IMG/VR virus record: IMGVR_UViG_3300044701_000569
Coordinates: 1 to 64,000 of that record
DNA from: a virus
Strand: one strand, 5' to 3'
DNA: 64,000 nt
The position numbers were made by a program, and so were the translations under genes. Shown here in pieces: positions 1 through 64,000 of this stretch. The notes under the pieces were generated by a model. It searched no databases and was not told the origin of the DNA. It saw nothing but the letters and a program-made list of their open reading frames with translations. Every line of letters begins with the position of its first letter. Within the stretch, counting starts at the first letter, position 1.

Positions 1-436
1 CATTAAGGTCATCAAAGTAACCTGTGCGTTTTGTTACATTGGCAGTGGCAGCATAAAAGTTAAAACTTGAAAGTATCTGCTGACTTTTGCCTGGCATGTA
101 GTGATGATAGAACTTGGTCTGGTGAACGACACGACTATTAGCATTGTTACTGGTTGTTAGTCTAGCACAGGCTTTGTTGTCTTGAAATGTTACTGAACCA
201 CCATTAAAGATTTTATCTATAAACATCGGGTCTAGACCGTACAAATGTTTATAGTCACCTAGAGTAAACGGTGTACTCATACGTATACGGCCAAACGCAT
301 CAGTCTGTCCTACTTTAAGTGTGGTACGAAGCACAGGTTGCCCTAGCGCATTGTATTCCATGACATGATGTAAGTCACTTAGGTTAGGTTCCCAAGGATG
401 TTCATAGTTAGTACTGTTAGGATTTAAGATTGGCAT
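1..436 (-). CDS. Virion structural protein, N-terminal part (runs off left edge)
   Basis: Reading the minus strand from an ATG at 434-436 gives an open frame of 145 codons to the window edge, starting MPILNPNSTNYEHPWEPN. I recognise segments such as KVGQTDAFGRIRMSTPFTLG from large virion proteins of marine T4-like phages, but cannot place it in a named T4 family. It follows two small minus-strand genes with 3 nt spacing, so it is probably the third gene of a late operon. The C-terminal part is missing because of the window boundary, not because of a mutation. Confidence 0.75.
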   Translation of the reverse strand, partial: MPILNPNSTNYEHPWEPNLSDLHHVMEYNALGQPVLRTTLKVGQTDAFGRIRMSTPFTLGDYKHLYGLDPMFIDKIFNGGSVTFQDNKACARLTTSNNANSRVVHQTKFYHHYMPGKSQQILSSFNFYAATANVTKRTGYFDDLN

Positions 437-439
437 TGA

Positions 440-676
440 TTAAGCCCAGGGTCTACCAACAACTAGTCCGCCCACGTTAGGGTTATCAACTACATTGTTA
501 GTATCGTTGTCTCCTACAGCATAACGTGTAGGTAACTGTGTAGCATCTGCTGTAGTATCAGCATAGCGGCTTGGTTCTATAACATTCTGTGCTGCTCTGT
601 CATTACCAGCAAGTGCTAGTTTAGCGTCTTGTCTAGCTCTCTTAGTTGCTAGGGTTGAAATTCCATTTGATGCCAT
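440..676 (-). CDS. Small conserved phage protein, likely virion-associated
   Basis: 78 aa, beginning MASNGISTLATKRARQDAKLALA. The N-terminal half is basic and helical-looking, the C-terminal half is polar and rich in D, N and T. A ribosome binding site (AGGGGG) lies just upstream and the start overlaps the stop of the preceding gene by 1 nt. I recall similar small proteins beside structural genes in marine T4-like phages; its role is unknown. Its position before a large virion protein suggests late expression. Confidence 0.7.
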   Translation of the reverse strand: MASNGISTLATKRARQDAKLALAGNDRAAQNVIEPSRYADTTADATQLPTRYAVGDNDTNNVVDNPNVGGLVVGRPWA

Positions 677-903
677 TATAGACCCCCTAATTGTTTAATT
701 CTATTTAATTCGTCATCGCTACCTTGCTTATTCATAAATCCAACAATTTCGTCATAATCATCCATTGTAACCACTCGCTCTTGACTAATTGCTGTTACCT
801 TTTGTGCAATATCGTGCAGGTCAGGATCTCGTTCTACATCTTCTCTAGCCAGCTCTAGCAGACGCAGAAATGTAGGTACATCGATCTTAATAACATCTAT
901 CAT
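676..903 (-). CDS. Small conserved phage protein, unknown function
   Basis: 75 aa, MIDVIKIDVPTFLRLLELAR at the start and an acidic helical body, ending IKQLGGL. No known catalytic motif. It is preceded by GGAG and by a T4-type late motif (ATAAATA on the minus strand at 922-928), 19 nt from the start, so it is likely the first gene of a late operon of three. It is divergent from hemA with less than 40 nt between the two starts. Confidence 0.7.
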   Translation of the reverse strand: MIDVIKIDVPTFLRLLELAREDVERDPDLHDIAQKVTAISQERVVTMDDYDEIVGFMNKQGSDDELNRIKQLGGL

Positions 904-921
904 AATAATTCTCCGCTTAGA

Positions 922-928
922 TATTTAT
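922..928 (-). promoter_or_regulatory. T4-type late promoter motif ATAAATA
   Basis: The minus strand reads CATAAATATC, close to the T4 late consensus TATAAATA, 19 nt upstream of the gene at 676-903 and followed by GGAG. Confidence 0.55.
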
Positions 929-929
929 G

Positions 930-936
930 TTAAATA
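930..936 (+). promoter_or_regulatory. Late-like motif TTAAATA placed 5 nt before the hemA ATG
   Basis: TTAAATA is followed by exactly five bases and the ATG at 942. The same spacing recurs at seven other genes, which supports both the start choice and a leaderless transcript. It deviates from ATAAATA at the first base. Confidence 0.45.
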
Positions 937-941
937 TAGGT

Positions 942-2135
942 ATGATTAATAAAGATCCATTTCGTAACAAAATACAAGAGCTTAAGGATTCAGGCAAATA
1001 TCGTGTGTTTAACGATATTCTGCGAGAACGAGGCAAGTTTCCTAAGAGCATTTGGTATTCAAAATATGCTATCAAAGAAATAGTAAATTGGTGCTCCAAT
1101 GACTATCTAGGAATGGGTCAAAACAAGTTTGTGATCGATGCTATGCACACAGCATTGGATCAAACAGGTGCTGGATCGGGTGGTACTAGAAACATAGGCG
1201 GTACCAGTCACTATCACGTAGCACTTGAAGCAGAATTGGCTTCGTTGCACAAGAAAGAACGAGCCTTACTTTATACGTCCGCCTATGTTGCAAATGAATG
1301 GACGTTGGTCGCTCTGAAACAAATCATTCCTAACATTGTGTATCTAAGTGATTCAAACAATCACGCATCCTTGATCCAGGGCATGAGACACAGTGGTGCT
1401 GAAAGGATCATATGGCAGCACAATGATATGAACGACCTAGAGCAAAAATTAAAAGAGGTGAAGGGCGTACCATGTATAGTATTTGAATCCGTGTATAGCA
1501 TGGATGGAGACGTGTCACCCATGCTCGACATTTGCAACCTCGCTGACCGTTATGGTGCAATAACCTATATTGATGAAGTTCATGCCGTAGGACTCTACGG
1601 AGAACAAGGAGGAGGCTACATTGAAAAACTAGGCCTCCAAGATCGTATAGATATTGTTAACGGTACACTGGGTAAGGCCTTTGGTGTGCAGGGCGGATAT
1701 ATTGCAGCGGATGCTGACGTTATAGACGCTGTCCGCTCTGTAGCCTCTGGCTTTATTTTTACAACATCAATGAGCCCGGTCAGTTGCGCTGGTGCTCTTG
1801 CTGCTATTAAATATCTGCGAGATCATAACGAACTGAGAGTTGAGCATCAAAGCAAAGCTGTTAGATTAAAATATCTTTTAGATAAAGCAGGTATTGAAGT
1901 TTTAGAAGCCAGCACGACTCACATCGTTCCTGTTATGGTTAGGGATGCTGTTAAGTGTAAATCAATGAGTGATAGGCTCTTAAACGAATACGGATTATAC
2001 ATACAACCTATCAACTATCCTACGGTGAGTGTAGGATCAGAACGACTTAGAATAGCGCCAACTCCACTGCACACTGACGCTATGATACATAATTTAGTTC
2101 ACGCATTAAAAGAGGTATTTGATGAACATTCGTAA
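942..2135 (+). CDS. hemA: 5-aminolevulinate synthase (ALAS)
   Basis: 397 aa, the usual ALAS core length. This PLP enzyme of the alpha-oxoamine synthase family condenses glycine and succinyl-CoA to 5-aminolevulinate, the first step of heme synthesis by the Shemin route. Visible family signatures: CSNDYLGM (about 51-58), [13 protein letters not shown] (76-88), [10 protein letters not shown] (211-220), the PLP lysine in TLGKAFG (K245), an FTTSMSP segment and a C-terminal RLRIAPTP. No obvious defect, so it should be active. The frame is open from an ATG at 927, but the ATG at 942 fits the family N-terminus better and has the TTAAATA-N5-ATG arrangement. It overlaps the DUF454 gene, so it is translated as an operon. 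KBL or BioF are alternatives, but the THIVPVMV and [19 protein letters not shown] context favours ALAS. Confidence 0.92.
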
Positions 2136-2538
2136 AGCACTGTGGTTCACCGCAGGTACAATATTTTTAGGTATAGCATTTGTTGGCATTTATGTTCCAG
2201 GACTGCCCTGGAGTACTCCTACAGTAATAGCAGCCTATTGTTTTGCTCGTTCCAGTGAACGCATGCATCGATGGCTGTACAGTCACAAGATATTTGGTCC
2301 GTTCCTCACAGGATGGACTGAAAAACGCATCTTCCCTACCAAGTTCAAATACTTTATGCTAGTGACTATGAGTTCCAGTCTTGCGCTGATGTGGTTCACC
2401 ACAGGCAATATCAAAGCTGTGCTGTGGACAGGCGGCTTTATGGCACTGGTAGCTATCTGGGGTTGGAGATATCCCGGATCAGAAGAAGAATATCAGCGCC
2501 GCAAAGACGCTGGTAAAAAGATTGCTTGGCTTAAATGA
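2122..2538 (+). CDS. YbaN/DUF454 family inner-membrane protein
   Basis: 138 aa with at least three hydrophobic segments (about 8-27, 70-88 and 93-110) and the family hallmark of an early [12 protein letters not shown] loop, a [13 protein letters not shown] segment and WRYPGS near the end. DUF454 proteins are small membrane proteins of unknown function. The ATG lies inside the last codons of hemA behind AGAGG, and the 3' end overlaps the next gene by ATGA, so all three are translationally coupled. A role in heme handling is suggested only by that coupling. Confidence 0.85.
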
Positions 2539-3104
2539 TTGTTGTATTAGAAAACGCTGTAGATAAAGAGATACAAGATACAATTGAGTCCTGTATATGT
2601 TCTTCAGAATTTCCTTGGTTCTATACTTCAGAGATTACTGGAGGTTCTAAGTTTGGAGAAACAGATCCTTACGGAGGATTTTTCAACATCGTAAGGTTTT
2701 ACGGACAAGCAAATAACCACTACAACGATCTGTTTCTTGAAATATTGCGTAGTGTTGTAAACAATACTAATTTACAAGTGTTTAATGTTGATAGAATAAG
2801 AGCAGGAATGTTTACTAGAGAAAAAGAAATAATAATACACAGTCCCCACATAGACTATGATGTTCCACACACTGCGATGCTGTACTATGTGTGTGATTCA
2901 GATGGACCTACTTTTTTCTATAACGATCAAAAAGAAATAATCAAAACTGTTGAACCAAAAAAAGGAACTGTAGTTTTATTTGATGGTTCAACATTACACT
3001 CTAGCTCTTCGCCTTGCATAAGTGCTAGAAGAATCGTCCTAAACTATAATTTTAATGTTAACTGCCCAGTTCAAAATAATATTCAACTGGTTCAATCGCA
3101 GTAA
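2535..3104 (+). CDS. 2OG-Fe(II) dioxygenase-like protein
   Basis: 189 aa, double-stranded beta-helix oxygenase pattern: HSPHIDYD supplies the HxD iron ligands (about residues 100-107), and the distal part GSTLHSSSS followed by ARRIVLNYNF supplies the second His and the Arg expected to bind 2-oxoglutarate. Last gene of the hemA operon, overlapping DUF454 by 4 nt. Its 3' end overlaps the convergent SGNH gene by 47 nt. The substrate is unknown; one of seven such proteins in this window. Confidence 0.8.
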   Translation: MIVVLENAVDKEIQDTIESCICSSEFPWFYTSEITGGSKFGETDPYGGFFNIVRFYGQANNHYNDLFLEILRSVVNNTNLQVFNVDRIRAGMFTREKEIIIHSPHIDYDVPHTAMLYYVCDSDGPTFFYNDQKEIIKTVEPKKGTVVLFDGSTLHSSSSPCISARRIVLNYNFNVNCPVQNNIQLVQSQ

Positions 3105-3780
3105 CAAAATCTTCTTTCTTCATTGAAAACTTTTCTGTCTTTAGCCATTCTTTAATTTTGTTGGCAAAAATAGAATTGTTTTTATCATTCATATGACAAG
3201 CCCGTAATTCTCTACCTCCAGGTCTTAAAGGTTTACGCTGCCACATACCTCTACTGTTTTGATATTCTATTCCGTAATGTAACATGTCAATGGTGTGTAT
3301 ATCAAACATAGAACAATTAGACCAATCTTTAACCCTACTCATAGAATAATCAAAACAAGGTATAACTAAGCTATCTGATCTAACAGTGATAATATCCTTT
3401 ACCATTAGTTCTTGTAATGAAACTTCTTGTGCTTCGTTCCTACCAAACACTATCCAATTAAACATTGATGTTAAAACATTTCTATCATTATGAGATAGAT
3501 TAGAATTTTTTAAAGTGTCTTCAATTTGATTAATACCAGGCCAAAAAGGCTGCTGTAATTGAGGTGCATAAAATCTACCCCAATTTGTAACTAAAAAAAT
3601 GCATCTATCATATAGATGATGATTCTTTTGAAAGAGGTCATAACTGTACCAAACACTTGATCCTGTGTGAGCAAAATTAGTTATAGACACATCAGGACCG
3701 TTTAACAAAGAGTACCAAGCTCGGTCTTCGTTCCACGGCTCTGTGTGTGCAAAGCTGTCACCAAATACAGCTACCTTCAT
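3058..3780 (-). CDS. SGNH/GDSL-like hydrolase-fold protein
   Basis: 240 aa. Begins MKVAVFGDSFAH, matching block I of SGNH hydrolases (GDS with the nucleophilic Ser), with a Gly/Asn-containing middle (NFAHTGSS, LVTNWGRF) and a late H-x2-D motif (CHMNDKNN) that could supply the catalytic His. Probably an esterase acting on acyl groups, perhaps of surface sugars; this is inference. The ATG shares a base with the stop of the upstream HNH gene (TAATG), so the two are coupled. Confidence 0.7.
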   Translation of the reverse strand: MKVAVFGDSFAHTEPWNEDRAWYSLLNGPDVSITNFAHTGSSVWYSYDLFQKNHHLYDRCIFLVTNWGRFYAPQLQQPFWPGINQIEDTLKNSNLSHNDRNVLTSMFNWIVFGRNEAQEVSLQELMVKDIITVRSDSLVIPCFDYSMSRVKDWSNCSMFDIHTIDMLHYGIEYQNSRGMWQRKPLRPGGRELRACHMNDKNNSIFANKIKEWLKTEKFSMKKEDFVTAIEPVEYYFELGS

Positions 3781-4292
3781 TACTTTAGCCAGGCTTCCCA
3801 ACTAGGATGACGAATATCAAATTCTAACTGTTTGCGCTTGTTAACAAGTTCATAGTAGTCAGGTTGATATGGTCGACGCAGAGGACGAGGTTCCATCTTA
3901 TTGCCCTTGCGAGCATTACAAGGACCACACGCACTAACAATATTATCCCAACAGGTAGTACCACCTCTACTTAGAGGAACTACGTGATCTAGTGTTAGGA
4001 TTGATTTAGGAAATTGAGTGTCGCAGTATTGACAGGTATTAAGGTCGCGGAGGAAAACATTAGTCTTAGAGAAGCGTGGTGTCTTCCGCCGTCGCATCAT
4101 TTCTTTCATCATAATTACCGCAGGAACTCTTGTTTCCCAGGTTGCTGAGCGAACTACCCAGTCGTCGTACCAGTCAAGAACAGTTACCTTATCTAACCAT
4201 AGATAAGTGACTGCTTCCTTCCACTGCACAGTGCTTAATGGAAGATATGATACGGGCAATCCGTCTGCGTTCAGAACTAGTGTATCTGCCAT
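3780..4292 (-). CDS. HNH endonuclease
   Basis: 170 aa. The C-terminal half holds a full HNH domain: CQYCDTQFP with a CxxC zinc pair (about 88-91), then LTLDHVVPLSRGG (the DH pair of the active site), W-DN and ACGPCNARKG with a second CxxC. The N-terminal 80 residues (LNADGLPVSYLPLSTVQW) match the usual front of this bacterial/phage HNH group. It could be a homing-type or a repair nuclease; no interrupted gene is visible nearby, so a free-standing role is more likely. Confidence 0.88.
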   Translation of the reverse strand: MADTLVLNADGLPVSYLPLSTVQWKEAVTYLWLDKVTVLDWYDDWVVRSATWETRVPAVIMMKEMMRRRKTPRFSKTNVFLRDLNTCQYCDTQFPKSILTLDHVVPLSRGGTTCWDNIVSACGPCNARKGNKMEPRPLRRPYQPDYYELVNKRKQLEFDIRHPSWEAWLK

Positions 4293-4307
4293 TTTCTACT
4301 TTCTTAC

Positions 4308-4682
4308 TCAATTGTAGTCTGTTTTAGTTACTGGTTTAAAATCAATTCCTGTGTTTAGAACACAGGCTGATCCATCTTTAAATATCAACACGTTGGAATA
4401 GGTTTTTGTTTCTGGATTTGCAAACATTATTCCAGTTCCAACCATTTCTTTAGGCTTTCCTTCGTCAATCCAATTCATGTTACTTAAACTCTGTCCTAGA
4501 GGTATCTCTCCATACTGTGCTTCTAACAGAGCTGCTACTGTAACTGCATCTGAATAACAAGGTATACTGATCAGTACGTGCTTATTCTCAAGTGATCTAG
4601 TTTGAGCTAGACCGTATCCTACTCCTACCAATCCTGCTCCTAGCACAAATAGTACTAAAGCTATTGGTTTTCTCAAGTTCAT
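4308..4682 (-). CDS. Secreted or membrane-anchored small protein
   Basis: 124 aa with an N-terminal hydrophobic segment (PIALVLFVLGAGLVGVGYG, about 6-24) preceded by Arg/Lys, so a signal anchor or signal peptide. The rest is soluble with two Cys (IPCYS, SACVL), which may form a disulfide in the periplasm. AAGG lies close to the ATG. I do not recognise the family. Confidence 0.65.
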   Translation of the reverse strand: MNLRKPIALVLFVLGAGLVGVGYGLAQTRSLENKHVLISIPCYSDAVTVAALLEAQYGEIPLGQSLSNMNWIDEGKPKEMVGTGIMFANPETKTYSNVLIFKDGSACVLNTGIDFKPVTKTDYN

Positions 4683-4694
4683 TACCTTAACCTA

Positions 4695-5219
4695 TTAAAA
4701 ATAATGTGCTACTGCCTGAGTCGCACAAAGATCTAAAGCCTTTCGCCATTGCGCACGACCAGTGTATTCAAAAATTATACTAGGTTCTGGGTCACATGTC
4801 AACCAAGTTTCTTCTTTTATTTCATCTTCTAACTGTCCAGGCATCCAACCACTAAGTCCAACACATAATCTCCAAAAATCAGGAGAATTACCATCTGCTA
4901 ACTTTTGTATCATTACTATATCAGAAGTGATAGCTAGTCCACCTGGGACCTGCATAGTATTTGATCCATACCATTCGTCTGAGTGCAACATTATTAGTGC
5001 GCCTGGATTAACAGGTCCGCCTGTATAAACATCTATGTTAGGCTGTAGAGAACCGTGTTCTTTGAGAAGGACATCTGCTTTGTGTCCTGATGTTTTATTA
5101 AGTATTAGACCAGCTACGCCTTTACTACTGTTTTCAGTAACTAAGATTACTGAGTTTGCGAATAGAGATCGCTTTGGTAAATTTGGATGTGCTATCAGCA
5201 GTTTTCCTGCTTTGACCAT
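4695..5219 (-). CDS. YqgE/AlgH (UPF0301) family protein
   Basis: 174 aa, close to the bacterial family length. Signatures: GKLLIAHPNLP at the start, VAGLILNK, VYTGGPVNPGALIMLHS and GLSGWMPGQLEDEI. AlgH/YqgE proteins are widespread single-domain bacterial proteins; AlgH was named for a regulator of alginate synthesis, but the biochemical role is unsettled. The frame is open further upstream (TTG), but the ATG at 5217-5219 has GGAG 8 nt before it and starts like the family. A phage copy is unusual and may act on host envelope regulation, which is only a guess. Confidence 0.85.
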   Translation of the reverse strand: MVKAGKLLIAHPNLPKRSLFANSVILVTENSSKGVAGLILNKTSGHKADVLLKEHGSLQPNIDVYTGGPVNPGALIMLHSDEWYGSNTMQVPGGLAITSDIVMIQKLADGNSPDFWRLCVGLSGWMPGQLEDEIKEETWLTCDPEPSIIFEYTGRAQWRKALDLCATQAVAHYF

Positions 5220-5224
5220 TTTGT

Positions 5225-5485
5225 TTAACTCCAATCTGGTAGAGGTCCACCATACTTTTTGCCTTTGATCTTCTTACCGCCAACTTTAGCACGACTGTCT
5301 TTGGTAACGCCCAGCTTATGGCTCTTGTTGCCTTCTCTGCGGCGATACCCTTGACTCTTACAGGAAGCCAACGCACTTGCACCTAATGCTGAGTTAGGTT
5401 TAGAACTTTTGCAGAGACTGCGAGTTGCCTGCCAATCTCTTAGACGTATGTCATCTTCTTCGGTAATAAAGTCAAGGGCTTTCAT
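5225..5485 (-). CDS. Small basic conserved phage protein
   Basis: 86 aa. The N-terminus is acidic (MKALDFITEEDDIRLRDWQ), the rest is strongly basic with GYRRREGNKSH and KVGGKKIKGKKYGGPLPDW, suggesting nucleic-acid binding or a structural role. No Shine-Dalgarno sequence; TAAATA on the minus strand ends exactly 5 nt before the ATG, which predicts a leaderless late mRNA. An in-frame upstream start (5500) lacks support. Unknown function. Confidence 0.65.
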   Translation of the reverse strand: MKALDFITEEDDIRLRDWQATRSLCKSSKPNSALGASALASCKSQGYRRREGNKSHKLGVTKDSRAKVGGKKIKGKKYGGPLPDWS

Positions 5486-5490
5486 ACAGT

Positions 5491-5496
5491 TATTTA
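5491..5496 (-). promoter_or_regulatory. Late-like motif (C)TAAATA 5 nt before a start codon
   Basis: Minus strand TAAATA, five bases, then the ATG of the gene ending at 5485. Deviates from ATAAATA only in the first base. Confidence 0.4.
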
Positions 5497-5500
5497 GCAC

Positions 5501-5716
5501 CTATCTGTAACGGTCAGCAGGATTTTCAAATTCTCTGCTTTCTTCACACAATCTAAATGTTAGTACTTTACGTGGACCGCGAGTTGTATTAATAGATATT
5601 TCTCCTGTCTTTTCGTGGAATTCAATCTTGGTAATTTTAGCCTTGTCGCCATTAGGGCCAACAAGAATCTCTTGACCCAACTCTAAGTGTAGGTCAATTC
5701 CGCGTAATGTACTCAT
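5501..5716 (-). CDS. Small conserved phage protein, unknown function
   Basis: 71 aa, MSTLRGIDLHLELGQEILVG then a beta-rich body (KITKIEFHEKTGEISINTTR) ending in acidic residues. The beta pattern resembles a small SH3-like or OB-like barrel, but no family is recognised. A clear RBS (AGGAGA) precedes the ATG and an ATAAATA late motif lies about 50 nt upstream. Confidence 0.65.
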   Translation of the reverse strand: MSTLRGIDLHLELGQEILVGPNGDKAKITKIEFHEKTGEISINTTRGPRKVLTFRLCEESREFENPADRYR

Positions 5717-5768
5717 GGGATTCTCCTAAGAATTCTAAGTATAGAAAAGCAGTTGCTACTGCTTCAAA

Positions 5769-5775
5769 TATTTAT
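5769..5775 (-). promoter_or_regulatory. T4-type late promoter motif ATAAATA
   Basis: Minus strand ATAAATATT in the divergent gap between the genes at 5501-5716 and 5823-6107, 52 nt before the minus-strand start. Confidence 0.5.
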
Positions 5776-5793
5776 TCTGCTGATAATTTTTAA

Positions 5794-5801
5794 TATAAAT
5801 T
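5794..5801 (+). promoter_or_regulatory. Late-like promoter motif TATAAATT
   Basis: Seven of eight bases match TATAAATA. It lies 21 nt before the ATG at 5823, with AGGAGA between them, so it would drive the plus-strand set 5823-7186. Confidence 0.45.
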
Positions 5802-5822
5802 AGTATATAGGAGAAACATATA

Positions 5823-6107
5823 ATGCAAATTGAAGATATTACAACAGGCGAAAGTTGGGGTTGCAAGTTTAAGGTTCGCACATTTGTTGATGAACAAGGA
5901 CAGCCTGTAAATACTAAAAATATTCCGCTTGGTGGCAAGGTGCCCGGAAATCCTGGTTGGTATGAAAGTGTTGGGTCAATAGCACTGCGTGACTCTAAGA
6001 ATAAGTTAGTAGAAATTATTGATCATCAGTTACCTGACCGTAAGTGGACAGTTAGTTGGGCAGACTGTTGGGACATTGACAGGGTAGAATACGCTGAAGA
6101 TAAGTAA
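5823..6107 (+). CDS. Conserved phage protein, unknown function
   Basis: 94 aa, MQIEDITTGESWGCKFKVRT at the start, Trp-rich and probably beta-sheet, ending in an acidic tail. It resembles proteins I recall from marine T4-like phages without known function. Strong AGGAGA site 9 nt before the ATG. First gene of a plus-strand run of four (5823-7186) that includes a dioxygenase. Confidence 0.65.
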   Translation: MQIEDITTGESWGCKFKVRTFVDEQGQPVNTKNIPLGGKVPGNPGWYESVGSIALRDSKNKLVEIIDHQLPDRKWTVSWADCWDIDRVEYAEDK

Positions 6108-6138
6108 GTGTGCATGAACACAACAAGGAATATGCGCA

Positions 6139-6456
6139 ATGGCACACGAAGATGATGAGCTAGAAGCTGCTGCAAAAGTAGCATTAGGTGAAGCACTTAA
6201 CCTAGCTGCTCAGATTGCAGAAATGCAAATGAATGAAGAAGCCAGAGTTGATATCTACCAATTGTTAGATACCGTAGCGGAATACTACGGTGTTGAACGA
6301 ACAGAAGTTATTATCGATGACGATGAAGACGGGACTGTTATCGTTCGTTACACACGTGATGATGATGACGAAGATGACACAGACGATGCTAAGAAGGATA
6401 ACGAACTGCCCAGCTACCTAACACTGGCTGTGGACAACGATAAAAAGCTACATTAG
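6139..6456 (+). CDS. Acidic small protein, unknown function
   Basis: 105 aa. Helical Ala-rich first half (ELEAAAKVALGEALNLAAQI), then a very acidic stretch (about 75-90, many Asp and Glu). Strong acidity can mean DNA mimicry, but there is no direct evidence here. AAGGA lies before the ATG. The neighbours suggest one transcript with the flanking small genes. Confidence 0.6.
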   Translation: MAHEDDELEAAAKVALGEALNLAAQIAEMQMNEEARVDIYQLLDTVAEYYGVERTEVIIDDDEDGTVIVRYTRDDDDEDDTDDAKKDNELPSYLTLAVDNDKKLH

Positions 6457-6476
6457 CAATAACGGAGGGCACGGGC

Positions 6477-6671
6477 ATGAGGGTAGACAGTATACAATCT
6501 GTCGATCACATCACACCTAATCAGCGTGTGTTGGAACGAGTATTTTATGGCACAGATGAACGCACTGGCGTTAAAGTGCAACAAAGTTACTACTATGTGA
6601 TAGAAGTCTATAATGAAAAGGGTAAAGTAGAAGAGTCACAAAAGGGCAGAAACGTAGATCTAAGAGCATAA
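6477..6671 (+). CDS. Small protein, unknown function
   Basis: 64 aa with beta-type alternation (VQQSYYYVIEVYNEKGK) and charged ends. GGAGGG lies upstream of the ATG at a slightly long distance. It sits in the plus-strand run 5823-7186 and ends 8 nt before the dioxygenase gene. No family recognised. Confidence 0.55.
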   Translation: MRVDSIQSVDHITPNQRVLERVFYGTDERTGVKVQQSYYYVIEVYNEKGKVEESQKGRNVDLRA

Positions 6672-6679
6672 TTATTATT

Positions 6680-7186
6680 ATGCAAAACTTTAACTTCGTC
6701 AAACACACTCTAGACCCTGATTGGCAGGATGCCATAGAATATGCCCTTACAGGCGGCAGTCAATTTCCTTGGCAGTTCTGTCAACAAAAAACAACAGACG
6801 CTGAAATACTACCTTGGAACAGTCAATTTACGCATGAGTTCTATGCAGATGGAGAAGTGCAAACACCATTCTTTGAAATAATAGAGCCTGTTCTAGAAGT
6901 GTTAGATCCGCTGAGTTTAATTCGTGTTAAGGCCAATCTTACTATCGCTACACAGGATAGAATGAATCACGATTGGCACAAAGATTCCGGTGACAGCCGT
7001 TTACAGGCAGCAATCTACTATGTTAATACTAATAATGGATCAACAGAGTTTATAAGTGGTGATATGATAGAATCTGTTAAAGGACAGCTAATAACTTTTC
7101 CTGCAGATATGGAGCATAGAGTTTGGACCCACACTGATGTGCAGGCCCGAGCTGTAGTTAGCTTTCTTTATCTAGCTAAAGTTTAA
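6680..7186 (+). CDS. 2OG-Fe(II) dioxygenase-like protein
   Basis: 168 aa. The iron-binding HxD is in NHDWHKDSGD (about residues 93-102), the distal His in MEHRVWTHTD and the 2OG-binding Arg in QARAVVSF. The middle block IYYVNTNNGSTEF is nearly the same as IFYLNTNNGYTVF in the protein at 28102-28611, so these two are paralogs about 21 kb apart. Substrate unknown. Its stop overlaps the convergent lipoprotein gene by 4 nt. Confidence 0.8.
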   Translation: MQNFNFVKHTLDPDWQDAIEYALTGGSQFPWQFCQQKTTDAEILPWNSQFTHEFYADGEVQTPFFEIIEPVLEVLDPLSLIRVKANLTIATQDRMNHDWHKDSGDSRLQAAIYYVNTNNGSTEFISGDMIESVKGQLITFPADMEHRVWTHTDVQARAVVSFLYLAKV

Positions 7187-7521
7187 CGACAAATCCTACG
7201 TTCACGCATGACGCCGTAGTAGCGATCATATTCACGTACCCAAGTGCATTCACGCACAATCACACGTTCACGATAGATAACTTCAGGCTGTGGGTGTCTC
7301 TGTGCTTGCTGTTGATCCATGCTCTGACCCACGTTAGATCCAATAACTGAACCTACTACGGCTCCGGCGGCTGACCCTGCGGGGCCTGCTCCCAGGGCTC
7401 GTCCTACAGCATAGCCTGTGACGCCGCCAGCCACAGTGCCTACACCTTGATTAGGTCCTGAGGCACAACCTGTTAATACTAGGGCACTCAGTGCCACTGC
7501 ACCCATTACACTCTTGCGCAT
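7183..7521 (-). CDS. Lipoprotein with glycine-zipper domain
   Basis: 112 aa. Signal peptide with a lipobox (LVLTGCAS, Cys at 19), then a Gly/Ala-rich glycine-zipper segment (VAGGVTGYAVGRALGAGPAG, continuing to about 65) like SlyB/2TM lipoproteins, and a Tyr/Arg-rich tail with two Cys. It should be an outer- or inner-membrane lipoprotein. Its position right after a SAR-type lysin suggests an outer-spanin-like or exclusion role; this is inference. GGAG precedes the ATG and a late motif lies at 7557-7563. Confidence 0.75.
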   Translation of the reverse strand: MRKSVMGAVALSALVLTGCASGPNQGVGTVAGGVTGYAVGRALGAGPAGSAAGAVVGSVIGSNVGQSMDQQQAQRHPQPEVIYRERVIVRECTWVREYDRYYGVMRERRICR

Positions 7522-7555
7522 ACCGTTTCTCCTCTGTTGCTGTTATATGTGCAGT

Positions 7556-8113
7556 TTATTTATAGAACGCATGCTGGCCCAACTGCACAGTGGGTCGCTT
7601 GGTCTCTGCCCAGGCTGGTGCTGATTCCATCCAAGTAGCGTGATAGAACACAGCGCCACGAGTAGGGTCTTTCTGCATCTCTCCACGTTCACGCTTGCCC
7701 ATAACTTCCCACGCTATCTGTTTTGCTCGATGCCATGCTACAGGATCTCGAGGCTCGTCTGGTTTGCCATCACAGAACCAACTAAACTGGCACAGATTGC
7801 GTAGAGGACGTCCCTGCGTGTCAGTCTTGGCCTGAGCCACTACAGCACACACTGAGTTAGGATAGTGAGGATGATCAACCCTGTTCAGGGTGACCCAAGC
7901 CACTGCTCGCTGTCCTCGCTCACTTTCTGAACGTGCTTCCCAGTACACATTGCGAGCTAGACACTCTAACTCACGAGCACGTTCCAGCTCTGCTACTCTA
8001 GTGTCTAATCGCTCTACAGTTCGGTGATCTTGCCAAAGATGTGCCAGTAGCAGTGAGCCCACAACAACACCGCCTGCAAGCCTGCGAGCAGTTCTACCAA
8101 ATCGCACTATCAT
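7556..8113 (-). CDS. SleB-type cell-wall hydrolase with N-terminal membrane segment (SAR-like endolysin)
   Basis: 185 aa. Residues about 13-27 (AGGVVVGSLLLAHLW) form a weakly hydrophobic signal-anchor, followed by a short coiled region and a complete SleB/Hydrolase_2 domain from about 50: ECLARNVYWEARSE with the catalytic Glu, AVAWVTLNRV, CQFSWFCDG, DPTRGAVFYHA and a final GQHAFY. This domain cleaves peptidoglycan as a lytic transglycosylase or related activity. A Gly/Ala-rich, short anchor is typical of SAR endolysins. The start overlaps the upstream gene by ATGA. Confidence 0.88.
   Translation of the reverse strand: MIVRFGRTARRLAGGVVVGSLLLAHLWQDHRTVERLDTRVAELERARELECLARNVYWEARSESERGQRAVAWVTLNRVDHPHYPNSVCAVVAQAKTDTQGRPLRNLCQFSWFCDGKPDEPRDPVAWHRAKQIAWEVMGKRERGEMQKDPTRGAVFYHATWMESAPAWAETKRPTVQLGQHAFYK
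7557..7563 (-). promoter_or_regulatory. T4-type late promoter motif ATAAATA
   Basis: Minus strand ATAAATA overlapping the stop of the SleB gene, 35 nt upstream of the lipoprotein start. Confidence 0.5.
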
Positions 8114-8412
8114 CGAGGCCTCACTGTTCTGCCCACAACTTCACCATAACAGTTGGTAGCAATGATTTCTACTACGTTATAATGATAGATGGGTGTGTAA
8201 CCACAGATTCTATTGGGATCACGTCGCCCTGCTGAGCTGCCATAACCGTAGGGTCCATGAACTCTGGGCGATTCAGGTATACGCCCACGAAACAGTTCGT
8301 TGAGCACTACACCGCCCGCAATAGCACCTACAACCTGCTGATCTATGCTTTGTGCAGAAGCACCAAAACTTACTAGGGCTGTAAGACCCGCTCCAATTAC
8401 AAATTTACGCAC
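8110..8412 (-). CDS. Secreted small protein, first gene of the lysis-like operon
   Basis: 100 aa from a GTG start supported by AAGGAG 8 nt upstream. Clear signal peptide (MRKFVIGAGLTALVSFGASAQ) followed by a short periplasmic domain with a hydrophobic VVGAIAGGVVLNEL stretch and two Cys (RICGY, TNCYG). No family recognised. It is translationally coupled (ATGA) to the SleB gene, so it may assist lysis or peptidoglycan access. Confidence 0.7.
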   Translation of the reverse strand: MRKFVIGAGLTALVSFGASAQSIDQQVVGAIAGGVVLNELFRGRIPESPRVHGPYGYGSSAGRRDPNRICGYTPIYHYNVVEIIATNCYGEVVGRTVRPR

Positions 8413-8421
8413 AGAAGTACT

Positions 8422-8475
8422 CCTTCAGTGAATTAACATACTAGTTAATATAACACTGAAGGCAGAGTCTGTCAA
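8422..8475 (-). promoter_or_regulatory. Sigma70-like promoter with overlapping inverted repeat (lysis operon)
   Basis: On the minus strand TTGACA (8470-8475), 17 nt, TATATT (8447-8452). A 9-bp perfect inverted repeat, CCTTCAGTG (8422-8430) and CACTGAAGG (8454-8462), brackets the -10 element, which looks like an operator. The downstream gene has its own RBS and starts at 8412. Confidence 0.65.
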
Positions 8476-8477
8476 CC

Positions 8478-9389
8478 TTACTGTTCAACTTCAAAAAGCT
8501 GTGGATCCAAATCTGCGTCCACAGTTTCGGGTGTGAACCTATTGTTTGGATCATAGAGGTCTGTGCGTTCTGCAGGTATCATGAAACGATCCATCATCTT
8601 CTTAGCATAGTTCCATTCTGGAGGCATAACTCTGCCATCTGCTAGTGTGATCACATAGTTGCGAGTATTGAAGTAGTCCATGAGTTCCTGTATGGTCTGT
8701 CCAAATGCTCTGGGCTGTATTTCCACGCACTCAATCTGCACTATGGGTCTGTTGGACTGTATGGTATTGATTGCGCCACGCAGTACTTCCAATTCATAGC
8801 CTTCAACATCAATCTTAATAATGTCTACGTCTGTAAACCCAAAACTGTCCAGGGTGTGCTGTGGAACAGTGACTCGCTGATAGCCTGTGTTCACCTTAAC
8901 TGGACGACCATTCAATTTAGTGTAATTGTCATTGGCTACCCGGTTGTGTCCGTCGTTCTTTTTGATGTGCATCTCTATCGTGCCCGGGCCAGGTCCCAGT
9001 GCTAGATTGTAGGTGTGTATCTGTGCGCTGGGCAGTAGATCCGCCCATGTGCCATCCTCTAGTCTGTACCAACCACGTGTGGGATCTGAGTGGCTTCTGT
9101 TCAACCCAATATTGTCCACAGCAGTGTCATAGGTAGCGGGCACGGGTTCAAAGCCATGCACTTCTTGTGCCCAGGTAGCGTACTCCCAGGTGTTCATGCC
9201 TATGTTCATGCCTATGTCCAAGATCTTGCGTGGCTGAGGCACTAGGTCGCGCAGTCGTATTAGATTCTGCTTTTGATAGGGTCCTGCTCGCAGACGCTGT
9301 GTGTAGAATGAGTCTGAATCCCACACCCACATCTGACGTCCGATGTTGTTGGTTATGAGTATCTTTTGTGTTTGTGCCTGTACTGTCAT
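8478..9389 (-). CDS. FkbM-family methyltransferase
   Basis: 303 aa. SAM-binding motif ILDIGMNIGMNTWEYA (about 56-71), then the FkbM signature DIIKIDVEGYELEVLRGA (about 189-206) and IVQIECVE. FkbM enzymes O-methylate sugars or polyketides. Phage copies are usually linked to glycan or surface modification. Strong AAGGAG before the ATG. It follows the gene at 9448-10143 by 58 nt without a visible promoter, so the two are probably co-transcribed. Confidence 0.85.
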   Translation of the reverse strand: MTVQAQTQKILITNNIGRQMWVWDSDSFYTQRLRAGPYQKQNLIRLRDLVPQPRKILDIGMNIGMNTWEYATWAQEVHGFEPVPATYDTAVDNIGLNRSHSDPTRGWYRLEDGTWADLLPSAQIHTYNLALGPGPGTIEMHIKKNDGHNRVANDNYTKLNGRPVKVNTGYQRVTVPQHTLDSFGFTDVDIIKIDVEGYELEVLRGAINTIQSNRPIVQIECVEIQPRAFGQTIQELMDYFNTRNYVITLADGRVMPPEWNYAKKMMDRFMIPAERTDLYDPNNRFTPETVDADLDPQLFEVEQ

Positions 9390-9447
9390 AGTTTCTCCTT
9401 GATATCGTACTTATGGTCTGCGCAGACTGCACCTGCGAAAAATGGCC

Positions 9448-10143
9448 TTAGAAAGGGTATCTGTCATAGTCTGTGATCACTGATGAGGGCAGTTCGTTGA
9501 TGGGGAACTTTGAGCCAAAGCGTCCCAGACGTGTTTCCTGCCAGCTCTGTTCGTGTGTTTCCAATTGGCTCTTGTTGAGATCATAGTTGATCACAAAGGC
9601 AAATCTGCTGTCTCTGCAGAGAGGATCGCCCAAGAGCTGATCTCGCAGACTCTTGTGACGTCGCCACCCGCCCGTGAGCTGAATGTTGCAGCTTTCATGC
9701 CGTCCCAGAACCTTGAGTGTGTGCTTCCAGATCCTGCTCAGTGTGCCGCAGCCAAAGGGATCCGTGCCGTTCTTTGAGCTCATACGCCCACTGGTGGCAA
9801 TGCCCAGATAGCCCGAGCCCTGCCAGGGTTCATGGAATGCGTCTGCGTAGATGTAGAGTCCGCCAAAACAGTCCTCTTTGAGCTGTATCAGACTCTCCAG
9901 AGGATTGGGTCGACTGTGTGAAAAACCCAAGCCTAGATCTCTGTACACACGATCGCGCTTTTCATACCACTGGGGCACAGGTCCCAAAAACCTCAGCCTC
10001 AGCCCCCCATCTGGCAGTTTAACATTCCTAGGATCAGGTTCGCCCGACTCTAGCAGTAGCTGTCGAGAGCGGGGATCTACGCAGCTATAGACTTCAAATA
10101 TGTCGTGAATGCTGTAGTAGGGAGTCCAATTGTATTGTGCCAT
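9448..10143 (-). CDS. Uncharacterised protein
   Basis: 231 aa, soluble, Trp/Tyr/Arg-rich, with no signal peptide and no motif I can assign. Notable segments: YDLNKSQLETHEQSW and GGLYIYADAFHEPWQGSGYL. The Asp/His-rich YADAFHEPW could hold metal, which is a weak guess. GC content is higher than in the structural genes. It has its own sigma70-like promoter 32-61 nt upstream and an AAGG site. Confidence 0.65.
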   Translation of the reverse strand: MAQYNWTPYYSIHDIFEVYSCVDPRSRQLLLESGEPDPRNVKLPDGGLRLRFLGPVPQWYEKRDRVYRDLGLGFSHSRPNPLESLIQLKEDCFGGLYIYADAFHEPWQGSGYLGIATSGRMSSKNGTDPFGCGTLSRIWKHTLKVLGRHESCNIQLTGGWRRHKSLRDQLLGDPLCRDSRFAFVINYDLNKSQLETHEQSWQETRLGRFGSKFPINELPSSVITDYDRYPF

Positions 10144-10175
10144 CTGTGAGACCTTGAGAGTTGTTATAAAATACT

Positions 10176-10204
10176 ACTATAACATCTAGCACAGAGGTTG
10201 TCAA
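10176..10204 (-). promoter_or_regulatory. Sigma70-like promoter
   Basis: Minus strand TTGACA (10199-10204), 17 nt, TATAGT (10176-10181), upstream of the gene starting at 10143. Confidence 0.65.
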
Positions 10205-10262
10205 GCTCAAACTAGGCACACAGCACAGGCACACAGTGCCAATAACAGCACACAGAGATAGA

Positions 10263-10352
10263 TCACACCGCACCCCACGCTATGATGATTACAGCTAGGC
10301 CAATTATTATCAAACTGGCTAATTCCACGGGTGTAAACACAGAGACCTCCAT
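10263..10352 (-). CDS. Very small membrane protein
   Basis: 29 aa: MEVSVFTPVE followed by one long hydrophobic helix (LASLIIIGLAVIIIAWG). The ATG is preceded on the minus strand by CTATATACTAGT, the same 12-base element that precedes the next gene upstream at the same distance from its ATG, which argues that both are real. TATACT ends 6 nt before the ATG (leaderless arrangement). Function unknown. Confidence 0.45.
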   Translation of the reverse strand: MEVSVFTPVELASLIIIGLAVIIIAWGAV

Positions 10353-10355
10353 AAA

Positions 10356-10367
10356 ACTAGTATATAG
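10356..10367 (-). promoter_or_regulatory. Repeated start-proximal element CTATATACTAGT (copy 1)
   Basis: Plus strand ACTAGTATATAG. On the minus strand it contains TATACT, 6 nt before the ATG at 10352. An identical copy is at 10570-10581. Confidence 0.4.
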
Positions 10368-10369
10368 TC

Positions 10370-10567
10370 CTAGACTATCCAATCTCGACGAGGTGTTCGT
10401 TCTATGTGGGGATCAAACGCATATAATAAGTAACCCCATTGCTCTGGAACTGAAAACTCTGTCCAAAGAGGAGTTACACTCATCCAACCTCCTAGGCGCT
10501 GTACAAAGGCTGCAATTGGATCCTGATCCTCTACGGGTAGTCGACTGCGATAGGTTTGATAGAGCAT
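10370..10567 (-). CDS. Small Trp-rich protein, unknown function
   Basis: 65 aa with protein-like composition (LGGWMSVTPLWTEF, PEQWGYLLYAFDP). A longer plus-strand frame (10282-10581) overlaps it, but the minus frame is preferred because of its composition and the upstream CTATATACTAGT element with TATACT ending 5 nt before the ATG. It precedes the 29-aa membrane protein by 17 nt on the same strand. Confidence 0.45.
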   Translation of the reverse strand: MLYQTYRSRLPVEDQDPIAAFVQRLGGWMSVTPLWTEFSVPEQWGYLLYAFDPHIERTPRRDWIV

Positions 10568-10569
10568 AC

Positions 10570-10581
10570 ACTAGTATATAG
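10570..10581 (-). promoter_or_regulatory. Repeated start-proximal element CTATATACTAGT (copy 2)
   Basis: Identical to the copy at 10356-10367 and placed 2 nt upstream of the ATG at 10567. Confidence 0.4.
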
Positions 10582-10586
10582 CAGAC

Positions 10587-10789
10587 TAGGCCCCGCTGCT
10601 GCCCACGAGTGTGTGAGTCTAGAGCTGCAGAGCAGTCCAAAAAAATTTTGGAGCAGGGACAGCAGAATGAGCACTCTACACAGAGAAGAGCCTGCACAGT
10701 GTAGTGAGCACACAGCGCCTATAGGCCCCGCTGCTAGATCAGGGGTCTAGACACAGAACAGAGCATAGGCCCCGCTGCTAGGCCCCGCC
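10587..10789. repeat. Dispersed GC-rich repeat TAGGCCCCGCTGCT(AG)
   Basis: Copies at 10587-10600, 10722-10737 and 10766-10781 and a partial copy at 10779-10789 (TAGGCCCCGCC). They stand out in a gene-poor stretch. No coding role seen. Confidence 0.6.
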
Positions 10790-10796
10790 ATAAATA
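10790..10796 (+). promoter_or_regulatory. T4-type late motif ATAAATA 5 nt before an ATG
   Basis: ATAAATA, five bases, ATG at 10802. A perfect heptamer in the fixed-spacing set. Confidence 0.5.
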
Positions 10797-10801
10797 TCTA
10801 C

Positions 10802-10987
10802 ATGGAGTACACACTGGTAACTGAGCGCAGAGAGGGCACTGCACACTACACTCTGATAGACACTGAGAGGGACAGCATCATAGTGACTACTAGCTATAAA
10901 CCCTTGATAGATTGGATAGTTGCACGTAGTCTTAGACAGATCCAACCCGCAGAGCCTAGGCACACTACGGGTAAGAGAAGACTGTAA
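10802..10987 (+). CDS. Small protein, unknown function
   Basis: 61 aa, MEYTLVTERREGTAHYTLID, beta-type first half and basic tail (GKRRL). No RBS; the late motif ends exactly 5 nt before the ATG. Composition and placement resemble the small genes at 23998-24727 on the other side of the promoter array. Function unknown. Confidence 0.5.
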   Translation: MEYTLVTERREGTAHYTLIDTERDSIIVTTSYKPLIDWIVARSLRQIQPAEPRHTTGKRRL

Positions 10988-10989
10988 GT

Positions 10990-11037
10990 GAGTGAGAGAA
11001 AATGGTAAAAGTATAGTGAGAGAAAATGGTAAAAGTA
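10990..11037. repeat. Tandem direct repeat, 2 x 24 bp
   Basis: Two identical 24-bp units (10990-11013 and 11014-11037), each containing GTGAGAGAAAATGGTAAAAG. They lie at the left border of the candidate origin region. Confidence 0.85.
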
Positions 11038-11132
11038 TTTGAACTATGTCTCTCGGCACCACGAGCCTCCTCAGAATTTTTACACAGTAGAACCTATGGT
11101 GTGACCACTATAACCTACGGTTTCTTCACGGC

Positions 11133-11188
11133 CCACCACCATTTAACACCCCTTGCATAGCTATAAAACACCTCTACAATGGTGGTGG
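11133..11188. repeat. Perfect 11-bp inverted repeat
   Basis: CCACCACCATT (11133-11143) and AATGGTGGTGG (11178-11188), spacer 34 nt. It is followed at once by a second dyad, GGGAGAGTGA (11187-11196) with TCACTCTCCC (11231-11240). Confidence 0.8.
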
Positions 11189-11333
11189 GAGAGTGATTCT
11201 GTGGAGAATTTTTTATTCTTTTTAGAATTCTCACTCTCCCTCATGCTGCTGTCTACACTACAGTATTAGAGAGGGAGATCTAGATCTATACGCTAGTAGA
11301 GATCAAGGTCTAGAGCACTACAGTAGTACTGGA

Positions 11334-11372
11334 ATACCAAAGTAAATTTTAGACCTATACCAAAGTAAATTT
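11334..11372. repeat. Iteron-like direct repeats ATACCAAAGTAAATTT
   Basis: Identical 16-mers at 11334-11349 and 11357-11372, start-to-start distance 23 bp (about two helical turns), next to the DnaA-box cluster. Confidence 0.75.
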
Positions 11373-11425
11373 CTGTCAACAACCTGGGGCGAGGATCCAA
11401 AAGATTCTAGGAAAAACACTCGACC

Positions 11426-11530
11426 TGTGGATAAGTCTGTGGATCGAGTTATGCACAGGCTGTTGTGGATAACTCAGCTGTGGATAACTTTGGTGTTGCG
11501 AAAATGCCACTGTGGATAAGCTGTGGATAA
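11426..11530. promoter_or_regulatory. DnaA-box cluster
   Basis: TGTGGATAA (reverse complement of TTATCCACA) at 11426-11434, 11464-11472, 11479-11487, 11511-11519 and 11522-11530. TTATGCACA, which fits TTATNCACA, is at 11449-11457 in the other orientation. A degenerate copy is at 11438-11446. Six consensus sites in 105 bp is far above chance. Confidence 0.8.
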
Positions 11531-11662
11531 CTCTGGGAGTGTAACCTGTTGATTCTAAAGACGTTTTTCACCCGTTCTTTCGATTTAAAAACTCTATATA
11601 AATCAATGACTTAGCGGCGAGACCTCAGCTAGAACATGAAGTCTTTCAGCTGCGGCGAATGG

Positions 11663-11690
11663 TTGACATTTGGGTGCTGTCGTGTATAAT
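11663..11690 (+). promoter_or_regulatory. Array promoter P1
   Basis: TTGACA (11663-11668), 16 nt, TATAAT (11685-11690). Core identical to P2. Drives the 53-aa gene at 11719. Confidence 0.85.
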
Positions 11691-11718
11691 AGAGACTTAG
11701 TTAGACAATTGAGGAGCC

Positions 11719-11880
11719 ATGATGCCTAAATTTTATTACACACAGACTGTGACATATACCTTACAGGTTGACGCAGACACAGCAGAAGCAGCAGACGAGA
11801 TTGCTGGAATGACCGATGTAAACTCTGCGGGAGTTAATGCCACCTACGAGGGCTGGGAAGAAGACGGTTACGCAGAATAA
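11719..11880 (+). CDS. Small acidic protein, unknown function
   Basis: 53 aa. Begins MMPKFYYTQTVTYTLQVDAD, then Ala/Glu-rich and ends GWEEDGYAE. GAGGAG lies just upstream of a double ATG (11719 or 11722). Its own promoter P1 and a stop just before P2 make it the first gene of the array. No family recognised. Confidence 0.65.
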   Translation: MMPKFYYTQTVTYTLQVDADTAEAADEIAGMTDVNSAGVNATYEGWEEDGYAE

Positions 11881-11885
11881 TTTGG

Positions 11886-11913
11886 TTGACATTTGGGTGC
11901 TGTCGTGTATAAT
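11886..11913 (+). promoter_or_regulatory. Array promoter P2
   Basis: TTGACA (11886-11891), 16 nt, TATAAT (11908-11913). Identical core to P1, 223 bp away. Confidence 0.85.
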
Positions 11914-11943
11914 ACTAGTATGTTCAACGGAGAGGGCACTAAA

Positions 11944-12186
11944 ATGGACTATGACATCGAGTTTATTAATACTACCGACTCAACTGTAGACTATAGCGAG
12001 CGAGCTATAGCAGAGTTCGAGAGGGGCATGGGGGATCGTATTGAGGTGTATACAGAGCAGTTCGAAAGCGACTGCGGGTTAGAACTGTGCGACGCAGACG
12101 ACATCGGCGGGCTCATTGTATACAGTGCAGAGGGAGCTCTGCGAGCAGTATACGACTATGAGAACTTCTGCGGGTGGCTCGTTTAA
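11944..12186 (+). CDS. Acidic small protein, unknown function
   Basis: 80 aa, MDYDIEFINTTDSTVDYSER, strongly acidic with two Cys in CGLELCDADD. The ATG at 11944 is chosen because GAGGGCA lies 5 nt before it; an in-frame ATG at 11920 sits at the expected transcription start and is less likely. A terminator hairpin follows immediately. Function unknown. Confidence 0.65.
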   Translation: MDYDIEFINTTDSTVDYSERAIAEFERGMGDRIEVYTEQFESDCGLELCDADDIGGLIVYSAEGALRAVYDYENFCGWLV

Positions 12187-12200
12187 ACGGGTGCAGAGGG

Positions 12201-12227
12201 GTGTGGCATAATAGCCACACTCTTTTT
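12201..12227 (+). terminator. Intrinsic terminator, GTGTGGC hairpin family
   Basis: GTGTGGC, 6-nt loop, GCCACAC (12201-12220), then TCTTTTT. Confidence 0.8.
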
Positions 12228-12229
12228 GG

Positions 12230-12257
12230 TTGACACGGTGCCAGAATCGTGTATAAT
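12230..12257 (+). promoter_or_regulatory. Array promoter P3
   Basis: TTGACA (12230-12235), 16 nt, TATAAT (12252-12257). ACACG and CGTGT form a dyad across the spacer. Confidence 0.85.
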
Positions 12258-12287
12258 AAGAACATAGGGCAACAGAAAGAGGGTGTT

Positions 12288-12545
12288 ATGGCAAAGACTT
12301 ATCGTTTCGTAGGGGTAAGCAACCTTAACGGTCGCTGGGCTGTTCGCTATGCCAACGAGCGGACTCGTGCGCGGGTTCTGCAGAAGAACGGGCATACGGA
12401 CGTGAAGCTGTGGGATTTGAAGGAAGCTCTGCGAGCAGAAGACCTCGTGGACGAGCTGCTCAACAAGGTTGGGCGTGGTGAGATTCTGGGCTCTGCTCGT
12501 GAAGCTGTCCTGGACGAAGCTCGCAGAATCGGCTTTGCGGTCTAA
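12288..12545 (+). CDS. Small protein, paralog of the gene at 13475
   Basis: 85 aa. KTYRFVGVSNLNGRWAVRYA and VLQKNGHTDVKLWDL align with KTFTIAGTSSLNGKVKFRFA and VLTRNGHTGIKLYEL of the protein at 13475-13765, so the two are a tandem duplication separated by one gene. A beta-rich N-terminal domain is followed by a helical tail. GAGGG precedes the ATG. Function unknown. Confidence 0.7.
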   Translation: MAKTYRFVGVSNLNGRWAVRYANERTRARVLQKNGHTDVKLWDLKEALRAEDLVDELLNKVGRGEILGSAREAVLDEARRIGFAV

Positions 12546-12553
12546 AAAAGAGG

Positions 12554-12581
12554 TTGACATTTGGGATCTTGGTGCTATACT
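12554..12581 (+). promoter_or_regulatory. Array promoter P4
   Basis: TTGACA (12554-12559), 16 nt, TATACT (12576-12581), GGTGC just before the -10 (second sub-type of the array). Confidence 0.8.
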
Positions 12582-12616
12582 AAGAGCATAGGGCAAACGA
12601 ACTGAGAGGGCAAACG

Positions 12617-13342
12617 ATGTTCAAACTGTTATCAACAGCGAATCCAAAAATCCAAAAAGGTACCAAGGAAGGCTATCTCAGCTTCATCCTGCACCTTGCT
12701 CCTGCTGATTTGAGCGGGCGTGAAGTCTGCGCCAAGCGGACCGCGGGTTGCACGGCAGCATGTCTCAACACCGCAGGGCGTGGTGGCATGTTCCGCAAGG
12801 GCGAGAACACCAACGTTATTCAAAAGGCACGTATTCGCAAGACCAAGTACTTCTTTGAGAATCGTGAAGCTTTCATGAGCGATCTTGTAGAAGACATCAT
12901 GCGAGCTGTGAACTATGCACGCCGCAAGGGCTTGACTCCCGTGTTTCGTTTGAATGGTACTAGTGACCTTGCTTGGGAGAAGTACCCAGTTCCCAACATG
13001 GGCAAGAACATCTTTGACACGTTCAGCACTCTTCAGTTCTACGACTACACCAAGATCCTGGGCCGTAAGACGAAGGATATTGACAATTACCACTTGACAT
13101 TCTCAGCCGCGGACGGTAACGACGCAGATGTTGAGCGGGCTGTGGCTCAGGGCATGAATGTCGCTGTGGTGTTTGATCGTCTGCCCGAGAATTATATGGG
13201 CAAGACTGTATTCAACGCAGACGATACGGATCTGCGCTTTTTGGATCCTAAGGGCGTGGTGCTTGGACTCAAAGCCAAGGGCCGTGCTAAGAAGGACACT
13301 TCGGGCTTCGTGCGCCGAGTGATTCCCCTGAGTGTTGCATAA
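12617..13342 (+). CDS. Conserved phage protein with clustered cysteines, unknown function
   Basis: 241 aa. I recognise this protein type from many unrelated phages but know no function. Near residue 38 there is a Cys cluster (CAKRTAGCTAACLNTAGRGG) followed by conserved RKTKYFF, FRLNGTSDLAWEK, QFYDYTK, NYHLTFS, VAVVFD and a final FLDPKGVVLGLKAKGRAKKD. The Cys cluster may bind metal. It could be a nucleotide- or RNA-processing enzyme, but this is unproven. GAGGGCA lies before the ATG. Confidence 0.75.
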   Translation: MFKLLSTANPKIQKGTKEGYLSFILHLAPADLSGREVCAKRTAGCTAACLNTAGRGGMFRKGENTNVIQKARIRKTKYFFENREAFMSDLVEDIMRAVNYARRKGLTPVFRLNGTSDLAWEKYPVPNMGKNIFDTFSTLQFYDYTKILGRKTKDIDNYHLTFSAADGNDADVERAVAQGMNVAVVFDRLPENYMGKTVFNADDTDLRFLDPKGVVLGLKAKGRAKKDTSGFVRRVIPLSVA

Positions 13343-13385
13343 GTGCCACACTTTGGGGGTGGGCAATGGTGCCCAAAATATATGG

Positions 13386-13413
13386 TTGACACAATCCAAA
13401 AACCATGTATAAT
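13386..13413 (+). promoter_or_regulatory. Array promoter P5
   Basis: TTGACA (13386-13391), 16 nt with CCAAAAA in the centre, TATAAT (13408-13413). The leader is longer (61 nt) and lacks the usual box. Confidence 0.85.
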
Positions 13414-13474
13414 TTGAATATGAGCTGCGGGAACAGGTTCCAAAGCCATAAACTATGCACAAGGAGCATAAGAA

Positions 13475-13765
13475 ATGTCTAAGACGTTTACAATCGCTGG
13501 TACTTCCAGCCTCAATGGTAAGGTGAAGTTTCGTTTCGCTAACGGCACGATCAAGCATCGTGAGCAGGTGTTGACCCGCAACGGTCACACCGGGATCAAG
13601 CTCTATGAGCTGCCCTCTGCTATGGACAAGGACGCTGCTCGCTCCTTTGTCGAGAGCCAGGCTATCATGGCTCCCACTGTAACGGCTGAGGCTGTAGTGG
13701 CTGCAAAGCCCGCTCGAGCTCCAAAGGTCACAGTGCCTGCGGACGCAGAAGACGCTCTCATGTAA
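13475..13765 (+). CDS. Small protein, paralog of the gene at 12288
   Basis: 96 aa. The first 50 residues match the protein at 12288-12545; the tail is different, Ala/Pro/Lys-rich (VAAKPARAPKVTVPAD) and ends acidic, like a flexible linker. AAGGAG precedes the ATG. Followed by a strong terminator. Function unknown; a nucleic-acid-binding beta domain is possible. Confidence 0.7.
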   Translation: MSKTFTIAGTSSLNGKVKFRFANGTIKHREQVLTRNGHTGIKLYELPSAMDKDAARSFVESQAIMAPTVTAEAVVAAKPARAPKVTVPADAEDALM

Positions 13766-13776
13766 AGAGCAGTGGG

Positions 13777-13802
13777 GTGTGGCAGCAATGCCACACTCTT
13801 TT
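13777..13802 (+). terminator. Intrinsic terminator, GTGTGGC hairpin family
   Basis: GTGTGGCA, loop GCAA, TGCCACAC (13777-13796), then TCTTTT. Confidence 0.8.
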
Positions 13803-13819
13803 ATAATGGCATCTTTTGG

Positions 13820-13847
13820 TTGACAATCTGCCCAAAGGTGCTATTAT
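13820..13847 (+). promoter_or_regulatory. Array promoter P6
   Basis: TTGACA (13820-13825), 16 nt, TATTAT (13842-13847) followed by ATA. Leader GTGTTCAACAAA is shared with P9. Confidence 0.8.
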
Positions 13848-13885
13848 ATAAGAGTGTTCAACAAACCATTGAGAGGGCAATCCAT

Positions 13886-14362
13886 ATGGAAACCGTTACA
13901 CTGCGGGGCGAAGACTTTCGTACAATCCACAACACGCTCTGCGAGCTGCGCGGCCTTGTAGAACGCATGACCCATTCGATCGTTAAGATCGATGACGTGC
14001 AGGACATCATCACCAAGTTCGAGTACGGGCTGAAGGACGCCTACGATCAGGACAGTTCAGCCTTTGATCGCAAGATGGACCACTACAGTGCTGTCAAAGA
14101 AGCAGAAAGCTTTCGCACAGTATGGAGCATCTTCACAGTGGAAGACCTGTACGAAGAGCATCCCTACAAGGACGCAGACACCATTGTCTACGAGAACCAC
14201 TGGGGCACCAGTCCCATCCGTGTAAGCTTCAAGGGCCGTCGTTGGGTAGATCTGTATGCTGCTGCGAACGCTGCGATCTGCACTTCGGGCGATGCTCATC
14301 ACATCTTTATCGAGCAGTTTACCCCCTTTGGGCGCGATCTAGTGCTGCAAACGGGCAGCTAA
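13886..14362 (+). CDS. Phage protein, unknown function
   Basis: 158 aa. Helical first half (FRTIHNTLCELRGLVERMTH), mixed second half with GRRWVDLYAAANAAICTSGD. The ATG at 13886 is preceded by GAGGGCA; the frame stays open further upstream through the promoter, which is not meaningful. No family recognised. Served by its own promoter P6. Confidence 0.65.
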   Translation: METVTLRGEDFRTIHNTLCELRGLVERMTHSIVKIDDVQDIITKFEYGLKDAYDQDSSAFDRKMDHYSAVKEAESFRTVWSIFTVEDLYEEHPYKDADTIVYENHWGTSPIRVSFKGRRWVDLYAAANAAICTSGDAHHIFIEQFTPFGRDLVLQTGS

Positions 14363-14392
14363 GTCGTTGATCTAGAACAGGAATCTTTTTGG

Positions 14393-14420
14393 TTGACAAA
14401 TGGATTCCTGATGCTATAAT
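14393..14420 (+). promoter_or_regulatory. Array promoter P7
   Basis: TTGACA (14393-14398), 16 nt, TATAAT (14415-14420), then the common leader box ATAGGG. Confidence 0.85.
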
Positions 14421-14454
14421 AAGAACATAGGGTAAACAGAAAGAGGGTAATCAA

Positions 14455-14697
14455 ATGTCAAAAGTAGAACTTCGCAGCTTCGAAATCACTCCTGCAGAGC
14501 GTCGCCTCGCTGAGATCGGGCGCGGCATGATGGATGCTGCTGTGACCTGCAAGGACGATGCAGAGAGCAATCATCTTGCAGAGTGCGGTCACAAGCTCTG
14601 CGCTTTCAATGCGCCATATGGCACCACAATCAAGGACTTCACCGCTGAAGACAATGCGCTGATCCGTAAGTTCCTGGAGGGTGGTTATGCTTCTTAA
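14455..14697 (+). CDS. Small helical protein, unknown function
   Basis: 80 aa, MSKVELRSFEITPAERRLAE, Ala/Glu-rich and probably all helical, with three Cys. GAGGG before the ATG. The 3' end overlaps the next gene by 11 nt. Function unknown. Confidence 0.65.
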   Translation: MSKVELRSFEITPAERRLAEIGRGMMDAAVTCKDDAESNHLAECGHKLCAFNAPYGTTIKDFTAEDNALIRKFLEGGYAS

Positions 14698-14899
14698 GTA
14701 TTGTGACTTCATCGCAGATCGTGTGCGAAAAGGACTCGTGAACTCGATGAACGACAGTCTAGAGCCTGTGCGTCTCAAGGACGTGGGCTCTGTAAAATGG
14801 GATTTGGGTCCGCAGGGTGAGTTTCGCTCAACCGCTAAGAGTCTTTTGGTTGAGGACGCCTACGGATCCAAATATAAGATCACGATTGAAGAAATTTAA
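14687..14899 (+). CDS. Small protein coupled to the upstream gene
   Basis: 70 aa from an ATG inside the end of the upstream gene, with GGAGGG just before it; a GTG two codons earlier is an alternative. MLLKYCDFIADRVRKGL is helical, the rest beta-like. No promoter of its own, so it shares P7. Function unknown. Confidence 0.6.
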   Translation: MLLKYCDFIADRVRKGLVNSMNDSLEPVRLKDVGSVKWDLGPQGEFRSTAKSLLVEDAYGSKYKITIEEI

Positions 14900-14908
14900 T
14901 CTTAGGGG

Positions 14909-14937
14909 TTGACAACCCCTAACTGTGGCCTTATAAT
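14909..14937 (+). promoter_or_regulatory. Array promoter P8
   Basis: TTGACA (14909-14914), 17 nt (the only array member with 17), TATAAT (14932-14937). GGGGTTGACAACCCC makes a dyad around the -35. Confidence 0.85.
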
Positions 14938-14998
14938 AAGACATACTGAGGGAATAGGTATTCCCGAAGGTACTTCTACAATAAAAGGAAAAGGCATA

Positions 14999-15280
14999 AT
15001 GAAGCGATTTAATCCAGAAACCAAGACCTTCAAGGTCTTCAATGCACTCTACAACGGTGACAAGCTCACAGCGGCTCAGGCTGCAAAGCGTTTTGGCGTT
15101 GGCAATCTTGCTGCTGAAGCAAGCCGCATCCGCCAGTCAGGCTATGCTGTCTATGCTAACCAGCGTACCGCAGGCAACGGTGTAACCGTTACTGAGTATG
15201 AGATGGGTCAGCCCAGCCGCGAGATCGTTGCTCTCGGCTACAAGGCCAAGGCAGCAGGTCTTACCCTAGACACCATCTAA
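14999..15280 (+). CDS. Helix-turn-helix-like DNA-binding protein
   Basis: 93 aa. KLTAAQAAKRFGVGNLAAEA followed by SRIRQSGYAVYANQR fits a helix-turn-helix with a beta-wing, as in small winged-helix phage regulators. I recall near-identical proteins in marine T4-like phages. It may regulate early transcription; the palindromic promoter spacers nearby would be natural targets, which is inference. AAAGGAAAAGG lies before the ATG at 14999. Confidence 0.7.
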   Translation: MKRFNPETKTFKVFNALYNGDKLTAAQAAKRFGVGNLAAEASRIRQSGYAVYANQRTAGNGVTVTEYEMGQPSREIVALGYKAKAAGLTLDTI

Positions 15281-15289
15281 GGTGCTCAA

Positions 15290-15320
15290 GAGTGTGGCAG
15301 AAATGCCACACTCTTATATA
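15290..15320 (+). terminator. Terminator-like hairpin, GTGTGGC family
   Basis: GAGTGTGGCA, loop GAAA, TGCCACACTC (15290-15313): a perfect 10-bp stem with a tetraloop, followed by TTATATA (a weak U tract). Confidence 0.7.
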
Positions 15321-15336
15321 ATAGCATCATTTATGG

Positions 15337-15364
15337 TTGACAAGCGCCTAGATGATGCTATTAT
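15337..15364 (+). promoter_or_regulatory. Array promoter P9
   Basis: TTGACA (15337-15342), 16 nt, TATTAT (15359-15364). Leader like P6. Confidence 0.8.
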
Positions 15365-15397
15365 ATAAGAGTGTTCAACAAAGACAGAGGGCAAACA

Positions 15398-15688
15398 ATG
15401 TCAAATCGTGTTACAAGGGCAGTAGAACAGATCTACCAAATGGACGCCAACGAACTGAATCAAGTCGTTGAAGCAATCAAACTCAAACGCACCAGCCTAG
15501 CCCGTCAGGCTACTCGCTCCGTGATCATCGGCGATACTGTGAGCTTCGAAGCTCGCGGACGCATGGTTGTGGGCAAGGTCACCAAGGTGAACATCAAGAC
15601 GCTCACAGTTCGTGAAGACCGCAATGGTTCAGTCACCAACTGGAAGGTGTCCGCTACACTCGTCAACAAAGTAACCGTAGGAGCCTAA
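15398..15688 (+). CDS. Small basic protein, unknown function
   Basis: 96 aa. Helical N-terminus, then a compact beta domain (VIIGDTVSFEARGRMVVGKV) that resembles a small SH3- or KOW-like barrel, which often binds nucleic acid or protein. GAGGGCA before the ATG. The stop is 1 nt from the next gene. Function unknown. Confidence 0.65.
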   Translation: MSNRVTRAVEQIYQMDANELNQVVEAIKLKRTSLARQATRSVIIGDTVSFEARGRMVVGKVTKVNIKTLTVREDRNGSVTNWKVSATLVNKVTVGA

Positions 15689-15689
15689 T

Positions 15690-16256
15690 ATGCCTAATTG
15701 GTGCAATAATTCCGTTACCATCACTCACACTGACACTGCCAAGATGCAGGCCCTTGTGGCCGCTGTCAACGAAGGCAAGTTCTGCGATCATGTGATTCCT
15801 ACTCCGCAGGATCTCACTGACACTGTGTCAGGATCCGTGCCTGAGGGGCCTGAGCGTGAAGCTCATGAAGCTCAGATGAAGCGTAACCTAGAGCTCTACG
15901 GAGCCAAGGACTGGTATGACTATCAGGTTTCCAACTGGGGGACCAAGTGGGATGTTCAGCCCTACGACACTGTTGAGCTGGAAGACGGCACTGTCTCCTT
16001 TGGCTTTGACAGTGCTTGGAGCCCGCCCATTGGAGTCTACACCATGCTGGTTGAACAAGGGTTCACTGTCAAGGCTTTCTACTACGAGCCAGGCATGTGC
16101 TTTGCTGGTGTATGGGAAGACGGCATTGATGAGTTCTACGAGCTGGACGGTATGTCTTCTGATGAAGTAGCCAACACGATCGATCGCGAGTTGGACGAGG
16201 TCATGGGCATCTCAGAGAGCATGGCTGAATACGAAGAAGAAAACATCGAAGAATAA
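15690..16256 (+). CDS. Api92-like (DUF1281-type) protein
   Basis: 188 aa. Begins MPNWCNNSVTITH and has the characteristic YQVSNWGTKWDVQPYD segment and later FDSAWSPPIGVYTML, matching phage and plasmid Api92-like proteins with a ferredoxin-like fold. Function of the family is unknown. Very acidic C-terminus. Follows the previous gene by 1 nt behind GTAGGAG, so it shares P9. Confidence 0.8.
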   Translation: MPNWCNNSVTITHTDTAKMQALVAAVNEGKFCDHVIPTPQDLTDTVSGSVPEGPEREAHEAQMKRNLELYGAKDWYDYQVSNWGTKWDVQPYDTVELEDGTVSFGFDSAWSPPIGVYTMLVEQGFTVKAFYYEPGMCFAGVWEDGIDEFYELDGMSSDEVANTIDRELDEVMGISESMAEYEEENIEE

Positions 16257-16259
16257 TGG

Positions 16260-16287
16260 TTGACAGCACCCTACGGGGTGCTATAAT
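16260..16287 (+). promoter_or_regulatory. Array promoter P10
   Basis: TTGACA (16260-16265), 16 nt, TATAAT (16282-16287). AGCACCC and GGGTGCT form a 7-bp dyad across the spacer. Confidence 0.85.
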
Positions 16288-16314
16288 GAGCATATGAACA
16301 GCAAAGAGGGTATC

Positions 16315-16527
16315 ATGTCAAAAGAGATCTTGTTTGAAGACCTTGCAGAACAGCTGGCGCTGCTCAGCGACGAGGATCGTGCAGAGTTTGCTCAGTTCCT
16401 TGTAGAGAACTATCTACACGCCGCAGCGGGCTTGGCTACAGACATTGGACACGCTGAGATGGATCTAGAGTATTCTGCTCACGACACTTTTGAAGCGTAT
16501 CAAAGACGCGAGAACATATTCACATAA
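16315..16527 (+). CDS. Small acidic protein, unknown function
   Basis: 70 aa, MSKEILFEDLAEQLALLSDE, acidic and helical. The ATG at 16315 has GAGGG before it; an ATG at 16294 lies at the transcription start and is less likely. The tRNA genes follow at once. Function unknown. Confidence 0.6.
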   Translation: MSKEILFEDLAEQLALLSDEDRAEFAQFLVENYLHAAAGLATDIGHAEMDLEYSAHDTFEAYQRRENIFT

Positions 16528-16544
16528 AGAGTAAATAACATCAC

Positions 16545-16621
16545 GCTCCTATAGCTCAATTGGTTAGAGCACCGGACTCATAATCCGTAGGTTCACAGTT
16601 CAAGTCTGTGTGGGAGCACCA
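16545..16621 (+). tRNA. tRNA with anticodon CAU (Met or Ile2)
   Basis: 77 nt. Acceptor GCTCCTA pairs with TGGGAGC, D-arm GCTC...GAGC, anticodon loop CTCATAA (anticodon CAU), T-loop TTCAAGT, encoded ACCA end. The loop sequence alone cannot separate elongator Met from lysidine-modified Ile(AUA). The 27-43 pair is mismatched (C-U), otherwise the cloverleaf is good. Confidence 0.93.
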
Positions 16622-16624
16622 AAT

Positions 16625-16707
16625 GTCCGCGTGGTGGAATAGGTAGACACAAGAGACTTAAAATCTCTCGCTTAGGCGTGCCGGTTCGAGTCCGGCCGCG
16701 GATACCA
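16625..16707 (+). tRNA. tRNA-Leu(UAA)
   Basis: 83 nt class II tRNA. Acceptor GTCCGCG with CGCGGAT, anticodon stem AGAGA/TCTCT with loop CTTAAAA (anticodon UAA), a long variable arm, T-loop TTCGAGT and encoded CCA. Confidence 0.94.
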
Positions 16708-16785
16708 AGGCTAAGTATATGAACAAGACCAGTCAAGGTTATAAGAAGTATATACAAAAGATGAACTATCAACAGTTTATCAAAT

Positions 16786-16863
16786 CTGCCCGTAGCTCAG
16801 CAGGATTAGAGCAACAGCCTTCTAAGCTGTGGGTCGGGGGTTCGAATCCCTCCGGGCAGGCCA
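16786..16863 (+). tRNA. tRNA-Arg(UCU)
   Basis: 78 nt. Acceptor CTGCCCG with CGGGCAG, anticodon stem ACAGC/GCTGT with loop CTTCTAA (anticodon UCU, reads AGA), T-stem GGGGG/CCCTC, discriminator G and encoded CCA. Confidence 0.94.
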
Positions 16864-16890
16864 TTACCCCCAAAGCCAAACAGTAATACC

Positions 16891-17070
16891 ATGCCTCGCA
16901 TACCAACTAGTCGGATTCCTGACGACTGGGACTCCTACGACGATGATGAGCTAGATCTTAACCTAGAAGAGGAACGGGAGCGCAGAGAGCGCAAACGAAC
17001 CAAGCAAGACGCTGATGAGGACCAACAGCGCAGGGATTCGTGGCGCAAAAGCAACACCAAACGCAGCTAA
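16891..17070 (+). CDS. Small highly charged protein, unknown function
   Basis: 59 aa, MPRIPTSRIPDDWDSYDDDE, then an alternating Glu/Arg helix (EEERERRERKR). It begins 27 nt after the last tRNA and is followed by a terminator, so it may be expressed by read-through from P10. No RBS is obvious. Confidence 0.5.
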   Translation: MPRIPTSRIPDDWDSYDDDELDLNLEEERERRERKRTKQDADEDQQRRDSWRKSNTKRS

Positions 17071-17076
17071 GTCATT

Positions 17077-17098
17077 GATTCTAATAGAGAATCTTTTT
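17077..17098 (+). terminator. Intrinsic terminator
   Basis: GATTCT, loop AATAG, AGAATC (17077-17093) and TTTTT. It overlaps a copy of the AATCAATGACTTA motif and ends the tRNA block. Confidence 0.7.
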
Positions 17099-17100
17099 GG

Positions 17101-17128
17101 TTGACAAGATCCCGTGTTCGTGTATAAT
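17101..17128 (+). promoter_or_regulatory. Array promoter P11
   Basis: TTGACA (17101-17106), 16 nt, TATAAT (17123-17128), then AAGAACATAGGGCAAACA. Confidence 0.87.
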
Positions 17129-17161
17129 AAGAACATAGGGCAAACAAACAAAGAGGGCAAT

Positions 17162-17440
17162 ATGATAGAACGCAAAGACTACACCGTAGAGGTTTACAAG
17201 GCAGACAAGCGCACCAAAGCAGGTGAGCGCCTTGTGCTCAAGCAGGATCACACAGACATCGATCTGCAGACACTGCGTCATCTTTATCTTACCACTTGGT
17301 TCAAGAACGACGGCTACCGCCATGAGTTCCACGAGACTTATGTAACCCGCACCAACATGATGGGTGGTAAGGAGTATCAGGAACGCTATGACACTCCTCG
17401 CTACTGCTCACCCAGCTCTGAAGCCTACTGGAGCATGTGA
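17162..17440 (+). CDS. Small basic protein, unknown function
   Basis: 92 aa, MIERKDYTVEVYKADKRTKA, beta-type N-terminus, many Lys/Arg and aromatic residues. GAGGGCA precedes the ATG. Function unknown. The next gene starts immediately after its stop. Confidence 0.65.
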   Translation: MIERKDYTVEVYKADKRTKAGERLVLKQDHTDIDLQTLRHLYLTTWFKNDGYRHEFHETYVTRTNMMGGKEYQERYDTPRYCSPSSEAYWSM

Positions 17441-17441
17441 T

Positions 17442-17669
17442 TTGAGGACTGATGACATCCTACAATGGACAGGGGCGGTGTTCATCATCGCTGGACACGC
17501 CCTCAACGCCGTGGGCCCGGGTGCCCACCCGTGGAATATCCTGGCTTTCTTCCTGGGTACTATAGCATTCTTTATCTGGACTGTCCGTGTTGCAAATAAG
17601 CCGCAGATGGCTGTGAATGTGGTAGCCCTAGGGCTAGGAGCACTGGGTCTAGTAAAATCAATGACTTAA
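17442..17669 (+). CDS. Small inner-membrane protein
   Basis: 75 aa from a TTG start 2 nt after the previous stop, with GGAG 10 nt upstream. Two or three hydrophobic segments (WTGAVFIIAGHALNAVG, NILAFFLGTIAFFIW, VNVVALGLGALGLV). The frame has no better ATG at the right place; an ATG at 17364 inside the upstream gene is unlikely. The stop lies inside an AATCAATGACTTA motif. Function unknown. Confidence 0.6.
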   Translation: MRTDDILQWTGAVFIIAGHALNAVGPGAHPWNILAFFLGTIAFFIWTVRVANKPQMAVNVVALGLGALGLVKSMT

Positions 17670-17686
17670 CAGACCAAAAAAGTTTC

Positions 17687-17742
17687 AAAAAAGTGGTTGA
17701 CATTTGGGCGCACCCGTGTATAATAAGAACATAGGGCAAACA
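17687..17742. repeat. 56-bp direct repeat, copy 1 (promoter P12)
   Basis: Identical to 19970-20025, including -35, spacer, -10 and leader. This is a recent duplication or a conserved cassette. Confidence 0.85.
17697..17724 (+). promoter_or_regulatory. Array promoter P12
   Basis: TTGACA (17697-17702), 16 nt, TATAAT (17719-17724). Identical to P15. Confidence 0.87.
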
Positions 17743-17755
17743 GAAAGGGCATACA

Positions 17756-17974
17756 ATGATCAAGCAAGTCGCAAAGGTAGCTGTAATTGGTACGCTGATG
17801 TTCAGCGGTACGCTGTTCGCAATGGACTACGCTTTCAGCATTCCAATTGTCAACAAGAGCTTCAGCACCAACCAATGCGTGTCTGTGGATAACTATCCGG
17901 GCTTAGTGTTTGGCAAGGCTGTATACTCCTGCGAGAACATGCCTGAGAAGTATGAGCTGAACTGGGTAAAATAA
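17756..17974 (+). CDS. Small secreted or membrane-anchored protein
   Basis: 72 aa with an N-terminal hydrophobic segment (VAVIGTLMFSGTLFAMDYAF) after a basic start, and two Cys in the periplasmic part (NQCVSV, YSCENM) that may pair. AAAGGGCA before the ATG. An early membrane protein could act in superinfection exclusion; inference. Confidence 0.65.
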   Translation: MIKQVAKVAVIGTLMFSGTLFAMDYAFSIPIVNKSFSTNQCVSVDNYPGLVFGKAVYSCENMPEKYELNWVK

Positions 17975-17977
17975 TGG

Positions 17978-18005
17978 TTGACAGCGCCTGCAGAGGTGCT
18001 ATACT
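17978..18005 (+). promoter_or_regulatory. Array promoter P13
   Basis: TTGACA (17978-17983), 16 nt, TATACT (18000-18005). AGCGCCT and AGGTGCT form an imperfect dyad. Confidence 0.83.
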
Positions 18006-18042
18006 AAGAACATAGGGCAAACAAACAGAGAGGGCAAAGCAA

Positions 18043-18510
18043 ATGGCAACACGAAGCACAATCGCAATGGAATTCGCAGACGGTACTGTCCAGCAGATCT
18101 ACTGCCACTGGGACGGCTACCTTTCCAATAACGGGCAGATCCTGCTCCAACACTATTCAGATCCTTTCAAAGTTCGTGAGTTGATCGACGGCGGCGCTGT
18201 TAGTTCGCTACGCCCTGAGATTGGCACCAAGCATGCGTTCAGCCAGTTTGAGGCTAAGGGCCAACCCTACGACGCAAAGCTCTACGAAGACATGACTACG
18301 TTTTACGCTCGCGATCGTGGCGAGGACTTGGTCAAAAACAAGTTCAAGGACTTTGCGGACTACCGCAAGAACGCACAGAGCGAGGAATACAATTATATCC
18401 TGCGCCGTGACGGCAATTGGTACGTGGAGTTCTACGGCGAGTTTGACGGCTTGCTGACTAAGGCTATTATGGACGAACAGGATCGCGAAGCACAAGAGGA
18501 GATAGCGTAA
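18043..18510 (+). CDS. Conserved phage protein, unknown function
   Basis: 155 aa. The start MATRSTIAMEFADGTVQQIY and CHWDGYLSNNGQILLQHYSD belong to a protein type I recall from many phages. The C-terminus (YNYILRRDGNWYVEF) is beta-rich. Enzymatic motifs are absent; function unknown. GAGGGCA precedes the ATG; the stop overlaps the next ATG (TAATG). Confidence 0.75.
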   Translation: MATRSTIAMEFADGTVQQIYCHWDGYLSNNGQILLQHYSDPFKVRELIDGGAVSSLRPEIGTKHAFSQFEAKGQPYDAKLYEDMTTFYARDRGEDLVKNKFKDFADYRKNAQSEEYNYILRRDGNWYVEFYGEFDGLLTKAIMDEQDREAQEEIA

Positions 18511-18683
18511 TGGCTATCTGTCCAGAGTGCATGGAAGAGAAGAGCATCCTTGCTAGTCGCTGTCCTCACTGCACTCAGGACATTGGTTATGGTAGACAGA
18601 TCCTTGCGATGTGTGTATACTACGGAGCAATCGTGTTGACTATGACATTTTTGGTTGTGCTGCTCAAGGCATGTAGTGGTTGA
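18510..18683 (+). CDS. Zinc-ribbon membrane microprotein
   Basis: 57 aa, MAICPECMEEKSILASRCPH then CTQD: two CxxC knuckles (Cys 4/7 and 18/21) form a zinc ribbon, followed by a hydrophobic helix (YYGAIVLTMTFLVVLL). The ATG overlaps the previous stop, and its own TGA lies inside the -35 element of P14. Such a membrane-tethered zinc ribbon could bind protein or RNA; unknown. Confidence 0.65.
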   Translation: MAICPECMEEKSILASRCPHCTQDIGYGRQILAMCVYYGAIVLTMTFLVVLLKACSG

Positions 18684-18707
18684 CAGCAGAGCTAGATCGT
18701 GTATAAT
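18680..18707 (+). promoter_or_regulatory. Array promoter P14
   Basis: TTGACA (18680-18685), 16 nt, TATAAT (18702-18707). The -35 contains the stop of the upstream gene. Confidence 0.85.
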
Positions 18708-18738
18708 AGTGAAACATTCAACAGAAAGGGCAAAGGGC

Positions 18739-19761
18739 ATGAGTAAGACAATCCGTTTTATCGAAGGTACGTATAAGATTCGCGGCAACGACACTTCAGT
18801 TGCTGGATTGGTATTTCCTCTAGTAGAGGAATTCAAGGTAGGTACGGGCGGTGGCTACGTCACAGTGGATGGTAGTTCTGTGGCAGGCTTCCCGGATCGC
18901 AACATTAAGATCCGTTGCGAAGGTGCCGAGTCATACGAAACAGTGGACTCGAAGGTAGCCACCGCCCAGGCCAAGAGCCGTGTTGAGACTGATGAGCAGA
19001 TCATTGAACGACTGCGCGATCGTTTCAGCATGCTGGAGGAGATGACCAAAGCCTGTAAGAAGGGCGATGTGCGAGCTATGATCGTATCAGGTCCTCCGGG
19101 CGTTGGTAAGAGTCACGGTGTTGAGAAGGTGTTGGGCAAGCACGACCTGCTCGCTGACATCGCTAACGACTCAAAGTTCAAGAAGTACGAAGTGGTCAAG
19201 GGTGCTATGAGCGCCATTGGACTCTACTGCAAGCTGTTTCAGTATGCGGACAAGGATAACGTTATCGTGTTCGATGACTGCGATAGTGTGCTGTTGGACG
19301 ACCTCAGCTTGAACATTCTCAAGGCTGCTCTAGACTCTAAGAAGTCGCGTCGCATTCACTGGAACACCGACAGCTATAAACTGCGCAACGAAGGTGTGCC
19401 GGACAGCTTCGAGTTCAAGGGCTCAGCTATCTTTATCACCAACATCAAGTTCGATAACGTTAAGAGCAAGAAGCTCCGTGATCACCTTGAAGCTCTTGAG
19501 AGCCGTTGCCACTACATTGACCTGACCATTGATACAGAGCGTGAGAAGATGCTCCGCATCAAGCAGATCACTAAAGACGGCATGCTCTCTGAGTACGGCC
19601 TTAGTGAGGAAGTCCAAGACGAAATTGTGGACTTCATCGATCTTAACAAGAAGCGACTACGGGAACTGTCATTGCGTACAGTACTAAAGGTTGCCGATCT
19701 AGCCAAAGCATTCCCCTCTAAGTGGGAAGCTATGGCGGAGAATACTGTGATGAAGCGGTAA
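18739..19761 (+). CDS. AAA+ ATPase
   Basis: 340 aa. Walker A GPPGVGKS (118-125), Walker B VIVFDDCDS (175-183), a sensor-1-like FITNIKF after it and a sensor-2-like Arg-rich C-terminal region. The N-terminal 100 residues are unassigned. The architecture fits clamp-loader, helicase-loader or initiator-type AAA+ proteins. With a DnaA-box cluster 7 kb upstream, a role at that origin is attractive but unproven. It is by far the largest gene of the promoter array. AAAGGGCA lies before the ATG at 18739; the frame stays open upstream of the promoter without meaning. Confidence 0.85.
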   Translation: MSKTIRFIEGTYKIRGNDTSVAGLVFPLVEEFKVGTGGGYVTVDGSSVAGFPDRNIKIRCEGAESYETVDSKVATAQAKSRVETDEQIIERLRDRFSMLEEMTKACKKGDVRAMIVSGPPGVGKSHGVEKVLGKHDLLADIANDSKFKKYEVVKGAMSAIGLYCKLFQYADKDNVIVFDDCDSVLLDDLSLNILKAALDSKKSRRIHWNTDSYKLRNEGVPDSFEFKGSAIFITNIKFDNVKSKKLRDHLEALESRCHYIDLTIDTEREKMLRIKQITKDGMLSEYGLSEEVQDEIVDFIDLNKKRLRELSLRTVLKVADLAKAFPSKWEAMAENTVMKR

Positions 19762-19906
19762 GCCCTCCCGCTCACAGTACGGGCTCAGCAAGCCCTAGGA
19801 CATGCCCTCGTCCACCCGCTGAGCCCTAAAGAGCAGACAATCGTGTGCCCTCACGCTCTGCTCTTTGCGCCCGGACAGTGTGCCCTCGCTGTCCGGGTAT
19901 TTTTTT
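19762..19906 (+). ncRNA. Triple stem-loop RNA element with exposed UGCCCU(C) (putative regulatory RNA)
   Basis: Starts right after the ATPase stop. Hairpin 1: GGGCTCAGC (19781-19789) with GCTGAGCCC (19818-19826), inner GGAC/GTCC, loop ATGCCCTC. Hairpin 2: AAAGAGCAGA (19828-19837) with TCTGCTCTTT (19857-19866), inner CGTG/CACG, loop TGCCCT. Hairpin 3: CCCGGACAG (19870-19878) with CTGTCCGGG (19889-19897), loop TGTGCCCTCG, then a T tract: an intrinsic terminator. A fourth GCCCTC is at 19762-19767. UGCCCU(C) is complementary to AGGGCA/GAGGGCA in the array leaders. It may be processed from the ATPase mRNA or act in its 3' UTR. Confidence 0.6.
19870..19906 (+). terminator. Strong intrinsic terminator (third stem-loop)
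   Basis: 9-bp GC-rich stem, 10-nt loop, seven T after a short TA. Confidence 0.88.
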
Positions 19907-19969
19907 CTCTGCAAAATCAATGACTTACAGCATAGGCTAAGTCATTGAAATCATTGAGGATTTTTTCTA

Positions 19970-20025
19970 AAAAAAGTGGTTGACATTTGGGCGCACCCGT
20001 GTATAATAAGAACATAGGGCAAACA
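19970..20025. repeat. 56-bp direct repeat, copy 2 (promoter P15)
   Basis: Identical to 17687-17742, 2283 bp away. Both copies lie just downstream of AATCAATGACTTA motifs. Confidence 0.85.
19980..20007 (+). promoter_or_regulatory. Array promoter P15
   Basis: TTGACA (19980-19985), 16 nt, TATAAT (20002-20007). Identical to P12. Confidence 0.87.
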
Positions 20026-20040
20026 AGAGGAGCAGCGTAC

Positions 20041-20232
20041 ATGGGCTACAGGATCATCAACGTTACACCAGAGTTCCGCGCACAATGGGAACCCAGAGTA
20101 GGTTTGGAAGGTCCGTTCTTCTACGAAGGCAACCGTGTGCTCTACTATGATGCCCGCGAAGGCAAGTACCTTAATCCCCAGACAGATATGTACCTCACCT
20201 ACGAAGAGTATGATGAGATCGCAAAGCAATAA
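20041..20232 (+). CDS. Small protein, unknown function
   Basis: 63 aa, MGYRIINVTPEFRAQWEPRV, aromatic-rich, with an acidic end. The ATG has GAGGAGC upstream. First gene after the triple stem-loop RNA. Function unknown. Confidence 0.6.
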   Translation: MGYRIINVTPEFRAQWEPRVGLEGPFFYEGNRVLYYDAREGKYLNPQTDMYLTYEEYDEIAKQ

Positions 20233-20238
20233 AAGTGG

Positions 20239-20266
20239 TTGACACGGATCCAAAACCGTGTATAAT
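20239..20266 (+). promoter_or_regulatory. Array promoter P16
   Basis: TTGACA (20239-20244), 16 nt, TATAAT (20261-20266). Perfect 6-bp dyad ACACGG / CCGTGT. Confidence 0.87.
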
Positions 20267-20301
20267 AAGAACATAGGGCAAACAAACAAGAGGGCAAACA
20301 A

Positions 20302-20637
20302 ATGGCAATGATCGTAATCCGCACCCAGTACATGGAAAACTATGGCGCCCACGATTGGGACGGCACTGGTGAGTGCCCGCAGTACTGGAAGTTCAAGGGC
20401 GGCTCGGAGTACAAGATCACCAACATCGACATCAACGGTGATCTGCAGGCTGCGGTGCGAGCTGCGGCTGTGGAACGCGACAACGACTACTGCCGCGAAT
20501 ACATCCTGGATTGGAGTGTGGAGGGGGACGACTACCTCAGCCAGTTCGAGCGTCAACAGCTGGAGTACGAGGGCAAGATTGACTGCCTTGAGCCCACTAT
20601 GGGCTATCGTGAGCTGCTGGAGACTCAGCCCGCATAA
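20302..20637 (+). CDS. Conserved phage protein, unknown function
   Basis: 111 aa, MIVIRTQYMENYGAHDWDGT then GECPQYWKFKGGSEYK: a sequence type I recall from several phages, without function. Acidic C-terminal helix. GAGGGCA before the ATG; the ATG at 20302 is followed by a second at 20308. A plus-strand shadow frame of 110 aa overlaps and is rejected. Confidence 0.72.
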   Translation: MAMIVIRTQYMENYGAHDWDGTGECPQYWKFKGGSEYKITNIDINGDLQAAVRAAAVERDNDYCREYILDWSVEGDDYLSQFERQQLEYEGKIDCLEPTMGYRELLETQPA

Positions 20638-20647
20638 AAAGAATTGG

Positions 20648-20675
20648 TTGACAGGAACCCAAAATCCTGTATAAT
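20648..20675 (+). promoter_or_regulatory. Array promoter P17
   Basis: TTGACA (20648-20653), 16 nt, TATAAT (20670-20675). Dyad ACAGGA / TCCTGT. Identical core to P21. Confidence 0.87.
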
Positions 20676-20709
20676 AAGAACATAGGGCAACAGAACAGAG
20701 GAGCACAGT

Positions 20710-21105
20710 ATGGATTGGGACAACATGATCAACACGCAAGAGGGATTGGCTCGCATGGTGGGCAAGACCTTTGTGAGCGTGAGCGGTGGCCGAGGCGACG
20801 GCGAGATGGAGTTCCGTACTGCTGACGGTGAGATCTTCCTGTTCAGCCACTACCAGGACTGCTGCGAATCCGTTAGTATCGAGGACGTCTGCGGTGACAT
20901 CCGGGACTTGGTGGGCGAGCCCATCCTCCTAGCTGAAGAAGTGTCGGGAGAAGCTCCTGCATCCGATGAGGATCACTGGGGCTCACAGACCTGGACCTTC
21001 TACAAGTTCGCTACCCGCAAGGGCTATGTGGACGTTCGCTGGCTGGGTGAATCCAACGGATATTACTCAGAGTCAGTGGATATGTACTATCAGGGTGTGG
21101 CATAA
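20710..21105 (+). CDS. DUF7448-like phage protein
   Basis: 131 aa. The segment FLFSHYQDCCESVSIEDVCG followed by DLVGEPILLAEE is characteristic of this phage protein type. The C-terminus WTFYKFATRKGYVDVRWLGE is beta-rich. Function unknown. The stop codon lies in the loop of a GTGTGGC-family hairpin. Confidence 0.72.
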   Translation: MDWDNMINTQEGLARMVGKTFVSVSGGRGDGEMEFRTADGEIFLFSHYQDCCESVSIEDVCGDIRDLVGEPILLAEEVSGEAPASDEDHWGSQTWTFYKFATRKGYVDVRWLGESNGYYSESVDMYYQGVA

Positions 21106-21115
21106 AAGCCACACC
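21094..21115 (+). terminator. GTGTGGC-family hairpin (no T tract)
   Basis: GGTGTGGC (21094-21101), loop ATAAAA containing the upstream stop codon, GCCACACC (21108-21115). Followed by AAAAG, so termination is doubtful; it may be a processing or protein-binding site. Confidence 0.5.
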
Positions 21116-21123
21116 AAAAGTGG

Positions 21124-21151
21124 TTGACAGATTGGCACTAGGTGCTATACT
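21124..21151 (+). promoter_or_regulatory. Array promoter P18
   Basis: TTGACA (21124-21129), 16 nt, TATACT (21146-21151). Inner dyad GCAC / GTGC. Confidence 0.83.
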
Positions 21152-21183
21152 AAGAACATAGGGCAAACAGAAAGGGCAATTAA

Positions 21184-21435
21184 ATGGACAAAGAACAGTT
21201 TGAACGTGATCCCCGGGACTATGCGCTGGACATGGTCAATGAGGGAATGGTCGATCCTATGCTGCTGCTCCAAGCAGCTCTGAATTGGATGAGCCACGAT
21301 GAGGTCCGCGAGATGTTGGACGCTAACGAACTCAGCCCGCGCTTCTCAGAGGATGAAGACGATGAGGATGAGGACGAAGAGTGGACTCCGGACAATGCAG
21401 ACTTCAACGATCCCGGCTCACGCCACCACTACTAA
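21184..21435 (+). CDS. Acidic small protein, unknown function
   Basis: 83 aa. Helical first half (DPMLLLQAALNWMSHDEVRE), then a run of Asp/Glu (about 58-68). AAAGGGCA before the ATG. Could be a DNA mimic or a binding partner of basic proteins; no evidence beyond charge. Confidence 0.62.
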   Translation: MDKEQFERDPRDYALDMVNEGMVDPMLLLQAALNWMSHDEVREMLDANELSPRFSEDEDDEDEDEEWTPDNADFNDPGSRHHY

Positions 21436-21441
21436 GGAGCG

Positions 21442-21669
21442 ATGATGATTAGAGAGCATATTCAAATGGAAACACGCCACGGCAGTCCTTATGATCGTGG
21501 TTCAGCAGACTCATACTACCGCAGGAAGCGCAGTCCTCACTACTATGTGGGCGACACTGGTACTTCAGAGCGTGTCACCCTCAAGGACATGACACCCGAT
21601 GAGGTCGAAGCCTATCACGCAGGCTACGATGACAACGAAGAAGCTGACAACCACAAGGAGTGGTTGTGA
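21442..21669 (+). CDS. Small polar protein, unknown function
   Basis: 75 aa, Tyr/Asp/Arg-rich (GSPYDRGSADSYYRRKRSP), start at a double ATG behind AAGGAG. Its TGA overlaps the next ATG. Function unknown. Confidence 0.6.
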   Translation: MMIREHIQMETRHGSPYDRGSADSYYRRKRSPHYYVGDTGTSERVTLKDMTPDEVEAYHAGYDDNEEADNHKEWL

Positions 21670-21773
21670 TGACTAGATTCGCAGAGTTCATCCTAGCTAC
21701 CTTTGCGGGTAGGATCGTACTGTTTGGAATGATTGTGGCCAGTCTTTGGACCTATCGTCTAATTTCTGGTTGA
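21669..21773 (+). CDS. 34-aa membrane microprotein
   Basis: MTRFAEFILATFAGRIVLFG and a second hydrophobic part (MIVASLWTYRLIS). The ATG overlaps the previous stop (TGATG), and its TGA lies inside the -35 of P19, exactly as for the zinc-ribbon microprotein at 18510. This repeated arrangement argues for a real gene. Confidence 0.5.
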   Translation: MTRFAEFILATFAGRIVLFGMIVASLWTYRLISG

Positions 21774-21797
21774 CAAGAGTTCAAAAGGTGCTATACT
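21770..21797 (+). promoter_or_regulatory. Array promoter P19
   Basis: TTGACA (21770-21775), 16 nt, TATACT (21792-21797). Confidence 0.83.
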
Positions 21798-21830
21798 AAG
21801 AACATAGGGCAAACACAAAGGGCAAACACC

Positions 21831-22157
21831 ATGCAAGACATTTTCAGCTTCATCGAAGACACCAATGACCAACTGCGCCGCTTGGTGCATGAAATGGAAT
21901 ACGTCCCTGCGGACAGCCTGGGCTTGGATCGTCGTGCCGCTTACCGCCTGTGGGTCAACGACGACTGCATCATCGTTGACAAGGGCAACGACCGCACCCT
22001 GCAGTACTACGGTGGGTTCGAGTATGTGGACAAGGAGTACCGCATTGAGATGGGTGACTATGTGATCTACCTCTCAGATGACGATCGTGTACAGGGACAC
22101 ATTGACACCCACTATCAGCGCGATGAAGAGGGTGTTTACACGGACGAAGACGCTTAA
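21831..22157 (+). CDS. Small acidic protein, unknown function
   Basis: 108 aa. Helical start (MQDIFSFIEDTNDQLRRLVH), then a Tyr/Asp-rich beta part (YYGGFEYVDKEYRIEMGDYV). AAAGGGCA before the ATG. Ends 12 nt before the next gene, which has no promoter of its own. Confidence 0.62.
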   Translation: MQDIFSFIEDTNDQLRRLVHEMEYVPADSLGLDRRAAYRLWVNDDCIIVDKGNDRTLQYYGGFEYVDKEYRIEMGDYVIYLSDDDRVQGHIDTHYQRDEEGVYTDEDA

Positions 22158-22169
22158 CCAAGGAACGAT

Positions 22170-22433
22170 ATGAATACAGTGATGATGACAATGGTGCGCC
22201 CCACGGTGCTGTTTGATGTGCTGAATCCACAGCACCGTGAGTGGGCCTATCAGTTCTTAGAACAGAAGAGCTGGCGTGACTGCCCAGTGATGTTCGCTCT
22301 CCCCCAAAGCGAGCCCTCGGTGTACACCATGATCACACGTGAGCTGAGCCACTATTACCTAAAGCAGGAGTTCCAACAGAAGCCCTGCCCTGTTGTAAAA
22401 ATACAACAGAAGTTTAAGGTAAAAAATGGTTGA
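22170..22433 (+). CDS. Small protein, unknown function
   Basis: 87 aa, MNTVMMTMVRPTVLFDVLNP, mixed fold, basic C-terminus. AAGGAACG before the ATG. Close to the stop the DNA has an 8-bp inverted repeat (CTGTTGTA / TACAACAG, 22390-22409). Its TGA lies in the -35 of P20. Confidence 0.6.
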   Translation: MNTVMMTMVRPTVLFDVLNPQHREWAYQFLEQKSWRDCPVMFALPQSEPSVYTMITRELSHYYLKQEFQQKPCPVVKIQQKFKVKNG

Positions 22434-22457
22434 CAGGGTTCCAAAATCCTGTATAAT
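22430..22457 (+). promoter_or_regulatory. Array promoter P20
   Basis: TTGACA (22430-22435), 16 nt, TATAAT (22452-22457). Dyad ACAGG / CCTGT. Confidence 0.86.
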
Positions 22458-22504
22458 TAAGATGTAGGGCAAAAAAACTGTAACACGTAACACTAGGGGG
22501 CTAT

Positions 22505-22888
22505 ATGACAAAAGTAAATTATGACCGTTTCGCCAGCTTCGATCTCAACGAGTGCTGTGACTACTTTGACTCAGAGAAGCAGAGCAACTGGAAGAAGATC
22601 GGCAAGTTCATCGTAGCCGATGGACAGGAGTACGTAGAGGTCATGGAGCAAGAGTTTGACTTTGAGGACACTACAGACTCAGAGTACTCAGCATTTGAAG
22701 CGGGCGTCAAGTATGCGCTCACCAAGATGAACATTGCCCTGGAGGCCGCGGGCATAGACGTACAGGTCTGCGAAGTGGACCTCGTAGAGAGCATGGGCTT
22801 TATGATGGTGCGTTGCGATGACGAGCCCGAGGACTTTGTAAAGCGAGCTCTCAAGAAGCCCGTGCCCCAGGTAGAGAGCTGGGTCTAA
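22505..22888 (+). CDS. Acidic protein, unknown function
   Basis: 127 aa, MTKVNYDRFASFDLNECCDY, acidic overall with four Cys. Helical middle (GVKYALTKMNIALEAAGIDV). The leader ends in AGGGGGC. A GTGTGGC-family hairpin follows the stop. Function unknown. Confidence 0.63.
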   Translation: MTKVNYDRFASFDLNECCDYFDSEKQSNWKKIGKFIVADGQEYVEVMEQEFDFEDTTDSEYSAFEAGVKYALTKMNIALEAAGIDVQVCEVDLVESMGFMMVRCDDEPEDFVKRALKKPVPQVESWV

Positions 22889-22896
22889 GAGCCCGG

Positions 22897-22918
22897 GGTG
22901 TGGCATAAAAGCCACACC
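22897..22918 (+). terminator. GTGTGGC-family hairpin (no T tract)
   Basis: GGTGTGGC (22897-22904), loop ATAAAA, GCCACACC (22911-22918). Identical to the hairpin at 21094-21115. Confidence 0.5.
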
Positions 22919-22926
22919 AAAAGTGG

Positions 22927-22954
22927 TTGACAGGAACCCAAAATCCTGTATAAT
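22927..22954 (+). promoter_or_regulatory. Array promoter P21
   Basis: TTGACA (22927-22932), 16 nt, TATAAT (22949-22954). Identical core to P17. Confidence 0.87.
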
Positions 22955-22988
22955 AAGATACATAGGGCAAACACAAAGGGCAAAGCAA

Positions 22989-23261
22989 ATGAACATTTCC
23001 ACTCTTGAGCAGTACGTAGATCAGAAGAACCGCTGGGGCGCAATCTTTGGCTCCAAACCGTTGAGTCTGCTGAACAGCCAGGACCGCCAGGCTATCGCAG
23101 ACTCACTGGACTCAGACCTAAGCCCAGAGAATGTGAGCTGTGACGGAGAGATCCAAGGACGAGCTCTGATCCAGAAGCGCAACTATCTGATCCGTGCCGC
23201 ACGTGAACTCCACAGCATTGACCCTTCAGTTCGTATGTACGAAGCTGAGGGTTGGTTCTAA
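22989..23261 (+). CDS. Small protein, unknown function
   Basis: 90 aa, MNISTLEQYVDQKNRWGAIF, helical. The ATG at 22989 has AAAGGGCA upstream; the frame is open through the promoter without meaning. Function unknown. Confidence 0.62.
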   Translation: MNISTLEQYVDQKNRWGAIFGSKPLSLLNSQDRQAIADSLDSDLSPENVSCDGEIQGRALIQKRNYLIRAARELHSIDPSVRMYEAEGWF

Positions 23262-23268
23262 CTAGGGG

Positions 23269-23296
23269 TTGACACGAGTCCAAACTCGTGTATAAT
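23269..23296 (+). promoter_or_regulatory. Array promoter P22
   Basis: TTGACA (23269-23274), 16 nt, TATAAT (23291-23296). Perfect 7-bp dyad ACACGAG / CTCGTGT. Last promoter of the array. Confidence 0.88.
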
Positions 23297-23339
23297 TAGA
23301 ACTGTAGGGCAAACAAACACACACGAAAGGGCAAACACT

Positions 23340-23669
23340 ATGATTACAGCACAGCAGATTGAGCAGGGCATCACGCTCGCACAGCAGGCTTCACAGCAGT
23401 TCTTCCAGCAGAAGCTGGGTGGACAGGACCAGTACGCCTGTGGCTTTGCTTGGGTAGATGTGTACGTGGATCGCACTAACTCTAAGCAGGCCAAGGAACT
23501 CTTAGCCGCAGGCTTCCGCAAGGACTACAAGCCCAAGTGCCTCTCAATGTGGAACCCAGGTGGCTTGGGTGTGCAGAACGTGGACACCAAAGAAGCGGGT
23601 GCGGACGCTATGGCACAGTACCTCAGAGCACTGGGCTTGAATGCCTACGCAGGCTCACGCTTAGATTAA
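23340..23669 (+). CDS. Conserved phage protein, unknown function
   Basis: 109 aa. Gln-rich helical start (ITLAQQASQQFFQQK), then CGFAWVDVYVDRTNSKQAKE and a PGGLGVQNVDTKEAGADAMA segment ending in YAGSRLD. I recall the latter half from other phages. Function unknown. Last gene of the array, followed by a strong terminator. Confidence 0.7.
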   Translation: MITAQQIEQGITLAQQASQQFFQQKLGGQDQYACGFAWVDVYVDRTNSKQAKELLAAGFRKDYKPKCLSMWNPGGLGVQNVDTKEAGADAMAQYLRALGLNAYAGSRLD

Positions 23670-23710
23670 AAAAAGACGCACTCTCTGCAACACGCCTGAG
23701 AGTCCCTCTT

Positions 23711-23741
23711 CCCCGATCGGCAACGGTCGGGGTTTCTTTTT
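23711..23741 (+). terminator. Intrinsic terminator closing the promoter array
   Basis: CCCCGA (23711-23716) with TCGGGG (23727-23732), then TTTCTTTTT. Confidence 0.82.
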
Positions 23742-23997
23742 GAAAAAATTTTTGAGACGAGGGGTGAGGGGTATACAAATTTATTTGTTGCGCAAAAGCC
23801 ACAATGCTTAATGACCTCTTTCTCTCTACAATTCTCTACAATTCTCTCCGTTTTCTAACCACGCTTTTAAAAATTGGGTGATGCAGAATCACCACCTCAC
23901 TTCTATAAGTACTTCCCTATAAAAAAATGCGCGGCAATTTTTTTTGGGCTAGTACCCCATTTCGGGTAACTATATATAATAACAACTGCTCTACACT
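23742..23997. other. AT-rich non-coding gap
   Basis: No gene seen. It holds a short tandem repeat (CTACAATTCT twice near 23836-23855), several A and T runs, and TATAAT at 23975-23980 without a matching -35. Its AT content contrasts sharply with the GC-richer array to the left. Confidence 0.5.
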
Positions 23998-24210
23998 ATG
24001 ATTCGACACTACTGCGTATACACACAGGATCCACTGTTTCACACAGTGCTGAAGTTTCTATGCTTGCACGATCTCACTCGCACAGTGCATCTTAATCGCA
24101 CACGCTTTTGGATTGATGATGAGTTACCTCTACACTCAGAACTAGTACTGCGTTTTTGCTCCAGCATAGTGTGCATAGACTGTGAACAGGATCACGCACT
24201 GGGCGTTTAG
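23998..24210 (+). CDS. Small orphan protein
   Basis: 70 aa, MIRHYCVYTQDPLFHTVLKF, rich in His, Cys and Leu. First of three consecutive small plus-strand genes in an AT-rich segment. No RBS. Codon choice differs from the array genes. No family recognised. Confidence 0.45.
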   Translation: MIRHYCVYTQDPLFHTVLKFLCLHDLTRTVHLNRTRFWIDDELPLHSELVLRFCSSIVCIDCEQDHALGV

Positions 24211-24261
24211 CCCAGTGCAGGTTCTACTCTAGAACCTCTTAACTGTTGCAACCAAAGTCTA

Positions 24262-24268
24262 GTAAATA
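24262..24268 (+). promoter_or_regulatory. Late-like motif GTAAATA 5 nt before an ATG
   Basis: GTAAATA, five bases, ATG at 24274. One mismatch to ATAAATA. Confidence 0.4.
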
Positions 24269-24273
24269 CACTC

Positions 24274-24459
24274 ATGCCCACTACACTATGGTTAGATCTC
24301 AACGAGTCAGCACTGGACACAGTAAGTGAATATGTCTACACTCGTGGTCTGCACATCAACATAGTCATAGAACAGCTATTTCCTAGGGTCAATCGCTATC
24401 TAGTCTGCGTTACCTGTTCAGAGCGAGATCGTACCATACTAGCACTTATGCAACAATAA
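24274..24459 (+). CDS. Small orphan protein
   Basis: 61 aa, MPTTLWLDLNESALDTVSEY, ends YLVCVTCSERDRTILALMQQ with a CxxC. Leaderless-type start with GTAAATA-N5-ATG. Function unknown. Next gene begins 2 nt after its stop. Confidence 0.5.
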   Translation: MPTTLWLDLNESALDTVSEYVYTRGLHINIVIEQLFPRVNRYLVCVTCSERDRTILALMQQ

Positions 24460-24460
24460 T

Positions 24461-24727
24461 ATGTTTAATTCAACACACGTATTGGACAGTGTATATGCAC
24501 TCAAACTGGTGTACTCTCCAGAACCACGCACACAAACACTCAAAGAGTCAATCACATTCCTAGCAGCTGAAAGTTTGACTGAGTTGGGCATCTACTGCTC
24601 GCAGACTTCTGCCAGTGTGCTGATGTTTGAGTCAGACAGGGATAGGTTCCTAGCAGCACTGGCACTGTCAGGATCTAGTTCTTACACTGTGGTTTGGACT
24701 GATGATCCATGGTGCGAAATAAAATAA
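24461..24727 (+). CDS. Small orphan protein
   Basis: 88 aa, MFNSTHVLDSVYALKLVYSP, beta/alpha mixed, ends VVWTDDPWCEIK. It follows the previous gene directly, so it is probably co-transcribed. Function unknown. Confidence 0.5.
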   Translation: MFNSTHVLDSVYALKLVYSPEPRTQTLKESITFLAAESLTELGIYCSQTSASVLMFESDRDRFLAALALSGSSSYTVVWTDDPWCEIK

Positions 24728-25033
24728 ACGAGGCCTAAAAAGTCTAATCGCCATTTGCGGCTGGTTCTAGGGCTATGCACGGTGTCTACAGTGGCGGTTG
24801 TGACAAAACAAGATTTATACTGTGAGAGTGTACTGTGACTGCTGTTTTGCAGGTAAACGCTTCTTGATTCTGCGAAAATCGCGTTTACCGCTTCGCGGCT
24901 CTGGGCTTACCGCTGGCGCTTCGCGCTTGGAGGACGGGCCGTGTCTCGTCTAGGACCAACCGTTGTAAACTGCGTGTTTAAGTCGGGTTCAGCACTCGTT
25001 AAATAAATTACCTTAAACAAAAAGGAACAAGCT
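24728..25033. other. GC-rich structured non-coding gap
   Basis: No gene seen on either strand. It includes a 9-bp inverted repeat (GGTAAACGC 24852-24860, GCGTTTACC 24881-24889) and short GC-rich palindromes (GCGCTTCGCGC near 24917). It could encode a structured RNA or a 5' UTR of the hydrolase gene; no family recognised. Confidence 0.4.
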
Positions 25034-25603
25034 ATGAACCAACTAAAAAGGGTTGCTGTGCTGTTGGCCTTTGTGCTTGCAGGGATCAGTACAAGTGCTG
25101 GTGCTGCGGAGTTTCGCAATCCAATTACACTAGCGCAAGAATACCTCGGACTGCATCAAGAACATGATCGCAGTAAACTAAAGGATCTACTAGACCTAGA
25201 TCCACGACGCATACCATGGTGTGCAGCATTTGTTAATAAAATACTGGAGCTTTCTGGTTACACAGGCACAGACAGCCTTATGGCTCGTTCGTTTCTGTCA
25301 GTGGGCGATCGTGTGCGCAATCCTCGTCGAGGAGACATAGTGGTGCTTACACGAGGCTCTAACCCTGCATCTGGACACGTGGGATTCTATGTGGGCGAAG
25401 AAGAGGGCTATGTGTTGGTGCTGGGTGGCAATCAACAAAAGGGCGTAAGAATTTCTCAATACCATAAATCCAGAGTTCTAGGCTATCGCAGGCTGAACAC
25501 TGTGAGTGTGAATCTAAATTCACGACGTGCTGCGGAAGTAGAAAACTGCTCTGCTCAGCCTGGCACGCCCGGATTCAGTTGGACACGTCAGTGCCCTGGT
25601 TAA
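25034..25603 (+). CDS. Secreted NlpC/P60- or CHAP-like peptidoglycan hydrolase (TIGR02594 type)
   Basis: 189 aa. Signal peptide (LLAFVLAGISTSAGA, cleavage near 26). Mature part: AQEYLGLHQ at the start of the domain, IPWCAAFVNKIL with the catalytic Cys (about 63), RSFLSVGD, RRGDIVVL, SGHVGFYVG with the catalytic His (about 115) and VLGGNQ. Enzymes of this fold cut peptide bonds in peptidoglycan. AAGGAA precedes the ATG. As a second lytic enzyme beside the SleB protein, it may act from the periplasm. Confidence 0.87.
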   Translation: MNQLKRVAVLLAFVLAGISTSAGAAEFRNPITLAQEYLGLHQEHDRSKLKDLLDLDPRRIPWCAAFVNKILELSGYTGTDSLMARSFLSVGDRVRNPRRGDIVVLTRGSNPASGHVGFYVGEEEGYVLVLGGNQQKGVRISQYHKSRVLGYRRLNTVSVNLNSRRAAEVENCSAQPGTPGFSWTRQCPG

Positions 25604-25606
25604 ATA
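25600..25606 (+). promoter_or_regulatory. Late-like motif TTAAATA 5 nt before an ATG
   Basis: TTAAATA overlapping the hydrolase stop, five bases, ATG at 25612. Confidence 0.4.
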
Positions 25607-25611
25607 TTTGA

Positions 25612-25857
25612 ATGGAAACAACAGAATACTCAGTAACACTTACAGAACAGGCCAATCCTGCTTTTATTCGAGCCAATCGAGATCTTATCATACGCTACAG
25701 AGATCAACTGGCTCAGTGCAGCAGTGCTCATGCTCGTACCGAGCTGCTCAAACAGCTATGGCACACAGAGTATGGTTGTAGGGTGGTAGGATCGTTTGAA
25801 CGGTTAGAGTTTGACAGCAACAAGCGACTCAGCTTCTATCTGCTCAAATGGCAATAA
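25612..25857 (+). CDS. Small protein, unknown function
   Basis: 81 aa, METTEYSVTLTEQANPAFIR, helical middle, ends RLSFYLLKWQ. Leaderless-type start. Its 3' end overlaps the convergent gene at 25844 by 14 nt. No family recognised. Confidence 0.55.
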   Translation: METTEYSVTLTEQANPAFIRANRDLIIRYRDQLAQCSSAHARTELLKQLWHTEYGCRVVGSFERLEFDSNKRLSFYLLKWQ

Positions 25858-26218
25858 CGTTGACCCAGGCCTGTTGACTGGTCAGCTCTATGTCCAGTTC
25901 TGTTTTCAGCCACTGCTGTGCTTCTAGGCTGGCACTAAGTCCCCAGAATATTTTCCAAGTTTCTAGTCTAGCGCAACTGGTGCAGGGAACCACAGCATAA
26001 AATTCTGCATAAGGATCCTGTGCAGCATACACACCTACTACGCCTGATTCGTAGTAGATCACTTCCCATACAGCCACATCCGCGGGCTGCATACGCTGTA
26101 CATAGTGCCATTCCTGTGGGTCGTTTTGAGGTGCTGGGACTGTGGCTATTTCCCATTGACTGGCTAGTATGTTCTGTGTTATAGTGCAGGAGTTCACAGT
26201 GTATTTAACTAGCCACAT
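25844..26218 (-). CDS. PYAEFY-type phage protein, paralog of 29224-29652
   Basis: 124 aa. Shares TQNIL, W-Y-R, AVWEVIYYESGVVGVYAAQD and PYAEFYAV with the protein at 29224-29652 (THNIL, DIWEVLAEGSGGLGVYAA, LPYAEFYML). Start chosen at 26218 by comparison; an ATG at 26245 is possible. The two paralogs flank the five-gene dioxygenase block on the opposite strand. I recall such proteins from marine T4-like phages; function unknown. Confidence 0.65.
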   Translation of the reverse strand: MWLVKYTVNSCTITQNILASQWEIATVPAPQNDPQEWHYVQRMQPADVAVWEVIYYESGVVGVYAAQDPYAEFYAVVPCTSCARLETWKIFWGLSASLEAQQWLKTELDIELTSQQAWVNVIAI

Positions 26219-26243
26219 CCTGTGAATCCAAAAATAGAGGTTC

Positions 26244-26250
26244 ATAAATA
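26244..26250 (+). promoter_or_regulatory. T4-type late promoter motif ATAAATA
   Basis: CATAAATATT followed by AGAGGACA and the ATG at 26269 (18 nt after the motif). It would drive the whole dioxygenase operon. Confidence 0.6.
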
Positions 26251-26268
26251 TTTTTCTAGAGGACAGAT

Positions 26269-26895
26269 ATGGCGACAATGATAAATGGGTTCTTTCCTGG
26301 AGAACTAAAACCCAGTGCTACAGTAGCAGGCTGCATAGAGATATTTGAATCAGCTTGGCCTGAGCCACAGCAGACTATTACTAGGGTAGAACAGGAAGTA
26401 CAGCGAATAGACAGCTCTGTTTACTGGCAGAGAGCCACTACTATAGGTCAGGGCACTGATCAAAACATACGCACCAATTATATGCTGGCTATAACAGAGC
26501 TAGCACGTACAGAAAACAATGCTCTACTACAAAACATACACAACCAATTTAACATGCTGCTATTGGCCACAACTGTTGGTTATGCACAGAGGCACGGACT
26601 TGAAACTGCAATGTGGCATGAGCCCTATGGATTACTCAAGTACAGTGGCGGAGAACAGTACAAGGCACACTACGACGGTGCCAGTGAAACGGGTAGAGCA
26701 GTGAGTGCTATTACCTATCTCAACAGCAACTACGTGGGAGGAGAGCTAGAGTTTCCAAACTTCCGTGTTAAAATTAAACCTGAACCAGGCATGCTGATTT
26801 TATTCCCTAGCAACTTTGCTTATCAGCACATAGCACACCCTGTAACAGAAGGTACCAAGTATGCGTTAGTAACTTGGCTCAAGGACCGGCAATGA
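26269..26895 (+). CDS. 2OG-Fe(II) dioxygenase, prolyl-4-hydroxylase-like
   Basis: 208 aa. HxD iron ligands in YKAHYDGASE (about 123-132), AITYLNSNYVGGELEFPNF (strand typical of P4H), PGMLILFPS and the distal AHPVTEGTKYALVTW with His and the 2OG-binding Lys/Arg position. This is the most canonical of the seven oxygenases. Overlaps the next start by ATGA. Substrate unknown; phage P4H-like proteins may hydroxylate protein side chains. Confidence 0.85.
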   Translation: MATMINGFFPGELKPSATVAGCIEIFESAWPEPQQTITRVEQEVQRIDSSVYWQRATTIGQGTDQNIRTNYMLAITELARTENNALLQNIHNQFNMLLLATTVGYAQRHGLETAMWHEPYGLLKYSGGEQYKAHYDGASETGRAVSAITYLNSNYVGGELEFPNFRVKIKPEPGMLILFPSNFAYQHIAHPVTEGTKYALVTWLKDRQ

Positions 26896-27503
26896 CAGCT
26901 GAACAATTCAAACTTAACGGATATACTCTAGTTACAGGTGCTGTGTCGCCCGAACTGAGAGATTTTGTAACACAGTACGCATTGTTTGATGAAATGCAGA
27001 ATCAACACACACGAGGTGATGATCAAGTACCTGCTGCACACTCCAAGTATGCCGATCCTGCTATGGAAGCACTACTGGTACACTTACTGCCATTGATGCA
27101 GGACAGCACAGGATTAGCACTAATACCTACCTATTCCTACTATAGGGTATATCGCACAGGGGACATACTAGAACAGCATCAGGATCGAAACAGTTGTGAG
27201 ATCAGTGCTACAGTGTGTTTTAACTTTGACTATGATCCTTTAGAATACACATGGCCCATTTATATGGCTGGCAATGCTGTAGTGCAACAACCAGGAGATA
27301 TGGTGGTCTATCGAGGCTGTGATCTAGTGCATTGGAGAGATAGGTTTAATTCACCGCAGACTGCTTGGCAGGTACAGGGATTCTTTCACTATGTGGATGC
27401 TAACGGCCCTTACGCAGAAGAGTGTAGATTTGACGGAAGACAGTCCATAGGCGAACCTAAGACAGTGTCTAAACCTAACAAGAGCTACATTATCTACACA
27501 TGA
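26892..27503 (+). CDS. 2OG-Fe(II) dioxygenase-like protein
   Basis: 203 aa from the ATG overlapping the previous stop. YYRVYRTGDILEQHQDRNSC gives HxD (about 103-105), QQPGDMVVYRGCDLVHWRD gives the distal His. Strong similarity to phytanoyl/P4H-type folds by pattern only. Coupled on both sides by 4-nt overlaps. Substrate unknown. Confidence 0.78.
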   Translation: MTAEQFKLNGYTLVTGAVSPELRDFVTQYALFDEMQNQHTRGDDQVPAAHSKYADPAMEALLVHLLPLMQDSTGLALIPTYSYYRVYRTGDILEQHQDRNSCEISATVCFNFDYDPLEYTWPIYMAGNAVVQQPGDMVVYRGCDLVHWRDRFNSPQTAWQVQGFFHYVDANGPYAEECRFDGRQSIGEPKTVSKPNKSYIIYT

Positions 27504-28105
27504 TTGAAAGTTGGTTTCCTACACTGATCTACAGTTTAAGCCTAGACAGTCTTAACAGGCTCAACGCAGAGTTAGCTCGCACAGCCTATAATATCAAACA
27601 GCAGCAGCCTGACACCAATACCGATTGGCGCTGTGATACCTACAATACCATAGGCGCTTATGATGCTGTAAAGAATTCTACACCCGAAGTTAGTCTACTG
27701 ATTAGCGAATGCTCACAACAGGTGTTTGATTTTGCTAGGGTATATGGCATCACTGATGGTAAAGCTGTGTGCAAAGACTTTTGGTTTAATATTGCACCTC
27801 CGGGCAGTTATCAAGAATATCATCAGCATGCCGGCTCGCACTTTAGTCTAGTCTACTATGTCCAAACAGCAACTAACTGTGGTAATACAGTGTTTCGCAG
27901 TCCTGAGTCTGCAACAGACATGTATCCTTTACTTATTAAACCCAACGAACAGTCTGCATCAAATTATAAGACCTGTTTCTACACCCCTAGTAACAGTAAG
28001 CTACTGATATTTAGAAGCAACTTGCTGCACATGGTTGAAAAGAATCTCAGCACAACAGATAGGATCAGCATCAGTATGAATTTTGATATAGTGAGAGAAC
28101 TATGA
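27500..28105 (+). CDS. 2OG-Fe(II) dioxygenase-like protein (TIGR02466 type)
   Basis: 201 aa. Signature FWFNIAPPGSYQEYHQHAGS: the block before the HxH/HxD-type metal site in this phage-rich family, followed by HFSLVYYV, then SNLLHMVEKN with the distal His and DRISISMNFD with the Arg. MIESWFPTLIYS at the start is also typical of the family. Coupled in the operon. Confidence 0.83.
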   Translation: MIESWFPTLIYSLSLDSLNRLNAELARTAYNIKQQQPDTNTDWRCDTYNTIGAYDAVKNSTPEVSLLISECSQQVFDFARVYGITDGKAVCKDFWFNIAPPGSYQEYHQHAGSHFSLVYYVQTATNCGNTVFRSPESATDMYPLLIKPNEQSASNYKTCFYTPSNSKLLIFRSNLLHMVEKNLSTTDRISISMNFDIVREL

Positions 28106-28611
28106 AGATTATTGATAATTTTTTAACCAAAGAAGAATGGTTTAAACTATTTGATACCATGCTCACAGCTAACTTTCCTTGGTACCTTAATAGTTCTAAG
28201 GTAGGTAAACACTACGGGGATGATATTGGTCTACACGATTATCAGTTTACCCATACTTTCTATAGCGACTTTGCTGTAAGAAGTCAATTTGGTTCATTGA
28301 TTGAACCTGCGTTGGTTAAACTGAATCCCAGTGCTATAGTTAGAGTTAAGGCTAACCTTACTCCGTGTAGTCAACAGATAGAACAGTTTCCTATGCACAG
28401 AGACTTTGAAAACTTTCAAGGACAAACTGCAATATTCTATCTAAACACTAACAATGGATACACTGTGTTTAAAGACGGCACACGAGTTGATTCTGTTGCT
28501 AATCGTTGTGTAATATTTGATTCGCAGTTAGAGCATACTGGAACTACCTGTACAGATCAACGTGTTAGATCAGTTATTAACTTCAATTACTACCCATGGA
28601 CAGAACAATGA
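28102..28611 (+). CDS. 2OG-Fe(II) dioxygenase-like protein, paralog of 6680-7186
   Basis: 169 aa. MHRDFENF provides HxD (about 98-100), LEHTGTTCTDQRVRSVINF the distal His and Arg. VRVKANLTPC and IFYLNTNNGYTVF align with VKANLTIA and IYYVNTNNGSTEF of the protein at 6680-7186. Same length, so a duplication. Coupled by ATGA on both sides. Confidence 0.8.
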   Translation: MKIIDNFLTKEEWFKLFDTMLTANFPWYLNSSKVGKHYGDDIGLHDYQFTHTFYSDFAVRSQFGSLIEPALVKLNPSAIVRVKANLTPCSQQIEQFPMHRDFENFQGQTAIFYLNTNNGYTVFKDGTRVDSVANRCVIFDSQLEHTGTTCTDQRVRSVINFNYYPWTEQ

Positions 28612-29243
28612 ATCAGCTGTTTGGGCTTCCTTATTCTAAATTTAGAATCGATCCTGCTCTGTATAACAAACAACAGATTGTAGATTCTATTGAAAGTAAT
28701 TATAAGATAGACAGTGCAAGAAACAACTGGGATGCAGACGAGGTGTATTCTAGTAGACTGCATCAGTCTGTGAATGATTTTAATAATGAAAAATTTTCTG
28801 CTGTTGATTTTTCAACAGTGATTCCACTCTATCAAAACTATATACAGGACTTCTTTAATCAATTGGATTTGTTAGAATACGCTACCTATCGTTTTAGGAT
28901 AGTAAATTATACCTGTATGAGCAGTGGGCAATTTCTAAAAGAACACACTCACGGTAGTGACTTTTCTGCTGTACATTACATCAATTATGACTCTGCTGTT
29001 CATCCGCCAACCTGTTTTGTTAACGGTAATGGTTATTCATCTTACATAGCAGCAGTAATGCCCAAACTGAATAAATTATTAAATCCGTCTAACGCAGATA
29101 ATTCTTGGGCATTTAAACATTTTTCAATTCCAGTAGCCGAAGATGATTTTGTTATTGTGCCAGGTTCACTAGAGCATCTAGTGCCGCAGTTTGATTCAAA
29201 CAGTCTAAGAATGACTGTGATTGTTAATATTGATCTTGATTAG
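28608..29243 (+). CDS. 2OG-Fe(II) dioxygenase-like protein (TIGR02466-like)
   Basis: 211 aa from the ATG overlapping the previous stop (an earlier ATG at 28596 is less typical). YTCMSSGQFLKEHTHGSDFS carries HTH in place of a strict HxD with a following D, and PGSLEHLVPQFDSNSLRMTV the distal His and Arg. Last gene of the operon; its end overlaps the convergent gene by 20 nt. Substrate unknown. Confidence 0.75.
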   Translation: MNQLFGLPYSKFRIDPALYNKQQIVDSIESNYKIDSARNNWDADEVYSSRLHQSVNDFNNEKFSAVDFSTVIPLYQNYIQDFFNQLDLLEYATYRFRIVNYTCMSSGQFLKEHTHGSDFSAVHYINYDSAVHPPTCFVNGNGYSSYIAAVMPKLNKLLNPSNADNSWAFKHFSIPVAEDDFVIVPGSLEHLVPQFDSNSLRMTVIVNIDLD

Positions 29244-29652
29244 ATTTTTGATAAAGCCATAGATCTTTATCATCTACCCATGTGTTGTATACGGCTAGAT
29301 TTAATCCTAATTCTTTTGCTCGCTTAAAAACTTTTTGTTGTGCGCCGGGGCCATAAAAAGTTTCAATCTTTCTTTCGTCTACATATCTGTACTGTATACT
29401 GCCTGGTACCATTCCCACAGTTAACATATAAAATTCTGCATAAGGAAGCCAAGCAGCATAAACTCCTAGGCCTCCGCTGCCTTCTGCTAACACTTCCCAA
29501 ATGTCGATGTCGTTAGTAGTTAGAGGACGTTTGTAATCCCATTCTTTGTTGGGAGGTAAAATATCTATATTGTAGTTTAGTTTTTCAACCGGATTTAGTT
29601 CATCTTCATCCGGTTTGAATAGAATATTATGTGTAGTTTTGAATATTGGCAT
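29224..29652 (-). CDS. PYAEFY-type phage protein, paralog of 25844-26218
   Basis: 142 aa. MPIFKTTHNILFKPDEDELN, WDYKRPL, IDIWEVLAEGSGGLGVYAAW, LPYAEFYMLTVG. Longer than its paralog at the C-terminus. It follows the glycine-rich adhesin gene on the same strand with a 1-nt overlap, which suggests a late or tail-related role. Function unknown. Confidence 0.68.
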   Translation of the reverse strand: MPIFKTTHNILFKPDEDELNPVEKLNYNIDILPPNKEWDYKRPLTTNDIDIWEVLAEGSGGLGVYAAWLPYAEFYMLTVGMVPGSIQYRYVDERKIETFYGPGAQQKVFKRAKELGLNLAVYNTWVDDKDLWLYQKSNQDQY

Positions 29653-30572
29653 TAGTCTAGATATCTAACAATTACAATTCCAGGACCACCTGCTCCGCTG
29701 TATCCGGCACCACTTCCGCCTGCGCCGGATATGCCGCCACCGCCGCCACCAGTGTTATTAGTCCCAGCAGTTCCGTCTCTTGGTGCGGAATTAGGTGAAG
29801 CCGGGCCACCGCCACCTGATCCGCCTGGCCATCCTTGAGGTATGCCTTGACGCGAGCCACCACCACCGCCACCACCACCGGCATATGCGCTGCCAGTTCC
29901 TGGCCAAGTTGTGCCAGCTCCTCCTGTTCCTGATGAACCATAACTGCCGCCAGATCCGCCAGATCCACCACCTCCACCGCCCCATCCACTAGAGCTGCCA
30001 CCGCCTGATCCTCCGGGGTTGCCTTGTCCGGGAGAGCCGCCGCCGGGACTTGAGTTATTAGTACCACTTCCGCCTCCTGATCCTCCAGGATTACCACCAG
30101 ACGTATAGTAGGCGCCGCCACCACCGCCAGTACTTGAAGTTGAATCAAAACTAGATGCAGAGCCGTCGCCACCACTGCCTGTTCCAACTGCATAAACATT
30201 GGCGCCGCCGCCACCTGTTACTGTTGGGTATGTACCCACACCTTGACTAGCTAAAGAACCTGTTCTATAACCCCCGGCTCCGCCTCCACCACCTGAGCCG
30301 CCGTCGTTCATCTCGCCACCACCGCCACCACCGCCTGCAACAACTAAGAATTCAAGATTTAATGCAGTTTGTAGTTTCATTAGGTCTGCGCCAGCATATT
30401 TTGATTTAAGCTGTATGTTTAACGCACTTTCGCCTACAGTAGTAAATGCATGAAATTTATAACCACCTGCGGTATAAATGACGTCACCGCCTGTTATATC
30501 AAACACATCTGATGGCTTTAGGTCTGACTTTGGAAGTTTGTGATTTTTTCTTATACTGCTAATAAATGGCAT
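29652..30572 (-). CDS. Glycine-rich tail adhesin
   Basis: 306 aa. An 80-residue head (YTAGGYKFHAFTTVGES, LEFLVVAGGG) is followed by about 200 residues with more than half Gly in GGGG-type runs and a hydrophobic end GPGIVIVRYLD. This is the pattern of glycine-rich adhesins that fold as polyglycine-II helices at phage fibre tips. It is likely the receptor-binding protein or its adhesin part. AAGGAC precedes the ATG. Low-complexity DNA gives large shadow frames on other frames, which I reject. Confidence 0.82.
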   Translation of the reverse strand: MPFISSIRKNHKLPKSDLKPSDVFDITGGDVIYTAGGYKFHAFTTVGESALNIQLKSKYAGADLMKLQTALNLEFLVVAGGGGGGGEMNDGGSGGGGGAGGYRTGSLASQGVGTYPTVTGGGGANVYAVGTGSGGDGSASSFDSTSSTGGGGGAYYTSGGNPGGSGGGSGTNNSSPGGGSPGQGNPGGSGGGSSSGWGGGGGGSGGSGGSYGSSGTGGAGTTWPGTGSAYAGGGGGGGGSRQGIPQGWPGGSGGGGPASPNSAPRDGTAGTNNTGGGGGGISGAGGSGAGYSGAGGPGIVIVRYLD

Positions 30573-30581
30573 AATCTGTCC

Positions 30582-31322
30582 TTATGAAACATTGCTAATT
30601 GTAAATGTGCCAGCACCTACAGTTGTAAATGAGTGAGTCTTATATCCACCTGCTGTAGCTACAGTTCCGCCTGATCCTGTTACATAAGCAACCGGTACTG
30701 TGACGTTAAAAGAAAATGCTTGGTCAGCAAAATTTCCAGCAGGATCTGTTGCCCTAACAGTAAAGCTAATTGCAGTACTAGGTGCGGTATAGCCATTAGG
30801 AGTACCTGACAGTAGACCAGCTGATGATAGTGTTAGTCCTGTAGGAAGAGTACCGGTTTGTCTAGCAAAGGTAATAGAATTATCACCACTGTCTGCCTGT
30901 AGTTGAATACTAACTGGCGTTCCGTTAACCATGCTAGATATAGAAGCTGTATTCCATATAGGCGCTACAGTGTCAGAAAGAAGTGTGATTGGGGTAAACG
31001 ATACTGCTGTTCCTATTTCATATCCGTATACTACAGCTGACACTCTGCCTACTGAACTACGTACTGTTAGGTACTGTCCAGCAGGTATTACAATACCATT
31101 TTTTTGAAAAGACTTGTTAGGTTCTACAAAATAATCATAAACAATGTAATCAGTATCATCAACTGTTGATTCACTGCTGGTTAAAGCAATTCTTACCAAT
31201 GCTCCTATGTTACCTCTGTTAGCAAAGCTAACTGTTACTGTAGAATACTGATTGGTACCAGGTCGATAAATCGACTGGTTTACCCCTCCAACTAAATCAT
31301 AAGCTGCTAATCTGCCGTGCAT
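30582..31322 (-). CDS. Fibre-like virion protein with Ig-type (He_PIG) domain
   Basis: 246 aa. N-terminal beta domain (residues 1-110), then an Ig-like He_PIG module (LPTGLTLSSAGLLSGTPNGY with AISFTVRATDPAG), and a C-terminal GGTVATAGGYKTHSFTTVGA segment that closely matches the start of the glycine-rich adhesin next door. Shared segments suggest module exchange between the two fibre genes. Late motif at 31351-31357 upstream. Confidence 0.78.
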   Translation of the reverse strand: MHGRLAAYDLVGGVNQSIYRPGTNQYSTVTVSFANRGNIGALVRIALTSSESTVDDTDYIVYDYFVEPNKSFQKNGIVIPAGQYLTVRSSVGRVSAVVYGYEIGTAVSFTPITLLSDTVAPIWNTASISSMVNGTPVSIQLQADSGDNSITFARQTGTLPTGLTLSSAGLLSGTPNGYTAPSTAISFTVRATDPAGNFADQAFSFNVTVPVAYVTGSGGTVATAGGYKTHSFTTVGAGTFTISNVS

Positions 31323-31350
31323 AATAAATCCCGTTATCTAGCGTTTTTAT

Positions 31351-31357
31351 TATTTAT
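31351..31357 (-). promoter_or_regulatory. T4-type late promoter motif ATAAATA
   Basis: Minus strand GATAAATAATA, 28 nt upstream of the fibre gene start. Confidence 0.6.
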
Positions 31358-31371
31358 CGTCTAACAACCTT

Positions 31372-31842
31372 TTAGGTTATTTCAACAAATCGCTTTACAA
31401 CGTGAGTATAATCAAAATTTTGACAGTCTTTGTGCTTTTGCAGCAGAACAGCGCCGTTCTTTATGTGAAACCGTTCAGCCATTTCTGTAAGCGGGCTAAG
31501 TGTGACCCACCTTTCTAAAAATTCGTTAGTGTCTCGCAGATGTGCTGCAATTTGATTTAAAAGAGTTCTGCCAGCACCAGCAGTATAACTCCAAATAGTA
31601 TAAAATACTGCTGTATTTTTTATTGTATCAGGTGTTGAGCTAAAGAGTTCTAGATCATCTTCAGAGGAAGGAATACTGTTAGTATATGCAACACAAATAA
31701 CACCATCGATAGATCCTGTAGTGTCATTTTCCCACACCCATATTTCACGGCCATAACTAGTTCGCCATTCATAAGAAAATCTAGGACGAACAGGATCGTC
31801 CTTAACTAAAATAGATTCGTGTTTGTGCATTTGTCTTAACAT
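31372..31842 (-). CDS. GNAT-like phage protein
   Basis: 156 aa. VFYTIWSYTAGAGRTLLNQI followed by FLERWVTLSPLTEMAERFHI resembles the acetyl-CoA loop and the following strand of GNAT N-acetyltransferases, with Gly-x-Gly in place of the usual Q/RxxGxG/A. I recall similar proteins in T4-like phages. An acetyl-acceptor is unknown. AAGGG before the ATG and a TAAATA motif 22 nt upstream suggest late expression. Confidence 0.55.
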   Translation of the reverse strand: MLRQMHKHESILVKDDPVRPRFSYEWRTSYGREIWVWENDTTGSIDGVICVAYTNSIPSSEDDLELFSSTPDTIKNTAVFYTIWSYTAGAGRTLLNQIAAHLRDTNEFLERWVTLSPLTEMAERFHIKNGAVLLQKHKDCQNFDYTHVVKRFVEIT

Positions 31843-31900
31843 ATTGCTACCCTTGTCTGATATTTAGTTACAAAGGTTATAATATGCTAAGATAATGATT

Positions 31901-33337
31901 TTATTCAGTACCTAAATTGTTTAGGAATTGTCGCAGTTTAGTTGAATCAGTCTCTGCTCGAATTTTGCCTAGTCCTGATCCTTCTGTAGGATCTTCTCTA
32001 GGTGTGTCGGGTGCAGTAGGCGTAGAACTACGCTTGAGTGCATTTACAATAGAACTAGCAGAAGAAGCCCCTGCACTAGCATAGCCTGAATCTTCCTGTT
32101 CTTCGCAATCAGTAATCCTCAGTGTGTCAATATTAAATTCTAGATCAACCTTCATGCCCACACCTGAACTCGAACGTGTCTTCATCAGCTGTAGTTGATA
32201 TCGTCCACGCTCACGCATAGCTCGCGATGTAAAGATACCAAACACGTTATCCGCTGTTTGAATCTTACTCAAACCGCCTGAAATGTGACTGTGATCAAAT
32301 TCAATCTCTTCCACTGACGCTCTGTTCAACTGACTTGCTGTAACAAATACTGTATTCAATTCCATGGCTAAGTTACGCAGTTCTTCACTCACATACTTGT
32401 CTTTGATAAACAGATTTTCTGCACTGACCTTAACTGAACTAGGCATCATAAGATCCAAATAGTCAATCAACAGTACATCAACTCTGCGTCCTGTTTTAAT
32501 TTCATATTCTTTTACAAAGGATCTTAGATCATTAGCAGTCTTACCTGTGGGCATATACTTGACCTGTAGTGCGCCACTCTTCTTGCCAATCATTCTTACT
32601 TTAAGTTCAACGTCGTCAATGCTCTTAAAAACTTCTCTAGTAGGAATCTCTGTAACCATTGAGTCTATACGCATACTAACTAGATTCTCTGAAAGCTCAA
32701 AAGTTAGATACAATACGTTAAGTCCTTGCAGTGCCCAGTTAACACCTAGGTTAGCCAAGAACAATGATTTACCTGCACCTGATCCGCCTGCAAAGATATT
32801 CAACTCACCTCTGTTGAATCCACCAAACAGTTTCTTGTCAAGGCTGGCCCAGCCTGTGCTAACCTGTCCGTTCTTGTCTTTGATAGCTTCTAGTCTTAGT
32901 CTAGGATTAGCAAAGTAATCTGTGCCTAGATCTTTTTGAAGTCCAATCTGTACAGCTCGCTTAACTAGGTCTTCTACAGGACCGTACTCGCCTTTTTCTA
33001 GTAGGTCTGCGCTCTTTAGGATCGCTGCCTCTAGAGCCTTGTGTCTAGCAAATGTTTCAAATTCTAGTAGTAGCCAATCATAGTGTTCTTCTCTTAGATC
33101 GCCAGGACTTTTTAGATCTCCTTTGGCTGCTGCGTTCACCATGTCAAGTGTAGGCATGGTATTGTGATCTGTTACGTAGTCGTTGATAAATTTTGCCGCA
33201 GACTGTAGTCTTCTATCAAAGTACTCAGGAAGAAACACAGTTTGACAGCGCACAAAAGACTCTGCATCTGTGAGCATCATTTCTAGATATACCTTCTGTA
33301 TATCATATCCGTAGTCTGTGTTTTGTCTTGTAGTCAT
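31901..33337 (-). CDS. 41: Replicative DNA helicase gp41 (DnaB-like)
   Basis: 478 aa, T4 gp41 length. An N-terminal helical domain precedes a RecA-type core: Walker A GGSGAGKS (184-191), Walker B LLIDYLDLM (near 290), then TASQLNRAS and a Gln/Arg motif region. In T4 it forms the hexameric 5'-3' helicase with primase gp61. C-terminus Ser/Thr-rich. Its own promoter ends 7 nt before the ATG, so a leaderless mRNA is predicted. Confidence 0.95.
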   Translation of the reverse strand: MTTRQNTDYGYDIQKVYLEMMLTDAESFVRCQTVFLPEYFDRRLQSAAKFINDYVTDHNTMPTLDMVNAAAKGDLKSPGDLREEHYDWLLLEFETFARHKALEAAILKSADLLEKGEYGPVEDLVKRAVQIGLQKDLGTDYFANPRLRLEAIKDKNGQVSTGWASLDKKLFGGFNRGELNIFAGGSGAGKSLFLANLGVNWALQGLNVLYLTFELSENLVSMRIDSMVTEIPTREVFKSIDDVELKVRMIGKKSGALQVKYMPTGKTANDLRSFVKEYEIKTGRRVDVLLIDYLDLMMPSSVKVSAENLFIKDKYVSEELRNLAMELNTVFVTASQLNRASVEEIEFDHSHISGGLSKIQTADNVFGIFTSRAMRERGRYQLQLMKTRSSSGVGMKVDLEFNIDTLRITDCEEQEDSGYASAGASSASSIVNALKRSSTPTAPDTPREDPTEGSGLGKIRAETDSTKLRQFLNNLGTE

Positions 33338-33344
33338 ACTTTAT

Positions 33345-33374
33345 ATTATACCTTCTTATACCATGCTTTGTCAA
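33345..33374 (-). promoter_or_regulatory. Sigma70-like promoter, leaderless arrangement (gp41)
   Basis: Minus strand TTGACA (33369-33374), 18 nt, TATAAT (33345-33350), 7 nt, ATG. Confidence 0.65.
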
Positions 33375-34329
33375 TGTTATCTATTCGCTGACGTGTTTGC
33401 GCCAATACTCCGCCTACACAGCTACCAGGATCTCCAGGATTTGGCGGCACCCAAACTGTCTGCCATTGATTCCTGATAAGATCCACAGCCTGTTTATTAA
33501 GGGCACCGCCTCCGGCAAGTGCTAAATGATCCATGCCCGTCTGCACTTTAGTCCATATGCTTAGAGTTGCAAGACAGTATTCAAACACTGCCTGTGTAGC
33601 TGCTGCAATGTCATAAAGATCCTGCCTTGATGACAGTTCAGGATGCCACCATTTGCACCCTCTATGCAGATTTTCTCGCATACGTATTTGCTGAGGTTTT
33701 GATTTAGTATGATCAACGTCTATAAGTTCTTTACGTATTAAATGCGATAGACGACCGGGATCTCCCATTTGAGCAGATCGTACAACTAGGTATTCGTCGC
33801 GCTGCGGTACTAGACCTATACGCTGTGTCATAGCACTATAGAAAAGTCCAAGGCTGTGTGGATAGCTCTGACTGTGTATCTTGTGCATACGACCGTTTTC
33901 ACATGCCCAAATAGTAAGACACTCAAACTCTCCAATACTATCTAAACAGATTACAGCACAACGATCATGAGGTTGTGTATAATAAGCATAAGCAGCATGG
34001 CTGGTATGATGCTGTGTATACTTGATAGGAACATGACCTAGATAACTGCAGGCATTTGAAACATACTGCTTGATGTTATTTTCTTTTAGAAGCCAACCTT
34101 GTCCTGCCCAGTACTGTCTAAGTGTTTTTAAAAACGGACGTTCATACCAGACCAATTGATCAGGCATACCCCTTTGCGTCTGAGCCCATTCTATCAAACC
34201 CCAATTAATATCAGGATCATGGTGTATGCCAGAAAACTCTTTAGCTAGTGCAGCACTTACTAATTCGTTATTGTCAAAAATTGCTAGGCTGGCATCATGA
34301 CTGTTTCCTACTAGTCCCCAAGTAATCAT
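33346..34329 (-). CDS. Carbamoyltransferase N-domain-like protein (NodU/TobZ type)
   Basis: 327 aa. Kae1/NodU-like ASKHA fold: GNSHDASLAIF at the start, the metal-binding HHTSHAAYAYY (about 126-136), ICLDSIGEFE, and GGGALNKQAV near the end. It has only the Kae1-like domain; the C-terminal YrdC-like or Carbam_trans_C part of full NodU proteins is missing or replaced. It may transfer carbamoyl groups to a sugar or base. Overlaps the 40-aa gene by ATGA, within the replication operon. Confidence 0.8.
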   Translation of the reverse strand: MITWGLVGNSHDASLAIFDNNELVSAALAKEFSGIHHDPDINWGLIEWAQTQRGMPDQLVWYERPFLKTLRQYWAGQGWLLKENNIKQYVSNACSYLGHVPIKYTQHHTSHAAYAYYTQPHDRCAVICLDSIGEFECLTIWACENGRMHKIHSQSYPHSLGLFYSAMTQRIGLVPQRDEYLVVRSAQMGDPGRLSHLIRKELIDVDHTKSKPQQIRMRENLHRGCKWWHPELSSRQDLYDIAAATQAVFEYCLATLSIWTKVQTGMDHLALAGGGALNKQAVDLIRNQWQTVWVPPNPGDPGSCVGGVLAQTRQRIDNIDKAWYKKV

Positions 34330-34448
34330 TTGTATATAAAAGGATCCTGTTCACGTAACTTCTTAAGTTTCTTTTTAAATTCTATCTCATCTCTAATTCT
34401 GTAATAAGGCCACAGAAAAAAGTCTCTAATTTTTTTTAACCAAACCAT
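34326..34448 (-). CDS. Small conserved phage protein (40 aa)
   Basis: MVWLKKIRDFFLWPYYRIRD, then a charged helix ending DPFIYK. It overlaps the primase stop by 13 nt and the carbamoyltransferase-like start by 4 nt (ATGA), which makes it a coupled gene. I recall similar small proteins near primase in marine T4-like phages. Confidence 0.7.
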   Translation of the reverse strand: MVWLKKIRDFFLWPYYRIRDEIEFKKKLKKLREQDPFIYK

Positions 34449-35419
34449 TTTTTTGCTCCTAATCTAATTTTTAAGGGCGACGATTCCACTGCCCCTACAA
34501 TAGAGTGTAAAGCATACAGCTTTCCGTATTTCTTTACAGCATCGCTGATATCTTTTATATCTTGTTCCCACTTAGGAAAGCTAACACTCCATCCTAGTTC
34601 AATTGCTCGTTCAACTAATTTTGAACCCGCAGCGTCTCTATCTGGAACAACTATTACTTCTCTATTTAATCTATTAATTAGCAGCGCCTGTTGATCTTTG
34701 ATTTCACTGCCCATTAGTGCTACACCGTCTACGTGAATAGCATCAATTGGTCCTTCACAGACTATTACAAATATCTTTTGATATCTTTGCTCATCTAGAT
34801 TAAAAACATAACCTGGTTGTTGTTCGCTAAGATACTTTGGTTGCTTGTCCTTCTGTACAGTTCTAGCAGTCCACCCTACAACTTTACCTTCGTAATAGAA
34901 CGGCACTATTAGTCTGTCTCTATAGCCAAGACTTGGACTCCAATAGAACGGATAGTCTTCAAGATAGAGATTTCTAGATCTCATATACTCAACTACCTGT
35001 TCTAAATGTTTGGTCATATATTCAACACCGTTGATCAGTACAGCATCTTCAGGCAAAGGAACTTCGTTGAATACGGGTATTTCTATTAGACGCTGTTGAA
35101 CTTCAATACCTTCGTTCTCTTGCATTACCTGCAGAGAAATCTTATTGATTAAGTCATCAGGAACATTAATCCAACGCATGAGTTTGCGCATGCCTTTGGA
35201 TACATTGCGTCCAGGTTGCCAACTAGCTTTGAATCCGCAGTTGAAGCAGTGATAGGATATACCTCCGTCACCGTTCGATATCAGTCCGCCGCGCTGTCTT
35301 GTATCTGCTGATTGTCCGTTGTGATGGCAGCAGGGTGCATTGAAGCTGGTCCAGCCGCTCGGCGTGCTCTTCCGCTTAGGCGGAAGATAGGTTAGCAATG
35401 TGTCAGCGACTATACTCAT
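34436..35419 (-). CDS. 61: DNA primase gp61
   Basis: 327 aa. Zinc-binding motif with Cys30/Cys31-His32/His33 and CFNCGF (58-63), then a TOPRIM domain starting VIVCEGPIDAIHVDG (near 215) with the acidic residues and PDRDAAG for the second acidic motif. In T4 it makes RNA primers on the lagging strand with gp41. It heads the operon 33346-35419. The promoter ends 6 nt before the ATG. Confidence 0.95.
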   Translation of the reverse strand: MSIVADTLLTYLPPKRKSTPSGWTSFNAPCCHHNGQSADTRQRGGLISNGDGGISYHCFNCGFKASWQPGRNVSKGMRKLMRWINVPDDLINKISLQVMQENEGIEVQQRLIEIPVFNEVPLPEDAVLINGVEYMTKHLEQVVEYMRSRNLYLEDYPFYWSPSLGYRDRLIVPFYYEGKVVGWTARTVQKDKQPKYLSEQQPGYVFNLDEQRYQKIFVIVCEGPIDAIHVDGVALMGSEIKDQQALLINRLNREVIVVPDRDAAGSKLVERAIELGWSVSFPKWEQDIKDISDAVKKYGKLYALHSIVGAVESSPLKIRLGAKKWFG

Positions 35420-35425
35420 ATTTTA

Positions 35426-35454
35426 AGTATAGCACCTTAGACGCTAACTGTCAA
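35426..35454 (-). promoter_or_regulatory. Sigma70-like promoter, leaderless arrangement (primase)
   Basis: Minus strand TTGACA (35449-35454), 17 nt ending GGTGC, TATACT (35426-35431), 6 nt, ATG. The GGTGC-TATACT end matches the second array sub-type. Confidence 0.75.
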
Positions 35455-36231
35455 TTAGTTTCTTACTAATATTTTAGGAATGGTTACAGGGTCTGCACTG
35501 GTTCTAAATCTTATGTAGCTGAATACACCGTTGAAGTTAACTGGTGTAGGTTCAGTTTCGGATCCAGTAAATGTAAGAGTTTCTAGTGTTGCCCAATCAG
35601 TAGTTCCAGAAATTTGATTTTCGAGAGTGGCTTCAACTGATACAGTACCTATGTACCCATCTGTATAGATAGCTACAGTATGCAGTGCTTCATTATTGTT
35701 TATGCTAGGATCTGCGTCTATTGACGAAGAAACGTAAGTTAATCCGGCGTCAAAGAACGATGTTATTGTTTTTGATTCTTTAGGAGACGGAAATGCTTCT
35801 GAACTTATTTTTATAATTGAATCAGCACCAAAATGAGTATCTGTATATGTTAGGATACGTTCATTTGTATCTAAATCAACTAGATAGATGCTATATTTTA
35901 AAAATTCATCTGTTAGATTTAATAGATCGTTTTCTGTTACAGTAACAGAAAACAATCCTCTTGTAGCACTACTACCGTCGTCAAGAACAGTGCAATCATG
36001 ATCAATTACTAATGTGTTGTTTTGATCGTATGCTCTAAACTTGGGTGTGTAACCCTGTGTATTGATGGGTTTTTGATCTGCATTTAGCAGTCTAAATTCT
36101 AGGACATTGTTTATGCCCTTGTAAACTAAGGCTTGTCTTTTATACACAGGTCTATACTCCGTAGTGAATCCTGCCAGATTGGCAACAATATCAATTCTGT
36201 TCTTGACTAAATATCTTGGCACTAATTGCAT
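35455..36231 (-). CDS. Putative virion (baseplate/fibre-like) protein
   Basis: 258 aa, beta-rich. MQLVPRYLVKNRIDIVANLA then TEYRPVYKRQALVYKGINNV and FRLLNADQKPINTQGYT, a pattern like BppU-type N-terminal domains of baseplate or fibre proteins; the C-terminal 100 residues look like a beta-sandwich. I recall this from marine T4-like phages as a structural protein. The start at 36231 is preferred over a TTG at 36261. ATAAATA ends 8 nt before the ATG. Confidence 0.65.
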   Translation of the reverse strand: MQLVPRYLVKNRIDIVANLAGFTTEYRPVYKRQALVYKGINNVLEFRLLNADQKPINTQGYTPKFRAYDQNNTLVIDHDCTVLDDGSSATRGLFSVTVTENDLLNLTDEFLKYSIYLVDLDTNERILTYTDTHFGADSIIKISSEAFPSPKESKTITSFFDAGLTYVSSSIDADPSINNNEALHTVAIYTDGYIGTVSVEATLENQISGTTDWATLETLTFTGSETEPTPVNFNGVFSYIRFRTSADPVTIPKILVRN

Positions 36232-36251
36232 GGTATAAGTATTTATTGTAA

Positions 36252-36620
36252 ATGTTAACAAAAGATATAGAAGAAAATTTTCCGTTTTTAAGCGTTGTAT
36301 CCTACGGAGGCAGCGAATACATTGGCATCATCTCTAACCAGGATCAGCACGTCACTAGCATGTACATATATACAAATTTACGTACAGATAGTGATAAGCA
36401 ATCGTTTTTAGATTTAGGTGATGTTTGGTGGTGGGAATCAAACAGACTAATTCCTATTAATATATTTTTAAAGGGCGAATTTGATAGATTTCGCTACTGT
36501 ATTATGACTATGAACACTAAAGATGTGATAGTTTCAATAGGACCAACTGTTAATCTTAACAATCTAGCACTAAAGAGGGTAAAAAGGAAGAACGTACAGC
36601 TAATTAGAAAAGTTAGATAG
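36252..36620 (+). CDS. Conserved phage protein, unknown function
   Basis: 122 aa, MLTKDIEENFPFLSVVSYGG, beta-rich with a WWW-type cluster (DVWWWESNR) and a basic C-terminus. It is the only plus-strand gene between 29 and 64 kb. The pattern matches proteins I recall in marine T4-like phages. Its 3' end overlaps the convergent DnaE-like gene by 8 nt. No RBS. Confidence 0.68.
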   Translation: MLTKDIEENFPFLSVVSYGGSEYIGIISNQDQHVTSMYIYTNLRTDSDKQSFLDLGDVWWWESNRLIPINIFLKGEFDRFRYCIMTMNTKDVIVSIGPTVNLNNLALKRVKRKNVQLIRKVR

Positions 36621-37185
36621 TTTCAGCAGAACTAGCAATTTTTTCACAGAGCAAGTTCATATGCACTATTACAGCGACAGCATATGACACAGCGTGAGCT
36701 TTCTTAAAGTAGTATTCACCGTCCTCGGGCTTCTTCCAAATACTGCTCATTATCGTCGTCCAACTCTCCCCAATCAAATGTCTCTTTGCTGGGCGTATCA
36801 TTGCTAAGACAGCAGCTAATTCTTCCACGGAAGAAGGGCAAGTCTTCCTCAGAATTGCACCATGGCCATTCAAATGAAATAACTGATTTACAAATTGATC
36901 GTGTTGTAAAAGTTCCCATACTGGTTCAGTCTCCATAAGTTTGTTTAAGTGATGTTCGTCACGTATGTCTTTATATATGCTGACGTTTAGAAAATCTATC
37001 TTAAAGTAGCCGCGTTCTTCTGCTTCTTTATAATCAATAGTAGATATGTTGTTAATTGGATTATGAGGGATCTCAGTAACATATATCCCTGTATTATGTT
37101 TTTTATTATCCTCAAGACGTGCGATACGATGCTGAAGTTTATTCAGCACTGTATCTCTATCAGCAAAGTCTATATCAATGTCCAT
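36613..37185 (-). CDS. Mini DnaE-like protein (DNA polymerase III alpha fragment homologue)
   Basis: 190 aa, against about 1100 for DnaE. Segments fall in the order of the DnaE catalytic region: DIDIDFADRD (Asp pair, compare DFDVDF), GYFKIDFLNVSIY (compare KFDFLGL), an acidic helix then LAAVLAMIRPAKR (compare ALVALFRPGP), and FKKAHAVSYAVAVIVHMN (compare FNKSHSAAYALVSYQ). The large inserts of polymerase III are gone. It may retain the DxD metal site but can hardly be a full polymerase. I recall such proteins in marine T4-like phages. Overlaps peptide deformylase by 11 nt. Confidence 0.7.
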   Translation of the reverse strand: MDIDIDFADRDTVLNKLQHRIARLEDNKKHNTGIYVTEIPHNPINNISTIDYKEAEERGYFKIDFLNVSIYKDIRDEHHLNKLMETEPVWELLQHDQFVNQLFHLNGHGAILRKTCPSSVEELAAVLAMIRPAKRHLIGESWTTIMSSIWKKPEDGEYYFKKAHAVSYAVAVIVHMNLLCEKIASSAETI

Positions 37186-37678
37186 TAGTTAGTTTTTCAA
37201 TCTTTTTTCGTTTGCGTTGAGCCATGTCCCATTTAAGAGAACTTACTCTATCTTTCATAGTAATGCCTAGTAGATGATCTAATTCATGTAGATAACACTT
37301 TGCACTATAGCCTTCAATCTTGACTACTTTTTCTTCAAGATTCTCATCATAAAATTTTGCTAGTATTTCTTTAGGACGTTTTATTTTTACAAAGACATTT
37401 GGAAAACTTAAACAGCCTTCTATGTCATCTTGTGTTTCTGTTGTATACTGTAACACTGTGGGATTAATGCACATTGTTGAATTTTCAACACTATCTCCCA
37501 TTACAAAGACTTTAATATTTAGCCCAACTTGATTAGCACTTAGTCCTATGCCGCCACCTGACAGCATAAAGTCTACCATTTGCGTTTTGAGTTCTTTAGG
37601 ATCAAAACCAGGATTTTCAAGATCTACATCTTTACACTCTGTCTCTAATCCATCATTTGGATGTGTAACTAATTTCAT
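37175..37678 (-). CDS. def: Peptide deformylase
   Basis: 167 aa. All three motifs: GIGLSANQ (43-50), EGCLSFP (87-93) and HELDHLLG (131-138), which supply the Cys and two His metal ligands and the Glu. Removes the formyl group from nascent proteins. The C-terminus is basic (AQRKRKKIEKL). Phage deformylases are known from cyanophages. RBS AGAGGA before the ATG. Confidence 0.95.
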   Translation of the reverse strand: MKLVTHPNDGLETECKDVDLENPGFDPKELKTQMVDFMLSGGGIGLSANQVGLNIKVFVMGDSVENSTMCINPTVLQYTTETQDDIEGCLSFPNVFVKIKRPKEILAKFYDENLEEKVVKIEGYSAKCYLHELDHLLGITMKDRVSSLKWDMAQRKRKKIEKLTNGH

Positions 37679-37687
37679 TTGTTCCTC

Positions 37688-38377
37688 TTATAGATTACTT
37701 TCTTTAACAACTTCTTTTACTAGTTCAACGTCAGCAGTTTGTCTTTTAAATCTTATAGCCCAGTGTTCTGGATTAATAACTTGATAGACCATATTCAACT
37801 GTTCGTCATTAAACTTGCTTAACATTTCTTTGCCGCTCTTACAGTTAAGTATAAGCCATGGACTTATCTTTCCGTCTCGAATATGCCATACTGCTCTGTT
37901 GAGACTTACATAACTGAAATAATGATTCCATGTACTACTATTTTCTTCAGCCCATTCCATCATTGTAGTAACGGAACGTTCTAGTGCTGTAGTAACATCT
38001 TCCTTAAGAATAAACTGTAGTGCATACTGCTCATACATTTCATTCCTACACCAATGATCTAATTTAACTCCTGACTTTACAACATAATCAATATACTTTT
38101 CAGGATATAACGGTCGCACGTTGGAGACAAACGATCCAAACTTTACAAATGCATTATAATAAGGTGACTTGCAAAACTCTTCGTAAGTTTTGTCTTTTTT
38201 AGCACCCGCACTTAATTTGTAAAATCTGTTAAATGCATAAAATCCGTACTGCACTCTCTTTTCAGTTTTTTGAAGTGCTCGTCTCTTTTGTTCACACATG
38301 TGAACAGCTAGGGTTTTTTCTTTGGTATACCCCGAATTGCAATACTCACAAACGTATGGCTTATCAGAAATCTGCAT
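37688..38377 (-). CDS. Zinc-finger phage protein
   Basis: 229 aa. N-terminal finger YVCEYCNSGYTKEKTLAVHM followed by Cys: C-x2-C-x12-H-x-C, a C2HC-type finger. The rest is Tyr/Trp-rich and helical. I recall this protein from marine T4-like phages; function unknown, possibly nucleic-acid binding. The start at 38377 overlaps the upstream gene by 14 nt; an in-frame upstream codon (38455) is less likely. Confidence 0.68.
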   Translation of the reverse strand: MQISDKPYVCEYCNSGYTKEKTLAVHMCEQKRRALQKTEKRVQYGFYAFNRFYKLSAGAKKDKTYEEFCKSPYYNAFVKFGSFVSNVRPLYPEKYIDYVVKSGVKLDHWCRNEMYEQYALQFILKEDVTTALERSVTTMMEWAEENSSTWNHYFSYVSLNRAVWHIRDGKISPWLILNCKSGKEMLSKFNDEQLNMVYQVINPEHWAIRFKRQTADVELVKEVVKESNL

Positions 38378-38822
38378 CTTCGATACTATGTTCTCTAGCC
38401 AATTCTTTGAGTTCTTTTTTTGTAGATATTCTAGCAAGTAGTTCAACCTCATCAAGTTTCATTGTAGGATATATGGACTGTAGAAACTTAACTGCCTTTG
38501 AGTTAGCAGAGCCTTTCTGTTTAAAACCAATCCATTGATGACTTTCAATTTTTTTAGTATTGCCGGCTTGGCATAATAATTGCCATTGCAACTTAGGATG
38601 CTTGGTTCCTAAAACATTCCAATTTTTATTGTAGTACTCATTAGTTTTGAATACAGCTAATTCTTGTTTTTCTCGAGAACCTTGAACACTGCTAACCCAT
38701 CGGTTAAGTAACCAAAAGCTAACCTGTTTCTTTTCTTCGGGGGACAGTTCATCCCACACTGAGATTGCTCCCATATCAACAGCAGCTAATAGGTCTTTTA
38801 TAGGAAGTTTTTCTTGTGCCAT
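38364..38822 (-). CDS. Conserved phage protein, unknown function
   Basis: 152 aa. LPIKDLLAAVDMGAISVWDE, VSFWLLNRWVSSVQGSREKQ and LLARISTKKELKELAREH are blocks I recall as highly conserved in marine T4-like phages. Helical, no catalytic motif. Overlaps the kdsB gene by 25 nt at its 5' end. Confidence 0.75.
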   Translation of the reverse strand: MAQEKLPIKDLLAAVDMGAISVWDELSPEEKKQVSFWLLNRWVSSVQGSREKQELAVFKTNEYYNKNWNVLGTKHPKLQWQLLCQAGNTKKIESHQWIGFKQKGSANSKAVKFLQSIYPTMKLDEVELLARISTKKELKELAREHSIEDADF

Positions 38823-39472
38823 TCTTCTAAATCCGCAGGTGTGTTAATTTCAATTCCGTCAAAGTCTACTTCAGTTACTGCTATTTTAACATCATTTTGT
38901 AGCCAACGCAACTGTTCTAATTTCTCTATTTCTTCTTCCAGAAAAGACTTTGCCGTTGTCCACATTATTTTGGACTCTCTATTGTAGCCATAAATTCCTA
39001 AATGATGGTCGCCATACAAAAGTGGTGCCCTACAAAACCAATGTGCTCTGCCTCTTGAATGAATCATCTTAACAGCATTTGGATCTTGTCGCTTATTAAT
39101 ATCCATATGAGTATATGCTGTAGCTACATCTGCCTTTTGTAGTGCTCGTTCTACTGAGCGAATAATATCTACGGTAATGTCAGGCATGTCACCTTGAACA
39201 TTAATGTACCTATCGTATTGTAAATGTTCGTCAATTACTTCCATACAACGACTAGTTCCGCAATCATGATCTACCTTTGATAGTATTACATGAGGACTGG
39301 GTATCTGTTCTGCAATACGCTCGTCATCTGTAAGAACGTAGGTGTCTAACCCTGTTTCTTTACAACGATAAAATACTCGCTGTATTAGAGGAACGCCATT
39401 TAACTTTGCAAGGGGTTTACCTTCAAATCGTTGACTACCGTATCTTGCAGGAATTAAGATAGCAGTTGTCAT
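38798..39472 (-). CDS. kdsB: CMP-Kdo synthetase (3-deoxy-manno-octulosonate cytidylyltransferase)
   Basis: 224 aa, slightly shorter than bacterial KdsB. Signature ILIPARYGSQRFEGKPLAKL at the N-terminus, then YINVQGDMPD (metal-binding D in a variant of VQGDEP), HWFCRAPL and GIYGYNRES. Activates Kdo with CTP for transfer to lipid A or capsule. With kdsA 650 nt upstream the phage has two consecutive steps of Kdo supply. Overlaps the DUF481 gene by 4 nt. Confidence 0.92.
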   Translation of the reverse strand: MTTAILIPARYGSQRFEGKPLAKLNGVPLIQRVFYRCKETGLDTYVLTDDERIAEQIPSPHVILSKVDHDCGTSRCMEVIDEHLQYDRYINVQGDMPDITVDIIRSVERALQKADVATAYTHMDINKRQDPNAVKMIHSRGRAHWFCRAPLLYGDHHLGIYGYNRESKIMWTTAKSFLEEEIEKLEQLRWLQNDVKIAVTEVDFDGIEINTPADLEEWHKKNFL

Positions 39473-40113
39473 TTAAATTTAACACCTATGTTAAATGTAA
39501 AAATATTATCGTCAGCTAAATCATGCACATATAGATTAGACATACCTACAATTAATGTGTCTGACAACGCATAGTCTAACCCAGTTTTGTTTCTAATGTA
39601 GGTGTCAGTACCTTGTTCTATTAAAAATTTATTTGTAAATGTTAGTTTAGAATCTACGTTATAAGTTAACCATATTGAATTTCTTACTACTGGTTCAAAG
39701 TCATATCTGTCTTTTAGCGTTCCTAATGACACTTCATTTGATAGTTTAACTTTACTTGTTCGAATCAACTTGTATCCGTAGCCGGCGCCAGCAATAACCT
39801 TTTCGTCCGGAGTTCTAAGTTTATCAAACTCATAACGGCCAACTACAAATACATAGTTACGCTCATCTAAAGAATAATTCTGTTTACCCGAAAAAAATCC
39901 TCTATTTCGAGAAACTATATTCTTTTGTTCACTAAAGAAGTAATCAGTTTCAATTACACTTTGCCACGGACCGTTTTCAACAGTATGATCAAAACCTAAG
40001 GTTAGGTTAGCTGTATCATTTGAAGATATTAAGCCGCCTATAGTTGCTTTTGTTTCAGCGTGTGAAATACTACTAGACAAAAGTAGCAATAGTCCTAACA
40101 AGTATTGTTTCAT
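39469..40113 (-). CDS. Outer-membrane beta-barrel protein (DUF481-like)
   Basis: 214 aa. Signal peptide (LLGLLLLLSSSISHA, cleavage near 19). The rest has regular amphipathic strands (GLISSNDTANLTLGFDHTVE, NYVFVVGRYEFDKL, GAGYGYKLIRTSKVKL) and ends FNIGVKFK, as expected for a DUF481-type barrel of about 10-12 strands. A phage-encoded barrel placed between two Kdo genes may alter the surface or block further adsorption; inference. Confidence 0.75.
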   Translation of the reverse strand: MKQYLLGLLLLLSSSISHAETKATIGGLISSNDTANLTLGFDHTVENGPWQSVIETDYFFSEQKNIVSRNRGFFSGKQNYSLDERNYVFVVGRYEFDKLRTPDEKVIAGAGYGYKLIRTSKVKLSNEVSLGTLKDRYDFEPVVRNSIWLTYNVDSKLTFTNKFLIEQGTDTYIRNKTGLDYALSDTLIVGMSNLYVHDLADDNIFTFNIGVKFK

Positions 40114-40119
40114 AAATTC

Positions 40120-40899
40120 TTAATTTCCTTCATACTGATATTTTACGATGTCGCTAACAATCTTTTCAAAGTCGTTTAAATGAATCATATTTGGACCGTC
40201 TGACGGAGCATTGTTGGGGTCGGGATGAACTTCTAAAAAGAAGTTTTTTACACCTAAGGCACTAGCAGCCCTAGTAAGGCCAGCAACATATTCGCGGTTC
40301 CCGCCAGAACTATGGCCTTGACCACCTGGCTTCTGAACTGAGTGGGTGGCATCAAATATGATAGGACAACTATAGCTGTTAAGCATATAATCCAACCCAG
40401 TAAAATCAACAACCAGAGCATTATATCCAAAGCTAGTTCCCCTTTCTGTTATCCAAACTTCTTTAGCATCTGTAGTCTTACTTAAGATACCCTTGATATC
40501 CCAAGGAGCGAGAAATTGACCTTTTTTTATGTTTACTATTTTACCTGTCTGACAGGCCTCTATAATTAAATCTGTTTGTCTACACAAAAATGCAGGTATT
40601 TGTAAAACGTCAATTGCATCTGAGTAGGTTGCAGTTAACGCTCTAATCTGTTGAACAGAGTGTACGTCTGTTAGTGTTTTTAAACCTTTAATAGACTTTT
40701 TCAACTTTGAAAAGTCTGACATTGTCTCAGCTAACCCAATACCGCGGATACCGTTTGCACTAGTTCGATTGGCTTTATCGTAACTGGCTTTGAAATAATA
40801 TTCAATGCCCCATGCACGACAGATATCATTACAGTGCGATGCAATTTTAAATGAATGCTCAAGGGTTTCGTGTTGGCAGGGTCCTGCTATTATCCTCAT
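40120..40899 (-). CDS. kdsA: Kdo-8-phosphate synthase
   Basis: 259 aa. Family blocks: AGPCQHET near the start, FKASYDKANRTSANGIRGIG, LTDVHSVQQI, LQIPAFLCRQTDL, IVNIKKGQFLAPWD, WITERGTSFGYNALVVDF, IFDATHSVQKPGG and FLEVHPDPNNAPSDGPNM. Condenses PEP with arabinose-5-phosphate to Kdo-8-P. All key residues seen. AAGG is weak upstream; a possible TTGACA promoter lies about 20-45 nt before the start (weak -10). Confidence 0.95.
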   Translation of the reverse strand: MRIIAGPCQHETLEHSFKIASHCNDICRAWGIEYYFKASYDKANRTSANGIRGIGLAETMSDFSKLKKSIKGLKTLTDVHSVQQIRALTATYSDAIDVLQIPAFLCRQTDLIIEACQTGKIVNIKKGQFLAPWDIKGILSKTTDAKEVWITERGTSFGYNALVVDFTGLDYMLNSYSCPIIFDATHSVQKPGGQGHSSGGNREYVAGLTRAASALGVKNFFLEVHPDPNNAPSDGPNMIHLNDFEKIVSDIVKYQYEGN

Positions 40900-41153
40900 T
40901 ATCTGCTTTCTTTTAAAAGATAATACAAATTTAATAGTTTGTCAAGTTCTTTTGCAAAAGTTTCGTTTGTTTTTGCTAAACGTTGCATTTCTGAAATGTC
41001 ACTAAAACCAAGACGAGAATGGGAAGGTTCTAGACCACCTATTACCCATCTTGGTATAGTGTTGTTTGGAGGGTCTCGATATCGAGCATAAACTGTTCCT
41101 TTGTCGTCTCTCTCGTAAATGAGAGCCTCGCCTGGGATTAGTTTAGTCTCCAA
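40899..41153 (-). CDS. Conserved phage protein, unknown function
   Basis: 84 aa from a TTG just after the previous stop (TAAATTG). LIPGEALIYERDDKGTVYAR followed by RYRDPPNNTIPRWVIGG and a Leu-rich helix at the end. I recall the IPGEALIYER block from marine T4-like phages. The longer frame upstream lies antisense to low-complexity sequence and is unlikely. Start uncertain. Confidence 0.6.
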   Translation of the reverse strand: METKLIPGEALIYERDDKGTVYARYRDPPNNTIPRWVIGGLEPSHSRLGFSDISEMQRLAKTNETFAKELDKLLNLYYLLKESR

Positions 41154-41154
41154 T

Positions 41155-41478
41155 TTACTTTGCTGTCTTTGGCTTGCGACCAGGCTTCTTAGCAGCAGTT
41201 GCGGCTGCTGCCTTAGGCTTAGTGACAGTCTTCTTAACAGCGGCACGTGTCTTCTTAACAACTGTTTCTGCTGCTACTGCAACATCAGCAGTATTAACCT
41301 TGCCGTCATTGTTAACATCAGCAACTTCCTTTACACCTTCAACTGCGTTTGTCACAGCAGCAGATGCGTCCTTTACATCAACCTTACCATCAGAGTTAAC
41401 ATCTAACCCCTTTGAACGATTGAAATAAATTAGTGCGCCACCAACTAAAATAACTAGACCAATCAGTACAATTTCCAT
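41155..41478 (-). CDS. Membrane-anchored dockerin-like protein with histone-H1-like tail
   Basis: 107 aa. N-terminal helix (IVLIGLVILVGGALIYF, 3-19), then two dockerin/EF-hand repeats, DVNSDGKVDVKDASAAV (26-42) and DVNNDGKVNTADVAVAA (54-70), each with the DxNxDGxV calcium loop, and a Lys/Ala/Pro-rich tail (KKTVTKPKAAAATAAKKPGR). Two dockerin repeats usually bind a cohesin; no cohesin is seen. The tail could bind nucleic acid or LPS. RBS AGGAGA. Confidence 0.78.
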   Translation of the reverse strand: MEIVLIGLVILVGGALIYFNRSKGLDVNSDGKVDVKDASAAVTNAVEGVKEVADVNNDGKVNTADVAVAAETVVKKTRAAVKKTVTKPKAAAATAAKKPGRKPKTAK

Positions 41479-41487
41479 TTTTATCTC

Positions 41488-41856
41488 CTATTTGGATTTA
41501 CTAATTTTAGAGCCAACAGTCCTACGAACTATGTCGTCGTGACTAAATTCAGCCCAATATAGTTCGAAAGCAACTCCATCTTCTATGCCTTCAAACTGAT
41601 GGATCTTACCCGGCTTAACTTGGGTAAAATCGCCTGCTGACAAAACTGTTTCATCTATTAAACCGTTTTGATCAGCATCTTGCCAAACACGAACAATCAT
41701 TTTTCCTGACTCTACAAAGAAGCCATTCCACTTGTAACGATGCTCGTGTTCAGAACATTTGTATCCAGCTTTAAATTCAATACGATGAAATTCTAACACA
41801 CCATTCGCGTGTATTAGTTCTGTATTTCCCCATATTTTTCCAGCTTTGACACCCAT
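41488..41856 (-). CDS. Cupin-fold protein
   Basis: 122 aa. Cupin motif 1 CSEHEHRYKWNGFFVESGKM (two His and Glu), motif 2 GKIHQFEGIE. The start at 41856 has AAGGA 7 nt upstream. Single-domain cupins in phages often sit with sugar genes, so a nucleotide-sugar isomerase or a binding protein is possible. Confidence 0.75.
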   Translation of the reverse strand: MGVKAGKIWGNTELIHANGVLEFHRIEFKAGYKCSEHEHRYKWNGFFVESGKMIVRVWQDADQNGLIDETVLSAGDFTQVKPGKIHQFEGIEDGVAFELYWAEFSHDDIVRRTVGSKISKSK

Positions 41857-41866
41857 GCAAAAATCC

Positions 41867-42373
41867 TTATAATAATTTACTGTATTCAATTACTTCGCAC
41901 TGTCTACTTATGTCTTTAACAAAGTATGCGCATGGAGGATTGATTCCGTCAGTAATAGGAACAGTTAAAAGCTGTCCATTTTTCATTTTTGGAAAATACC
42001 ATTTAACATCTGTATAAAAGTTTACTATGTTTATCTTTGCAAATTCTGTTTTAAAACCTTTTAATGGATTAAAAACAAATGCTTCAAATCCTCTATCATT
42101 AATACTAGTTAATGGTAGCACTTCTAGGTCCATTCCACTTTCAGAATCTCCCACAGCAATGCTCCAATCAACTGGCATAGTTACTTCATGCCCGCCTATG
42201 TCTAATACCATAGCTGGAGCATTAAATGATTCTAAAAATATTAATGGTATAAAGAAAAAATCCGGTGTAGAAGGATCAGAATTATCTAATACACTAAACC
42301 TAATGTCTTCGTCTATTTGTTCCGGTAAGTTATCTAATTGATAGCATTTATTATCTAATGTTAATATTCTCAT
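41867..42373 (-). CDS. Conserved phage protein, unknown function
   Basis: 168 aa, MRILTLDNKCYQLDNLPEQI, beta-rich with MPVDWSIAVGDSESGMDLEV and FVFNPLKGFKTEF. I recall these blocks from marine T4-like phages, next to uvsW. Function unknown. Start at 42373 preferred to 42394. Confidence 0.72.
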   Translation of the reverse strand: MRILTLDNKCYQLDNLPEQIDEDIRFSVLDNSDPSTPDFFFIPLIFLESFNAPAMVLDIGGHEVTMPVDWSIAVGDSESGMDLEVLPLTSINDRGFEAFVFNPLKGFKTEFAKINIVNFYTDVKWYFPKMKNGQLLTVPITDGINPPCAYFVKDISRQCEVIEYSKLL

Positions 42374-42380
42374 GTATTCC

Positions 42381-43844
42381 TTAGTTCCAATCAACTTTTT
42401 CTAATGTAAAGGGGTATTGAGCCTCCTTATAAAACTTCTTACGTTGTGTAAGATGTCGCTTTGCATATTTGCAAGTACTTGTGATATCCCAAATCTGTAC
42501 AAAGTCTTTGTCTTTTGCTTTTCGTACTCCGCGTCCAATACTTTGAATAACACGGACAAAACTCTTTCCGGGTTCAATAAGAACTAAATTAAAAATACGA
42601 GGAATATTAATACCAACAGCAGCAACACCATAAGTTGCGATGATGACATTATTTGTTGCGTCTTGTATTTCGTCGTATGATTCTTTTCTGTCTTTTACCT
42701 TAACTGATCCGTTAATGAAAACAGAGTCCGGAATAAGGCTTTGGAGTTTTTCGCCTGCACTAATTCTATCAACTAAAATTAGAGTGTTGCCTGATTGCTT
42801 TACTGTGTTTAAAAGTTTGCCTAGATAATCTAATCGCTTTTCATCAGTTACTAGATATTTTAGTTCCGATTGATAATCTCTAAATTCTGGTAGGTCTAAT
42901 AGCTGCACTACGTTTACATGGCAGTCTGCTAGAACACCTCGGTCCTGCAATTCCTTAGCAGTAATTTGTCCTATTACTGGACCTATACTAGCATGCAGTG
43001 CTTCGTATTCAAATTTCTCTTTAGGAATAGTTCCTGTAAGTCCCCAGCGTATAGGAGCATTGCGTAGATTTCGTGTGAGTAGATTTTTTAAAACTTCGGC
43101 TTTGGCTTGGTGAACTTCGTCTACAATAACAGTTGATACACCTTCTAAAAATTCTGCTAGACTTAGTACAGCGCCGCCGTCTTTGAATTTCTTTTCGAGG
43201 ATGTTAAGACTTTGCCATGTACAGATAGTGTGTGTTTTGTTTAGTTCTTTCTTATCACCAAAGTATACGCCTACATCTAATCCGCAGTTGCGATAATCTT
43301 CTGCTGTTTGTTCTACTAGACTTTTGTTTGGTACTATAACAAGACTACGTCCATATTTCTCAGTTAAATGACTTAGTGTTGCTGTGGTAATAGTTTTGCC
43401 TGCACCAGTAGCAATCTGTTGCAATGATTGAGGATTTTCAAGGAAACTATTAACAGCTTCAACTTGATAATCTCTCAGCATAATAAGTTCACCTTCGGCT
43501 GGATGTCCTTTAGGCCAGCGAACATTTTGATCAGCCCAATAGGTTTCAGTAATTGGTTGAAACTCAAATTTAACATGAGATCTTTGATCTACTATATCAT
43601 CAATTGATACATTGTTTTTTGTAAGTATATCTACAACAACATCAAGGTGGTTAACGTAGCCTGTACCGCCAATACCAAAAAAAGCAACCTTACCATCCCA
43701 TCGGCCCAATTTATACTGAGGCATATACTTTGCGTAAGGCACTTCAAATTTGAGTGCATTGGATAGCTTACGTCGAACATCAACATCAAGCCCTTCTAGC
43801 TTGATATTAACTTCGTCTTCTATAATTAATCTACAACTGGTCAT
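42381..43844 (-). CDS. uvsW: RNA-DNA/DNA helicase UvsW
   Basis: 487 aa. SF2 helicase: a substrate-recognition domain, LRDYQVEAVNSFL (Q-like), Walker A IATGAGKT (144-151), DEVH box in VIVDEVHQAK, SAT-like GLTGTIPK, and motif VI QSIGRGVRKAK. In T4 it unwinds R-loops and branched DNA and shuts off origin-dependent replication. Overlaps the upstream gene by ATGA. Confidence 0.95.
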   Translation of the reverse strand: MTSCRLIIEDEVNIKLEGLDVDVRRKLSNALKFEVPYAKYMPQYKLGRWDGKVAFFGIGGTGYVNHLDVVVDILTKNNVSIDDIVDQRSHVKFEFQPITETYWADQNVRWPKGHPAEGELIMLRDYQVEAVNSFLENPQSLQQIATGAGKTITTATLSHLTEKYGRSLVIVPNKSLVEQTAEDYRNCGLDVGVYFGDKKELNKTHTICTWQSLNILEKKFKDGGAVLSLAEFLEGVSTVIVDEVHQAKAEVLKNLLTRNLRNAPIRWGLTGTIPKEKFEYEALHASIGPVIGQITAKELQDRGVLADCHVNVVQLLDLPEFRDYQSELKYLVTDEKRLDYLGKLLNTVKQSGNTLILVDRISAGEKLQSLIPDSVFINGSVKVKDRKESYDEIQDATNNVIIATYGVAAVGINIPRIFNLVLIEPGKSFVRVIQSIGRGVRKAKDKDFVQIWDITSTCKYAKRHLTQRKKFYKEAQYPFTLEKVDWN

Positions 43845-45073
43845 CTAAGTATCTTTTTAAAAGGACTCATTGTTTCGTCACGATATATGATTAAATCGCA
43901 ATAAGAAGAAACATAAGCATCGCTGTACCTATTAGGAAAGGAACCAAACACTAGTGCTGTTGAGGGCTTCCATTCTCCAGACACTAATAGTTTAGGTAAC
44001 TTTTCATTACTAATATATACAATTTTTGTATTTTTGTCAACCCAGTTATTAAGAGATTTGTCTTTTACATACTCATTAAAACTAGCACCTACATCATTAT
44101 TAAGCCTAAATAGAACACTTTGTTCTTTAGCAGCAATTAGATGCCTAAAAATATTAAACGTATCATACACCTGTTGTTCAGCATGTTTTTCATCTACTAT
44201 AACTAGTAGAGGATAACGATTTAATTGATGTATAGATTCTAATAATTGTTTTAATTCTGATTCCGAAGGCTTACTTAAAAAGTCAACATCTTTTCTGGTT
44301 GCAATTTGAAAGGACAATCCTTCACCGATGACAAGATCTTTAATTCTATCAATACCATATCTTCTTTTTCTATCAATATAAAAGATTAGAGTTTTCTCTG
44401 AAAGTGGACCAATCTCTTCTTCTGCTATTAATTGAAGTTTTTTTGAAACATTAAACAGTTGATAAGAATCAATAGTAGGAATATAGTTATTAGGATTATT
44501 TTTAATTTCTACAATATTGTTGTAGAAATCTAATAACTGCTCATCTATTATAAAATCTTTTTCCTTAAATGTGTTTATTACAGTATAGACATTTTTTTCA
44601 TTTGCAACAAAGAAATGCACATGAGTACCTTTGCCATGATAGTAAGTTTTTCTATCAGAAACACAATGTTCAATATCTGAAATTATTTTTTTACTAAAGG
44701 GAAATCTTACACAAAACCATTGTAAGTTTTTACTATACTCTGATACTATTTGATTATCTAAAATTATTTGATCTTCTATAGTTACTAGTCTAATAAATTT
44801 TCTTCTATCTATTACTCGAAGCGGTAATCGTGTTTTTTCTACAGCATGAGTAATGTCTATATCTATTTTTAAAAACTGATCAGTGTAAGAACTAATCAAT
44901 TTAGTCTTGCATAGTTCATATTGTTTATCGGTTAACCCTACACCTTTAAATACTTGTCGCGCAATACTACTCAAGATAGTATACTCAGAAGAAATGATCT
45001 CCATCTTAGGTCCGGTTTTTAACCCTGCTAATAATTCTAAACAATCTTCAATGGTGGGATTTTCTTTTAGCAT
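43841..45073 (-). CDS. Conserved phage protein next to uvsW, unknown function
   Basis: 410 aa, AT-rich codons, soluble. Blocks: PPLRV-type basic RLPLRVIDRRKFIRLVTIED, TYYHGKGTHVHFFVA, LIFYIDRKRRYG and YVSSYCDLIIYRDE. No Walker motif or nuclease site seen. Coupled to uvsW, so a partner of it is possible. Promoter at 45081-45109 ends 7 nt before the ATG (leaderless). Confidence 0.6.
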   Translation of the reverse strand: MLKENPTIEDCLELLAGLKTGPKMEIISSEYTILSSIARQVFKGVGLTDKQYELCKTKLISSYTDQFLKIDIDITHAVEKTRLPLRVIDRRKFIRLVTIEDQIILDNQIVSEYSKNLQWFCVRFPFSKKIISDIEHCVSDRKTYYHGKGTHVHFFVANEKNVYTVINTFKEKDFIIDEQLLDFYNNIVEIKNNPNNYIPTIDSYQLFNVSKKLQLIAEEEIGPLSEKTLIFYIDRKRRYGIDRIKDLVIGEGLSFQIATRKDVDFLSKPSESELKQLLESIHQLNRYPLLVIVDEKHAEQQVYDTFNIFRHLIAAKEQSVLFRLNNDVGASFNEYVKDKSLNNWVDKNTKIVYISNEKLPKLLVSGEWKPSTALVFGSFPNRYSDAYVSSYCDLIIYRDETMSPFKKILR

Positions 45074-45080
45074 AACAATA

Positions 45081-45109
45081 ACTATAACAGATTATAGATA
45101 GTCTGTCAA
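45081..45109 (-). promoter_or_regulatory. Sigma70-like promoter, leaderless arrangement (uvsW operon)
   Basis: Minus strand TTGACA (45104-45109), 17 nt, TATAGT (45081-45086), 7 nt, ATG at 45073. Confidence 0.65.
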
Positions 45110-45940
45110 CCGCTTGAGCGGTAATCCTTGTGATATTTCTTCTATAGTAAATTCAGTCCAAGCATAATCATTTAACCATTGTTGTCTGTCAGGCATAGAA
45201 GGATTTTCTATATTTTTTAAATCATGCTCTGCTACATTATAGGCAATACTGTTAGGTCCTACTAGTGCAGGAACTCCGTTAACAATACTTTGTATTCCTG
45301 GGTTTGAACTCCAATTAATTGTAGCCCAAATATTTTTAAAATTCATATCAAAACTATCGTAGGTCCCTGCAAGTTGTTGCGGTGTTTGTCGTAGAACGTT
45401 TTTAAATTCTTTTTCAATATCAGGCAGTGGACACCTAGGATGTGGACGTATTATTATAGTTTTATTAGAATACTGTTGAATTTTATCAACAGTTTGAATG
45501 ATCCAATTACTAACATTAGGCATGTCCTGCCACTGTAGGCTTTTATCGTGCTGTGCGCATATTAATATATAATCGCCCTGTGTTCTCCATGGTAGCAGTG
45601 TTAAACCTAGTTGTTCTGCTCGCTCTTTAGAATTATTAGTAGCATAAGGAAATGCAGCAGAGTTTATACCATTTAATCCAACTTTCCATGTTTCACCTCT
45701 TTGGATGCCGCCTACTTCCAAAATAACAATTGGACGTCCTTCTTTTCTAGCCTTTTCCCATATTGCTTTATTTGATCCCATGCGGCCATGCCAAAGCACA
45801 CTCCATATAACATCAATACAATCGTTACTAGGGGTATTGTCAACACAACTATGACCGAGAGCCATAGCCCCAAACCTAAAAGCATCGAACACTGGTTTAG
45901 AATTAAGCGCACCGTATTGTCTCCATAGATTAAATTTCAT
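45092..45940 (-). CDS. KpsC/KpsS-like capsule/Kdo-transferase-fold protein (1 of 3)
   Basis: 282 aa. Shares a layout with 46769-47701 and 47698-48513: ILICAQHD, WIIQTVDKI, IIIRPHPRC, INWSSNPGIQSIVNGVPALV and IENPSMPDRQQWL. This is the pattern of capsule-synthesis KpsC/KpsS-type proteins, which are beta-Kdo transferases. With kdsA and kdsB in the same genome, Kdo transfer is plausible. AT-rich codons. Overlaps the next glycosyltransferase by 11 nt. Confidence 0.65.
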   Translation of the reverse strand: MKFNLWRQYGALNSKPVFDAFRFGAMALGHSCVDNTPSNDCIDVIWSVLWHGRMGSNKAIWEKARKEGRPIVILEVGGIQRGETWKVGLNGINSAAFPYATNNSKERAEQLGLTLLPWRTQGDYILICAQHDKSLQWQDMPNVSNWIIQTVDKIQQYSNKTIIIRPHPRCPLPDIEKEFKNVLRQTPQQLAGTYDSFDMNFKNIWATINWSSNPGIQSIVNGVPALVGPNSIAYNVAEHDLKNIENPSMPDRQQWLNDYAWTEFTIEEISQGLPLKRLTDYL

Positions 45941-46772
45941 TCCAATAAGATTCTTTTCGATCAGTAATTAAGTCTTTGCGTAAACTTTTACCTGAAGTTT
46001 TACGATCCCCTTTCATGTGATCCATCCATGTTCCTAGTACACTGTTTATCAAAGGATGTCCACCACCACCTGTCTTAGCAGTGTTATTGTATATACCATC
46101 ACTGTAATCTAAAGTGCTGTCTTTAAAGTCTTTGTATTTGTCTAAAAGAAAACCAAATATGTAACTGTCATGCCACTCTTCAAGAGTGAATATGCCATTA
46201 TCAGCATCCTCATACATTTTTTCAAAATCCTGTAAGAAGCTATGGCAAACTGGATGATTTAGATTCATTCCGTAAAATCCGCACTCAGGCCAAGTTTGTG
46301 ATCCTTTGCCTCTGCCTACATAGGTAATGTATTTGTTTTCAGGCAGTAGAGATTTAAACTGTTGATGACTCCACGGACTGTGTATGTAGCTGTCAGCATC
46401 CATCCAAACTATCCAAGATCCTGCACGTTTTTCAAACGCATCAAATACCGCATAGGTCTTGTTAGCAAATCTAACAGCATCCCACTTAAATTCTTTATTC
46501 CAATCTCTAGGTCGACGTTCAGGCCACGGACATGTTCCGTTAGCTTTAGGTACATTTTTCCAACGCTCTTTAAATGCAGAAAGTTTAGGTAATGCGGTAG
46601 CAGAGTCTATTATTGTTATCTGTTCACTGTCAGGATTAATAGGGGTGCAGTTTTCTGTATACGCTAGAAGTTTTATCCGCTTGTCTATATTCTTTGCAAA
46701 GCTGTCTAGGAATCTTTGAGCATAAAGATCAAGACCAGCTTTGTGAAATGTTGTTACTACTGTGATAGTCAT
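45930..46772 (-). CDS. Glycosyltransferase (DxD type)
   Basis: 280 aa from the ATG overlapping the previous stop (ATGA). TVVTTFHKAGLDLYAQRFLD at the start, WIVWMDADSYIHSP with a DxD-type metal motif (about 125-127), HDSYIFGFLL and a late GGGHPLINSVLGTWMDHMKG. Looks like a GT-A transferase of surface glycans. Confidence 0.75.
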   Translation of the reverse strand: MTITVVTTFHKAGLDLYAQRFLDSFAKNIDKRIKLLAYTENCTPINPDSEQITIIDSATALPKLSAFKERWKNVPKANGTCPWPERRPRDWNKEFKWDAVRFANKTYAVFDAFEKRAGSWIVWMDADSYIHSPWSHQQFKSLLPENKYITYVGRGKGSQTWPECGFYGMNLNHPVCHSFLQDFEKMYEDADNGIFTLEEWHDSYIFGFLLDKYKDFKDSTLDYSDGIYNNTAKTGGGGHPLINSVLGTWMDHMKGDRKTSGKSLRKDLITDRKESYWNEI

Positions 46773-47701
46773 TTTATTGCCCACTTTCTAAGGTGACGCC
46801 AGGCAGATCCGTCTTTAAGTTCGTCTAAAGTCCAGTGCATCTGTGCCATACGATGTATCCAAGATTCTCTATCAAAATCTCTAGGATTTTCTATATAAGA
46901 AAAAATAGAATGTGCAACATCTTTTGCTTGGCTGTTGTTTGAATCTGTTAAGAATACTGGAATACCTTCAATAGCTGCAACTACTCCAGGACTTGAGTTA
47001 TGATTAACTACTGCACTTGCTGTTTTAAAATCATCCATAATATTAGCTGAATGTGAAATTATAACATTTTGTAGTCTGTATCTAACTAGATCTCTTTTAT
47101 GATTTAATACATTCTTATCACCAGGATGAAATCTAACCATAATAGGTTTTTGTGTACACTTCTGAATATCTTTAATTGTTTTAATTAGCCACGGCATAAG
47201 AGGTTGATTATTCATACTCCAGCCGCCGTCTCGCTGACAACAAATTAAAATATAACGTCCGTCTTTTTTCCAAGGCTTTAAGTCTATACCTAATCTTTTT
47301 TTAATTAGTTCCCATCTAGCAGGATCAGGATTGCTGTTACAATATTCCCCAGTTGACGGAAAAATTCCATCATAACTATATCTTAAAAATTTTTGAGAAT
47401 TGCCGGGGTCAGCGTATAGAAAAAGATTACTATCTACAATAATAGTTCTTTTTCCTCTACGTGTTTGTGTATTATAAACATCTTGTCTTAACTTTAGGTG
47501 AGGAGCATTTTTCTTATTATCATGCACAAATCCCTGTATAACTCCAACATCAGTATCAATTGGATTGTAGTCACATACTATAGTTCCCTTATCTCCAGCA
47601 GCCCATACACCTTCTATAAAGTTAACAATGATTTGTGGTTTTTCAGGATTGGTGTTACCTGGAGGTATGCCCATTAGATACGCTGCTACATTTAATGTCA
47701 T
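46769..47701 (-). CDS. KpsC/KpsS-like protein (2 of 3)
   Basis: 310 aa. ILICCQRDGGW, LIKTIKDIQKC, IMVRFHPGD, VVNHNSSPGVVAAIEGIPVF and IENPRDFDRESWI match the copy at 45092. The third copy follows by overlap. Three divergent copies suggest successive or alternative sugar transfers. Confidence 0.65.
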   Translation of the reverse strand: MTLNVAAYLMGIPPGNTNPEKPQIIVNFIEGVWAAGDKGTIVCDYNPIDTDVGVIQGFVHDNKKNAPHLKLRQDVYNTQTRRGKRTIIVDSNLFLYADPGNSQKFLRYSYDGIFPSTGEYCNSNPDPARWELIKKRLGIDLKPWKKDGRYILICCQRDGGWSMNNQPLMPWLIKTIKDIQKCTQKPIMVRFHPGDKNVLNHKRDLVRYRLQNVIISHSANIMDDFKTASAVVNHNSSPGVVAAIEGIPVFLTDSNNSQAKDVAHSIFSYIENPRDFDRESWIHRMAQMHWTLDELKDGSAWRHLRKWAIK

Positions 47702-48513
47702 TGTTCACCTTCTTGTAATATTTTCCAAGCAAATCCGCTTTCAAATTCCATGCAGGTAAATTGTGCATAAGAAAGATGAGCAAAGTATGCTTCTGTTTCA
47801 TCCTTAGTAGGTATACGAGGATTTTCTATGTTTGCTAAATTTGTTTCACAAATTAATTGTGCAGAGTTAGGTCCTAGTGTAATAGCAGGTTTACCCTCCA
47901 TTAGCGCCTCAGTAGCTGCTATACTATTGTATGTTACTAGACAATGAACATCATCAGCTAAAGCAGCTTGTATTGTCTTAGTTGTAACTCTTTCAGATCT
48001 TAACGGTTTCATCCGAACATCAATTGGTCGATCAGTATGCTGTTTGATTTCTTTAACAGTCTTTTCCACCCATTCTTCTGCTGTACCTTCATTAAACATG
48101 TTCATTACTTTGTTTGATGGAGGACATACTAAAATTTTAGATCCCTCAGTATACGGTTTAAATTTATAACCAATTTGCTGTAGTCTATCAAACGGACGTT
48201 CTTTTATTGGGCCTATATTCTGTAGATTATTTTTAGTAACTCTATGCCAAGTTTTATGTTTCCAATTTCCAAAATATCCTGTGTCAATTGCATAAAATGT
48301 TCGACCAGCAGCTATACAACTTTTGATTGCTTTTTGACTGCCGCCGCCAAGACCTCTAATAATAAGGATGTTGTCAGTGTTTTCTTCCTTACTCCAATTT
48401 GAAGGTATGCCGCTGGCTCCTGTAATAAATGCTGTTAAAATAGGATCGTAGTCATGTCCTTTTTTTGCGTAGTTAACACTGCCTATAGAATCTAGTGCTG
48501 CTATTTTACCCAT
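47698..48513 (-). CDS. KpsC/KpsS-like protein (3 of 3)
   Basis: 271 aa. ILVCPPSNKV, WVEKTVKEIKQH, IDVRMKP (the usual RPHP replaced), VTYNSIAATEALMEGKPAIT and IENPRIPTKDE. The RPHP to RMKP change may alter or lose activity. Coupled on both sides. Confidence 0.62.
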   Translation of the reverse strand: MGKIAALDSIGSVNYAKKGHDYDPILTAFITGASGIPSNWSKEENTDNILIIRGLGGGSQKAIKSCIAAGRTFYAIDTGYFGNWKHKTWHRVTKNNLQNIGPIKERPFDRLQQIGYKFKPYTEGSKILVCPPSNKVMNMFNEGTAEEWVEKTVKEIKQHTDRPIDVRMKPLRSERVTTKTIQAALADDVHCLVTYNSIAATEALMEGKPAITLGPNSAQLICETNLANIENPRIPTKDETEAYFAHLSYAQFTCMEFESGFAWKILQEGEQ

Positions 48514-49180
48514 TCATCATATCCTGTAGTTCTTTTTTCCATAGTTTGTGAAATTCACAATTACGATAATTCTCAAACCACGGGCCGCCTTCGGTGTAAT
48601 GTAATAATTTAGGTTTTTCTAAATCATCGTATACACCTACCAAATAATTCCACGTATGGTCTAGCTCACCAATTTCTTCATCAGCAAGCCAGCTAAACCT
48701 ATGTAAATATGCTCCATTTATTTCTAAGCTATTAACAAGATCCATGTCTAACTTTTTATTACTAGGATGACTGCAATTAAATAGGACAACACTTGACCAA
48801 TTTTTTCTAGGATAGATTGTTTGCTTTTGGCCATCCATCTTAGTGCCTTCCTTGACCCTATAATCATGCTTGACACACATTACTGCATACTGATCGTCAG
48901 CACAATCAAATAACTCTTTGATGTCAGTTGTAAGTATTATGTCACAGTCTATAAACAGTGCCCATCCTTCAAAGTTTGTAAGTTCAGGTACAAGAAATCT
49001 TGTAAACGTAAACTCTGTACTTGCTAGTTTATCAACTGGACGACTATACCATCCCGCATCTCGTAACTCTTGTTGCTTTAGTGGTCGAACGTCTGCAGAT
49101 GGCTGCTTGCTTAGGATACTGTGCTTGCACACCTGATATGCAATATCTTCTCTTGGATCATAACCAACAAATACTTTCAT
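48506..49180 (-). CDS. Glycosyltransferase (GT8-like)
   Basis: 224 aa. MKVFVGYDPREDIAYQVCKH, LFIDCDIILTTDI with DxD (about 77-79), RKNWSSVVLFNC and HTWNYLVG, matching a phage/bacterial GT group with GT8-like fold. Overlaps both neighbours. Confidence 0.78.
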   Translation of the reverse strand: MKVFVGYDPREDIAYQVCKHSILSKQPSADVRPLKQQELRDAGWYSRPVDKLASTEFTFTRFLVPELTNFEGWALFIDCDIILTTDIKELFDCADDQYAVMCVKHDYRVKEGTKMDGQKQTIYPRKNWSSVVLFNCSHPSNKKLDMDLVNSLEINGAYLHRFSWLADEEIGELDHTWNYLVGVYDDLEKPKLLHYTEGGPWFENYRNCEFHKLWKKELQDMMNG

Positions 49181-49929
49181 TGATCACGTCTCTCTATATC
49201 TTCTTCAATGCACATTTCGCCGTGTTGTATTTCAAGAATATGACACGGCTTAGTAGTAATATTAAAACCTCTGTGCCATACTTCTTTACCTATGTCGTAG
49301 TCTGTATTTTCGTCAAGTTGTATAGTACACTTTGATCCAAGAAAATCTGTTTCAACTTTACAGGATCCTTTTAAGACATACCAATGTTCTGCTCTTTTAA
49401 AATGTCGTTGCATAGAGAGACTCTTTCCAGGTTCTATAACGAGTTCTTTAACTTTATAACTTTTTTTATCATCTAACACTCGATACCACCCCCAAGGTCT
49501 TGCAGTCTTTGGAGCTTTCCATTCTTCTAATATCCAACTGCTAGAATTTGCTTTATTTTCGCCACCTACTCCAAAAACAAATTCAACATCGTTAAAAATC
49601 ATTTCAGGAATATTGTCTTTGGTTCTATCTCCGCCGTTGGCAAAAATAATTTCATCGTTGGGGTATTTTTCTTTAACTTTGCGAATAGCGTCTATTGCAG
49701 AATTATCACTATCGTCAAATGCGATGACTTCGCCTACCATATGTAGGTTGTCTAGGACTACCATTCTTTCTCGCCAGGGCATGAAAGGTCTTCCTTTTTT
49801 ACGAGTAAGCCATTCATCGGAGTTTAAACCAACAACTACATGATCGCCCAAATGATCAGCGTGATTGAGATAAGAAATATGCCCTGAATGTATAGGATCA
49901 AATCCGCCAGTAACTATTACTATTTTCAT
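49177..49929 (-). CDS. Nucleotidyltransferase-cupin fusion (RfaE2-like + ManC-type cupin)
   Basis: 250 aa. Residues 1-140: cytidylyltransferase-like fold with TGGFDPIHSGHISYLNHA (HxGH) and a WRERMVVLD segment, as in HldE/RfaE2 and glycerol-3-P cytidylyltransferase. Residues 145-245: cupin of the type found at the C-terminus of ManC (RPWGWYRVL, LSMQRHFKRAEHWYVLKGSC, WHRGFN). The fusion suggests making and sensing of a nucleotide sugar. Leaderless-type start: ATAAATA-N5-ATG. Confidence 0.8.
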   Translation of the reverse strand: MKIVIVTGGFDPIHSGHISYLNHADHLGDHVVVGLNSDEWLTRKKGRPFMPWRERMVVLDNLHMVGEVIAFDDSDNSAIDAIRKVKEKYPNDEIIFANGGDRTKDNIPEMIFNDVEFVFGVGGENKANSSSWILEEWKAPKTARPWGWYRVLDDKKSYKVKELVIEPGKSLSMQRHFKRAEHWYVLKGSCKVETDFLGSKCTIQLDENTDYDIGKEVWHRGFNITTKPCHILEIQHGEMCIEEDIERRDQ

Positions 49930-49934
49930 ACATA

Positions 49935-49941
49935 TATTTAT
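49935..49941 (-). promoter_or_regulatory. T4-type late motif ATAAATA 5 nt before an ATG
   Basis: Perfect heptamer on the minus strand, five bases before the fusion gene. Confidence 0.5.
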
Positions 49942-50017
49942 GTGCGCACTTAACTGGCATTGTGCGTTAAGGCAGAAGTTGAATTTGCAGAGTTTATTGT
50001 ATTATTTGATAACTCTT

Positions 50018-50581
50018 TTAAACATTAAGTTCAAACAATCTTGCTTCAATACTATTGGTTTTTTTCTTTTTTGAATAGGTATAATTAAAGGTTTTTATTT
50101 CTTTTAAAAATAATACAGATGATATAGCTTTGCTAACTTCTTCCATATTTGAATCATCTACTAAAATATATCTAATATTATTTTCTTTAGCAATCATAAT
50201 ATCGTTTAAAGCAACTTCATAACTATGGCCGCCATCAATAAAAATTAAATCTGCTTCAGGAAATTTAAATTTATTATTGATAATGTCTTGTCTAAGATCT
50301 AATGTATTATATGTAAAAAAATTGTGTCGATGAACAAATTTCTGTTTAACTAAATCTGCGCCTTCTTGTGTCCTACTATTTCGATTAATATCAAAACTGT
50401 TTATCGAAACGTCATCAAACAGGCTTAAAATAATAGTACTACTATGTCCAACATTAAACCCAATTTCAATTAATTTTTTAAAATTAGTTATATCTTTAAC
50501 AGTAGTCCACAATGATATAATATCTTCTTGCAGTTGCATATGCCCTTCTATAGGCTTAGGTAAAAAACTTGTATCAATCAT
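50018..50581 (-). CDS. Class I SAM methyltransferase (Methyltransf_24-like)
   Basis: 187 aa. SAM motif LIEIGFNVGHSS (about 42-53), acidic residue in SFDINRN, DLIFIDGGHSYEVALND as the motif IV region. The start overlaps the previous stop (ATGA). Probably O-methylates sugars of the same cluster. C-terminus basic (SKKKKTNS). Confidence 0.78.
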   Translation of the reverse strand: MIDTSFLPKPIEGHMQLQEDIISLWTTVKDITNFKKLIEIGFNVGHSSTIILSLFDDVSINSFDINRNSRTQEGADLVKQKFVHRHNFFTYNTLDLRQDIINNKFKFPEADLIFIDGGHSYEVALNDIMIAKENNIRYILVDDSNMEEVSKAISSVLFLKEIKTFNYTYSKKKKTNSIEARLFELNV

Positions 50582-51150
50582 TTTGTCAAATCCCATGTAA
50601 AACTAAAATTCTGTTTTTTAACAGTAACAATGTTTTGATTATCAAACTTAATGTCAACTATACCGTTATTAATCATAACATCATTTGGCATAACGCCGTT
50701 TGTTTGCGAAAAATTTATTAATTTCCTAGCTCCTTGTGGAGACACACAATAGCCTGCACCGCTTGCCCACCATTGACCAATATAAATTGGTTTGGCTTGA
50801 AATCCTATTACAAATTTATAAACATCTTGAAATTCAATTTTAGGAAAAGAAGTATGCACAACAGCATCATGTTCTAAAATACAGATCGGTTCGTTTAATT
50901 CGATTGCTTTTTTCCAAAGATAATAATGACTTAAAAAACATCCTAAAGTTCCGGGCCTTAAAAAAGATGTTTTACTTTTCTTGTGTTTTAAATTTACAAA
51001 TAAGTTATGTTCTTCAAGTGAAGTATTAATTCCGTTAATACCTTCAAAATAATTTATGTTCCAACCGTAATTTAATGCACTAGAATAGGTTTGTTCAGCC
51101 CACTTAACACTATTTGAGTAATCACTAAGTCTGATAATAAAAGATTTCAT
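50578..51150 (-). CDS. Glycosyltransferase family 25-like (LPS biosynthesis type)
   Basis: 190 aa. GT25 signatures: FLRPGTLGCFLSHYYLWKKA, PICILEHDAVV (metal-binding EHDA in place of EDD) and GAGYCVSPQGARKLI. GT25 enzymes add galactose or similar sugars to LPS. Coupled to both neighbours by 4-nt overlaps. AT-rich codons. Confidence 0.8.
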   Translation of the reverse strand: MKSFIIRLSDYSNSVKWAEQTYSSALNYGWNINYFEGINGINTSLEEHNLFVNLKHKKSKTSFLRPGTLGCFLSHYYLWKKAIELNEPICILEHDAVVHTSFPKIEFQDVYKFVIGFQAKPIYIGQWWASGAGYCVSPQGARKLINFSQTNGVMPNDVMINNGIVDIKFDNQNIVTVKKQNFSFTWDLTK

Positions 51151-51788
51151 AATAAAAATTTTTCATAAAGATAAAGATACTTATCAGACGTCTTTTGATT
51201 TCCTTTTAACGTAAAAAATGCACTTTCTCGTATACTTTTACCATAAGACATCCATACATGAGATAACTCTTTGAAATCGTATCTTTTAGACAACTGATCA
51301 AGAATTATTTGATCTCTACCTATCTGCCATTCTTCTATTGGTTTAGATAATAATTCGCTAGCATAGTCTTTGGCAAACTTAACACTATTAAATGTAACAA
51401 ATCCTGCAAGCCAATGTCCTGCCTTTCTGTGTTTGAGTACATTAATGTTATCAAATATTTCTTGAAATTCGCACTCGTCAAAATCTCTAGTACAGATTGT
51501 ATCAGCATCTAGTGTGATGAAAAAATCTTCGTTAGAAATTTTGTCTGCTACTGCTAAAAATCTTGCTGATTGGAGGTAAGAAATACGAGATTCTTCAGAT
51601 GCAAATTCTCTTGTTTCAAACGAGTAGTTTACATAAGGAAGCCTATCATTTTCATCTGGATTTACTATATGACAATGTAAAGATCCTGCTAACCAAGAGT
51701 TCCTAAGAAATGTAGTTTCTAAAAGAGTCTTACCCCAGTCGTCGTAATATTTTTGATCGCAGGCAATTAAAATATTAAAGTGAGGCAT
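51147..51788 (-). CDS. Glycosyltransferase-like protein (DxD type)
   Basis: 213 aa. FNILIACDQKYYDDWGKTLL, FFITLDADTICTRD with DxD (about 95-97), HWLAGFVTFNSVKF and a C-terminal Tyr-rich end. GT-A-like pattern; donor and acceptor unknown. Overlaps uvsY by 14 nt, which joins the sugar genes to the recombination genes. Confidence 0.68.
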   Translation of the reverse strand: MPHFNILIACDQKYYDDWGKTLLETTFLRNSWLAGSLHCHIVNPDENDRLPYVNYSFETREFASEESRISYLQSARFLAVADKISNEDFFITLDADTICTRDFDECEFQEIFDNINVLKHRKAGHWLAGFVTFNSVKFAKDYASELLSKPIEEWQIGRDQIILDQLSKRYDFKELSHVWMSYGKSIRESAFFTLKGNQKTSDKYLYLYEKFLL

Positions 51789-52230
51789 CTTCCATACCTG
51801 CTACACGTAGTTTGACAATGTTTGTAATCTGCCATTGCTTTTGATCCAGTGCTTTAAGTACACCTAACCATTTATTTCGCATAAGAGCAAATTCATTGAT
51901 AATCTTTTCATAATCAACTACGTCAGCTTCACCGTCTACGTATTTTTCTACGTCACGACTGGACAGAGCTCGTTGATAATTTTCAAGATATTTTTTGAAG
52001 TAAGAACTACGTAGACGTCGTAGTTCTATATTTAGATATTCTAGTACTGCTTCAATTTCTTGAAGCTGATTAAATCGATGTTCAACAAGACCGGGCATGC
52101 TGGCAGCAGCCCGTTCTATGTTTCCTGCTAACTTAACTTCAGAACGAGCTGCTTCCAGCTCGTCTTCAAAGTATTGTATTGCATTTGGAATTTCAGAAAT
52201 ATCTCTCGATACTTTACTGTACCATCCCAT
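51775..52230 (-). CDS. uvsY: Recombination mediator UvsY
   Basis: 151 aa. IPNAIQYFEDELEAARSEVK, LVEHRFNQLQEIEAVLEYLN, YQRALSSRDVEKYVDGEADV and a C-terminus LRVAGMEDASL match UvsY of marine T4-like phages as I recall it. UvsY loads UvsX onto gp32-coated ssDNA. The ATG at 52230 is preferred over the TTG before it. Lies 225 nt downstream of uvsX. Confidence 0.82.
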   Translation of the reverse strand: MGWYSKVSRDISEIPNAIQYFEDELEAARSEVKLAGNIERAAASMPGLVEHRFNQLQEIEAVLEYLNIELRRLRSSYFKKYLENYQRALSSRDVEKYVDGEADVVDYEKIINEFALMRNKWLGVLKALDQKQWQITNIVKLRVAGMEDASL

Positions 52231-52466
52231 CAATAGTCCTCGTCTGGTTCTTCGTCGTAACCGTCACTATAGTCATTTTCTAGATAATAATTAATAGCTT
52301 CGTCAAGTTCATTATCAGTACCAATAACTTCTTCAAGTATTTCGTCACTTACACCATAGTCGGCAAGTAGATCAACGTACTTTTCTGCTACAATATCTAA
52401 CTGCTTCTTGTCGATATACTCTTTAAACATTATCCAAATATCGGCAATTTGACTTTCATTCAACAT
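52230..52466 (-). CDS. Small acidic phage protein between uvsX and uvsY
   Basis: 78 aa, MLNESQIADIWIMFKEYIDK, with an acidic tail (NDYSDGYDEEPDEDY). Overlaps uvsX by 11 nt and uvsY by 1 nt, so it is coupled to both. I recall this gene at the same place in marine T4-like phages; function unknown. Confidence 0.72.
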   Translation of the reverse strand: MLNESQIADIWIMFKEYIDKKQLDIVAEKYVDLLADYGVSDEILEEVIGTDNELDEAINYYLENDYSDGYDEEPDEDY

Positions 52467-53547
52467 CGTGTTCGAGCTCCTCGTTATAGTCATTAGACAC
52501 TAATACAGTGTCAGGGGTATTTACCAAAGTCGACTTTTTATTTGGAAAATCTTCCATGACCATTTCGAGTAGCTCACCGGACCAGTTCTTTCTGTACTCC
52601 AGTGTTTCCTTGCCGCTTGAATCAATATACTTGTAACGATTACCGCTCTTCTCAAGAATTCCCCACTTCTCAAACATGTCAAACAGACCGCTGTATGGAT
52701 CCATGCCTGTTTCATAAGGAATCTTAACCTGTACACCTTCAAAAGGTTTAGCATAGCGTGTCTTCATAACCTTACAGGCTGCACGAATGCCGTTTACTTC
52801 TGAAGTCTTGTTACCGTCCTCGTCTTCCTTGAGCTTGAGCTTCTTCATAGCAACAACAATACTTGATGCGTAAATGAAGCCAGCGCCGCCTGAGATCTTG
52901 TCATCTGGATCAAACATGTCTTGGCTAGCGTAGGTATGATTAGTAACAACCATTCCAACGTTGTGGCTACCAAACATGTTTACACAGTTAGTAACTAAAG
53001 CCTTAAGTGCCTTGGCCTTACGACCCATGTCACCTTTCATGTCGCCTGCTTCAAATTGATTAACTTCAGTTGGGGTCATTAGCATGCCTAACGAGTCAAT
53101 AACAAACAGTACCTTTGGACGATCTTTTTCGTCCATCTCTTTGTAGTCTTTCATAAAGACAGAAATTGTCTTGCCTACATCGTCAATCATTGCCATATTG
53201 AGCTTGAGCAACTTGTCTTCTGAAGTTTCTACATCAAGTGCTTGTAACCAAGATTCGTCCAGCGCATTTTCTGAATCAACCAGCACAACAAAGATACCCT
53301 GTGCTTGTGCGTTGCGTACAATGTTGCCAGAACAGATATAGCTCTTGCCGGAACCAGATTCTCCAGCAAAAACAGAAACCTTGCCCAGCGGAACACCCTT
53401 CCTAAAGTCGCCGCTGATAAGATAGTTAAGGGCATAGTTACCAGTTGAAACCCAATCAGTAGGGTCGTTAAAACCAGCACTCATGCCTGTGATAGATTTT
53501 GTTAGTTGTGTCCTAAATTTAGTAGGATCGAAAGCCTTTACTGCCAC
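52456..53547 (-). CDS. uvsX: RecA-like recombinase UvsX
   Basis: 363 aa. Walker A GESGSGKS (62-69), Walker B VLFVIDSLGML (near 148), DNA-binding loop GMVVTNHTYASQDMF and GGAGFIYASSIVVAMKK. GTG start supported by GGAG 6 nt upstream. Forms filaments for strand exchange and replication restart. The terminator between gp32 and uvsX suggests partly separate expression. Confidence 0.95.
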   Translation of the reverse strand: MAVKAFDPTKFRTQLTKSITGMSAGFNDPTDWVSTGNYALNYLISGDFRKGVPLGKVSVFAGESGSGKSYICSGNIVRNAQAQGIFVVLVDSENALDESWLQALDVETSEDKLLKLNMAMIDDVGKTISVFMKDYKEMDEKDRPKVLFVIDSLGMLMTPTEVNQFEAGDMKGDMGRKAKALKALVTNCVNMFGSHNVGMVVTNHTYASQDMFDPDDKISGGAGFIYASSIVVAMKKLKLKEDEDGNKTSEVNGIRAACKVMKTRYAKPFEGVQVKIPYETGMDPYSGLFDMFEKWGILEKSGNRYKYIDSSGKETLEYRKNWSGELLEMVMEDFPNKKSTLVNTPDTVLVSNDYNEELEHDVE

Positions 53548-53571
53548 TGTAATCTCCTATTAGAAAGTTAG

Positions 53572-53598
53572 AAAGGGGCGACACTGCGCCGCCCCTTT
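53572..53598 (-). terminator. Hairpin terminator after gene 32
   Basis: Minus strand AAAGGGGCG, 9-nt loop, CGCCCCTTT, then CTAAC. Strong stem but a short U tract, so probably partial termination before uvsX. Confidence 0.6.
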
Positions 53599-53605
53599 GA
53601 AGCTA

Positions 53606-54595
53606 TTAACCGTTTTGACGTGCGCGGATCATCGCTAGGATGTCTTTGGCGCCACCGTTGCTTGCGGGTGCTTCTGTCTTTGGAGCAGGAGCTGCCTTTG
53701 GAGCCGGAGCAGGTTCGTCATCATAATCTTCTGCAACAGCAGGAGCAGTACGACTTGTTGCTGTAGCATTTGCACTAGCAGCAACCTGCGGATCACCAGT
53801 CTTAGAACTTACACCTGCTGGGCGGAAATATTGGCTCCAGCGATCGGCGTCATATGCTTCGCCGTCTACTGATGCTTCAAACATTTCCTTGAGCACCTTA
53901 AGTTCAACATCAGTTGGCTTCTTGGGCAGGAAGTCGCTGAGATTGAAAAGACCATGATCATTAATAGCCTTCATCTCTGTGTCAGTTAGTGGACGCTCGC
54001 GACGTGCCCAAGTACTAGTACCATAGTCTGCATAACCACCCTTTGAAGTCTTGTTCAAACGGAAGTCAACACCATGTGTATAGTCTGTGGGTAGTTCTTC
54101 CATATCAGGATCCATCAATGATGCCTTGATAATTTGGAAGATTTGAGGACCGATAATAAATCGGCGGATTGGATTCTCTGGGCGAGAATCTTCGTTAATA
54201 GGATTGTCAGTAACAAAACCTTGGAAAATGTAAGAACGCTTCTTCCAGTACTTACGACCCATGTCTTCTAAACTTGGGTCCTTGAACCAACCGCGTACTT
54301 CGTTTAGAATTGGACAGCTTTCTCCATACATCTCCATGCATGGTACTTGTACTTGTACAGGTCGACTGTCAGTTTCGCCCTTGATGCCTGCAAAAGGCAG
54401 CTTAATCATTAGGCGTTCTGCCCAAAAATATTCAGCGTTGGGATTACCGTCTGGAAGGAATCGTAGTGTTGAACTCTGACCTTCCTGCATGTTCCAGAAT
54501 GGGAAAATTGCGTTGTCGCCACCGGTTGTGGCCTTACCTGTTGAGCGTGTTTCTTGCTCTTTGAGCTTTGCTCTGATTTCTGCTAATGATGCCAT
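53606..54595 (-). CDS. 32: Single-stranded DNA-binding protein gp32
   Basis: 329 aa. N-terminal basic ARA-KLKEQETRS segment (cooperativity domain), OB-fold core with a zinc-site candidate (PCMEMYGESCPI and a later His), GRKYWKKRSYIFQGFV, and an acidic/Pro-Ala-rich C-terminal tail (YDDEPAPAPKAAPAP). RBS AGGAGG. Two promoter types lie upstream. Confidence 0.92.
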   Translation of the reverse strand: MASLAEIRAKLKEQETRSTGKATTGGDNAIFPFWNMQEGQSSTLRFLPDGNPNAEYFWAERLMIKLPFAGIKGETDSRPVQVQVPCMEMYGESCPILNEVRGWFKDPSLEDMGRKYWKKRSYIFQGFVTDNPINEDSRPENPIRRFIIGPQIFQIIKASLMDPDMEELPTDYTHGVDFRLNKTSKGGYADYGTSTWARRERPLTDTEMKAINDHGLFNLSDFLPKKPTDVELKVLKEMFEASVDGEAYDADRWSQYFRPAGVSSKTGDPQVAASANATATSRTAPAVAEDYDDEPAPAPKAAPAPKTEAPASNGGAKDILAMIRARQNG

Positions 54596-54657
54596 AGTAT
54601 ATGCCTCCTATAATGTTGCCTATGTGCTTTGTGCCTAAATTGTGTAGCACTATGTAT

Positions 54658-54686
54658 ATACTACACTGTTTTATTTATCTTGTCAA
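54658..54686 (-). promoter_or_regulatory. Sigma70-like promoter of gene 32 with embedded late motif
   Basis: Minus strand TTGACA (54681-54686), 17 nt, TAGTAT (54658-54663). The spacer contains GATAAATAA (ATAAATA at 54672-54678), so early and late initiation may share the site. Confidence 0.55.
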
Positions 54687-54721
54687 TAGTGATTTGACAA
54701 AATAATGAATGAACTAGCGAA

Positions 54722-56494
54722 TTATCTTAAACCCGCTAGCTCACGCATACGATCAAACTCTAAATCCATTTCCATCTGTTGCGGTTGTGATCTCATCTGG
54801 AACTGTTCAAAAGTTTGGTTAACTCTTTCTATAAAGGCCTTTGCGGGTTCTATGAACTGCTCGCCGTAGTCCTTTTCAACCATGGTTAGAACTGCTGTTT
54901 CGCCTTTTGGAAACTGCCCTGTGTCTTTGTCATAATGAGACAGGATAAATTCGCCTATCGGTGTTTTCTTATTTGCTTGTCCCATTGCCTTTTTAATCGC
55001 AATGTCTTTGGCTTTCATATAGTCGTCTGAGTCGATGTCGCCATCGTCGTCGTGGTCTTTGCCTTTTGTTTCTCTTGTATCAGCATCGCTGTTGCCATAA
55101 TCGGCTTCAATTTGATCCATCATACGATCTTGTATTTCTTCAAAGTCGTCGTCTGGATGCAGACGTTGATCTATAGATATTTCATTATACATATCTTGTA
55201 GAACTTTTTCTGCTTCTTTACCAAATTTACCATTTAGTCCGCTGTCGATCATGTCATAGCCGTTATCACCGGCTGCTGCAATTTTTGCTAGAATGTCTTC
55301 TGCTGCAGAATTAAATCCTTCAGCAAACTGACCCATTAATCTTTCAATGCCTTGTTCTAGTTCAATTTCTTCTGGTACACAGTTAGGAACTTCCTTGCCG
55401 CCTTTTTTCTTATGGCCAACCATCTTATAACCCTTCCAACAAGGATCGTCTGCGCCGCCTTTCATTTTGCCTGCTTCGTCAACAAGGTCTTCTGGACCTA
55501 ATTCTTTTGCTTTTGTAACTTCACTCACTAGTCTATAGATATATGGAAATACGTCTTTTAATTCTTCATTAAATTGTCTAATAGTTAATTGGTCGATCCA
55601 ATTTTCTGCAATGTCGTCTGGCACTTCAAGTTCGGCTGGGGCTTCAAATGATTCAAACGCCTCTGTGTAATATGTTTTACGCTGTAGGCCTTCAATTGCC
55701 TTTTTAACTGTTGTAATTCGTTCGTATACAGCATCCATATAGCCTGCTAGACTTTCTGCCATAACTGCTGAACGTCCCATGTAATTCTTAAACTTGCGCA
55801 GCTTGCTGAGCTCTTCTGATAAGCCTACTATATGCTTGCCAAAGTCATCAAATGGTTTACCGCCTTCGCTTACATGTCGAGCCATTGCTCTAGCACCGCT
55901 TAGATGCTTGTATGGATACTTAAATCTCTCACCCTCGGCACTTTCAATATAAATGATGCCGATATTTTGTGTGCGGCCTGCTGCTAGTTCGTGATTAACA
56001 TTTTCAGTATGCTTGATAACAATTCTTGCGTTATCTACATTTTGGTAACTAACACGGCTTGTACCATATAATTTTGACTCGGTCATAGTTCCTTCTCCGG
56101 GGCGATTTGCGGCTAAAAATTTGTAGTCTCTTTTATCTAAATTAGACTTATTAATATCTCTAATATCAAAGTTTAGTCTACGCTTCTTGCCAAACACTCT
56201 TAATTCTTTTAAAAAGTTAAACCAGCTAGTTTGCGTTATTTGATCTTCATTTGATATAAAATCTTTAGAGTAAATTACTGTTAATGATTTCTTTTCAGGA
56301 TTACTCGGATCTTCAGAAATGTTAACACTTACTTTCCCTAAAGGGCGTTCGTTGTCTGTATATTCAAAATCAAAAAAACGAGCCTCTGTAGGAACGTCTG
56401 TTACGTTACCCTCAGCATCACCTATGGTTACGTTAGAAAAACGTCCCCTAATTTTATTGAAAAGATCTTCAGCAATTTTATCTAAATTCTGCAT
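54722..56494 (-). CDS. Large virion-associated protein of marine T4-like type
   Basis: 590 aa. DPCWKGYKMVGHKKKGGKEV followed by PNCVPE and a final DRMRELAGLR are blocks I recall in structural or prohead proteins of marine T4-like phages. An EF-hand-like KGKDHDDDGDIDSDDYMKAK lies near 495. Long helical regions follow. Position between terminase and gp32 supports a head role. ATAAATA ends 4 nt before the ATG (leaderless). Confidence 0.72.
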   Translation of the reverse strand: MQNLDKIAEDLFNKIRGRFSNVTIGDAEGNVTDVPTEARFFDFEYTDNERPLGKVSVNISEDPSNPEKKSLTVIYSKDFISNEDQITQTSWFNFLKELRVFGKKRRLNFDIRDINKSNLDKRDYKFLAANRPGEGTMTESKLYGTSRVSYQNVDNARIVIKHTENVNHELAAGRTQNIGIIYIESAEGERFKYPYKHLSGARAMARHVSEGGKPFDDFGKHIVGLSEELSKLRKFKNYMGRSAVMAESLAGYMDAVYERITTVKKAIEGLQRKTYYTEAFESFEAPAELEVPDDIAENWIDQLTIRQFNEELKDVFPYIYRLVSEVTKAKELGPEDLVDEAGKMKGGADDPCWKGYKMVGHKKKGGKEVPNCVPEEIELEQGIERLMGQFAEGFNSAAEDILAKIAAAGDNGYDMIDSGLNGKFGKEAEKVLQDMYNEISIDQRLHPDDDFEEIQDRMMDQIEADYGNSDADTRETKGKDHDDDGDIDSDDYMKAKDIAIKKAMGQANKKTPIGEFILSHYDKDTGQFPKGETAVLTMVEKDYGEQFIEPAKAFIERVNQTFEQFQMRSQPQQMEMDLEFDRMRELAGLR

Positions 56495-56498
56495 GTTG

Positions 56499-56505
56499 TA
56501 TTTAT
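56499..56505 (-). promoter_or_regulatory. T4-type late motif ATAAATA 4 nt before an ATG
   Basis: Perfect heptamer on the minus strand, four bases before the start of the 590-aa gene. Confidence 0.5.
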
Positions 56506-56506
56506 G

Positions 56507-58087
56507 TCAATAGTTAGTACTTACGAAAATTGGCATGGGTGCTACATAATCCATGTCTACATCAGCTTGATTAAATGTATTGTAGATTCTGGGATCCCAA
56601 TCTTTTAGCACATCCATCATTCTAATAGCCAGCAGTACAGCTGATATTAGATCGTCTGTGGCTCCTAGTTTTGCTTGATATGTAGATCCTGCTGCAACGA
56701 ATGTCTTTAGCTCGCTAATCAAAGGTCTGCTATTAACAGCCATTTTATCATTTTCTACCATAGTTTTTAATCGACTGCAGGCAGTTATTTTTGCAGAGTG
56801 AGTAGTATTAAATCCCTTACGGAACTTGCGAACGTGTCCTTTGCGTATAGGTTCTGATACAAACAGTCCTGGTATATTTTCTTCACCAAAATCGTTAATA
56901 ACAATAAGAGCTGCTTCACCTATACCGTTGTTTTCCACACTCCAATAAACGCCGTTAGTTGATTTAGTTTCTTCTACAATGTAAGAACAGATGTCTTTTA
57001 ATACTCGTATTTGCCCAGGTATAGCTGTATTGTTATGTTGCCATTCTGCTACCTGTTCGTAGGTAGGCAATTCTATTACTTGTATAGCAGCATAGTTGCC
57101 ACCTGTACCCATACTAGGATCTAGTGCTACTGCATAGGTGTATTGACTTGATGGTTTTTTATACCAGCGTGTTTGCCCCATATTGATCAATGGAGTTTTA
57201 CCCTCCATACCAGACAACTTAATGCTGTTAATCAATGTTTCGTCAAATACTAAGAATTCGCAACCATATTCACGACGGAAACGTTCTTCACCGATACGTC
57301 CAATTTCTTCATCACGCCACTTGTCGTCTCTATCGGGGTGTTCACTCCAGTGAGCAGTAAATGAGAAGAATCCGTTGATGCCTAGTTGTTGTTCGTTGCC
57401 GTGTTCATCAAATTTCTTTTCAGCGTCTTTCCAAATCTGTGCAAATGTGTCTTCGTCTGAGTTAGGTGTGCTTGTAATAATAGCACGACCACCAGTTGCT
57501 AGTGTTGGGGATATTGAAGTCCAAAATTCTTCTGCAATGTTAGGAGCAACGAACGCAAACTCGTCGCAGTATAGTAATGATATAGACATACCACGACCAG
57601 TGTTACCCGTAGTAGTGGCACTTACTATACGACTACCATTTTCAAATTCTATACTACCCTTGTTGTAGTTGATAACACCTGCTCTAATATGATCAGGACA
57701 GCATTCGTACACATAACGAATACGCTGCATAATTTCCTGAGCACCTGTATACTTGTGTGCTGCAATAAGAATTGTTTGATCAGGGTGAAACATTGCATAC
57801 CAAGCTAGATAAACTGCGGCACAGGTCGTCTTACCTGTCTGTCGAGGCAGCATGTTTATATTAAAACGAAAATTATGATAACTTTCTAGTAATCTTTCTT
57901 GATAGTCAAAAGGGTCAAATAACAGCTTGCCTTTTACAGGATGCTGAATGTATGCAAAGTGTTTTGCAAAATAAAGATAGCCCGTGTTGGGATCCATGCA
58001 CTGTAGCAGGTCCTGAATTTGAGCTTCTGTGTAAGTATCTTTGGTATTAGCTTTTTTAGTTAATACGCCATCTAAACTTTTTGCCAT
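56507..58087 (-). CDS. 17: Terminase large subunit gp17
   Basis: 526 aa. ATPase: RQTGKTT (82-88, Walker A of gp17 type), LLYCDEFAFV (171-180, Walker B plus catalytic Glu). Nuclease: ALDPSMGTGGNYAAIQV with the first Asp, a middle acidic site and a late D/H region. Packages DNA into proheads. GTAAATA ends 5 nt before the ATG and no Shine-Dalgarno is seen. Confidence 0.96.
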   Translation of the reverse strand: MAKSLDGVLTKKANTKDTYTEAQIQDLLQCMDPNTGYLYFAKHFAYIQHPVKGKLLFDPFDYQERLLESYHNFRFNINMLPRQTGKTTCAAVYLAWYAMFHPDQTILIAAHKYTGAQEIMQRIRYVYECCPDHIRAGVINYNKGSIEFENGSRIVSATTTGNTGRGMSISLLYCDEFAFVAPNIAEEFWTSISPTLATGGRAIITSTPNSDEDTFAQIWKDAEKKFDEHGNEQQLGINGFFSFTAHWSEHPDRDDKWRDEEIGRIGEERFRREYGCEFLVFDETLINSIKLSGMEGKTPLINMGQTRWYKKPSSQYTYAVALDPSMGTGGNYAAIQVIELPTYEQVAEWQHNNTAIPGQIRVLKDICSYIVEETKSTNGVYWSVENNGIGEAALIVINDFGEENIPGLFVSEPIRKGHVRKFRKGFNTTHSAKITACSRLKTMVENDKMAVNSRPLISELKTFVAAGSTYQAKLGATDDLISAVLLAIRMMDVLKDWDPRIYNTFNQADVDMDYVAPMPIFVSTNY

Positions 58088-58092
58088 ACTAT

Positions 58093-58099
58093 TATTTAC
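58093..58099 (-). promoter_or_regulatory. Late-like motif GTAAATA 5 nt before an ATG
   Basis: One mismatch to ATAAATA; five bases before the terminase start. Confidence 0.45.
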
Positions 58100-58101
58100 T
58101 C

Positions 58102-58128
58102 AAAAAAATAGGGCCTTGCGGCCCTATT
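58102..58128 (-). terminator. Intrinsic terminator upstream of gene 17
   Basis: Minus strand AATAGGGCC, loop GCAA, GGCCCTATT, then seven T. Ends the transcript of the 290-aa gene. Confidence 0.88.
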
Positions 58129-58147
58129 TGGCATAACTTTGCTATGC

Positions 58148-59020
58148 TTACTTGTTATCTTTCTTTTGCAGTTTCTTAGTTGCTTTTTCAATACCTTTTT
58201 CTCTTGAAGGCTTAACTTCATGAGGTTCTAGTTTAGCAACTTTAGTAGCATAAGAGCCTAGTGTCTTTGATGAAAGCTCGTCAACTCTTTCTTCTTTAAC
58301 AGGTCCTTTTTTCTTCTTATCAGCAACTGCCTTTTTCATTGGTTCTTTCTTGTTGCCGTCTTTGTCCATGTCTAAGAAATCAGGCTTAGACTTCTTTTCA
58401 GCTAGTGCTTGCATTAAACGTTGTTTGATAGTTTCAACTGCCATTGCATTGTCACCATCCTGTGCTTTTTTGTACATCTTCTTTTCACGGTTAATGCCGC
58501 CGCTTAGATCCTTTAACATAGTATTATGATCTGCGTACTGAGGATCACCTTCTACGCCGTCTGGTGAATTATTCCATTCTTCAATGTCACCCGATATTGA
58601 ACTGTCTTTAACTCTAATATCCGATGGATGCTTTTCGTGATGTAGGTCGTCGCCGCCTGATAACATTTCGTCAGCGTCCATATAAGCTTCGTCTGGACGA
58701 TTGTCAGCACCCTCTCCAGGAATCATTGGCTCGTCAACAATATCACGAAACTTTTCTATATCCATACGCATTGGCATCATTGCAGGTGCTACAGGCTGCG
58801 CATCTTGTAAGCCTGCATTTTTCATCATAGAAATAAGATCTGCAACATGATCTTTACCACTAGCATTTAGCGTAATACTCATTGTTACAGGATTTCCCAT
58901 AGGTTCGTTTGCTGGGGGCATACCCATGCCACACTCTGCTACGGCTGATTCATTCAACTTCTTGACTGACTTACCGTTTTCGATATCAGTCATACGCTGA
59001 ATCATATCTTTCATATTCAT
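58148..59020 (-). CDS. Head-related phage protein, possibly prohead core
   Basis: 290 aa from an ATG with CAGGAG 8 nt upstream (a longer frame to 59047 is not supported). Met/Asp/Lys-rich, VTMSITLNASGKDHVADLIS in the middle, KPDFLDMDKDGNKKEPMKKA (EF-hand-like) and a basic C-terminus. I recall such proteins in the packaging region of marine T4-like phages; T4 internal core proteins are also basic and low-complexity. Confidence 0.62.
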   Translation of the reverse strand: MNMKDMIQRMTDIENGKSVKKLNESAVAECGMGMPPANEPMGNPVTMSITLNASGKDHVADLISMMKNAGLQDAQPVAPAMMPMRMDIEKFRDIVDEPMIPGEGADNRPDEAYMDADEMLSGGDDLHHEKHPSDIRVKDSSISGDIEEWNNSPDGVEGDPQYADHNTMLKDLSGGINREKKMYKKAQDGDNAMAVETIKQRLMQALAEKKSKPDFLDMDKDGNKKEPMKKAVADKKKKGPVKEERVDELSSKTLGSYATKVAKLEPHEVKPSREKGIEKATKKLQKKDNK

Positions 59021-59021
59021 A

Positions 59022-59516
59022 TTATTTCTCCTGTGTAGAATCAGCACGTTCTTTGCGAGCCTTTTCTAGTTCCTTTAGTAAATCCATTACACGATTTTCG
59101 CCTACTTTGTCTTGAGCACTTTCGCCGCCCATGTCTTCTTTAGTTAGAATTGGTTCGTAGACGCCATCTTCTTTTGTATTTTGATATAGCTCTTGAGGTT
59201 CATTGGGATTACGAACAATAACGTGACTTTGCGGAACAGCGCAACATTTTCCTACATATTCCTGCATTACCTGAACAGTAGTTGGATAATTTACTTCAAC
59301 TTCAAAGTAAGTTACTTCTGTATTTTGTAACTGCGGAAAATCAAGCGGACGTTCTTGTATTGGTGTTTTTTTGCCCTTTGTCATCTTTACTACTTCGTAT
59401 TTTTGAAGTGCAGTTTCAAGATGATCTGCAAATCCTTCTGGTAAAGGACCTGCAACTCCTATCTTAAAAGGATAGACTTTTTTGGATTCTTGTAAAACTT
59501 CTATAAACGATCTCAT
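59022..59516 (-). CDS. Conserved phage protein in the packaging block, unknown function
   Basis: 164 aa. YPFKIGVAGPLPEGFADHLE, LDFPQLQNTEVTYFEVEVNY and YVGKCCAVPQSHVIVRN are blocks I recall from marine T4-like phages. Ferredoxin-like alternation suggests a small alpha/beta domain, then a charged tail (KARKERADSTQEK). Late motif and AGGATC upstream. Function unknown. Confidence 0.7.
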   Translation of the reverse strand: MRSFIEVLQESKKVYPFKIGVAGPLPEGFADHLETALQKYEVVKMTKGKKTPIQERPLDFPQLQNTEVTYFEVEVNYPTTVQVMQEYVGKCCAVPQSHVIVRNPNEPQELYQNTKEDGVYEPILTKEDMGGESAQDKVGENRVMDLLKELEKARKERADSTQEK

Positions 59517-59542
59517 TGCGCAATGATCCTATATCTTATGTA

Positions 59543-60046
59543 TTATTTATCTTTGTTCATGCCTTTAAGGCGCTCAATTAAACTGTTACGATCAGTAACT
59601 ACATAGCCTTCGCCGTTAATAATACCGCTAGGACTATCATTATCTTCTTTGTCTAGTTTTTCTTTCTTAAGCTGTAGCTCTACCATTTTGAGTTTTTTGT
59701 CTAGTTTAGCAACTTTAGCATCTAGGCTAGTTTTCAGCATATTTCCTGCAACTTCAAACACACGACCTGCATAGCGACCCTCAACGTTCATACCTAGATC
59801 CATTAAGTCTTCATAGGCCTGCATAGCTTTATTAGCCACTTCATTTAGTTCAGTATCTGCTAGTTCTCCTAGACCCTTAACCTGTGGTAGTGCAGCAGAA
59901 ATTTTATCAAACTCTGCTATGTCACGAAATGTTTTTTCTTGTTCTTCTACTTCGTAACGCTTTTGCTCTTTTTCCTGTTTCTCAGCTTTTTTAATAATTT
60001 CTTTGCTGTCAGGCAAATTGAGCAAATCTTCTAATTTTTTAGTCAT
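59543..60046 (-). CDS. 16: Terminase small subunit gp16-like
   Basis: 167 aa. Charged coiled-coil N-terminus, then LGMNVEGRYAGRVFEVAGNM and AKVAKLDKKLKMVELQLKKE, the central part of T4-like gp16 as I recall it. Recognises or stimulates packaging of viral DNA with gp17. GGAAAG before the ATG and late motif 26 nt upstream. Confidence 0.82.
   Translation of the reverse strand: MTKKLEDLLNLPDSKEIIKKAEKQEKEQKRYEVEEQEKTFRDIAEFDKISAALPQVKGLGELADTELNEVANKAMQAYEDLMDLGMNVEGRYAGRVFEVAGNMLKTSLDAKVAKLDKKLKMVELQLKKEKLDKEDNDSPSGIINGEGYVVTDRNSLIERLKGMNKDK
59544..59550 (-). promoter_or_regulatory. T4-type late promoter motif ATAAATA
   Basis: Minus strand GATAAATAATA, 27 nt before the gene at 59022-59516, overlapping the gp16 stop. 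Confidence 0.55.
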
Positions 60047-60072
60047 AGTTGCTTTCCATTAACTGCTACTAT

Positions 60073-60079
60073 TATTTAT
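60073..60079 (-). promoter_or_regulatory. T4-type late promoter motif ATAAATA
   Basis: Minus strand GATAAATAATA, 26 nt before gp16, overlapping the gp4 stop. Its extended sequence is the same as at 59544. Confidence 0.55.
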
Positions 60080-60513
60080 CGTTTTCTACCAGTATGGAAT
60101 ATATCATGTTCACTAACTACTCTAAAAATTATACCCTGTTGCTTGCACCAAGCCCGAGCAGCTTCCCATTTGGCTTGATTTACTATCCAGCTGGCTTGAT
60201 TATGTCTACTGCGTCCTAATTTTTCTTTTATAGTTTGATTTTCAGGTTTTACTTCTATAATTTCAACACGTTTTTGGCCGTTTTTATCTGCATATGAAAT
60301 AAAAAAATCTGGAACGTAAATTGTATGTTTACCGGTTAGCGGATTTCTATAAGGTATTTTTACAGCTTCGCTAGCCCAATTTGTTATAGCAGGATGTTCA
60401 TCACAGAACCGCATAAAAGCGAATTCCCATCCCGATCGATATGTAGGAGTTCTATTTCCTATATATTTTTGAGGATTTTTTAAATTGTATTTTCCCTGGG
60501 CAAAATGAGGCAT
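60076..60513 (-). CDS. 4: Head completion protein gp4 (TnsA-like nuclease fold)
   Basis: 145 aa, T4 gp4 length. YRSGWEFAFMRFCDEHPAIT holds the conserved Glu, IPYRNPLTGKHTIYVPDFFI the Asp, and RVEIIEVKPENQ the ExK, together a PD-(D/E)xK site. In T4 gp4 is needed for head completion before tail joining. Its gene follows the 123-aa gene by 1 nt. Confidence 0.9.
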   Translation of the reverse strand: MPHFAQGKYNLKNPQKYIGNRTPTYRSGWEFAFMRFCDEHPAITNWASEAVKIPYRNPLTGKHTIYVPDFFISYADKNGQKRVEIIEVKPENQTIKEKLGRSRHNQASWIVNQAKWEAARAWCKQQGIIFRVVSEHDIFHTGRKR

Positions 60514-60514
60514 C

Positions 60515-60886
60515 TTAAACTATAATATTACGTTGTTCAGTTAGATCCGGAACTGTAATTCTATAGCCTATAGTGCTGCATGACGACCTATTTAAATTTA
60601 ATATCTGTGCGATAACATTACTAAGTTGAACATCATTAATACCTTTAAGAGTATCTAAAAGTTCAAAGGCAGGTATTTTATCAACACCGGCTTGCTGTAG
60701 AATTAGTGCAGCAGTGTTTACGGCTGCAACTTCGTCAAATCCTCTTTTTTGAAAATAGCCAACAACTGCATCTACTTCTGACGGTGTATAATAAATTTCT
60801 TGATTATAATATCTATTCAGAAGTTTGTTTGTATTATTAGCTCTATCAGTTTTTTTTTCGTTAGGTAATGATGAGGTAGTTACCAT
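60515..60886 (-). CDS. Conserved phage protein, probably virion-related
   Basis: 123 aa. ILQQAGVDKIPAFELLDTLK and LSNVIAQILNLNRSSCSTIG with a preceding helical part. I recall similar proteins next to tail genes in marine T4-like phages. AAGGAT before the ATG; neighbours are 1-3 nt away. Function unknown. Confidence 0.7.
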   Translation of the reverse strand: MVTTSSLPNEKKTDRANNTNKLLNRYYNQEIYYTPSEVDAVVGYFQKRGFDEVAAVNTAALILQQAGVDKIPAFELLDTLKGINDVQLSNVIAQILNLNRSSCSTIGYRITVPDLTEQRNIIV

Positions 60887-60889
60887 ATG

Positions 60890-62179
60890 TTATCCTTTGT
60901 TAGCTGCAATAGCTTCAGATGCAATTTGTCCAATTTTTCTATCGCCAGATGCTGCTCTATTAATTATGTCAGTTTCTATTGCGGTCTGTTGTTCTCTTGG
61001 TAGATTTTTAAAGTTACCAAAATTTCTACTATTCCAGTCAGGTCCATATGCACCTGTGGCTAGAGTTTTTGTTACAGTAGCATCTAAAGCTCTACGATTG
61101 GTAGAAAGTCCGCTGCGTATACTATCACCGCTAAGAGTCCTAGTTTGTGATATTGAAACTGGTCTACCTGTGCCGTCTTGCGTTCTCTGTGTGCCGCCTC
61201 TAGCTGTAGGAAATATGATTTGTCCTAGTCTATTTAATTGTCTGCCTTCTCTGCTGGTATTAAGAATAGATGATAGAATTCCTCTTGGATCTTTTCTACC
61301 ACTAGATATATTTCTAAAAATAGAACCAATCGTGTTAAGTCCAGTATTATCGTACTTGTCAAACTGAGGAATAACTACAGGCTCTATCTGTCTACCTACT
61401 CCAGCAGTCTCTACTCCGCTAAATGGTGTTAAATCTCTTAGAGGACTGTGTACTTGATCGTATCTTGTTTCAACATCAGTAAATCCTTTAGGTTCATCGC
61501 CTCTTCTTAGGTCACCTGTATTATACAATACAGATTCATAGGCAACAGTCATAGAATTTTCCATAGTATTATTACCATCACTATACTGCATGTCATCGTG
61601 GCCCCATGCTGTAAGAATAGGATTTACTAATGTATAAGAAAACCATTTCTTTCTAGATAGTTGATAGATTCGTATATAAGAAAAATATGGACCGTTTGTG
61701 CCATTGTCTAAACCGTATCTAGGAACTTGACTAGTGTATTTGTCTCTTGCACCAAAGTCTAAAGGACTACCTCTGCTATTTTTATGCGGATCTTTAGTAT
61801 AGTACTTGTAATATTCTTCAAGCATTGATCTAGTAAGACCTGTATTATCGTCATGTAGTTTTATATTAATTTCTTCGTAGTCAACACGAGTCTGTACACG
61901 TTTTTTTCTGTTGTATTGATTTACAGTTTCTACTGCGGCTCTAAACTTTGGTAGATCAACACTCTTTACAAGCACACCTAATTCTTTTCTATAGGTGCTG
62001 CTGTTTATTATTTTATCTAATGGAGCTGAATATTCAAATACTACATGGTATAAAAATTTAGTTTTAGGACCAAGTGCATGGCCGTGTTCAGTGTATAACT
62101 GCATAGCGTGTCTTGCATCTCTTAGATGCAGATCGCTTTGAGTATTAATTAAATAGAGGTCTTGTGTGTTTAGTCCCAT
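60890..62179 (-). CDS. Tail-tube-fold protein (gp48/gp54- or gp19-like)
   Basis: 429 aa. The first 220 residues follow the gp19 pattern: KFLYHVVFEYS, LVKSVDLPKFRAAVETVNQY, YEEINIKLHDDNTGLTRSML and a final MTVAYESVLYN strand. The C-terminal 200 residues are Arg/Gly/Thr-rich and differ. T4 gp48 and gp54, which start tube growth, share this fold, so a tube-initiator role is likely. ATAAATA ends 5 nt before the ATG. Confidence 0.75.
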   Translation of the reverse strand: MGLNTQDLYLINTQSDLHLRDARHAMQLYTEHGHALGPKTKFLYHVVFEYSAPLDKIINSSTYRKELGVLVKSVDLPKFRAAVETVNQYNRKKRVQTRVDYEEINIKLHDDNTGLTRSMLEEYYKYYTKDPHKNSRGSPLDFGARDKYTSQVPRYGLDNGTNGPYFSYIRIYQLSRKKWFSYTLVNPILTAWGHDDMQYSDGNNTMENSMTVAYESVLYNTGDLRRGDEPKGFTDVETRYDQVHSPLRDLTPFSGVETAGVGRQIEPVVIPQFDKYDNTGLNTIGSIFRNISSGRKDPRGILSSILNTSREGRQLNRLGQIIFPTARGGTQRTQDGTGRPVSISQTRTLSGDSIRSGLSTNRRALDATVTKTLATGAYGPDWNSRNFGNFKNLPREQQTAIETDIINRAASGDRKIGQIASEAIAANKG

Positions 62180-62184
62180 ACAAA

Positions 62185-62191
62185 TATTTAT
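62185..62191 (-). promoter_or_regulatory. T4-type late motif ATAAATA 5 nt before an ATG
   Basis: Perfect heptamer on the minus strand, five bases before the tube-fold gene. Confidence 0.5.
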
Positions 62192-62217
62192 CCAACGACA
62201 AAAAGTGGGTAGATAAT

Positions 62218-62248
62218 AAAAAAGCGAGAACTAAAATAGTCCTCGCTT
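62218..62248 (-). terminator. Intrinsic terminator after gene 19
   Basis: Minus strand AAGCGAG...CTCGCTT stem (62222-62228, 62242-62248; extended by ACTA/TAGT with one G-U) followed by six T. Confidence 0.82.
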
Positions 62249-62278
62249 CTTAACCGAATGCCAATAGTTAGTAGTTTA

Positions 62279-62950
62279 TTAGATACTACCTGCGTTAGTA
62301 CCACCAGTGATCTGTGTACCACCATCAGCGTCTTGTGTAGCTCTTGTAGTAATTTCGCCTACGCCAACTGTATCAGCACCTTCAGCACCATACTGTATTG
62401 CGTTATCGTAACGAATTGATAGTGTTATTGTTACTGGATCGTTAGTTGCGTATGCTAAGGTATTGTAGTTTACGCTTTCTAGGTAGCAACCAACTAAGTG
62501 GAATCTATCTAGAACTGCTGCGCCGCCTGCATTACCGTTACCACCGTCTAGTATTTCAATGCGTAATTGGAACTTGTATGTACCACCTGCAACTGCGCTT
62601 GACTGTTCAAAGAAATCAAACTGTCTCTGTAGCTGCTGACCAACAATCTTTTGAACGTTATTGTTAGCATCTTCACGTAGTGTAAGTGTAATTGGTTCCC
62701 ATGTATGCTTACCAGCTAGATATGATCTGCTGTTATAAGCATCAATAGTAATCTGTTCAAATGTTAGGTTTGGACGAGTTACGTCTACTACCTGTCTTGA
62801 AATTTCTCTGACCCCGTCCGGGCCACCTGTTGTACCAAATCCGTCCAATAGCACTCTAAAGCGATATTGTAGCTTTGGCATTAAAAGCGAACTGTTAGAA
62901 CCTGATCCTGAAGTTGGGATCGAAATGTTCTGAAGTGTTGTTATTGGCAT
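62279..62950 (-). CDS. 19: Tail tube protein gp19
   Basis: 223 aa (T4 gp19 is 163). LQYRFRVLLDGFG near residue 25, VTRPNLTFEQITIDAYNSRS, LTLREDANNNVQKIVGQQLQ and a late VTITLSIRYDNAIQYG strand are typical tube-protein blocks. RBS AGGAGA with a late motif 23 nt upstream and a terminator behind. Confidence 0.9.
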   Translation of the reverse strand: MPITTLQNISIPTSGSGSNSSLLMPKLQYRFRVLLDGFGTTGGPDGVREISRQVVDVTRPNLTFEQITIDAYNSRSYLAGKHTWEPITLTLREDANNNVQKIVGQQLQRQFDFFEQSSAVAGGTYKFQLRIEILDGGNGNAGGAAVLDRFHLVGCYLESVNYNTLAYATNDPVTITLSIRYDNAIQYGAEGADTVGVGEITTRATQDADGGTQITGGTNAGSI

Positions 62951-62973
62951 TCTGTAATCTCCTAATACATGTG

Positions 62974-62980
62974 TATTTAT
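62974..62980 (-). promoter_or_regulatory. T4-type late promoter motif ATAAATA
   Basis: Minus strand GATAAATACA, 23 nt upstream of gene 19, with AGGAGA in between: the classical leadered arrangement. Confidence 0.65.
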
Positions 62981-62988
62981 CTATAATG

Positions 62989-63013
62989 GCCCCCCATTTC
63001 TGAGGGGCCTTTT
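62989..63013. terminator. GC-rich hairpin between genes 18 and 19
   Basis: GGCCCC(CC) with (A)GGGGCC around CATTTCTG. On the plus strand it is followed by TTTT; on the minus strand there is no U run. So it is either a weak terminator for gene 18 or an mRNA-stabilising stem. Confidence 0.45.
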
Positions 63014-63016
63014 ATA

Positions 63017-64000
63017 TTAGCCTAGTGCTGCAATTTCACCTGTGTTCTTAATTCTCAATGGAATGTAAATGAACTCAACTGCCTTGACTGGTTCAATAGC
63101 TATATCTAGATATAGCTCATTACGGTCAATTCTGCTTGGTGTATTGTTAGACTCATCACATACTACTAGATAATCATACAATGCACGTAAGCTCACAAGT
63201 TCTAGGCAGAATGCGTCAGCTGCTGCTTTGATTTGATCGCGTGTGATCTTGTCATTTGGTTCAAACAAGTATGGTCTTGCTAGTTTTTCTAGCTGCCCAC
63301 GCATGTAAACAATTAGACGTGCTACGTTTACACGGTCTAGAGCACTTGCATTTCTTGCACGAGTCTTCTGACCAAATACAACTAAGCCTGCACCACTTAA
63401 GAAAGTGATTGGATTAATTGAGTTGCTGTATAGTGTATCACGCTGTCCTGTGTTTAGAGCAATTGAAACAAACTCGCCTTCTGAGTTGATATAACCAGAA
63501 GCGGTTGCGTTTGTAACTCCACCACGACGTGTGCCTGCTGGAGCGAACCAGGGGAATGCTACTTGATCGTTTAGAATGATTGTACGTAGTGCCATATGGC
63601 TTGGAGGAACAACTACGTTGTTTCCTGCGTTATCGCTAGTAAAGCCCCATGGATAGTACATAGCCATGTATTCATCGAAGCTTACTGCACCATCATCGTT
63701 GTCTTCAACTGCACGACGAACGTTTGCACCCCACTCATTTAGACTTGTAGCGTCTGGTGTTAGTCTTGCTGGTGTATCACCTACTACGAACGCTGTTAAT
63801 CTACGATCGTAATTTAGAGTAATCATTTCACCAATCAGTTCAGAATAACCTGGGCAGGCAATTAAGTTAAAGAAGCGTGATTCTTCGTCACGAATATCTT
63901 GATTGCTGTTTACAAGTGCTTGTAGTGCCTGTACAACACTCTTGCGCTGTGCATGACGACCAAATGTTCCTGCACCGTCTTCTCTGTTACCAGAGTCAGT
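63017..64000 (-). CDS. 18: Tail sheath protein gp18, C-terminal part (runs off right edge)
   Basis: The frame is open to the window edge (at least 327 residues); an internal ATG at 63826 is not the start. RFFNLIACPGYSELIGEMIT, LTAFVVGDTPARL, AMYYPWGFTSDNAG, VAFPWFAPAGTRRGG and the C-terminal VKAVEFIYIPLRIKNTGEIA are classical sheath blocks. Contractile sheath around the gp19 tube; defines the virus as a myovirus. Confidence 0.95.
   Translation of the reverse strand, partial: TDSGNREDGAGTFGRHAQRKSVVQALQALVNSNQDIRDEESRFFNLIACPGYSELIGEMITLNYDRRLTAFVVGDTPARLTPDATSLNEWGANVRRAVEDNDDGAVSFDEYMAMYYPWGFTSDNAGNNVVVPPSHMALRTIILNDQVAFPWFAPAGTRRGGVTNATASGYINSEGEFVSIALNTGQRDTLYSNSINPITFLSGAGLVVFGQKTRARNASALDRVNVARLIVYMRGQLEKLARPYLFEPNDKITRDQIKAAADAFCLELVSLRALYDYLVVCDESNNTPSRIDRNELYLDIAIEPVKAVEFIYIPLRIKNTGEIAALG

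Follow-up and report, generated by a model that had tools for sequence, protein, structure and literature searches.

A phage 5-aminolevulinate synthase gene that overlaps a DUF454 gene, and the recurrent company of DUF454 and viral heme genes

An overlapping gene trio in a T4-like phage record

We analyzed a window of 64,000 nucleotides, which corresponds to bases 1-64000 of the 357,559-bp IMG/VR virus record IMGVR_UViG_3300044701_000569. Open reading frames (ORFs) were called mechanically, the full record was covered by searches and by two of its stretches, the viral contigs are metagenomic, and functions were inferred from sequence. The window encodes a terminase large subunit, tail sheath and tube proteins, UvsX, a DnaB-like helicase, and a T4-type single-strand binding protein, and we therefore assign it to a large, aquatic T4-like myovirus. 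IMG/VR classes the record as linear, and no direct terminal repeats were found when its start was compared with its end. A single T4 late-promoter octamer was detected in the window, which represents no excess, and promoter-like sites occurred at chance level only. The phage record also carries a CsgG-like (curli secretion) gene (PF03783, 170 bits; L196:3828-4736, − strand).

Near the left end of the window and of the record, three overlapping genes are found on the + strand. They encode a 5-aminolevulinate synthase (ALAS, vAlaS/hemA; 402 aa, positions 927 to 2135), a small membrane protein of the DUF454 (YbaN-like) family (138 aa, 2122 to 2538), and a 2OG-Fe(II) oxygenase-like protein (189 aa, 2535 to 3104). 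This + strand run opens with the ALAS gene, and the gene upstream of it (676-903) is on the − strand. An earlier note on this DNA had described the three genes as overlapping, and indeed ALAS and DUF454 share 14 bp, and DUF454 and the oxygenase share 4 bp (ATGA). The note had placed the trio at 942-3104; the three ORFs are present, but we take ALAS from 927, with ATG 942 as the next in-frame, alternative start. For DUF454, we take ATG 2122 as the start, the listed ORF opening at TTG 2119.

We then analyzed the sequence of the ALAS protein. It scored 567.5 bits with the ALAS model TIGR01821 (cut-off, 338.55), while the models for KBL, BioF, and serine palmitoyltransferase each remained under their own cut-offs, and its matches in the PDB were ALAS structures (8e-135 and 1e-123), the best KBL reaching 4e-63. 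Alignment to the Rhodobacter capsulatus enzyme revealed the PLP lysine (K250) and the conservation of D216, H219, H146, and R375, so the signature residues that the earlier note had described as kept are intact. At the succinyl-CoA site, T87 and N89 (T83 and N85 in R. capsulatus) are invariant in 41/41 viral rows, versus S/L at the same positions in seven KBL/BioF rows. A grouping with KBL/BioF had been raised as a concern, and in our phylogeny the window enzyme falls with viral ALAS, away from both. Based on model scores, tree position, and T87/N89, we rejected a KBL/BioF identity; the sequence evidence confirms ORF 927-2135 as a true 5-aminolevulinate synthase. An ALAS-like acyltransferase of KBL or BioF type that uses a different acyl-CoA would belong to the same alpha-oxoamine synthase family, and non-ALAS models do reach 324 bits on the window protein, but with only the ALAS model above its cut-off, an ALAS-type succinyl-CoA site, and a tree position away from KBL/BioF, we regard this reading as extremely improbable. 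The heme-feedback residue His342 of R. capsulatus is replaced by K343, and no Cys was found in the last 15 residues, where we sought the feedback Cys400.

The DUF454 protein matches PF04304 with 94.2 bits (cut-off, 35.1) and reaches 53.3 bits with the YbaN equivalog model NF007818, under its cut-off of 163. Two histidines, H49 and H55, are invariant in the alignment of viral DUF454 proteins, whereas only H55 is generally kept in the bacterial members that we viewed. An AlphaFold2 model of the window protein is all helical (pLDDT, 89), and no fold match to it was found in the PDB. Bacterial DUF454 is found together with haem oxygenase in T11SS loci (PMC12282271), and in Avibacterium it increases when iron is restricted (PMC7970244). 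In two bacterial loci (L101, L104), DUF454 seemed to be fused at its N terminus, but we rejected these fusions, as they proved to be upstream open-frame extensions without a domain.

The same record contains a second, overlapping pair of heme-related genes, which the earlier note missed because it lies outside the window. A heme oxygenase, HemO (record 329611-330144, − strand; PF01126, 70.9 bits), overlaps by 4 bp a bilin reductase (record 328919-329614, − strand; PF05996, 56.7 bits) that is closest to phage PcyX (PDB 5owg, 9e-86, versus about 5e-14 for PcyA). The pair is adjoined by ClpS, Hsp20, and an IMPDH/GMP-reductase-type gene, the whole PcyX-HemO-ClpS-Hsp20-IMPDH/GMP reductase block covering record positions 328919-332146 (−; L196:6919-10146). 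In a circular genome, HemO-PcyX would lie about 28 kb from ALAS, measured through the ends of the record; otherwise the two are far apart. Since the same record holds this pair, we consider the ALAS to be part of the known phage heme-to-bilin set, in its "broken cassette" form. At the related loci L148 and L158, PcyX-HemO-ClpS-Hsp20 adjoin ALAS-DUF454, in divergent orientation. In these two loci, the Hsp20 and IMPDH-type genes enclose ALAS-DUF454, as though ALAS and DUF454 had moved together.

Gene neighborhoods of DUF454

We looked into the relative positioning of ALAS and DUF454 from both sides, taking the best 80 of 438 pattern-matched IMG/VR stretches for the ALAS side. Both scans took best matches only, so the cluster fractions that follow are biased. 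Among the best matches on the ALAS side, DUF454 was located within 60 bp and on the same strand in 21 of 48 non-redundant clusters, with an overlap in 17 of these 21, and was near in 4 more. Conversely, ALAS lay within 60 bp of DUF454, in either order, in 32/57 non-redundant viral clusters among the best matches and was near in another 4; HemO-PcyX was present without ALAS in 3, and no heme gene was nearby in 18. DUF454 is thus a recurrent partner of phage ALAS and heme genes, and the coupling of the two genes singled out in the earlier note is upheld by this survey.

The order of the two genes is mostly ALAS-DUF454, with the reverse DUF454-ALAS order in L015, L021, L119, and others. DUF454-ALAS-PcyX arrangements were found in L119, L123, L125, and L126, and DUF454 accompanies HemO-PcyX or PcyX, without ALAS, in L166, L174, L175, and L178, the order being HemO-PcyX-DUF454 in L175 and L178. 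When DUF454 genes were labeled as linked or unlinked on their tree, a weak one built from 139 columns, the label changed at least eight times. We also observed one ALAS flanked on both sides by DUF454 genes, both of which overlap it (L016:5588-7606).

Genes without a known heme role also accompany viral DUF454. In the window, these are an HNH endonuclease gene (3780 to 4292, − strand; PF14279/PF01844) and an AlgH/YqgE-like (DUF179) gene (4695 to 5234, − strand; PF02622, 118.9 bits), both frequent neighbors of viral DUF454 in the survey. Across the window (3780-5234) and related loci, this company is very often seen even where ALAS is elsewhere. In L029, L065, L068, and L079, the DUF454-HNH-AlgH block is kept with ALAS about 3 to 4 kb off.

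In bacteria, none of the 14 ALAS loci that we viewed had DUF454 beside ALAS. Heme genes were not enriched among the immediate neighbors of 40 bacterial DUF454 genes, which included FecCD transporters (3×) and Rrf2 (2×); by eye, one exception was seen, a DUF454 gene near a ferrochelatase-like gene (L104).

The viral ALAS clade and the ALAS of a louse symbiont

A viral record carrying ALAS is, as the earlier note had said, of a kind already reported: Wegner et al. 2024 (PMC11480375) describe viral alaS, which occurs alone or with hemO and pcyA/X, has lost the heme-feedback residues, and in the case of phage enzyme CB_2 is active and complements an E. coli 5-ALA auxotroph. Viral alaS was also counted in a 2026 estuary study (PMC13390420). 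Viral ALAS is common, since 438 IMG/VR stretches encode relatives of the window enzyme by pattern match, although some of them may be contaminating cellular sequence. In our tree, which left out the published Wegner 2024 sequences, viral ALAS forms a single clade of 41 viral rows plus one bacterial symbiont (SH-aLRT, 100; second tree, 98/80). Because this clade stands apart from bacterial ALAS, the gene does not mark an alphaproteobacterial host, contrary to what had been proposed from the sequence; moreover, Wegner et al. propose alaS phages for both alpha- and gammaproteobacteria, with a gammaproteobacterial host for one (PMC11480375).

The symbiont is Neisseriaceae bacterium PsAf, from the sucking louse Polyplax serrata, with a genome of 1.81 Mb and a BUSCO completeness of about 86% (PMC9376444, PMC12175528). 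Its ALAS gene lies among chromosomal genes (L082:6007-7194, WNLJ01000010.1). The protein is 65% identical to the window ALAS, whereas no match listed for 289 alphaproteobacterial genomes exceeds 58%, and it is nested inside the viral clade (98/98 versus the basal viral pair L148/L158). A grouping of the viruses alone appeared in no bootstrap tree, and the AU test does not reject it (p 0.106).

Only PsAf, of 61 family members, had an ALAS over the cut-off, while glutamyl-tRNA reductase was found in 8 of the 11 family genomes checked. In the PsAf draft genome, neither glutamyl-tRNA reductase nor GSA aminomutase was found over the cut-off, and ALAD is present. The gene flanking the PsAf ALAS is absent from the related 1.6-Mb genome (empty-site comparison). 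In that 1.6-Mb Neisseriaceae genome (G020), ALAD is kept, glutamyl-tRNA reductase and ALAS are not over the cut-off, and a KBL-type frame has an internal stop. The simplest reading, although the draft is incomplete and the branch long, suggests that a phage-to-bacterium transfer of ALAS restored 5-ALA synthesis in PsAf, replacing the C5 pathway. PsAf would then be a likely example of an insect symbiont in which an essential biosynthetic pathway was rebuilt with a metabolic gene from a phage.

Proposed role of the locus and comparison with known systems

We analyzed the oxygenase as a possible third member of the set. It reaches 24.4 bits with PF13640, under the gathering cut-off of 27, and matches PHROG 274 over its full length (1.6e-39), as well as the 2OG oxygenases phrog_61 (1e-8) and phrog_81 (1e-5). 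The HxD...H iron triad and the 2OG-binding Arg are kept, in columns that are conserved across relatives. Its homologues in 108 phage records come from 106 cyanophages and 2 Pelagibacter phages, and the window protein is similar to the cyanophage PHROG 274 proteins over its full length, with up to 39% identity. Some of these cyanophage homologues are annotated "DNA endonuclease V." This name looks like a misnomer, because the window protein has retained a 2OG-oxygenase iron site (HxD...H), and the annotation is probably wrong for the cyanophage proteins.

The earlier note had coupled the iron enzyme with ALAS and DUF454, and such a specific partnership was not supported. No recognizable relative of the oxygenase was found at any of the 80 ALAS loci surveyed (best 80 of 438), nor in a pattern scan of viral contigs, and we therefore rejected it as a conserved partner. 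One could still view the three overlapping genes as one unit, with the oxygenase as an effector, modifying for example DNA or protein, and its neighbors providing iron economy. The 4-bp overlap and the sole comparable ALAS-DUF454-oxygenase run, in L148, are in line with this proposal. However, the L148 oxygenase is 28% identical to that of the window and not obviously the same gene, and the family is spread across cyanophages without ALAS and absent from the surveyed ALAS loci, so that we consider a single unit highly unlikely. We treat the oxygenase gene as a bystander of a type that is common in T4-like cyanophages.

A more serious alternative is that ALAS only boosts 5-ALA and heme for respiration of the infected cell, and that DUF454 is unrelated, part of a conserved HNH/AlgH neighborhood that came to lie beside ALAS by chance. 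The persistence of the DUF454-HNH-AlgH block at loci where ALAS is a few kilobases away agrees with it, as do the DUF454 clusters among the best matches that have no nearby heme gene. Yet inherited synteny alone is hard to reconcile with the order inversions, the two-sided DUF454 of L016, and the occurrence of DUF454 with HemO-PcyX but no ALAS, and we find this explanation rather unlikely.

We favor, with some reserve, the reading that the ALAS of the trio is the aminolevulinate arm of the phage heme-to-bilin set, with DUF454 as its membrane partner. If expressed and active during infection, this ALAS would make 5-ALA from glycine and succinyl-CoA, and would do so without the heme-binding residues by which the Rhodobacter enzyme is feedback-regulated. 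Heme synthesis from 5-ALA would be completed by the host; the phage HemO would open the heme to biliverdin, iron, and CO, and biliverdin would then be reduced by the phage PcyX in the direction of phycoerythrobilin. DUF454 would be translated from its start overlapping ALAS, possibly by co-translation. Our best guess is that DUF454 most likely acts as an inner-membrane partner of this set, handling heme, its iron, or its products. In favor of this reading are the ALAS identity with its T87/N89 pair, the replaced feedback residues, HemO-PcyX in the same record, the linkage of DUF454 to ALAS or to HemO-PcyX together with the repeated label changes on the DUF454 tree, the haem oxygenase and iron-restriction observations on bacterial DUF454, and the activity of a phage ALAS by complementation (PMC11480375). 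Several observations count against it: the 18/57 clusters (best matches) without a heme gene, the HNH/AlgH company, the 40 bacterial loci without linkage, the PDB search that returned no match, and the sharing of H55 alone with bacteria. A further one is the distance of HemO-PcyX from ALAS, about 28 kb even in a circular genome, in a record classed as linear. A bolder version, in which DUF454 is a dedicated fourth cassette gene for heme, iron, or bilins and the phage ALAS pool also donated the gene with which PsAf replaced its C5 pathway, is offered only tentatively.

Viral ALAS itself is known, and the new elements here are the overlapping HemO-PcyX of the same record, the recurrent DUF454 partner, the oxygenase not being a conserved partner, and the PsAf ALAS nested in the viral clade. 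DUF454 may be an overlooked small-membrane-protein part of the phage heme/bilin toolkit. A family that is widespread in bacteria, and raised upon iron limitation in at least one of them, is placed beside phage heme/bilin enzymes, and this position gives DUF454 a testable first role.

Viral and bacterial DUF454/YbaN proteins share the Pfam family, a size of about 115 to 140 aa, and a predicted helical membrane protein architecture, and differ in that the viral genes are linked to heme genes, a link not seen at the 40 bacterial loci viewed. Like the viral AlaS that Wegner et al. described (PMC11480375), the window enzyme is a phage ALAS of a separate viral clade that has lost the heme-feedback residues, and HemO-PcyX is elsewhere in the genome, as in the "broken cassette" arrangement reported there. 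The demonstrated activity is that of the relative CB_2, and for the window ALAS it is predicted. One difference is that the window ALAS overlaps DUF454, which the main text of that paper does not mention and which its figures or supplements may show unnamed (PMC11480375). Finally, the bilin reductase of our record resembles the phage PcyX of the marine hemO-pcyX cassette in its 5owg match and its 4-bp overlap with hemO, and the pair differs from that cassette in being apart from ALAS and flanked by ClpS, Hsp20, and an IMPDH/GMP-reductase-type gene.

Follow-up and report, generated by a model that had tools for sequence, protein, structure and literature searches.

A run of three hairpins directly downstream of an AAA+ ATPase gene in a large phage exposes loops that are complementary to the ribosome-binding sites of the surrounding array of about 20 small genes, of which the ATPase gene is one. 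We consider it probable, with roughly three chances in four, that these hairpins form a multivalent anti-ribosome-site RNA in the 3′ untranslated region (3′UTR) of the ATPase mRNA, which pairs with the messages of the array and most likely represses their translation. Base pairing between the loops and the array leaders, as proposed in a first-pass annotation of this DNA, is strongly supported, and loops and leaders shift jointly in homologous phages. The regulatory RNAs known from phages mostly have a single message or a few as targets, whereas here one RNA appears to be matched to an entire early promoter array. This match was re-coded across lineages, with the stems of the hairpins diverging freely. 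The window, i.e., the whole 64,000-nt stretch that was analyzed, is part of a phage record of 357,559 bases, which was covered by pattern searches and by two stretches.

The hairpin locus and its transcript

The features considered here are the following (window coordinates).

11663..23342, (+) strand: promoter array, the presumed targets, in which about 20 small genes each have their own near-consensus sigma70 promoter
18680..18707, (+) strand: sigma70-type promoter, TTGACA-16-TATAAT, with 12/12 consensus matches, driving the ATPase/hairpin-RNA transcript
18739..19761, (+) strand: AAA+ ATPase gene, 340 aa, phrog_1250, with the hairpins in its probable 3′UTR
19781..19826, (+) strand: hairpin 1, a 9-bp outer and a 4-bp inner stem with the 5′ internal loop AAGCCCTA and the end loop ATGCCCTC
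19827..19867, (+) strand: hairpin 2, an 11-bp stem and a 5-bp inner stem with the end loop within GTGTGCCCTCACGC
19869..19906, (+) strand: hairpin 3, a 12-bp stem (19869–19898) with the hexaloop TGCCCT, followed by ATTTTTTT with a T-run

Folding of positions 19762–19912 yielded −65.1 kcal/mol, compared with −42.5 ± 3.6 kcal/mol for shuffled sequences (z = −6.24), and the fold bears out the three consecutive hairpins previously noted after the ATPase gene (19781–19898), albeit with stems of 9–12 bp rather than the 9–10 bp first given. The first-pass annotation had also placed an exposed TGCCCT or TGCCCTC in every hairpin. GCCCU(C) is indeed present in each, with an unpaired probability of GCCCU ranging from 0.89 to 1.00 over all hairpin loops (0.89 and 0.97 for the two copies in hairpin 1), but the inner stem of hairpin 2 leaves the UG of UGCCCUC about half paired, and the exposed core there is CCCU and not the full UGCCCU. 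Two further details of the first reading were confirmed, namely that GCCCUA in the internal loop of hairpin 1 fits the ATAGGGCAAACA box found in many leaders and that the last hairpin, with its 12-bp stem and T-run, is an intrinsic terminator (terminator-like site). The pattern TGTGCCCTCR occurs at a single site in the whole 357,559-base record, which is the hairpin locus. An Rfam scan of the window returned only tRNAs at the gathering score and nothing near a family threshold at 19700–20000.

The last promoter-like site ahead of the hairpins is the one at 18680..18707, with none from the ATPase start as far as the hairpins. The hairpin RNA is therefore most likely the 3′UTR, possibly in processed form, of the ATPase mRNA and not an sRNA with its own start. 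On this arrangement, the RNA would be produced with the ATPase message and could either work as part of it or be released from it by cleavage.

Complementarity of the loops to the array leaders

The ribosome-binding sites of the array leaders carry (G/A)AGGGCA, and many leaders also contain a ATAGGGCAAACA box upstream, near the leader 5′ end (eight exact boxes among the array leaders). We counted GAGGGCA ahead of the ATG in seven array genes and AAAGGGCA in six further array leaders, in agreement with the initial estimates of at least seven and at least six. The window contains 61 copies of AGGGCA, compared with 25.7 ± 4.7 expected, and they cluster before array start codons; the ATPase leader itself holds two copies of AGGGC (GAAAGGGCAAAGGGCATG). 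Some array leaders have a plain GAGGAGC instead of the AGGGCA form. In the same phage, (G/A)AGGGCA is mostly missing from late genes and from other sigma70 promoters; GAGGGCA was not seen at the start codons of minus-strand genes from 29 kb on or at the sigma70 promoters at 285–312 kb.

In a duplex-energy scan, which had been suggested as a check together with the first reading, the loops paired far better with the array leaders (n = 24; mean, −11.75 kcal/mol) than with late-gene leaders (n = 32; mean, −3.85 kcal/mol) or in the controls with shuffled loops (−8.03 ± 0.37 kcal/mol) and shuffled leaders (−6.44 ± 0.46 kcal/mol). The matches are short (6–8 nt), and in nearly all phages analyzed, L044 (described below) being an exception, they fall on the Shine-Dalgarno (SD) sequence a few nt ahead of the AUG. 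No Hfq gene was found in the phage record.

Joint change of loops and leaders in related phages

Relatives of the ATPase were collected from viral contigs, which are designated here by L-numbers. In clade A (~50 contigs), two to five hairpins lie 3′ of the ATPase gene, with unrelated stems, a constant GCCCUC loop, and usually a T-run at the end of the series. Taken together, the window and its relatives contain 95 distinct GCCCT-centred stems of ≥4 bp, which are unrelated to one another, while the loop core is constant. Terminal hairpins from 13 phages, pre-selected as paired so that only their pattern of change counts as evidence, showed compensatory changes in 7/8 pairs (39 such cells versus 12.1 in shuffles). 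Folding was more favorable for the (+) than for the (−) strand (Wilcoxon p 1.7e-5, with 64 GU pairs in 68 hairpins), which, together with the terminator, assigns the C-rich loops to the strand that is transcribed. We also observed that the U·G and then G-C pairs closing the loop of clade A terminal hairpins (19879–19888 in the window) are nearly invariant (12/13); leader pairing does not need this closure, which may point to an additional role of a protein or of a particular fold of the loop.

The loop sequence differs among lineages, and the leader motif differs with it. Clade A combines UGCCCUC loops with GAGGGCA leaders, whereas clade B (L121, L130, L134, L143, L145, L147, L148, L154, L156, L162, L165, L167, and L168), with hairpins 3′ of the same ATPase gene, combines UUCGCUCC loops with GGAGCGAA leaders, and a third set combines UUGCUCC loops with GGAGCAA leaders. 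A related group has a single hairpin, CCG-AUUCGCUCC-CGG, 3′ of a different gene ~0.8 kb on, and its leaders read GGAGCGA. L258 has UUGCUCC loops, with five copies spread over two separate hairpin RNAs (4330–4510 and 6500–6590), and GGAGCA in 16/21 leaders and GGAGCG in none. Likewise, L157 and L228 have a UUGCUCC loop (CUUGCUCC), and GGAGCA occurs in 7/16 leaders and GGAGCG in none, while L256 and L257, with a similar hairpin whose loop is AUCGCUCC (AAUCGCUCC), show GGAGCG (six leaders) and no GGAGCA. The mean longest Watson-Crick run between loops and leaders was 5.88/5.69 nt within the own clade, compared with 3.83/3.80 nt across clades and 4.30/4.05 nt for shuffled sequences.

We then placed RNA and leader labels, assigned by motif counts with leaders located by the promoter pattern, on a tree of 98 ATPases; for loci labelled "none", the first kilobase after the ATPase gene was examined. 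The joint labels comprised 42 A/GGGC, 22 B/GAGCG, 28 with neither, and 6 discordant cases, and two contigs nested in clade A (L040 and L169) have lost the leader motif as well as the array of hairpins. Independent change of loops and leaders in homologous phages had been named at the outset as the outcome that would speak against pairing; the homologues show joint change instead. The tree needs few changes (RNA label, 5; leader label, 7), and a sign test on independent pairs therefore has no power.

Several loci depart from the pattern. L131 and L230 pair a ..CGCUCC loop with GGAGCA leaders, so that the extension contains a C-A mismatch; L043 has the hairpins, but few of its leaders match them; L246 and L274 have a mixed loop/leader state; and in L132 and L140, whose leaders read GGAGCG, no loop was found within 1 kb. 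L044 differs in the location of the match. Its leaders (7593–12344) combine a plain AAGGAG SD with a TATAGGGCAAC box farther upstream, and the complement of this box, GUUGCCCU, is present in one loop of the RNA directly 3′ of the ATPase gene (end at 6984). The presumed pairing site in this phage has moved off the SD and onto the box, which is the best match in L044, and simple SD occlusion therefore does not fit there.

A strict scan for repeated loops returned few loci, and those with high leader matches all lay directly 3′ of the ATPase gene. A DNA search of phage isolates with the ATPase-hairpin region had no match, and the exact promoter-leader pattern was not found in viral contigs. Among isolates, PA5oct-like Pseudomonas phages come closest (45% identity for the ATPase and 56% for the helicase), and in a PA5oct-like genome the annotated gap after the ATPase gene is only ~44 bases, which leaves no room for such a hairpin array. 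As separate observations, many relatives have a different sequence in place of the ATAGGGCAAACA leader element (e.g., GTATATAACAGTTAG), and L052 and L053 carry another conserved long hairpin (GGTCCTCGTGCTA...TAGCACGAGGACC) directly 3′ of the ATPase gene, with no match to the leader SD.

A proposed antisense role and its alternatives

We propose that the three-hairpin 3′UTR of the early AAA+ ATPase mRNA probably works in trans as a multivalent antisense RNA, in which the UGCCCUC of each loop would pair with the extended SD, (G/A)AGGGCA, common to the array mRNAs. The loops would mask the SD and a few bases downstream, a position where pairing blocks the 30S subunit, and as early transcripts accumulate, the RNA would most likely reduce translation of the whole array. 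The ATPase mRNA would itself be among the repressed messages, providing feedback, and the outcome could be either gain control or an early-to-late shut-off. Repression of the array, including the ATPase feedback, is taken as the most likely effect, given this position and the precedent of NfeR1 from Sinorhizobium meliloti, whose redundant loop motifs were shown to silence targets by pairing at the ribosome-binding site (PMC10746234).

A real pairing need not be repressive. The loops could instead protect, anchor, or activate the array mRNAs, or join the 3′ and 5′ ends of the ATPase mRNA, and two observations are in line with this, namely that the L044 match involves not the SD but a box upstream of it (GUUGCCCU to AGGGCAAC) and that the ATPase leader has two motif copies. 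In nearly all other phages, however, the match lies on the SD, where the 30S subunit would be blocked, and the presence of the motif in ~20 leaders speaks against a purely cis role; we therefore regard non-repressive pairing as unlikely. Quite unlikely, in our estimate, is that a phage RNA-binding protein recognizes the loops, as a sponge or a processing signal, with the complementarity to leaders being coincidental or secondary. The nearly invariant U·G and G-C pairs at the base of the hexaloop do exceed what leader pairing needs, and multi-hairpin protein sponges such as CsrB and RsmZ exist. Yet the loop is the complement of the leader motif rather than the motif itself and would be no decoy for the same site, the loop classes CCGCCCUCA and AGCCCUCACG occur without the U·G/G-C closure, and protein binding alone does not predict the joint loop/leader change found in three sequence versions. 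Highly improbable is an account in which the motif is a DNA-level operator or reflects shared ancestry, with leaders copied from one cassette and the hairpins being ordinary terminators that acquired the reverse motif. The array promoters and leaders do show a clear likeness, the ATAGGGCAAACA box included, but ordinary terminators do not retain a loop while swapping the stem, and the non-terminating upstream hairpins have the same loop as the terminator. In relatives, moreover, loop and leader change in concert, and clade C has just one matching hairpin, located 3′ of a different gene and right before a second, ordinary hairpin.

Among known systems, the closest analogue to the proposed antisense RNA is alpha-r14 (NfeR1, or "cuckoo RNA") of alpha-rhizobia, which likewise consists of three hairpins, each with the same anti-SD motif and freely differing stems (PMC10746234). 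The phage RNA shares this trait of several hairpins with a constant loop and variable stems. The loop motifs differ (CCUCCUCCC in alpha-r14 versus UGCCCUC, UUCGCUCC, or UUGCUCC in the phages), and alpha-r14 is a bacterial sRNA (PMC10746234), whereas the phage RNA appears to be an early-mRNA 3′UTR with its last hairpin as the terminator. The targets also differ: those presumed for the phage RNA are the phage mRNAs of a single array, and their extended SD has changed in step with the loop. Membership in the alpha-r14/cuckoo family was ruled out, as the loops lack CCUCCUCCC and there is no Rfam family match. Complementarity is kept by joint change, as in base-pairing sRNAs generally, through few independent changes and with two mismatching loci.

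In Staphylococcus aureus RNAIII, exposed C-rich hairpin loops pair with the SD sequences of several mRNAs, and the phage loops resemble these exposed C-rich anti-SD loops; RNAIII differs in being a large RNA with a few chromosomal targets, and it is not known to have a dedicated regulon bearing a co-evolving motif. A sponge of the CsrB/RsmZ type was rejected as a classification, since the loops hold the reverse complement of the leader motif and not the target motif (GGA). In T4, RegA and RegB exert post-transcriptional control over many early phage messages at the translation start; they are proteins, in contrast to the RNA-based hairpin system, and searches of the genome for the RegA and RegB families gave no match, with the controls lacking signal too. 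The antisense RNAs c4 of P1/P7 and OOP and PreS of lambda are likewise phage-encoded and base-pairing, but their targets are mostly limited to one or a few messages of the phage or its host, and they lack a loop array fitted to a whole promoter array (PMC12197685). As far as the literature searched shows, a phage version in which a motif common to a whole promoter array is re-coded with the loops across lineages is new.

More tentatively, at not quite an even chance, each jumbo-phage lineage may have a private extended SD on its early mRNAs and a multi-loop RNA as its matching key, the two drifting together. If so, such an address-code RNA could silence the early genes of its own phage, or of a superinfecting sibling, while sparing host messages and late genes. 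The loop/ribosome-site pairs of different lineages represent a natural orthogonal set, and the proposed mechanism would explain, in a form open to direct test, how expression of dozens of early genes could be lowered at once in large phages. On the (−) strand of the window, between 29000 and 64000, several late genes are preceded by TAAATA-type motifs near the start codon (e.g., ATAAATAC and TAAATATTTGT), which resemble T4 late promoters.
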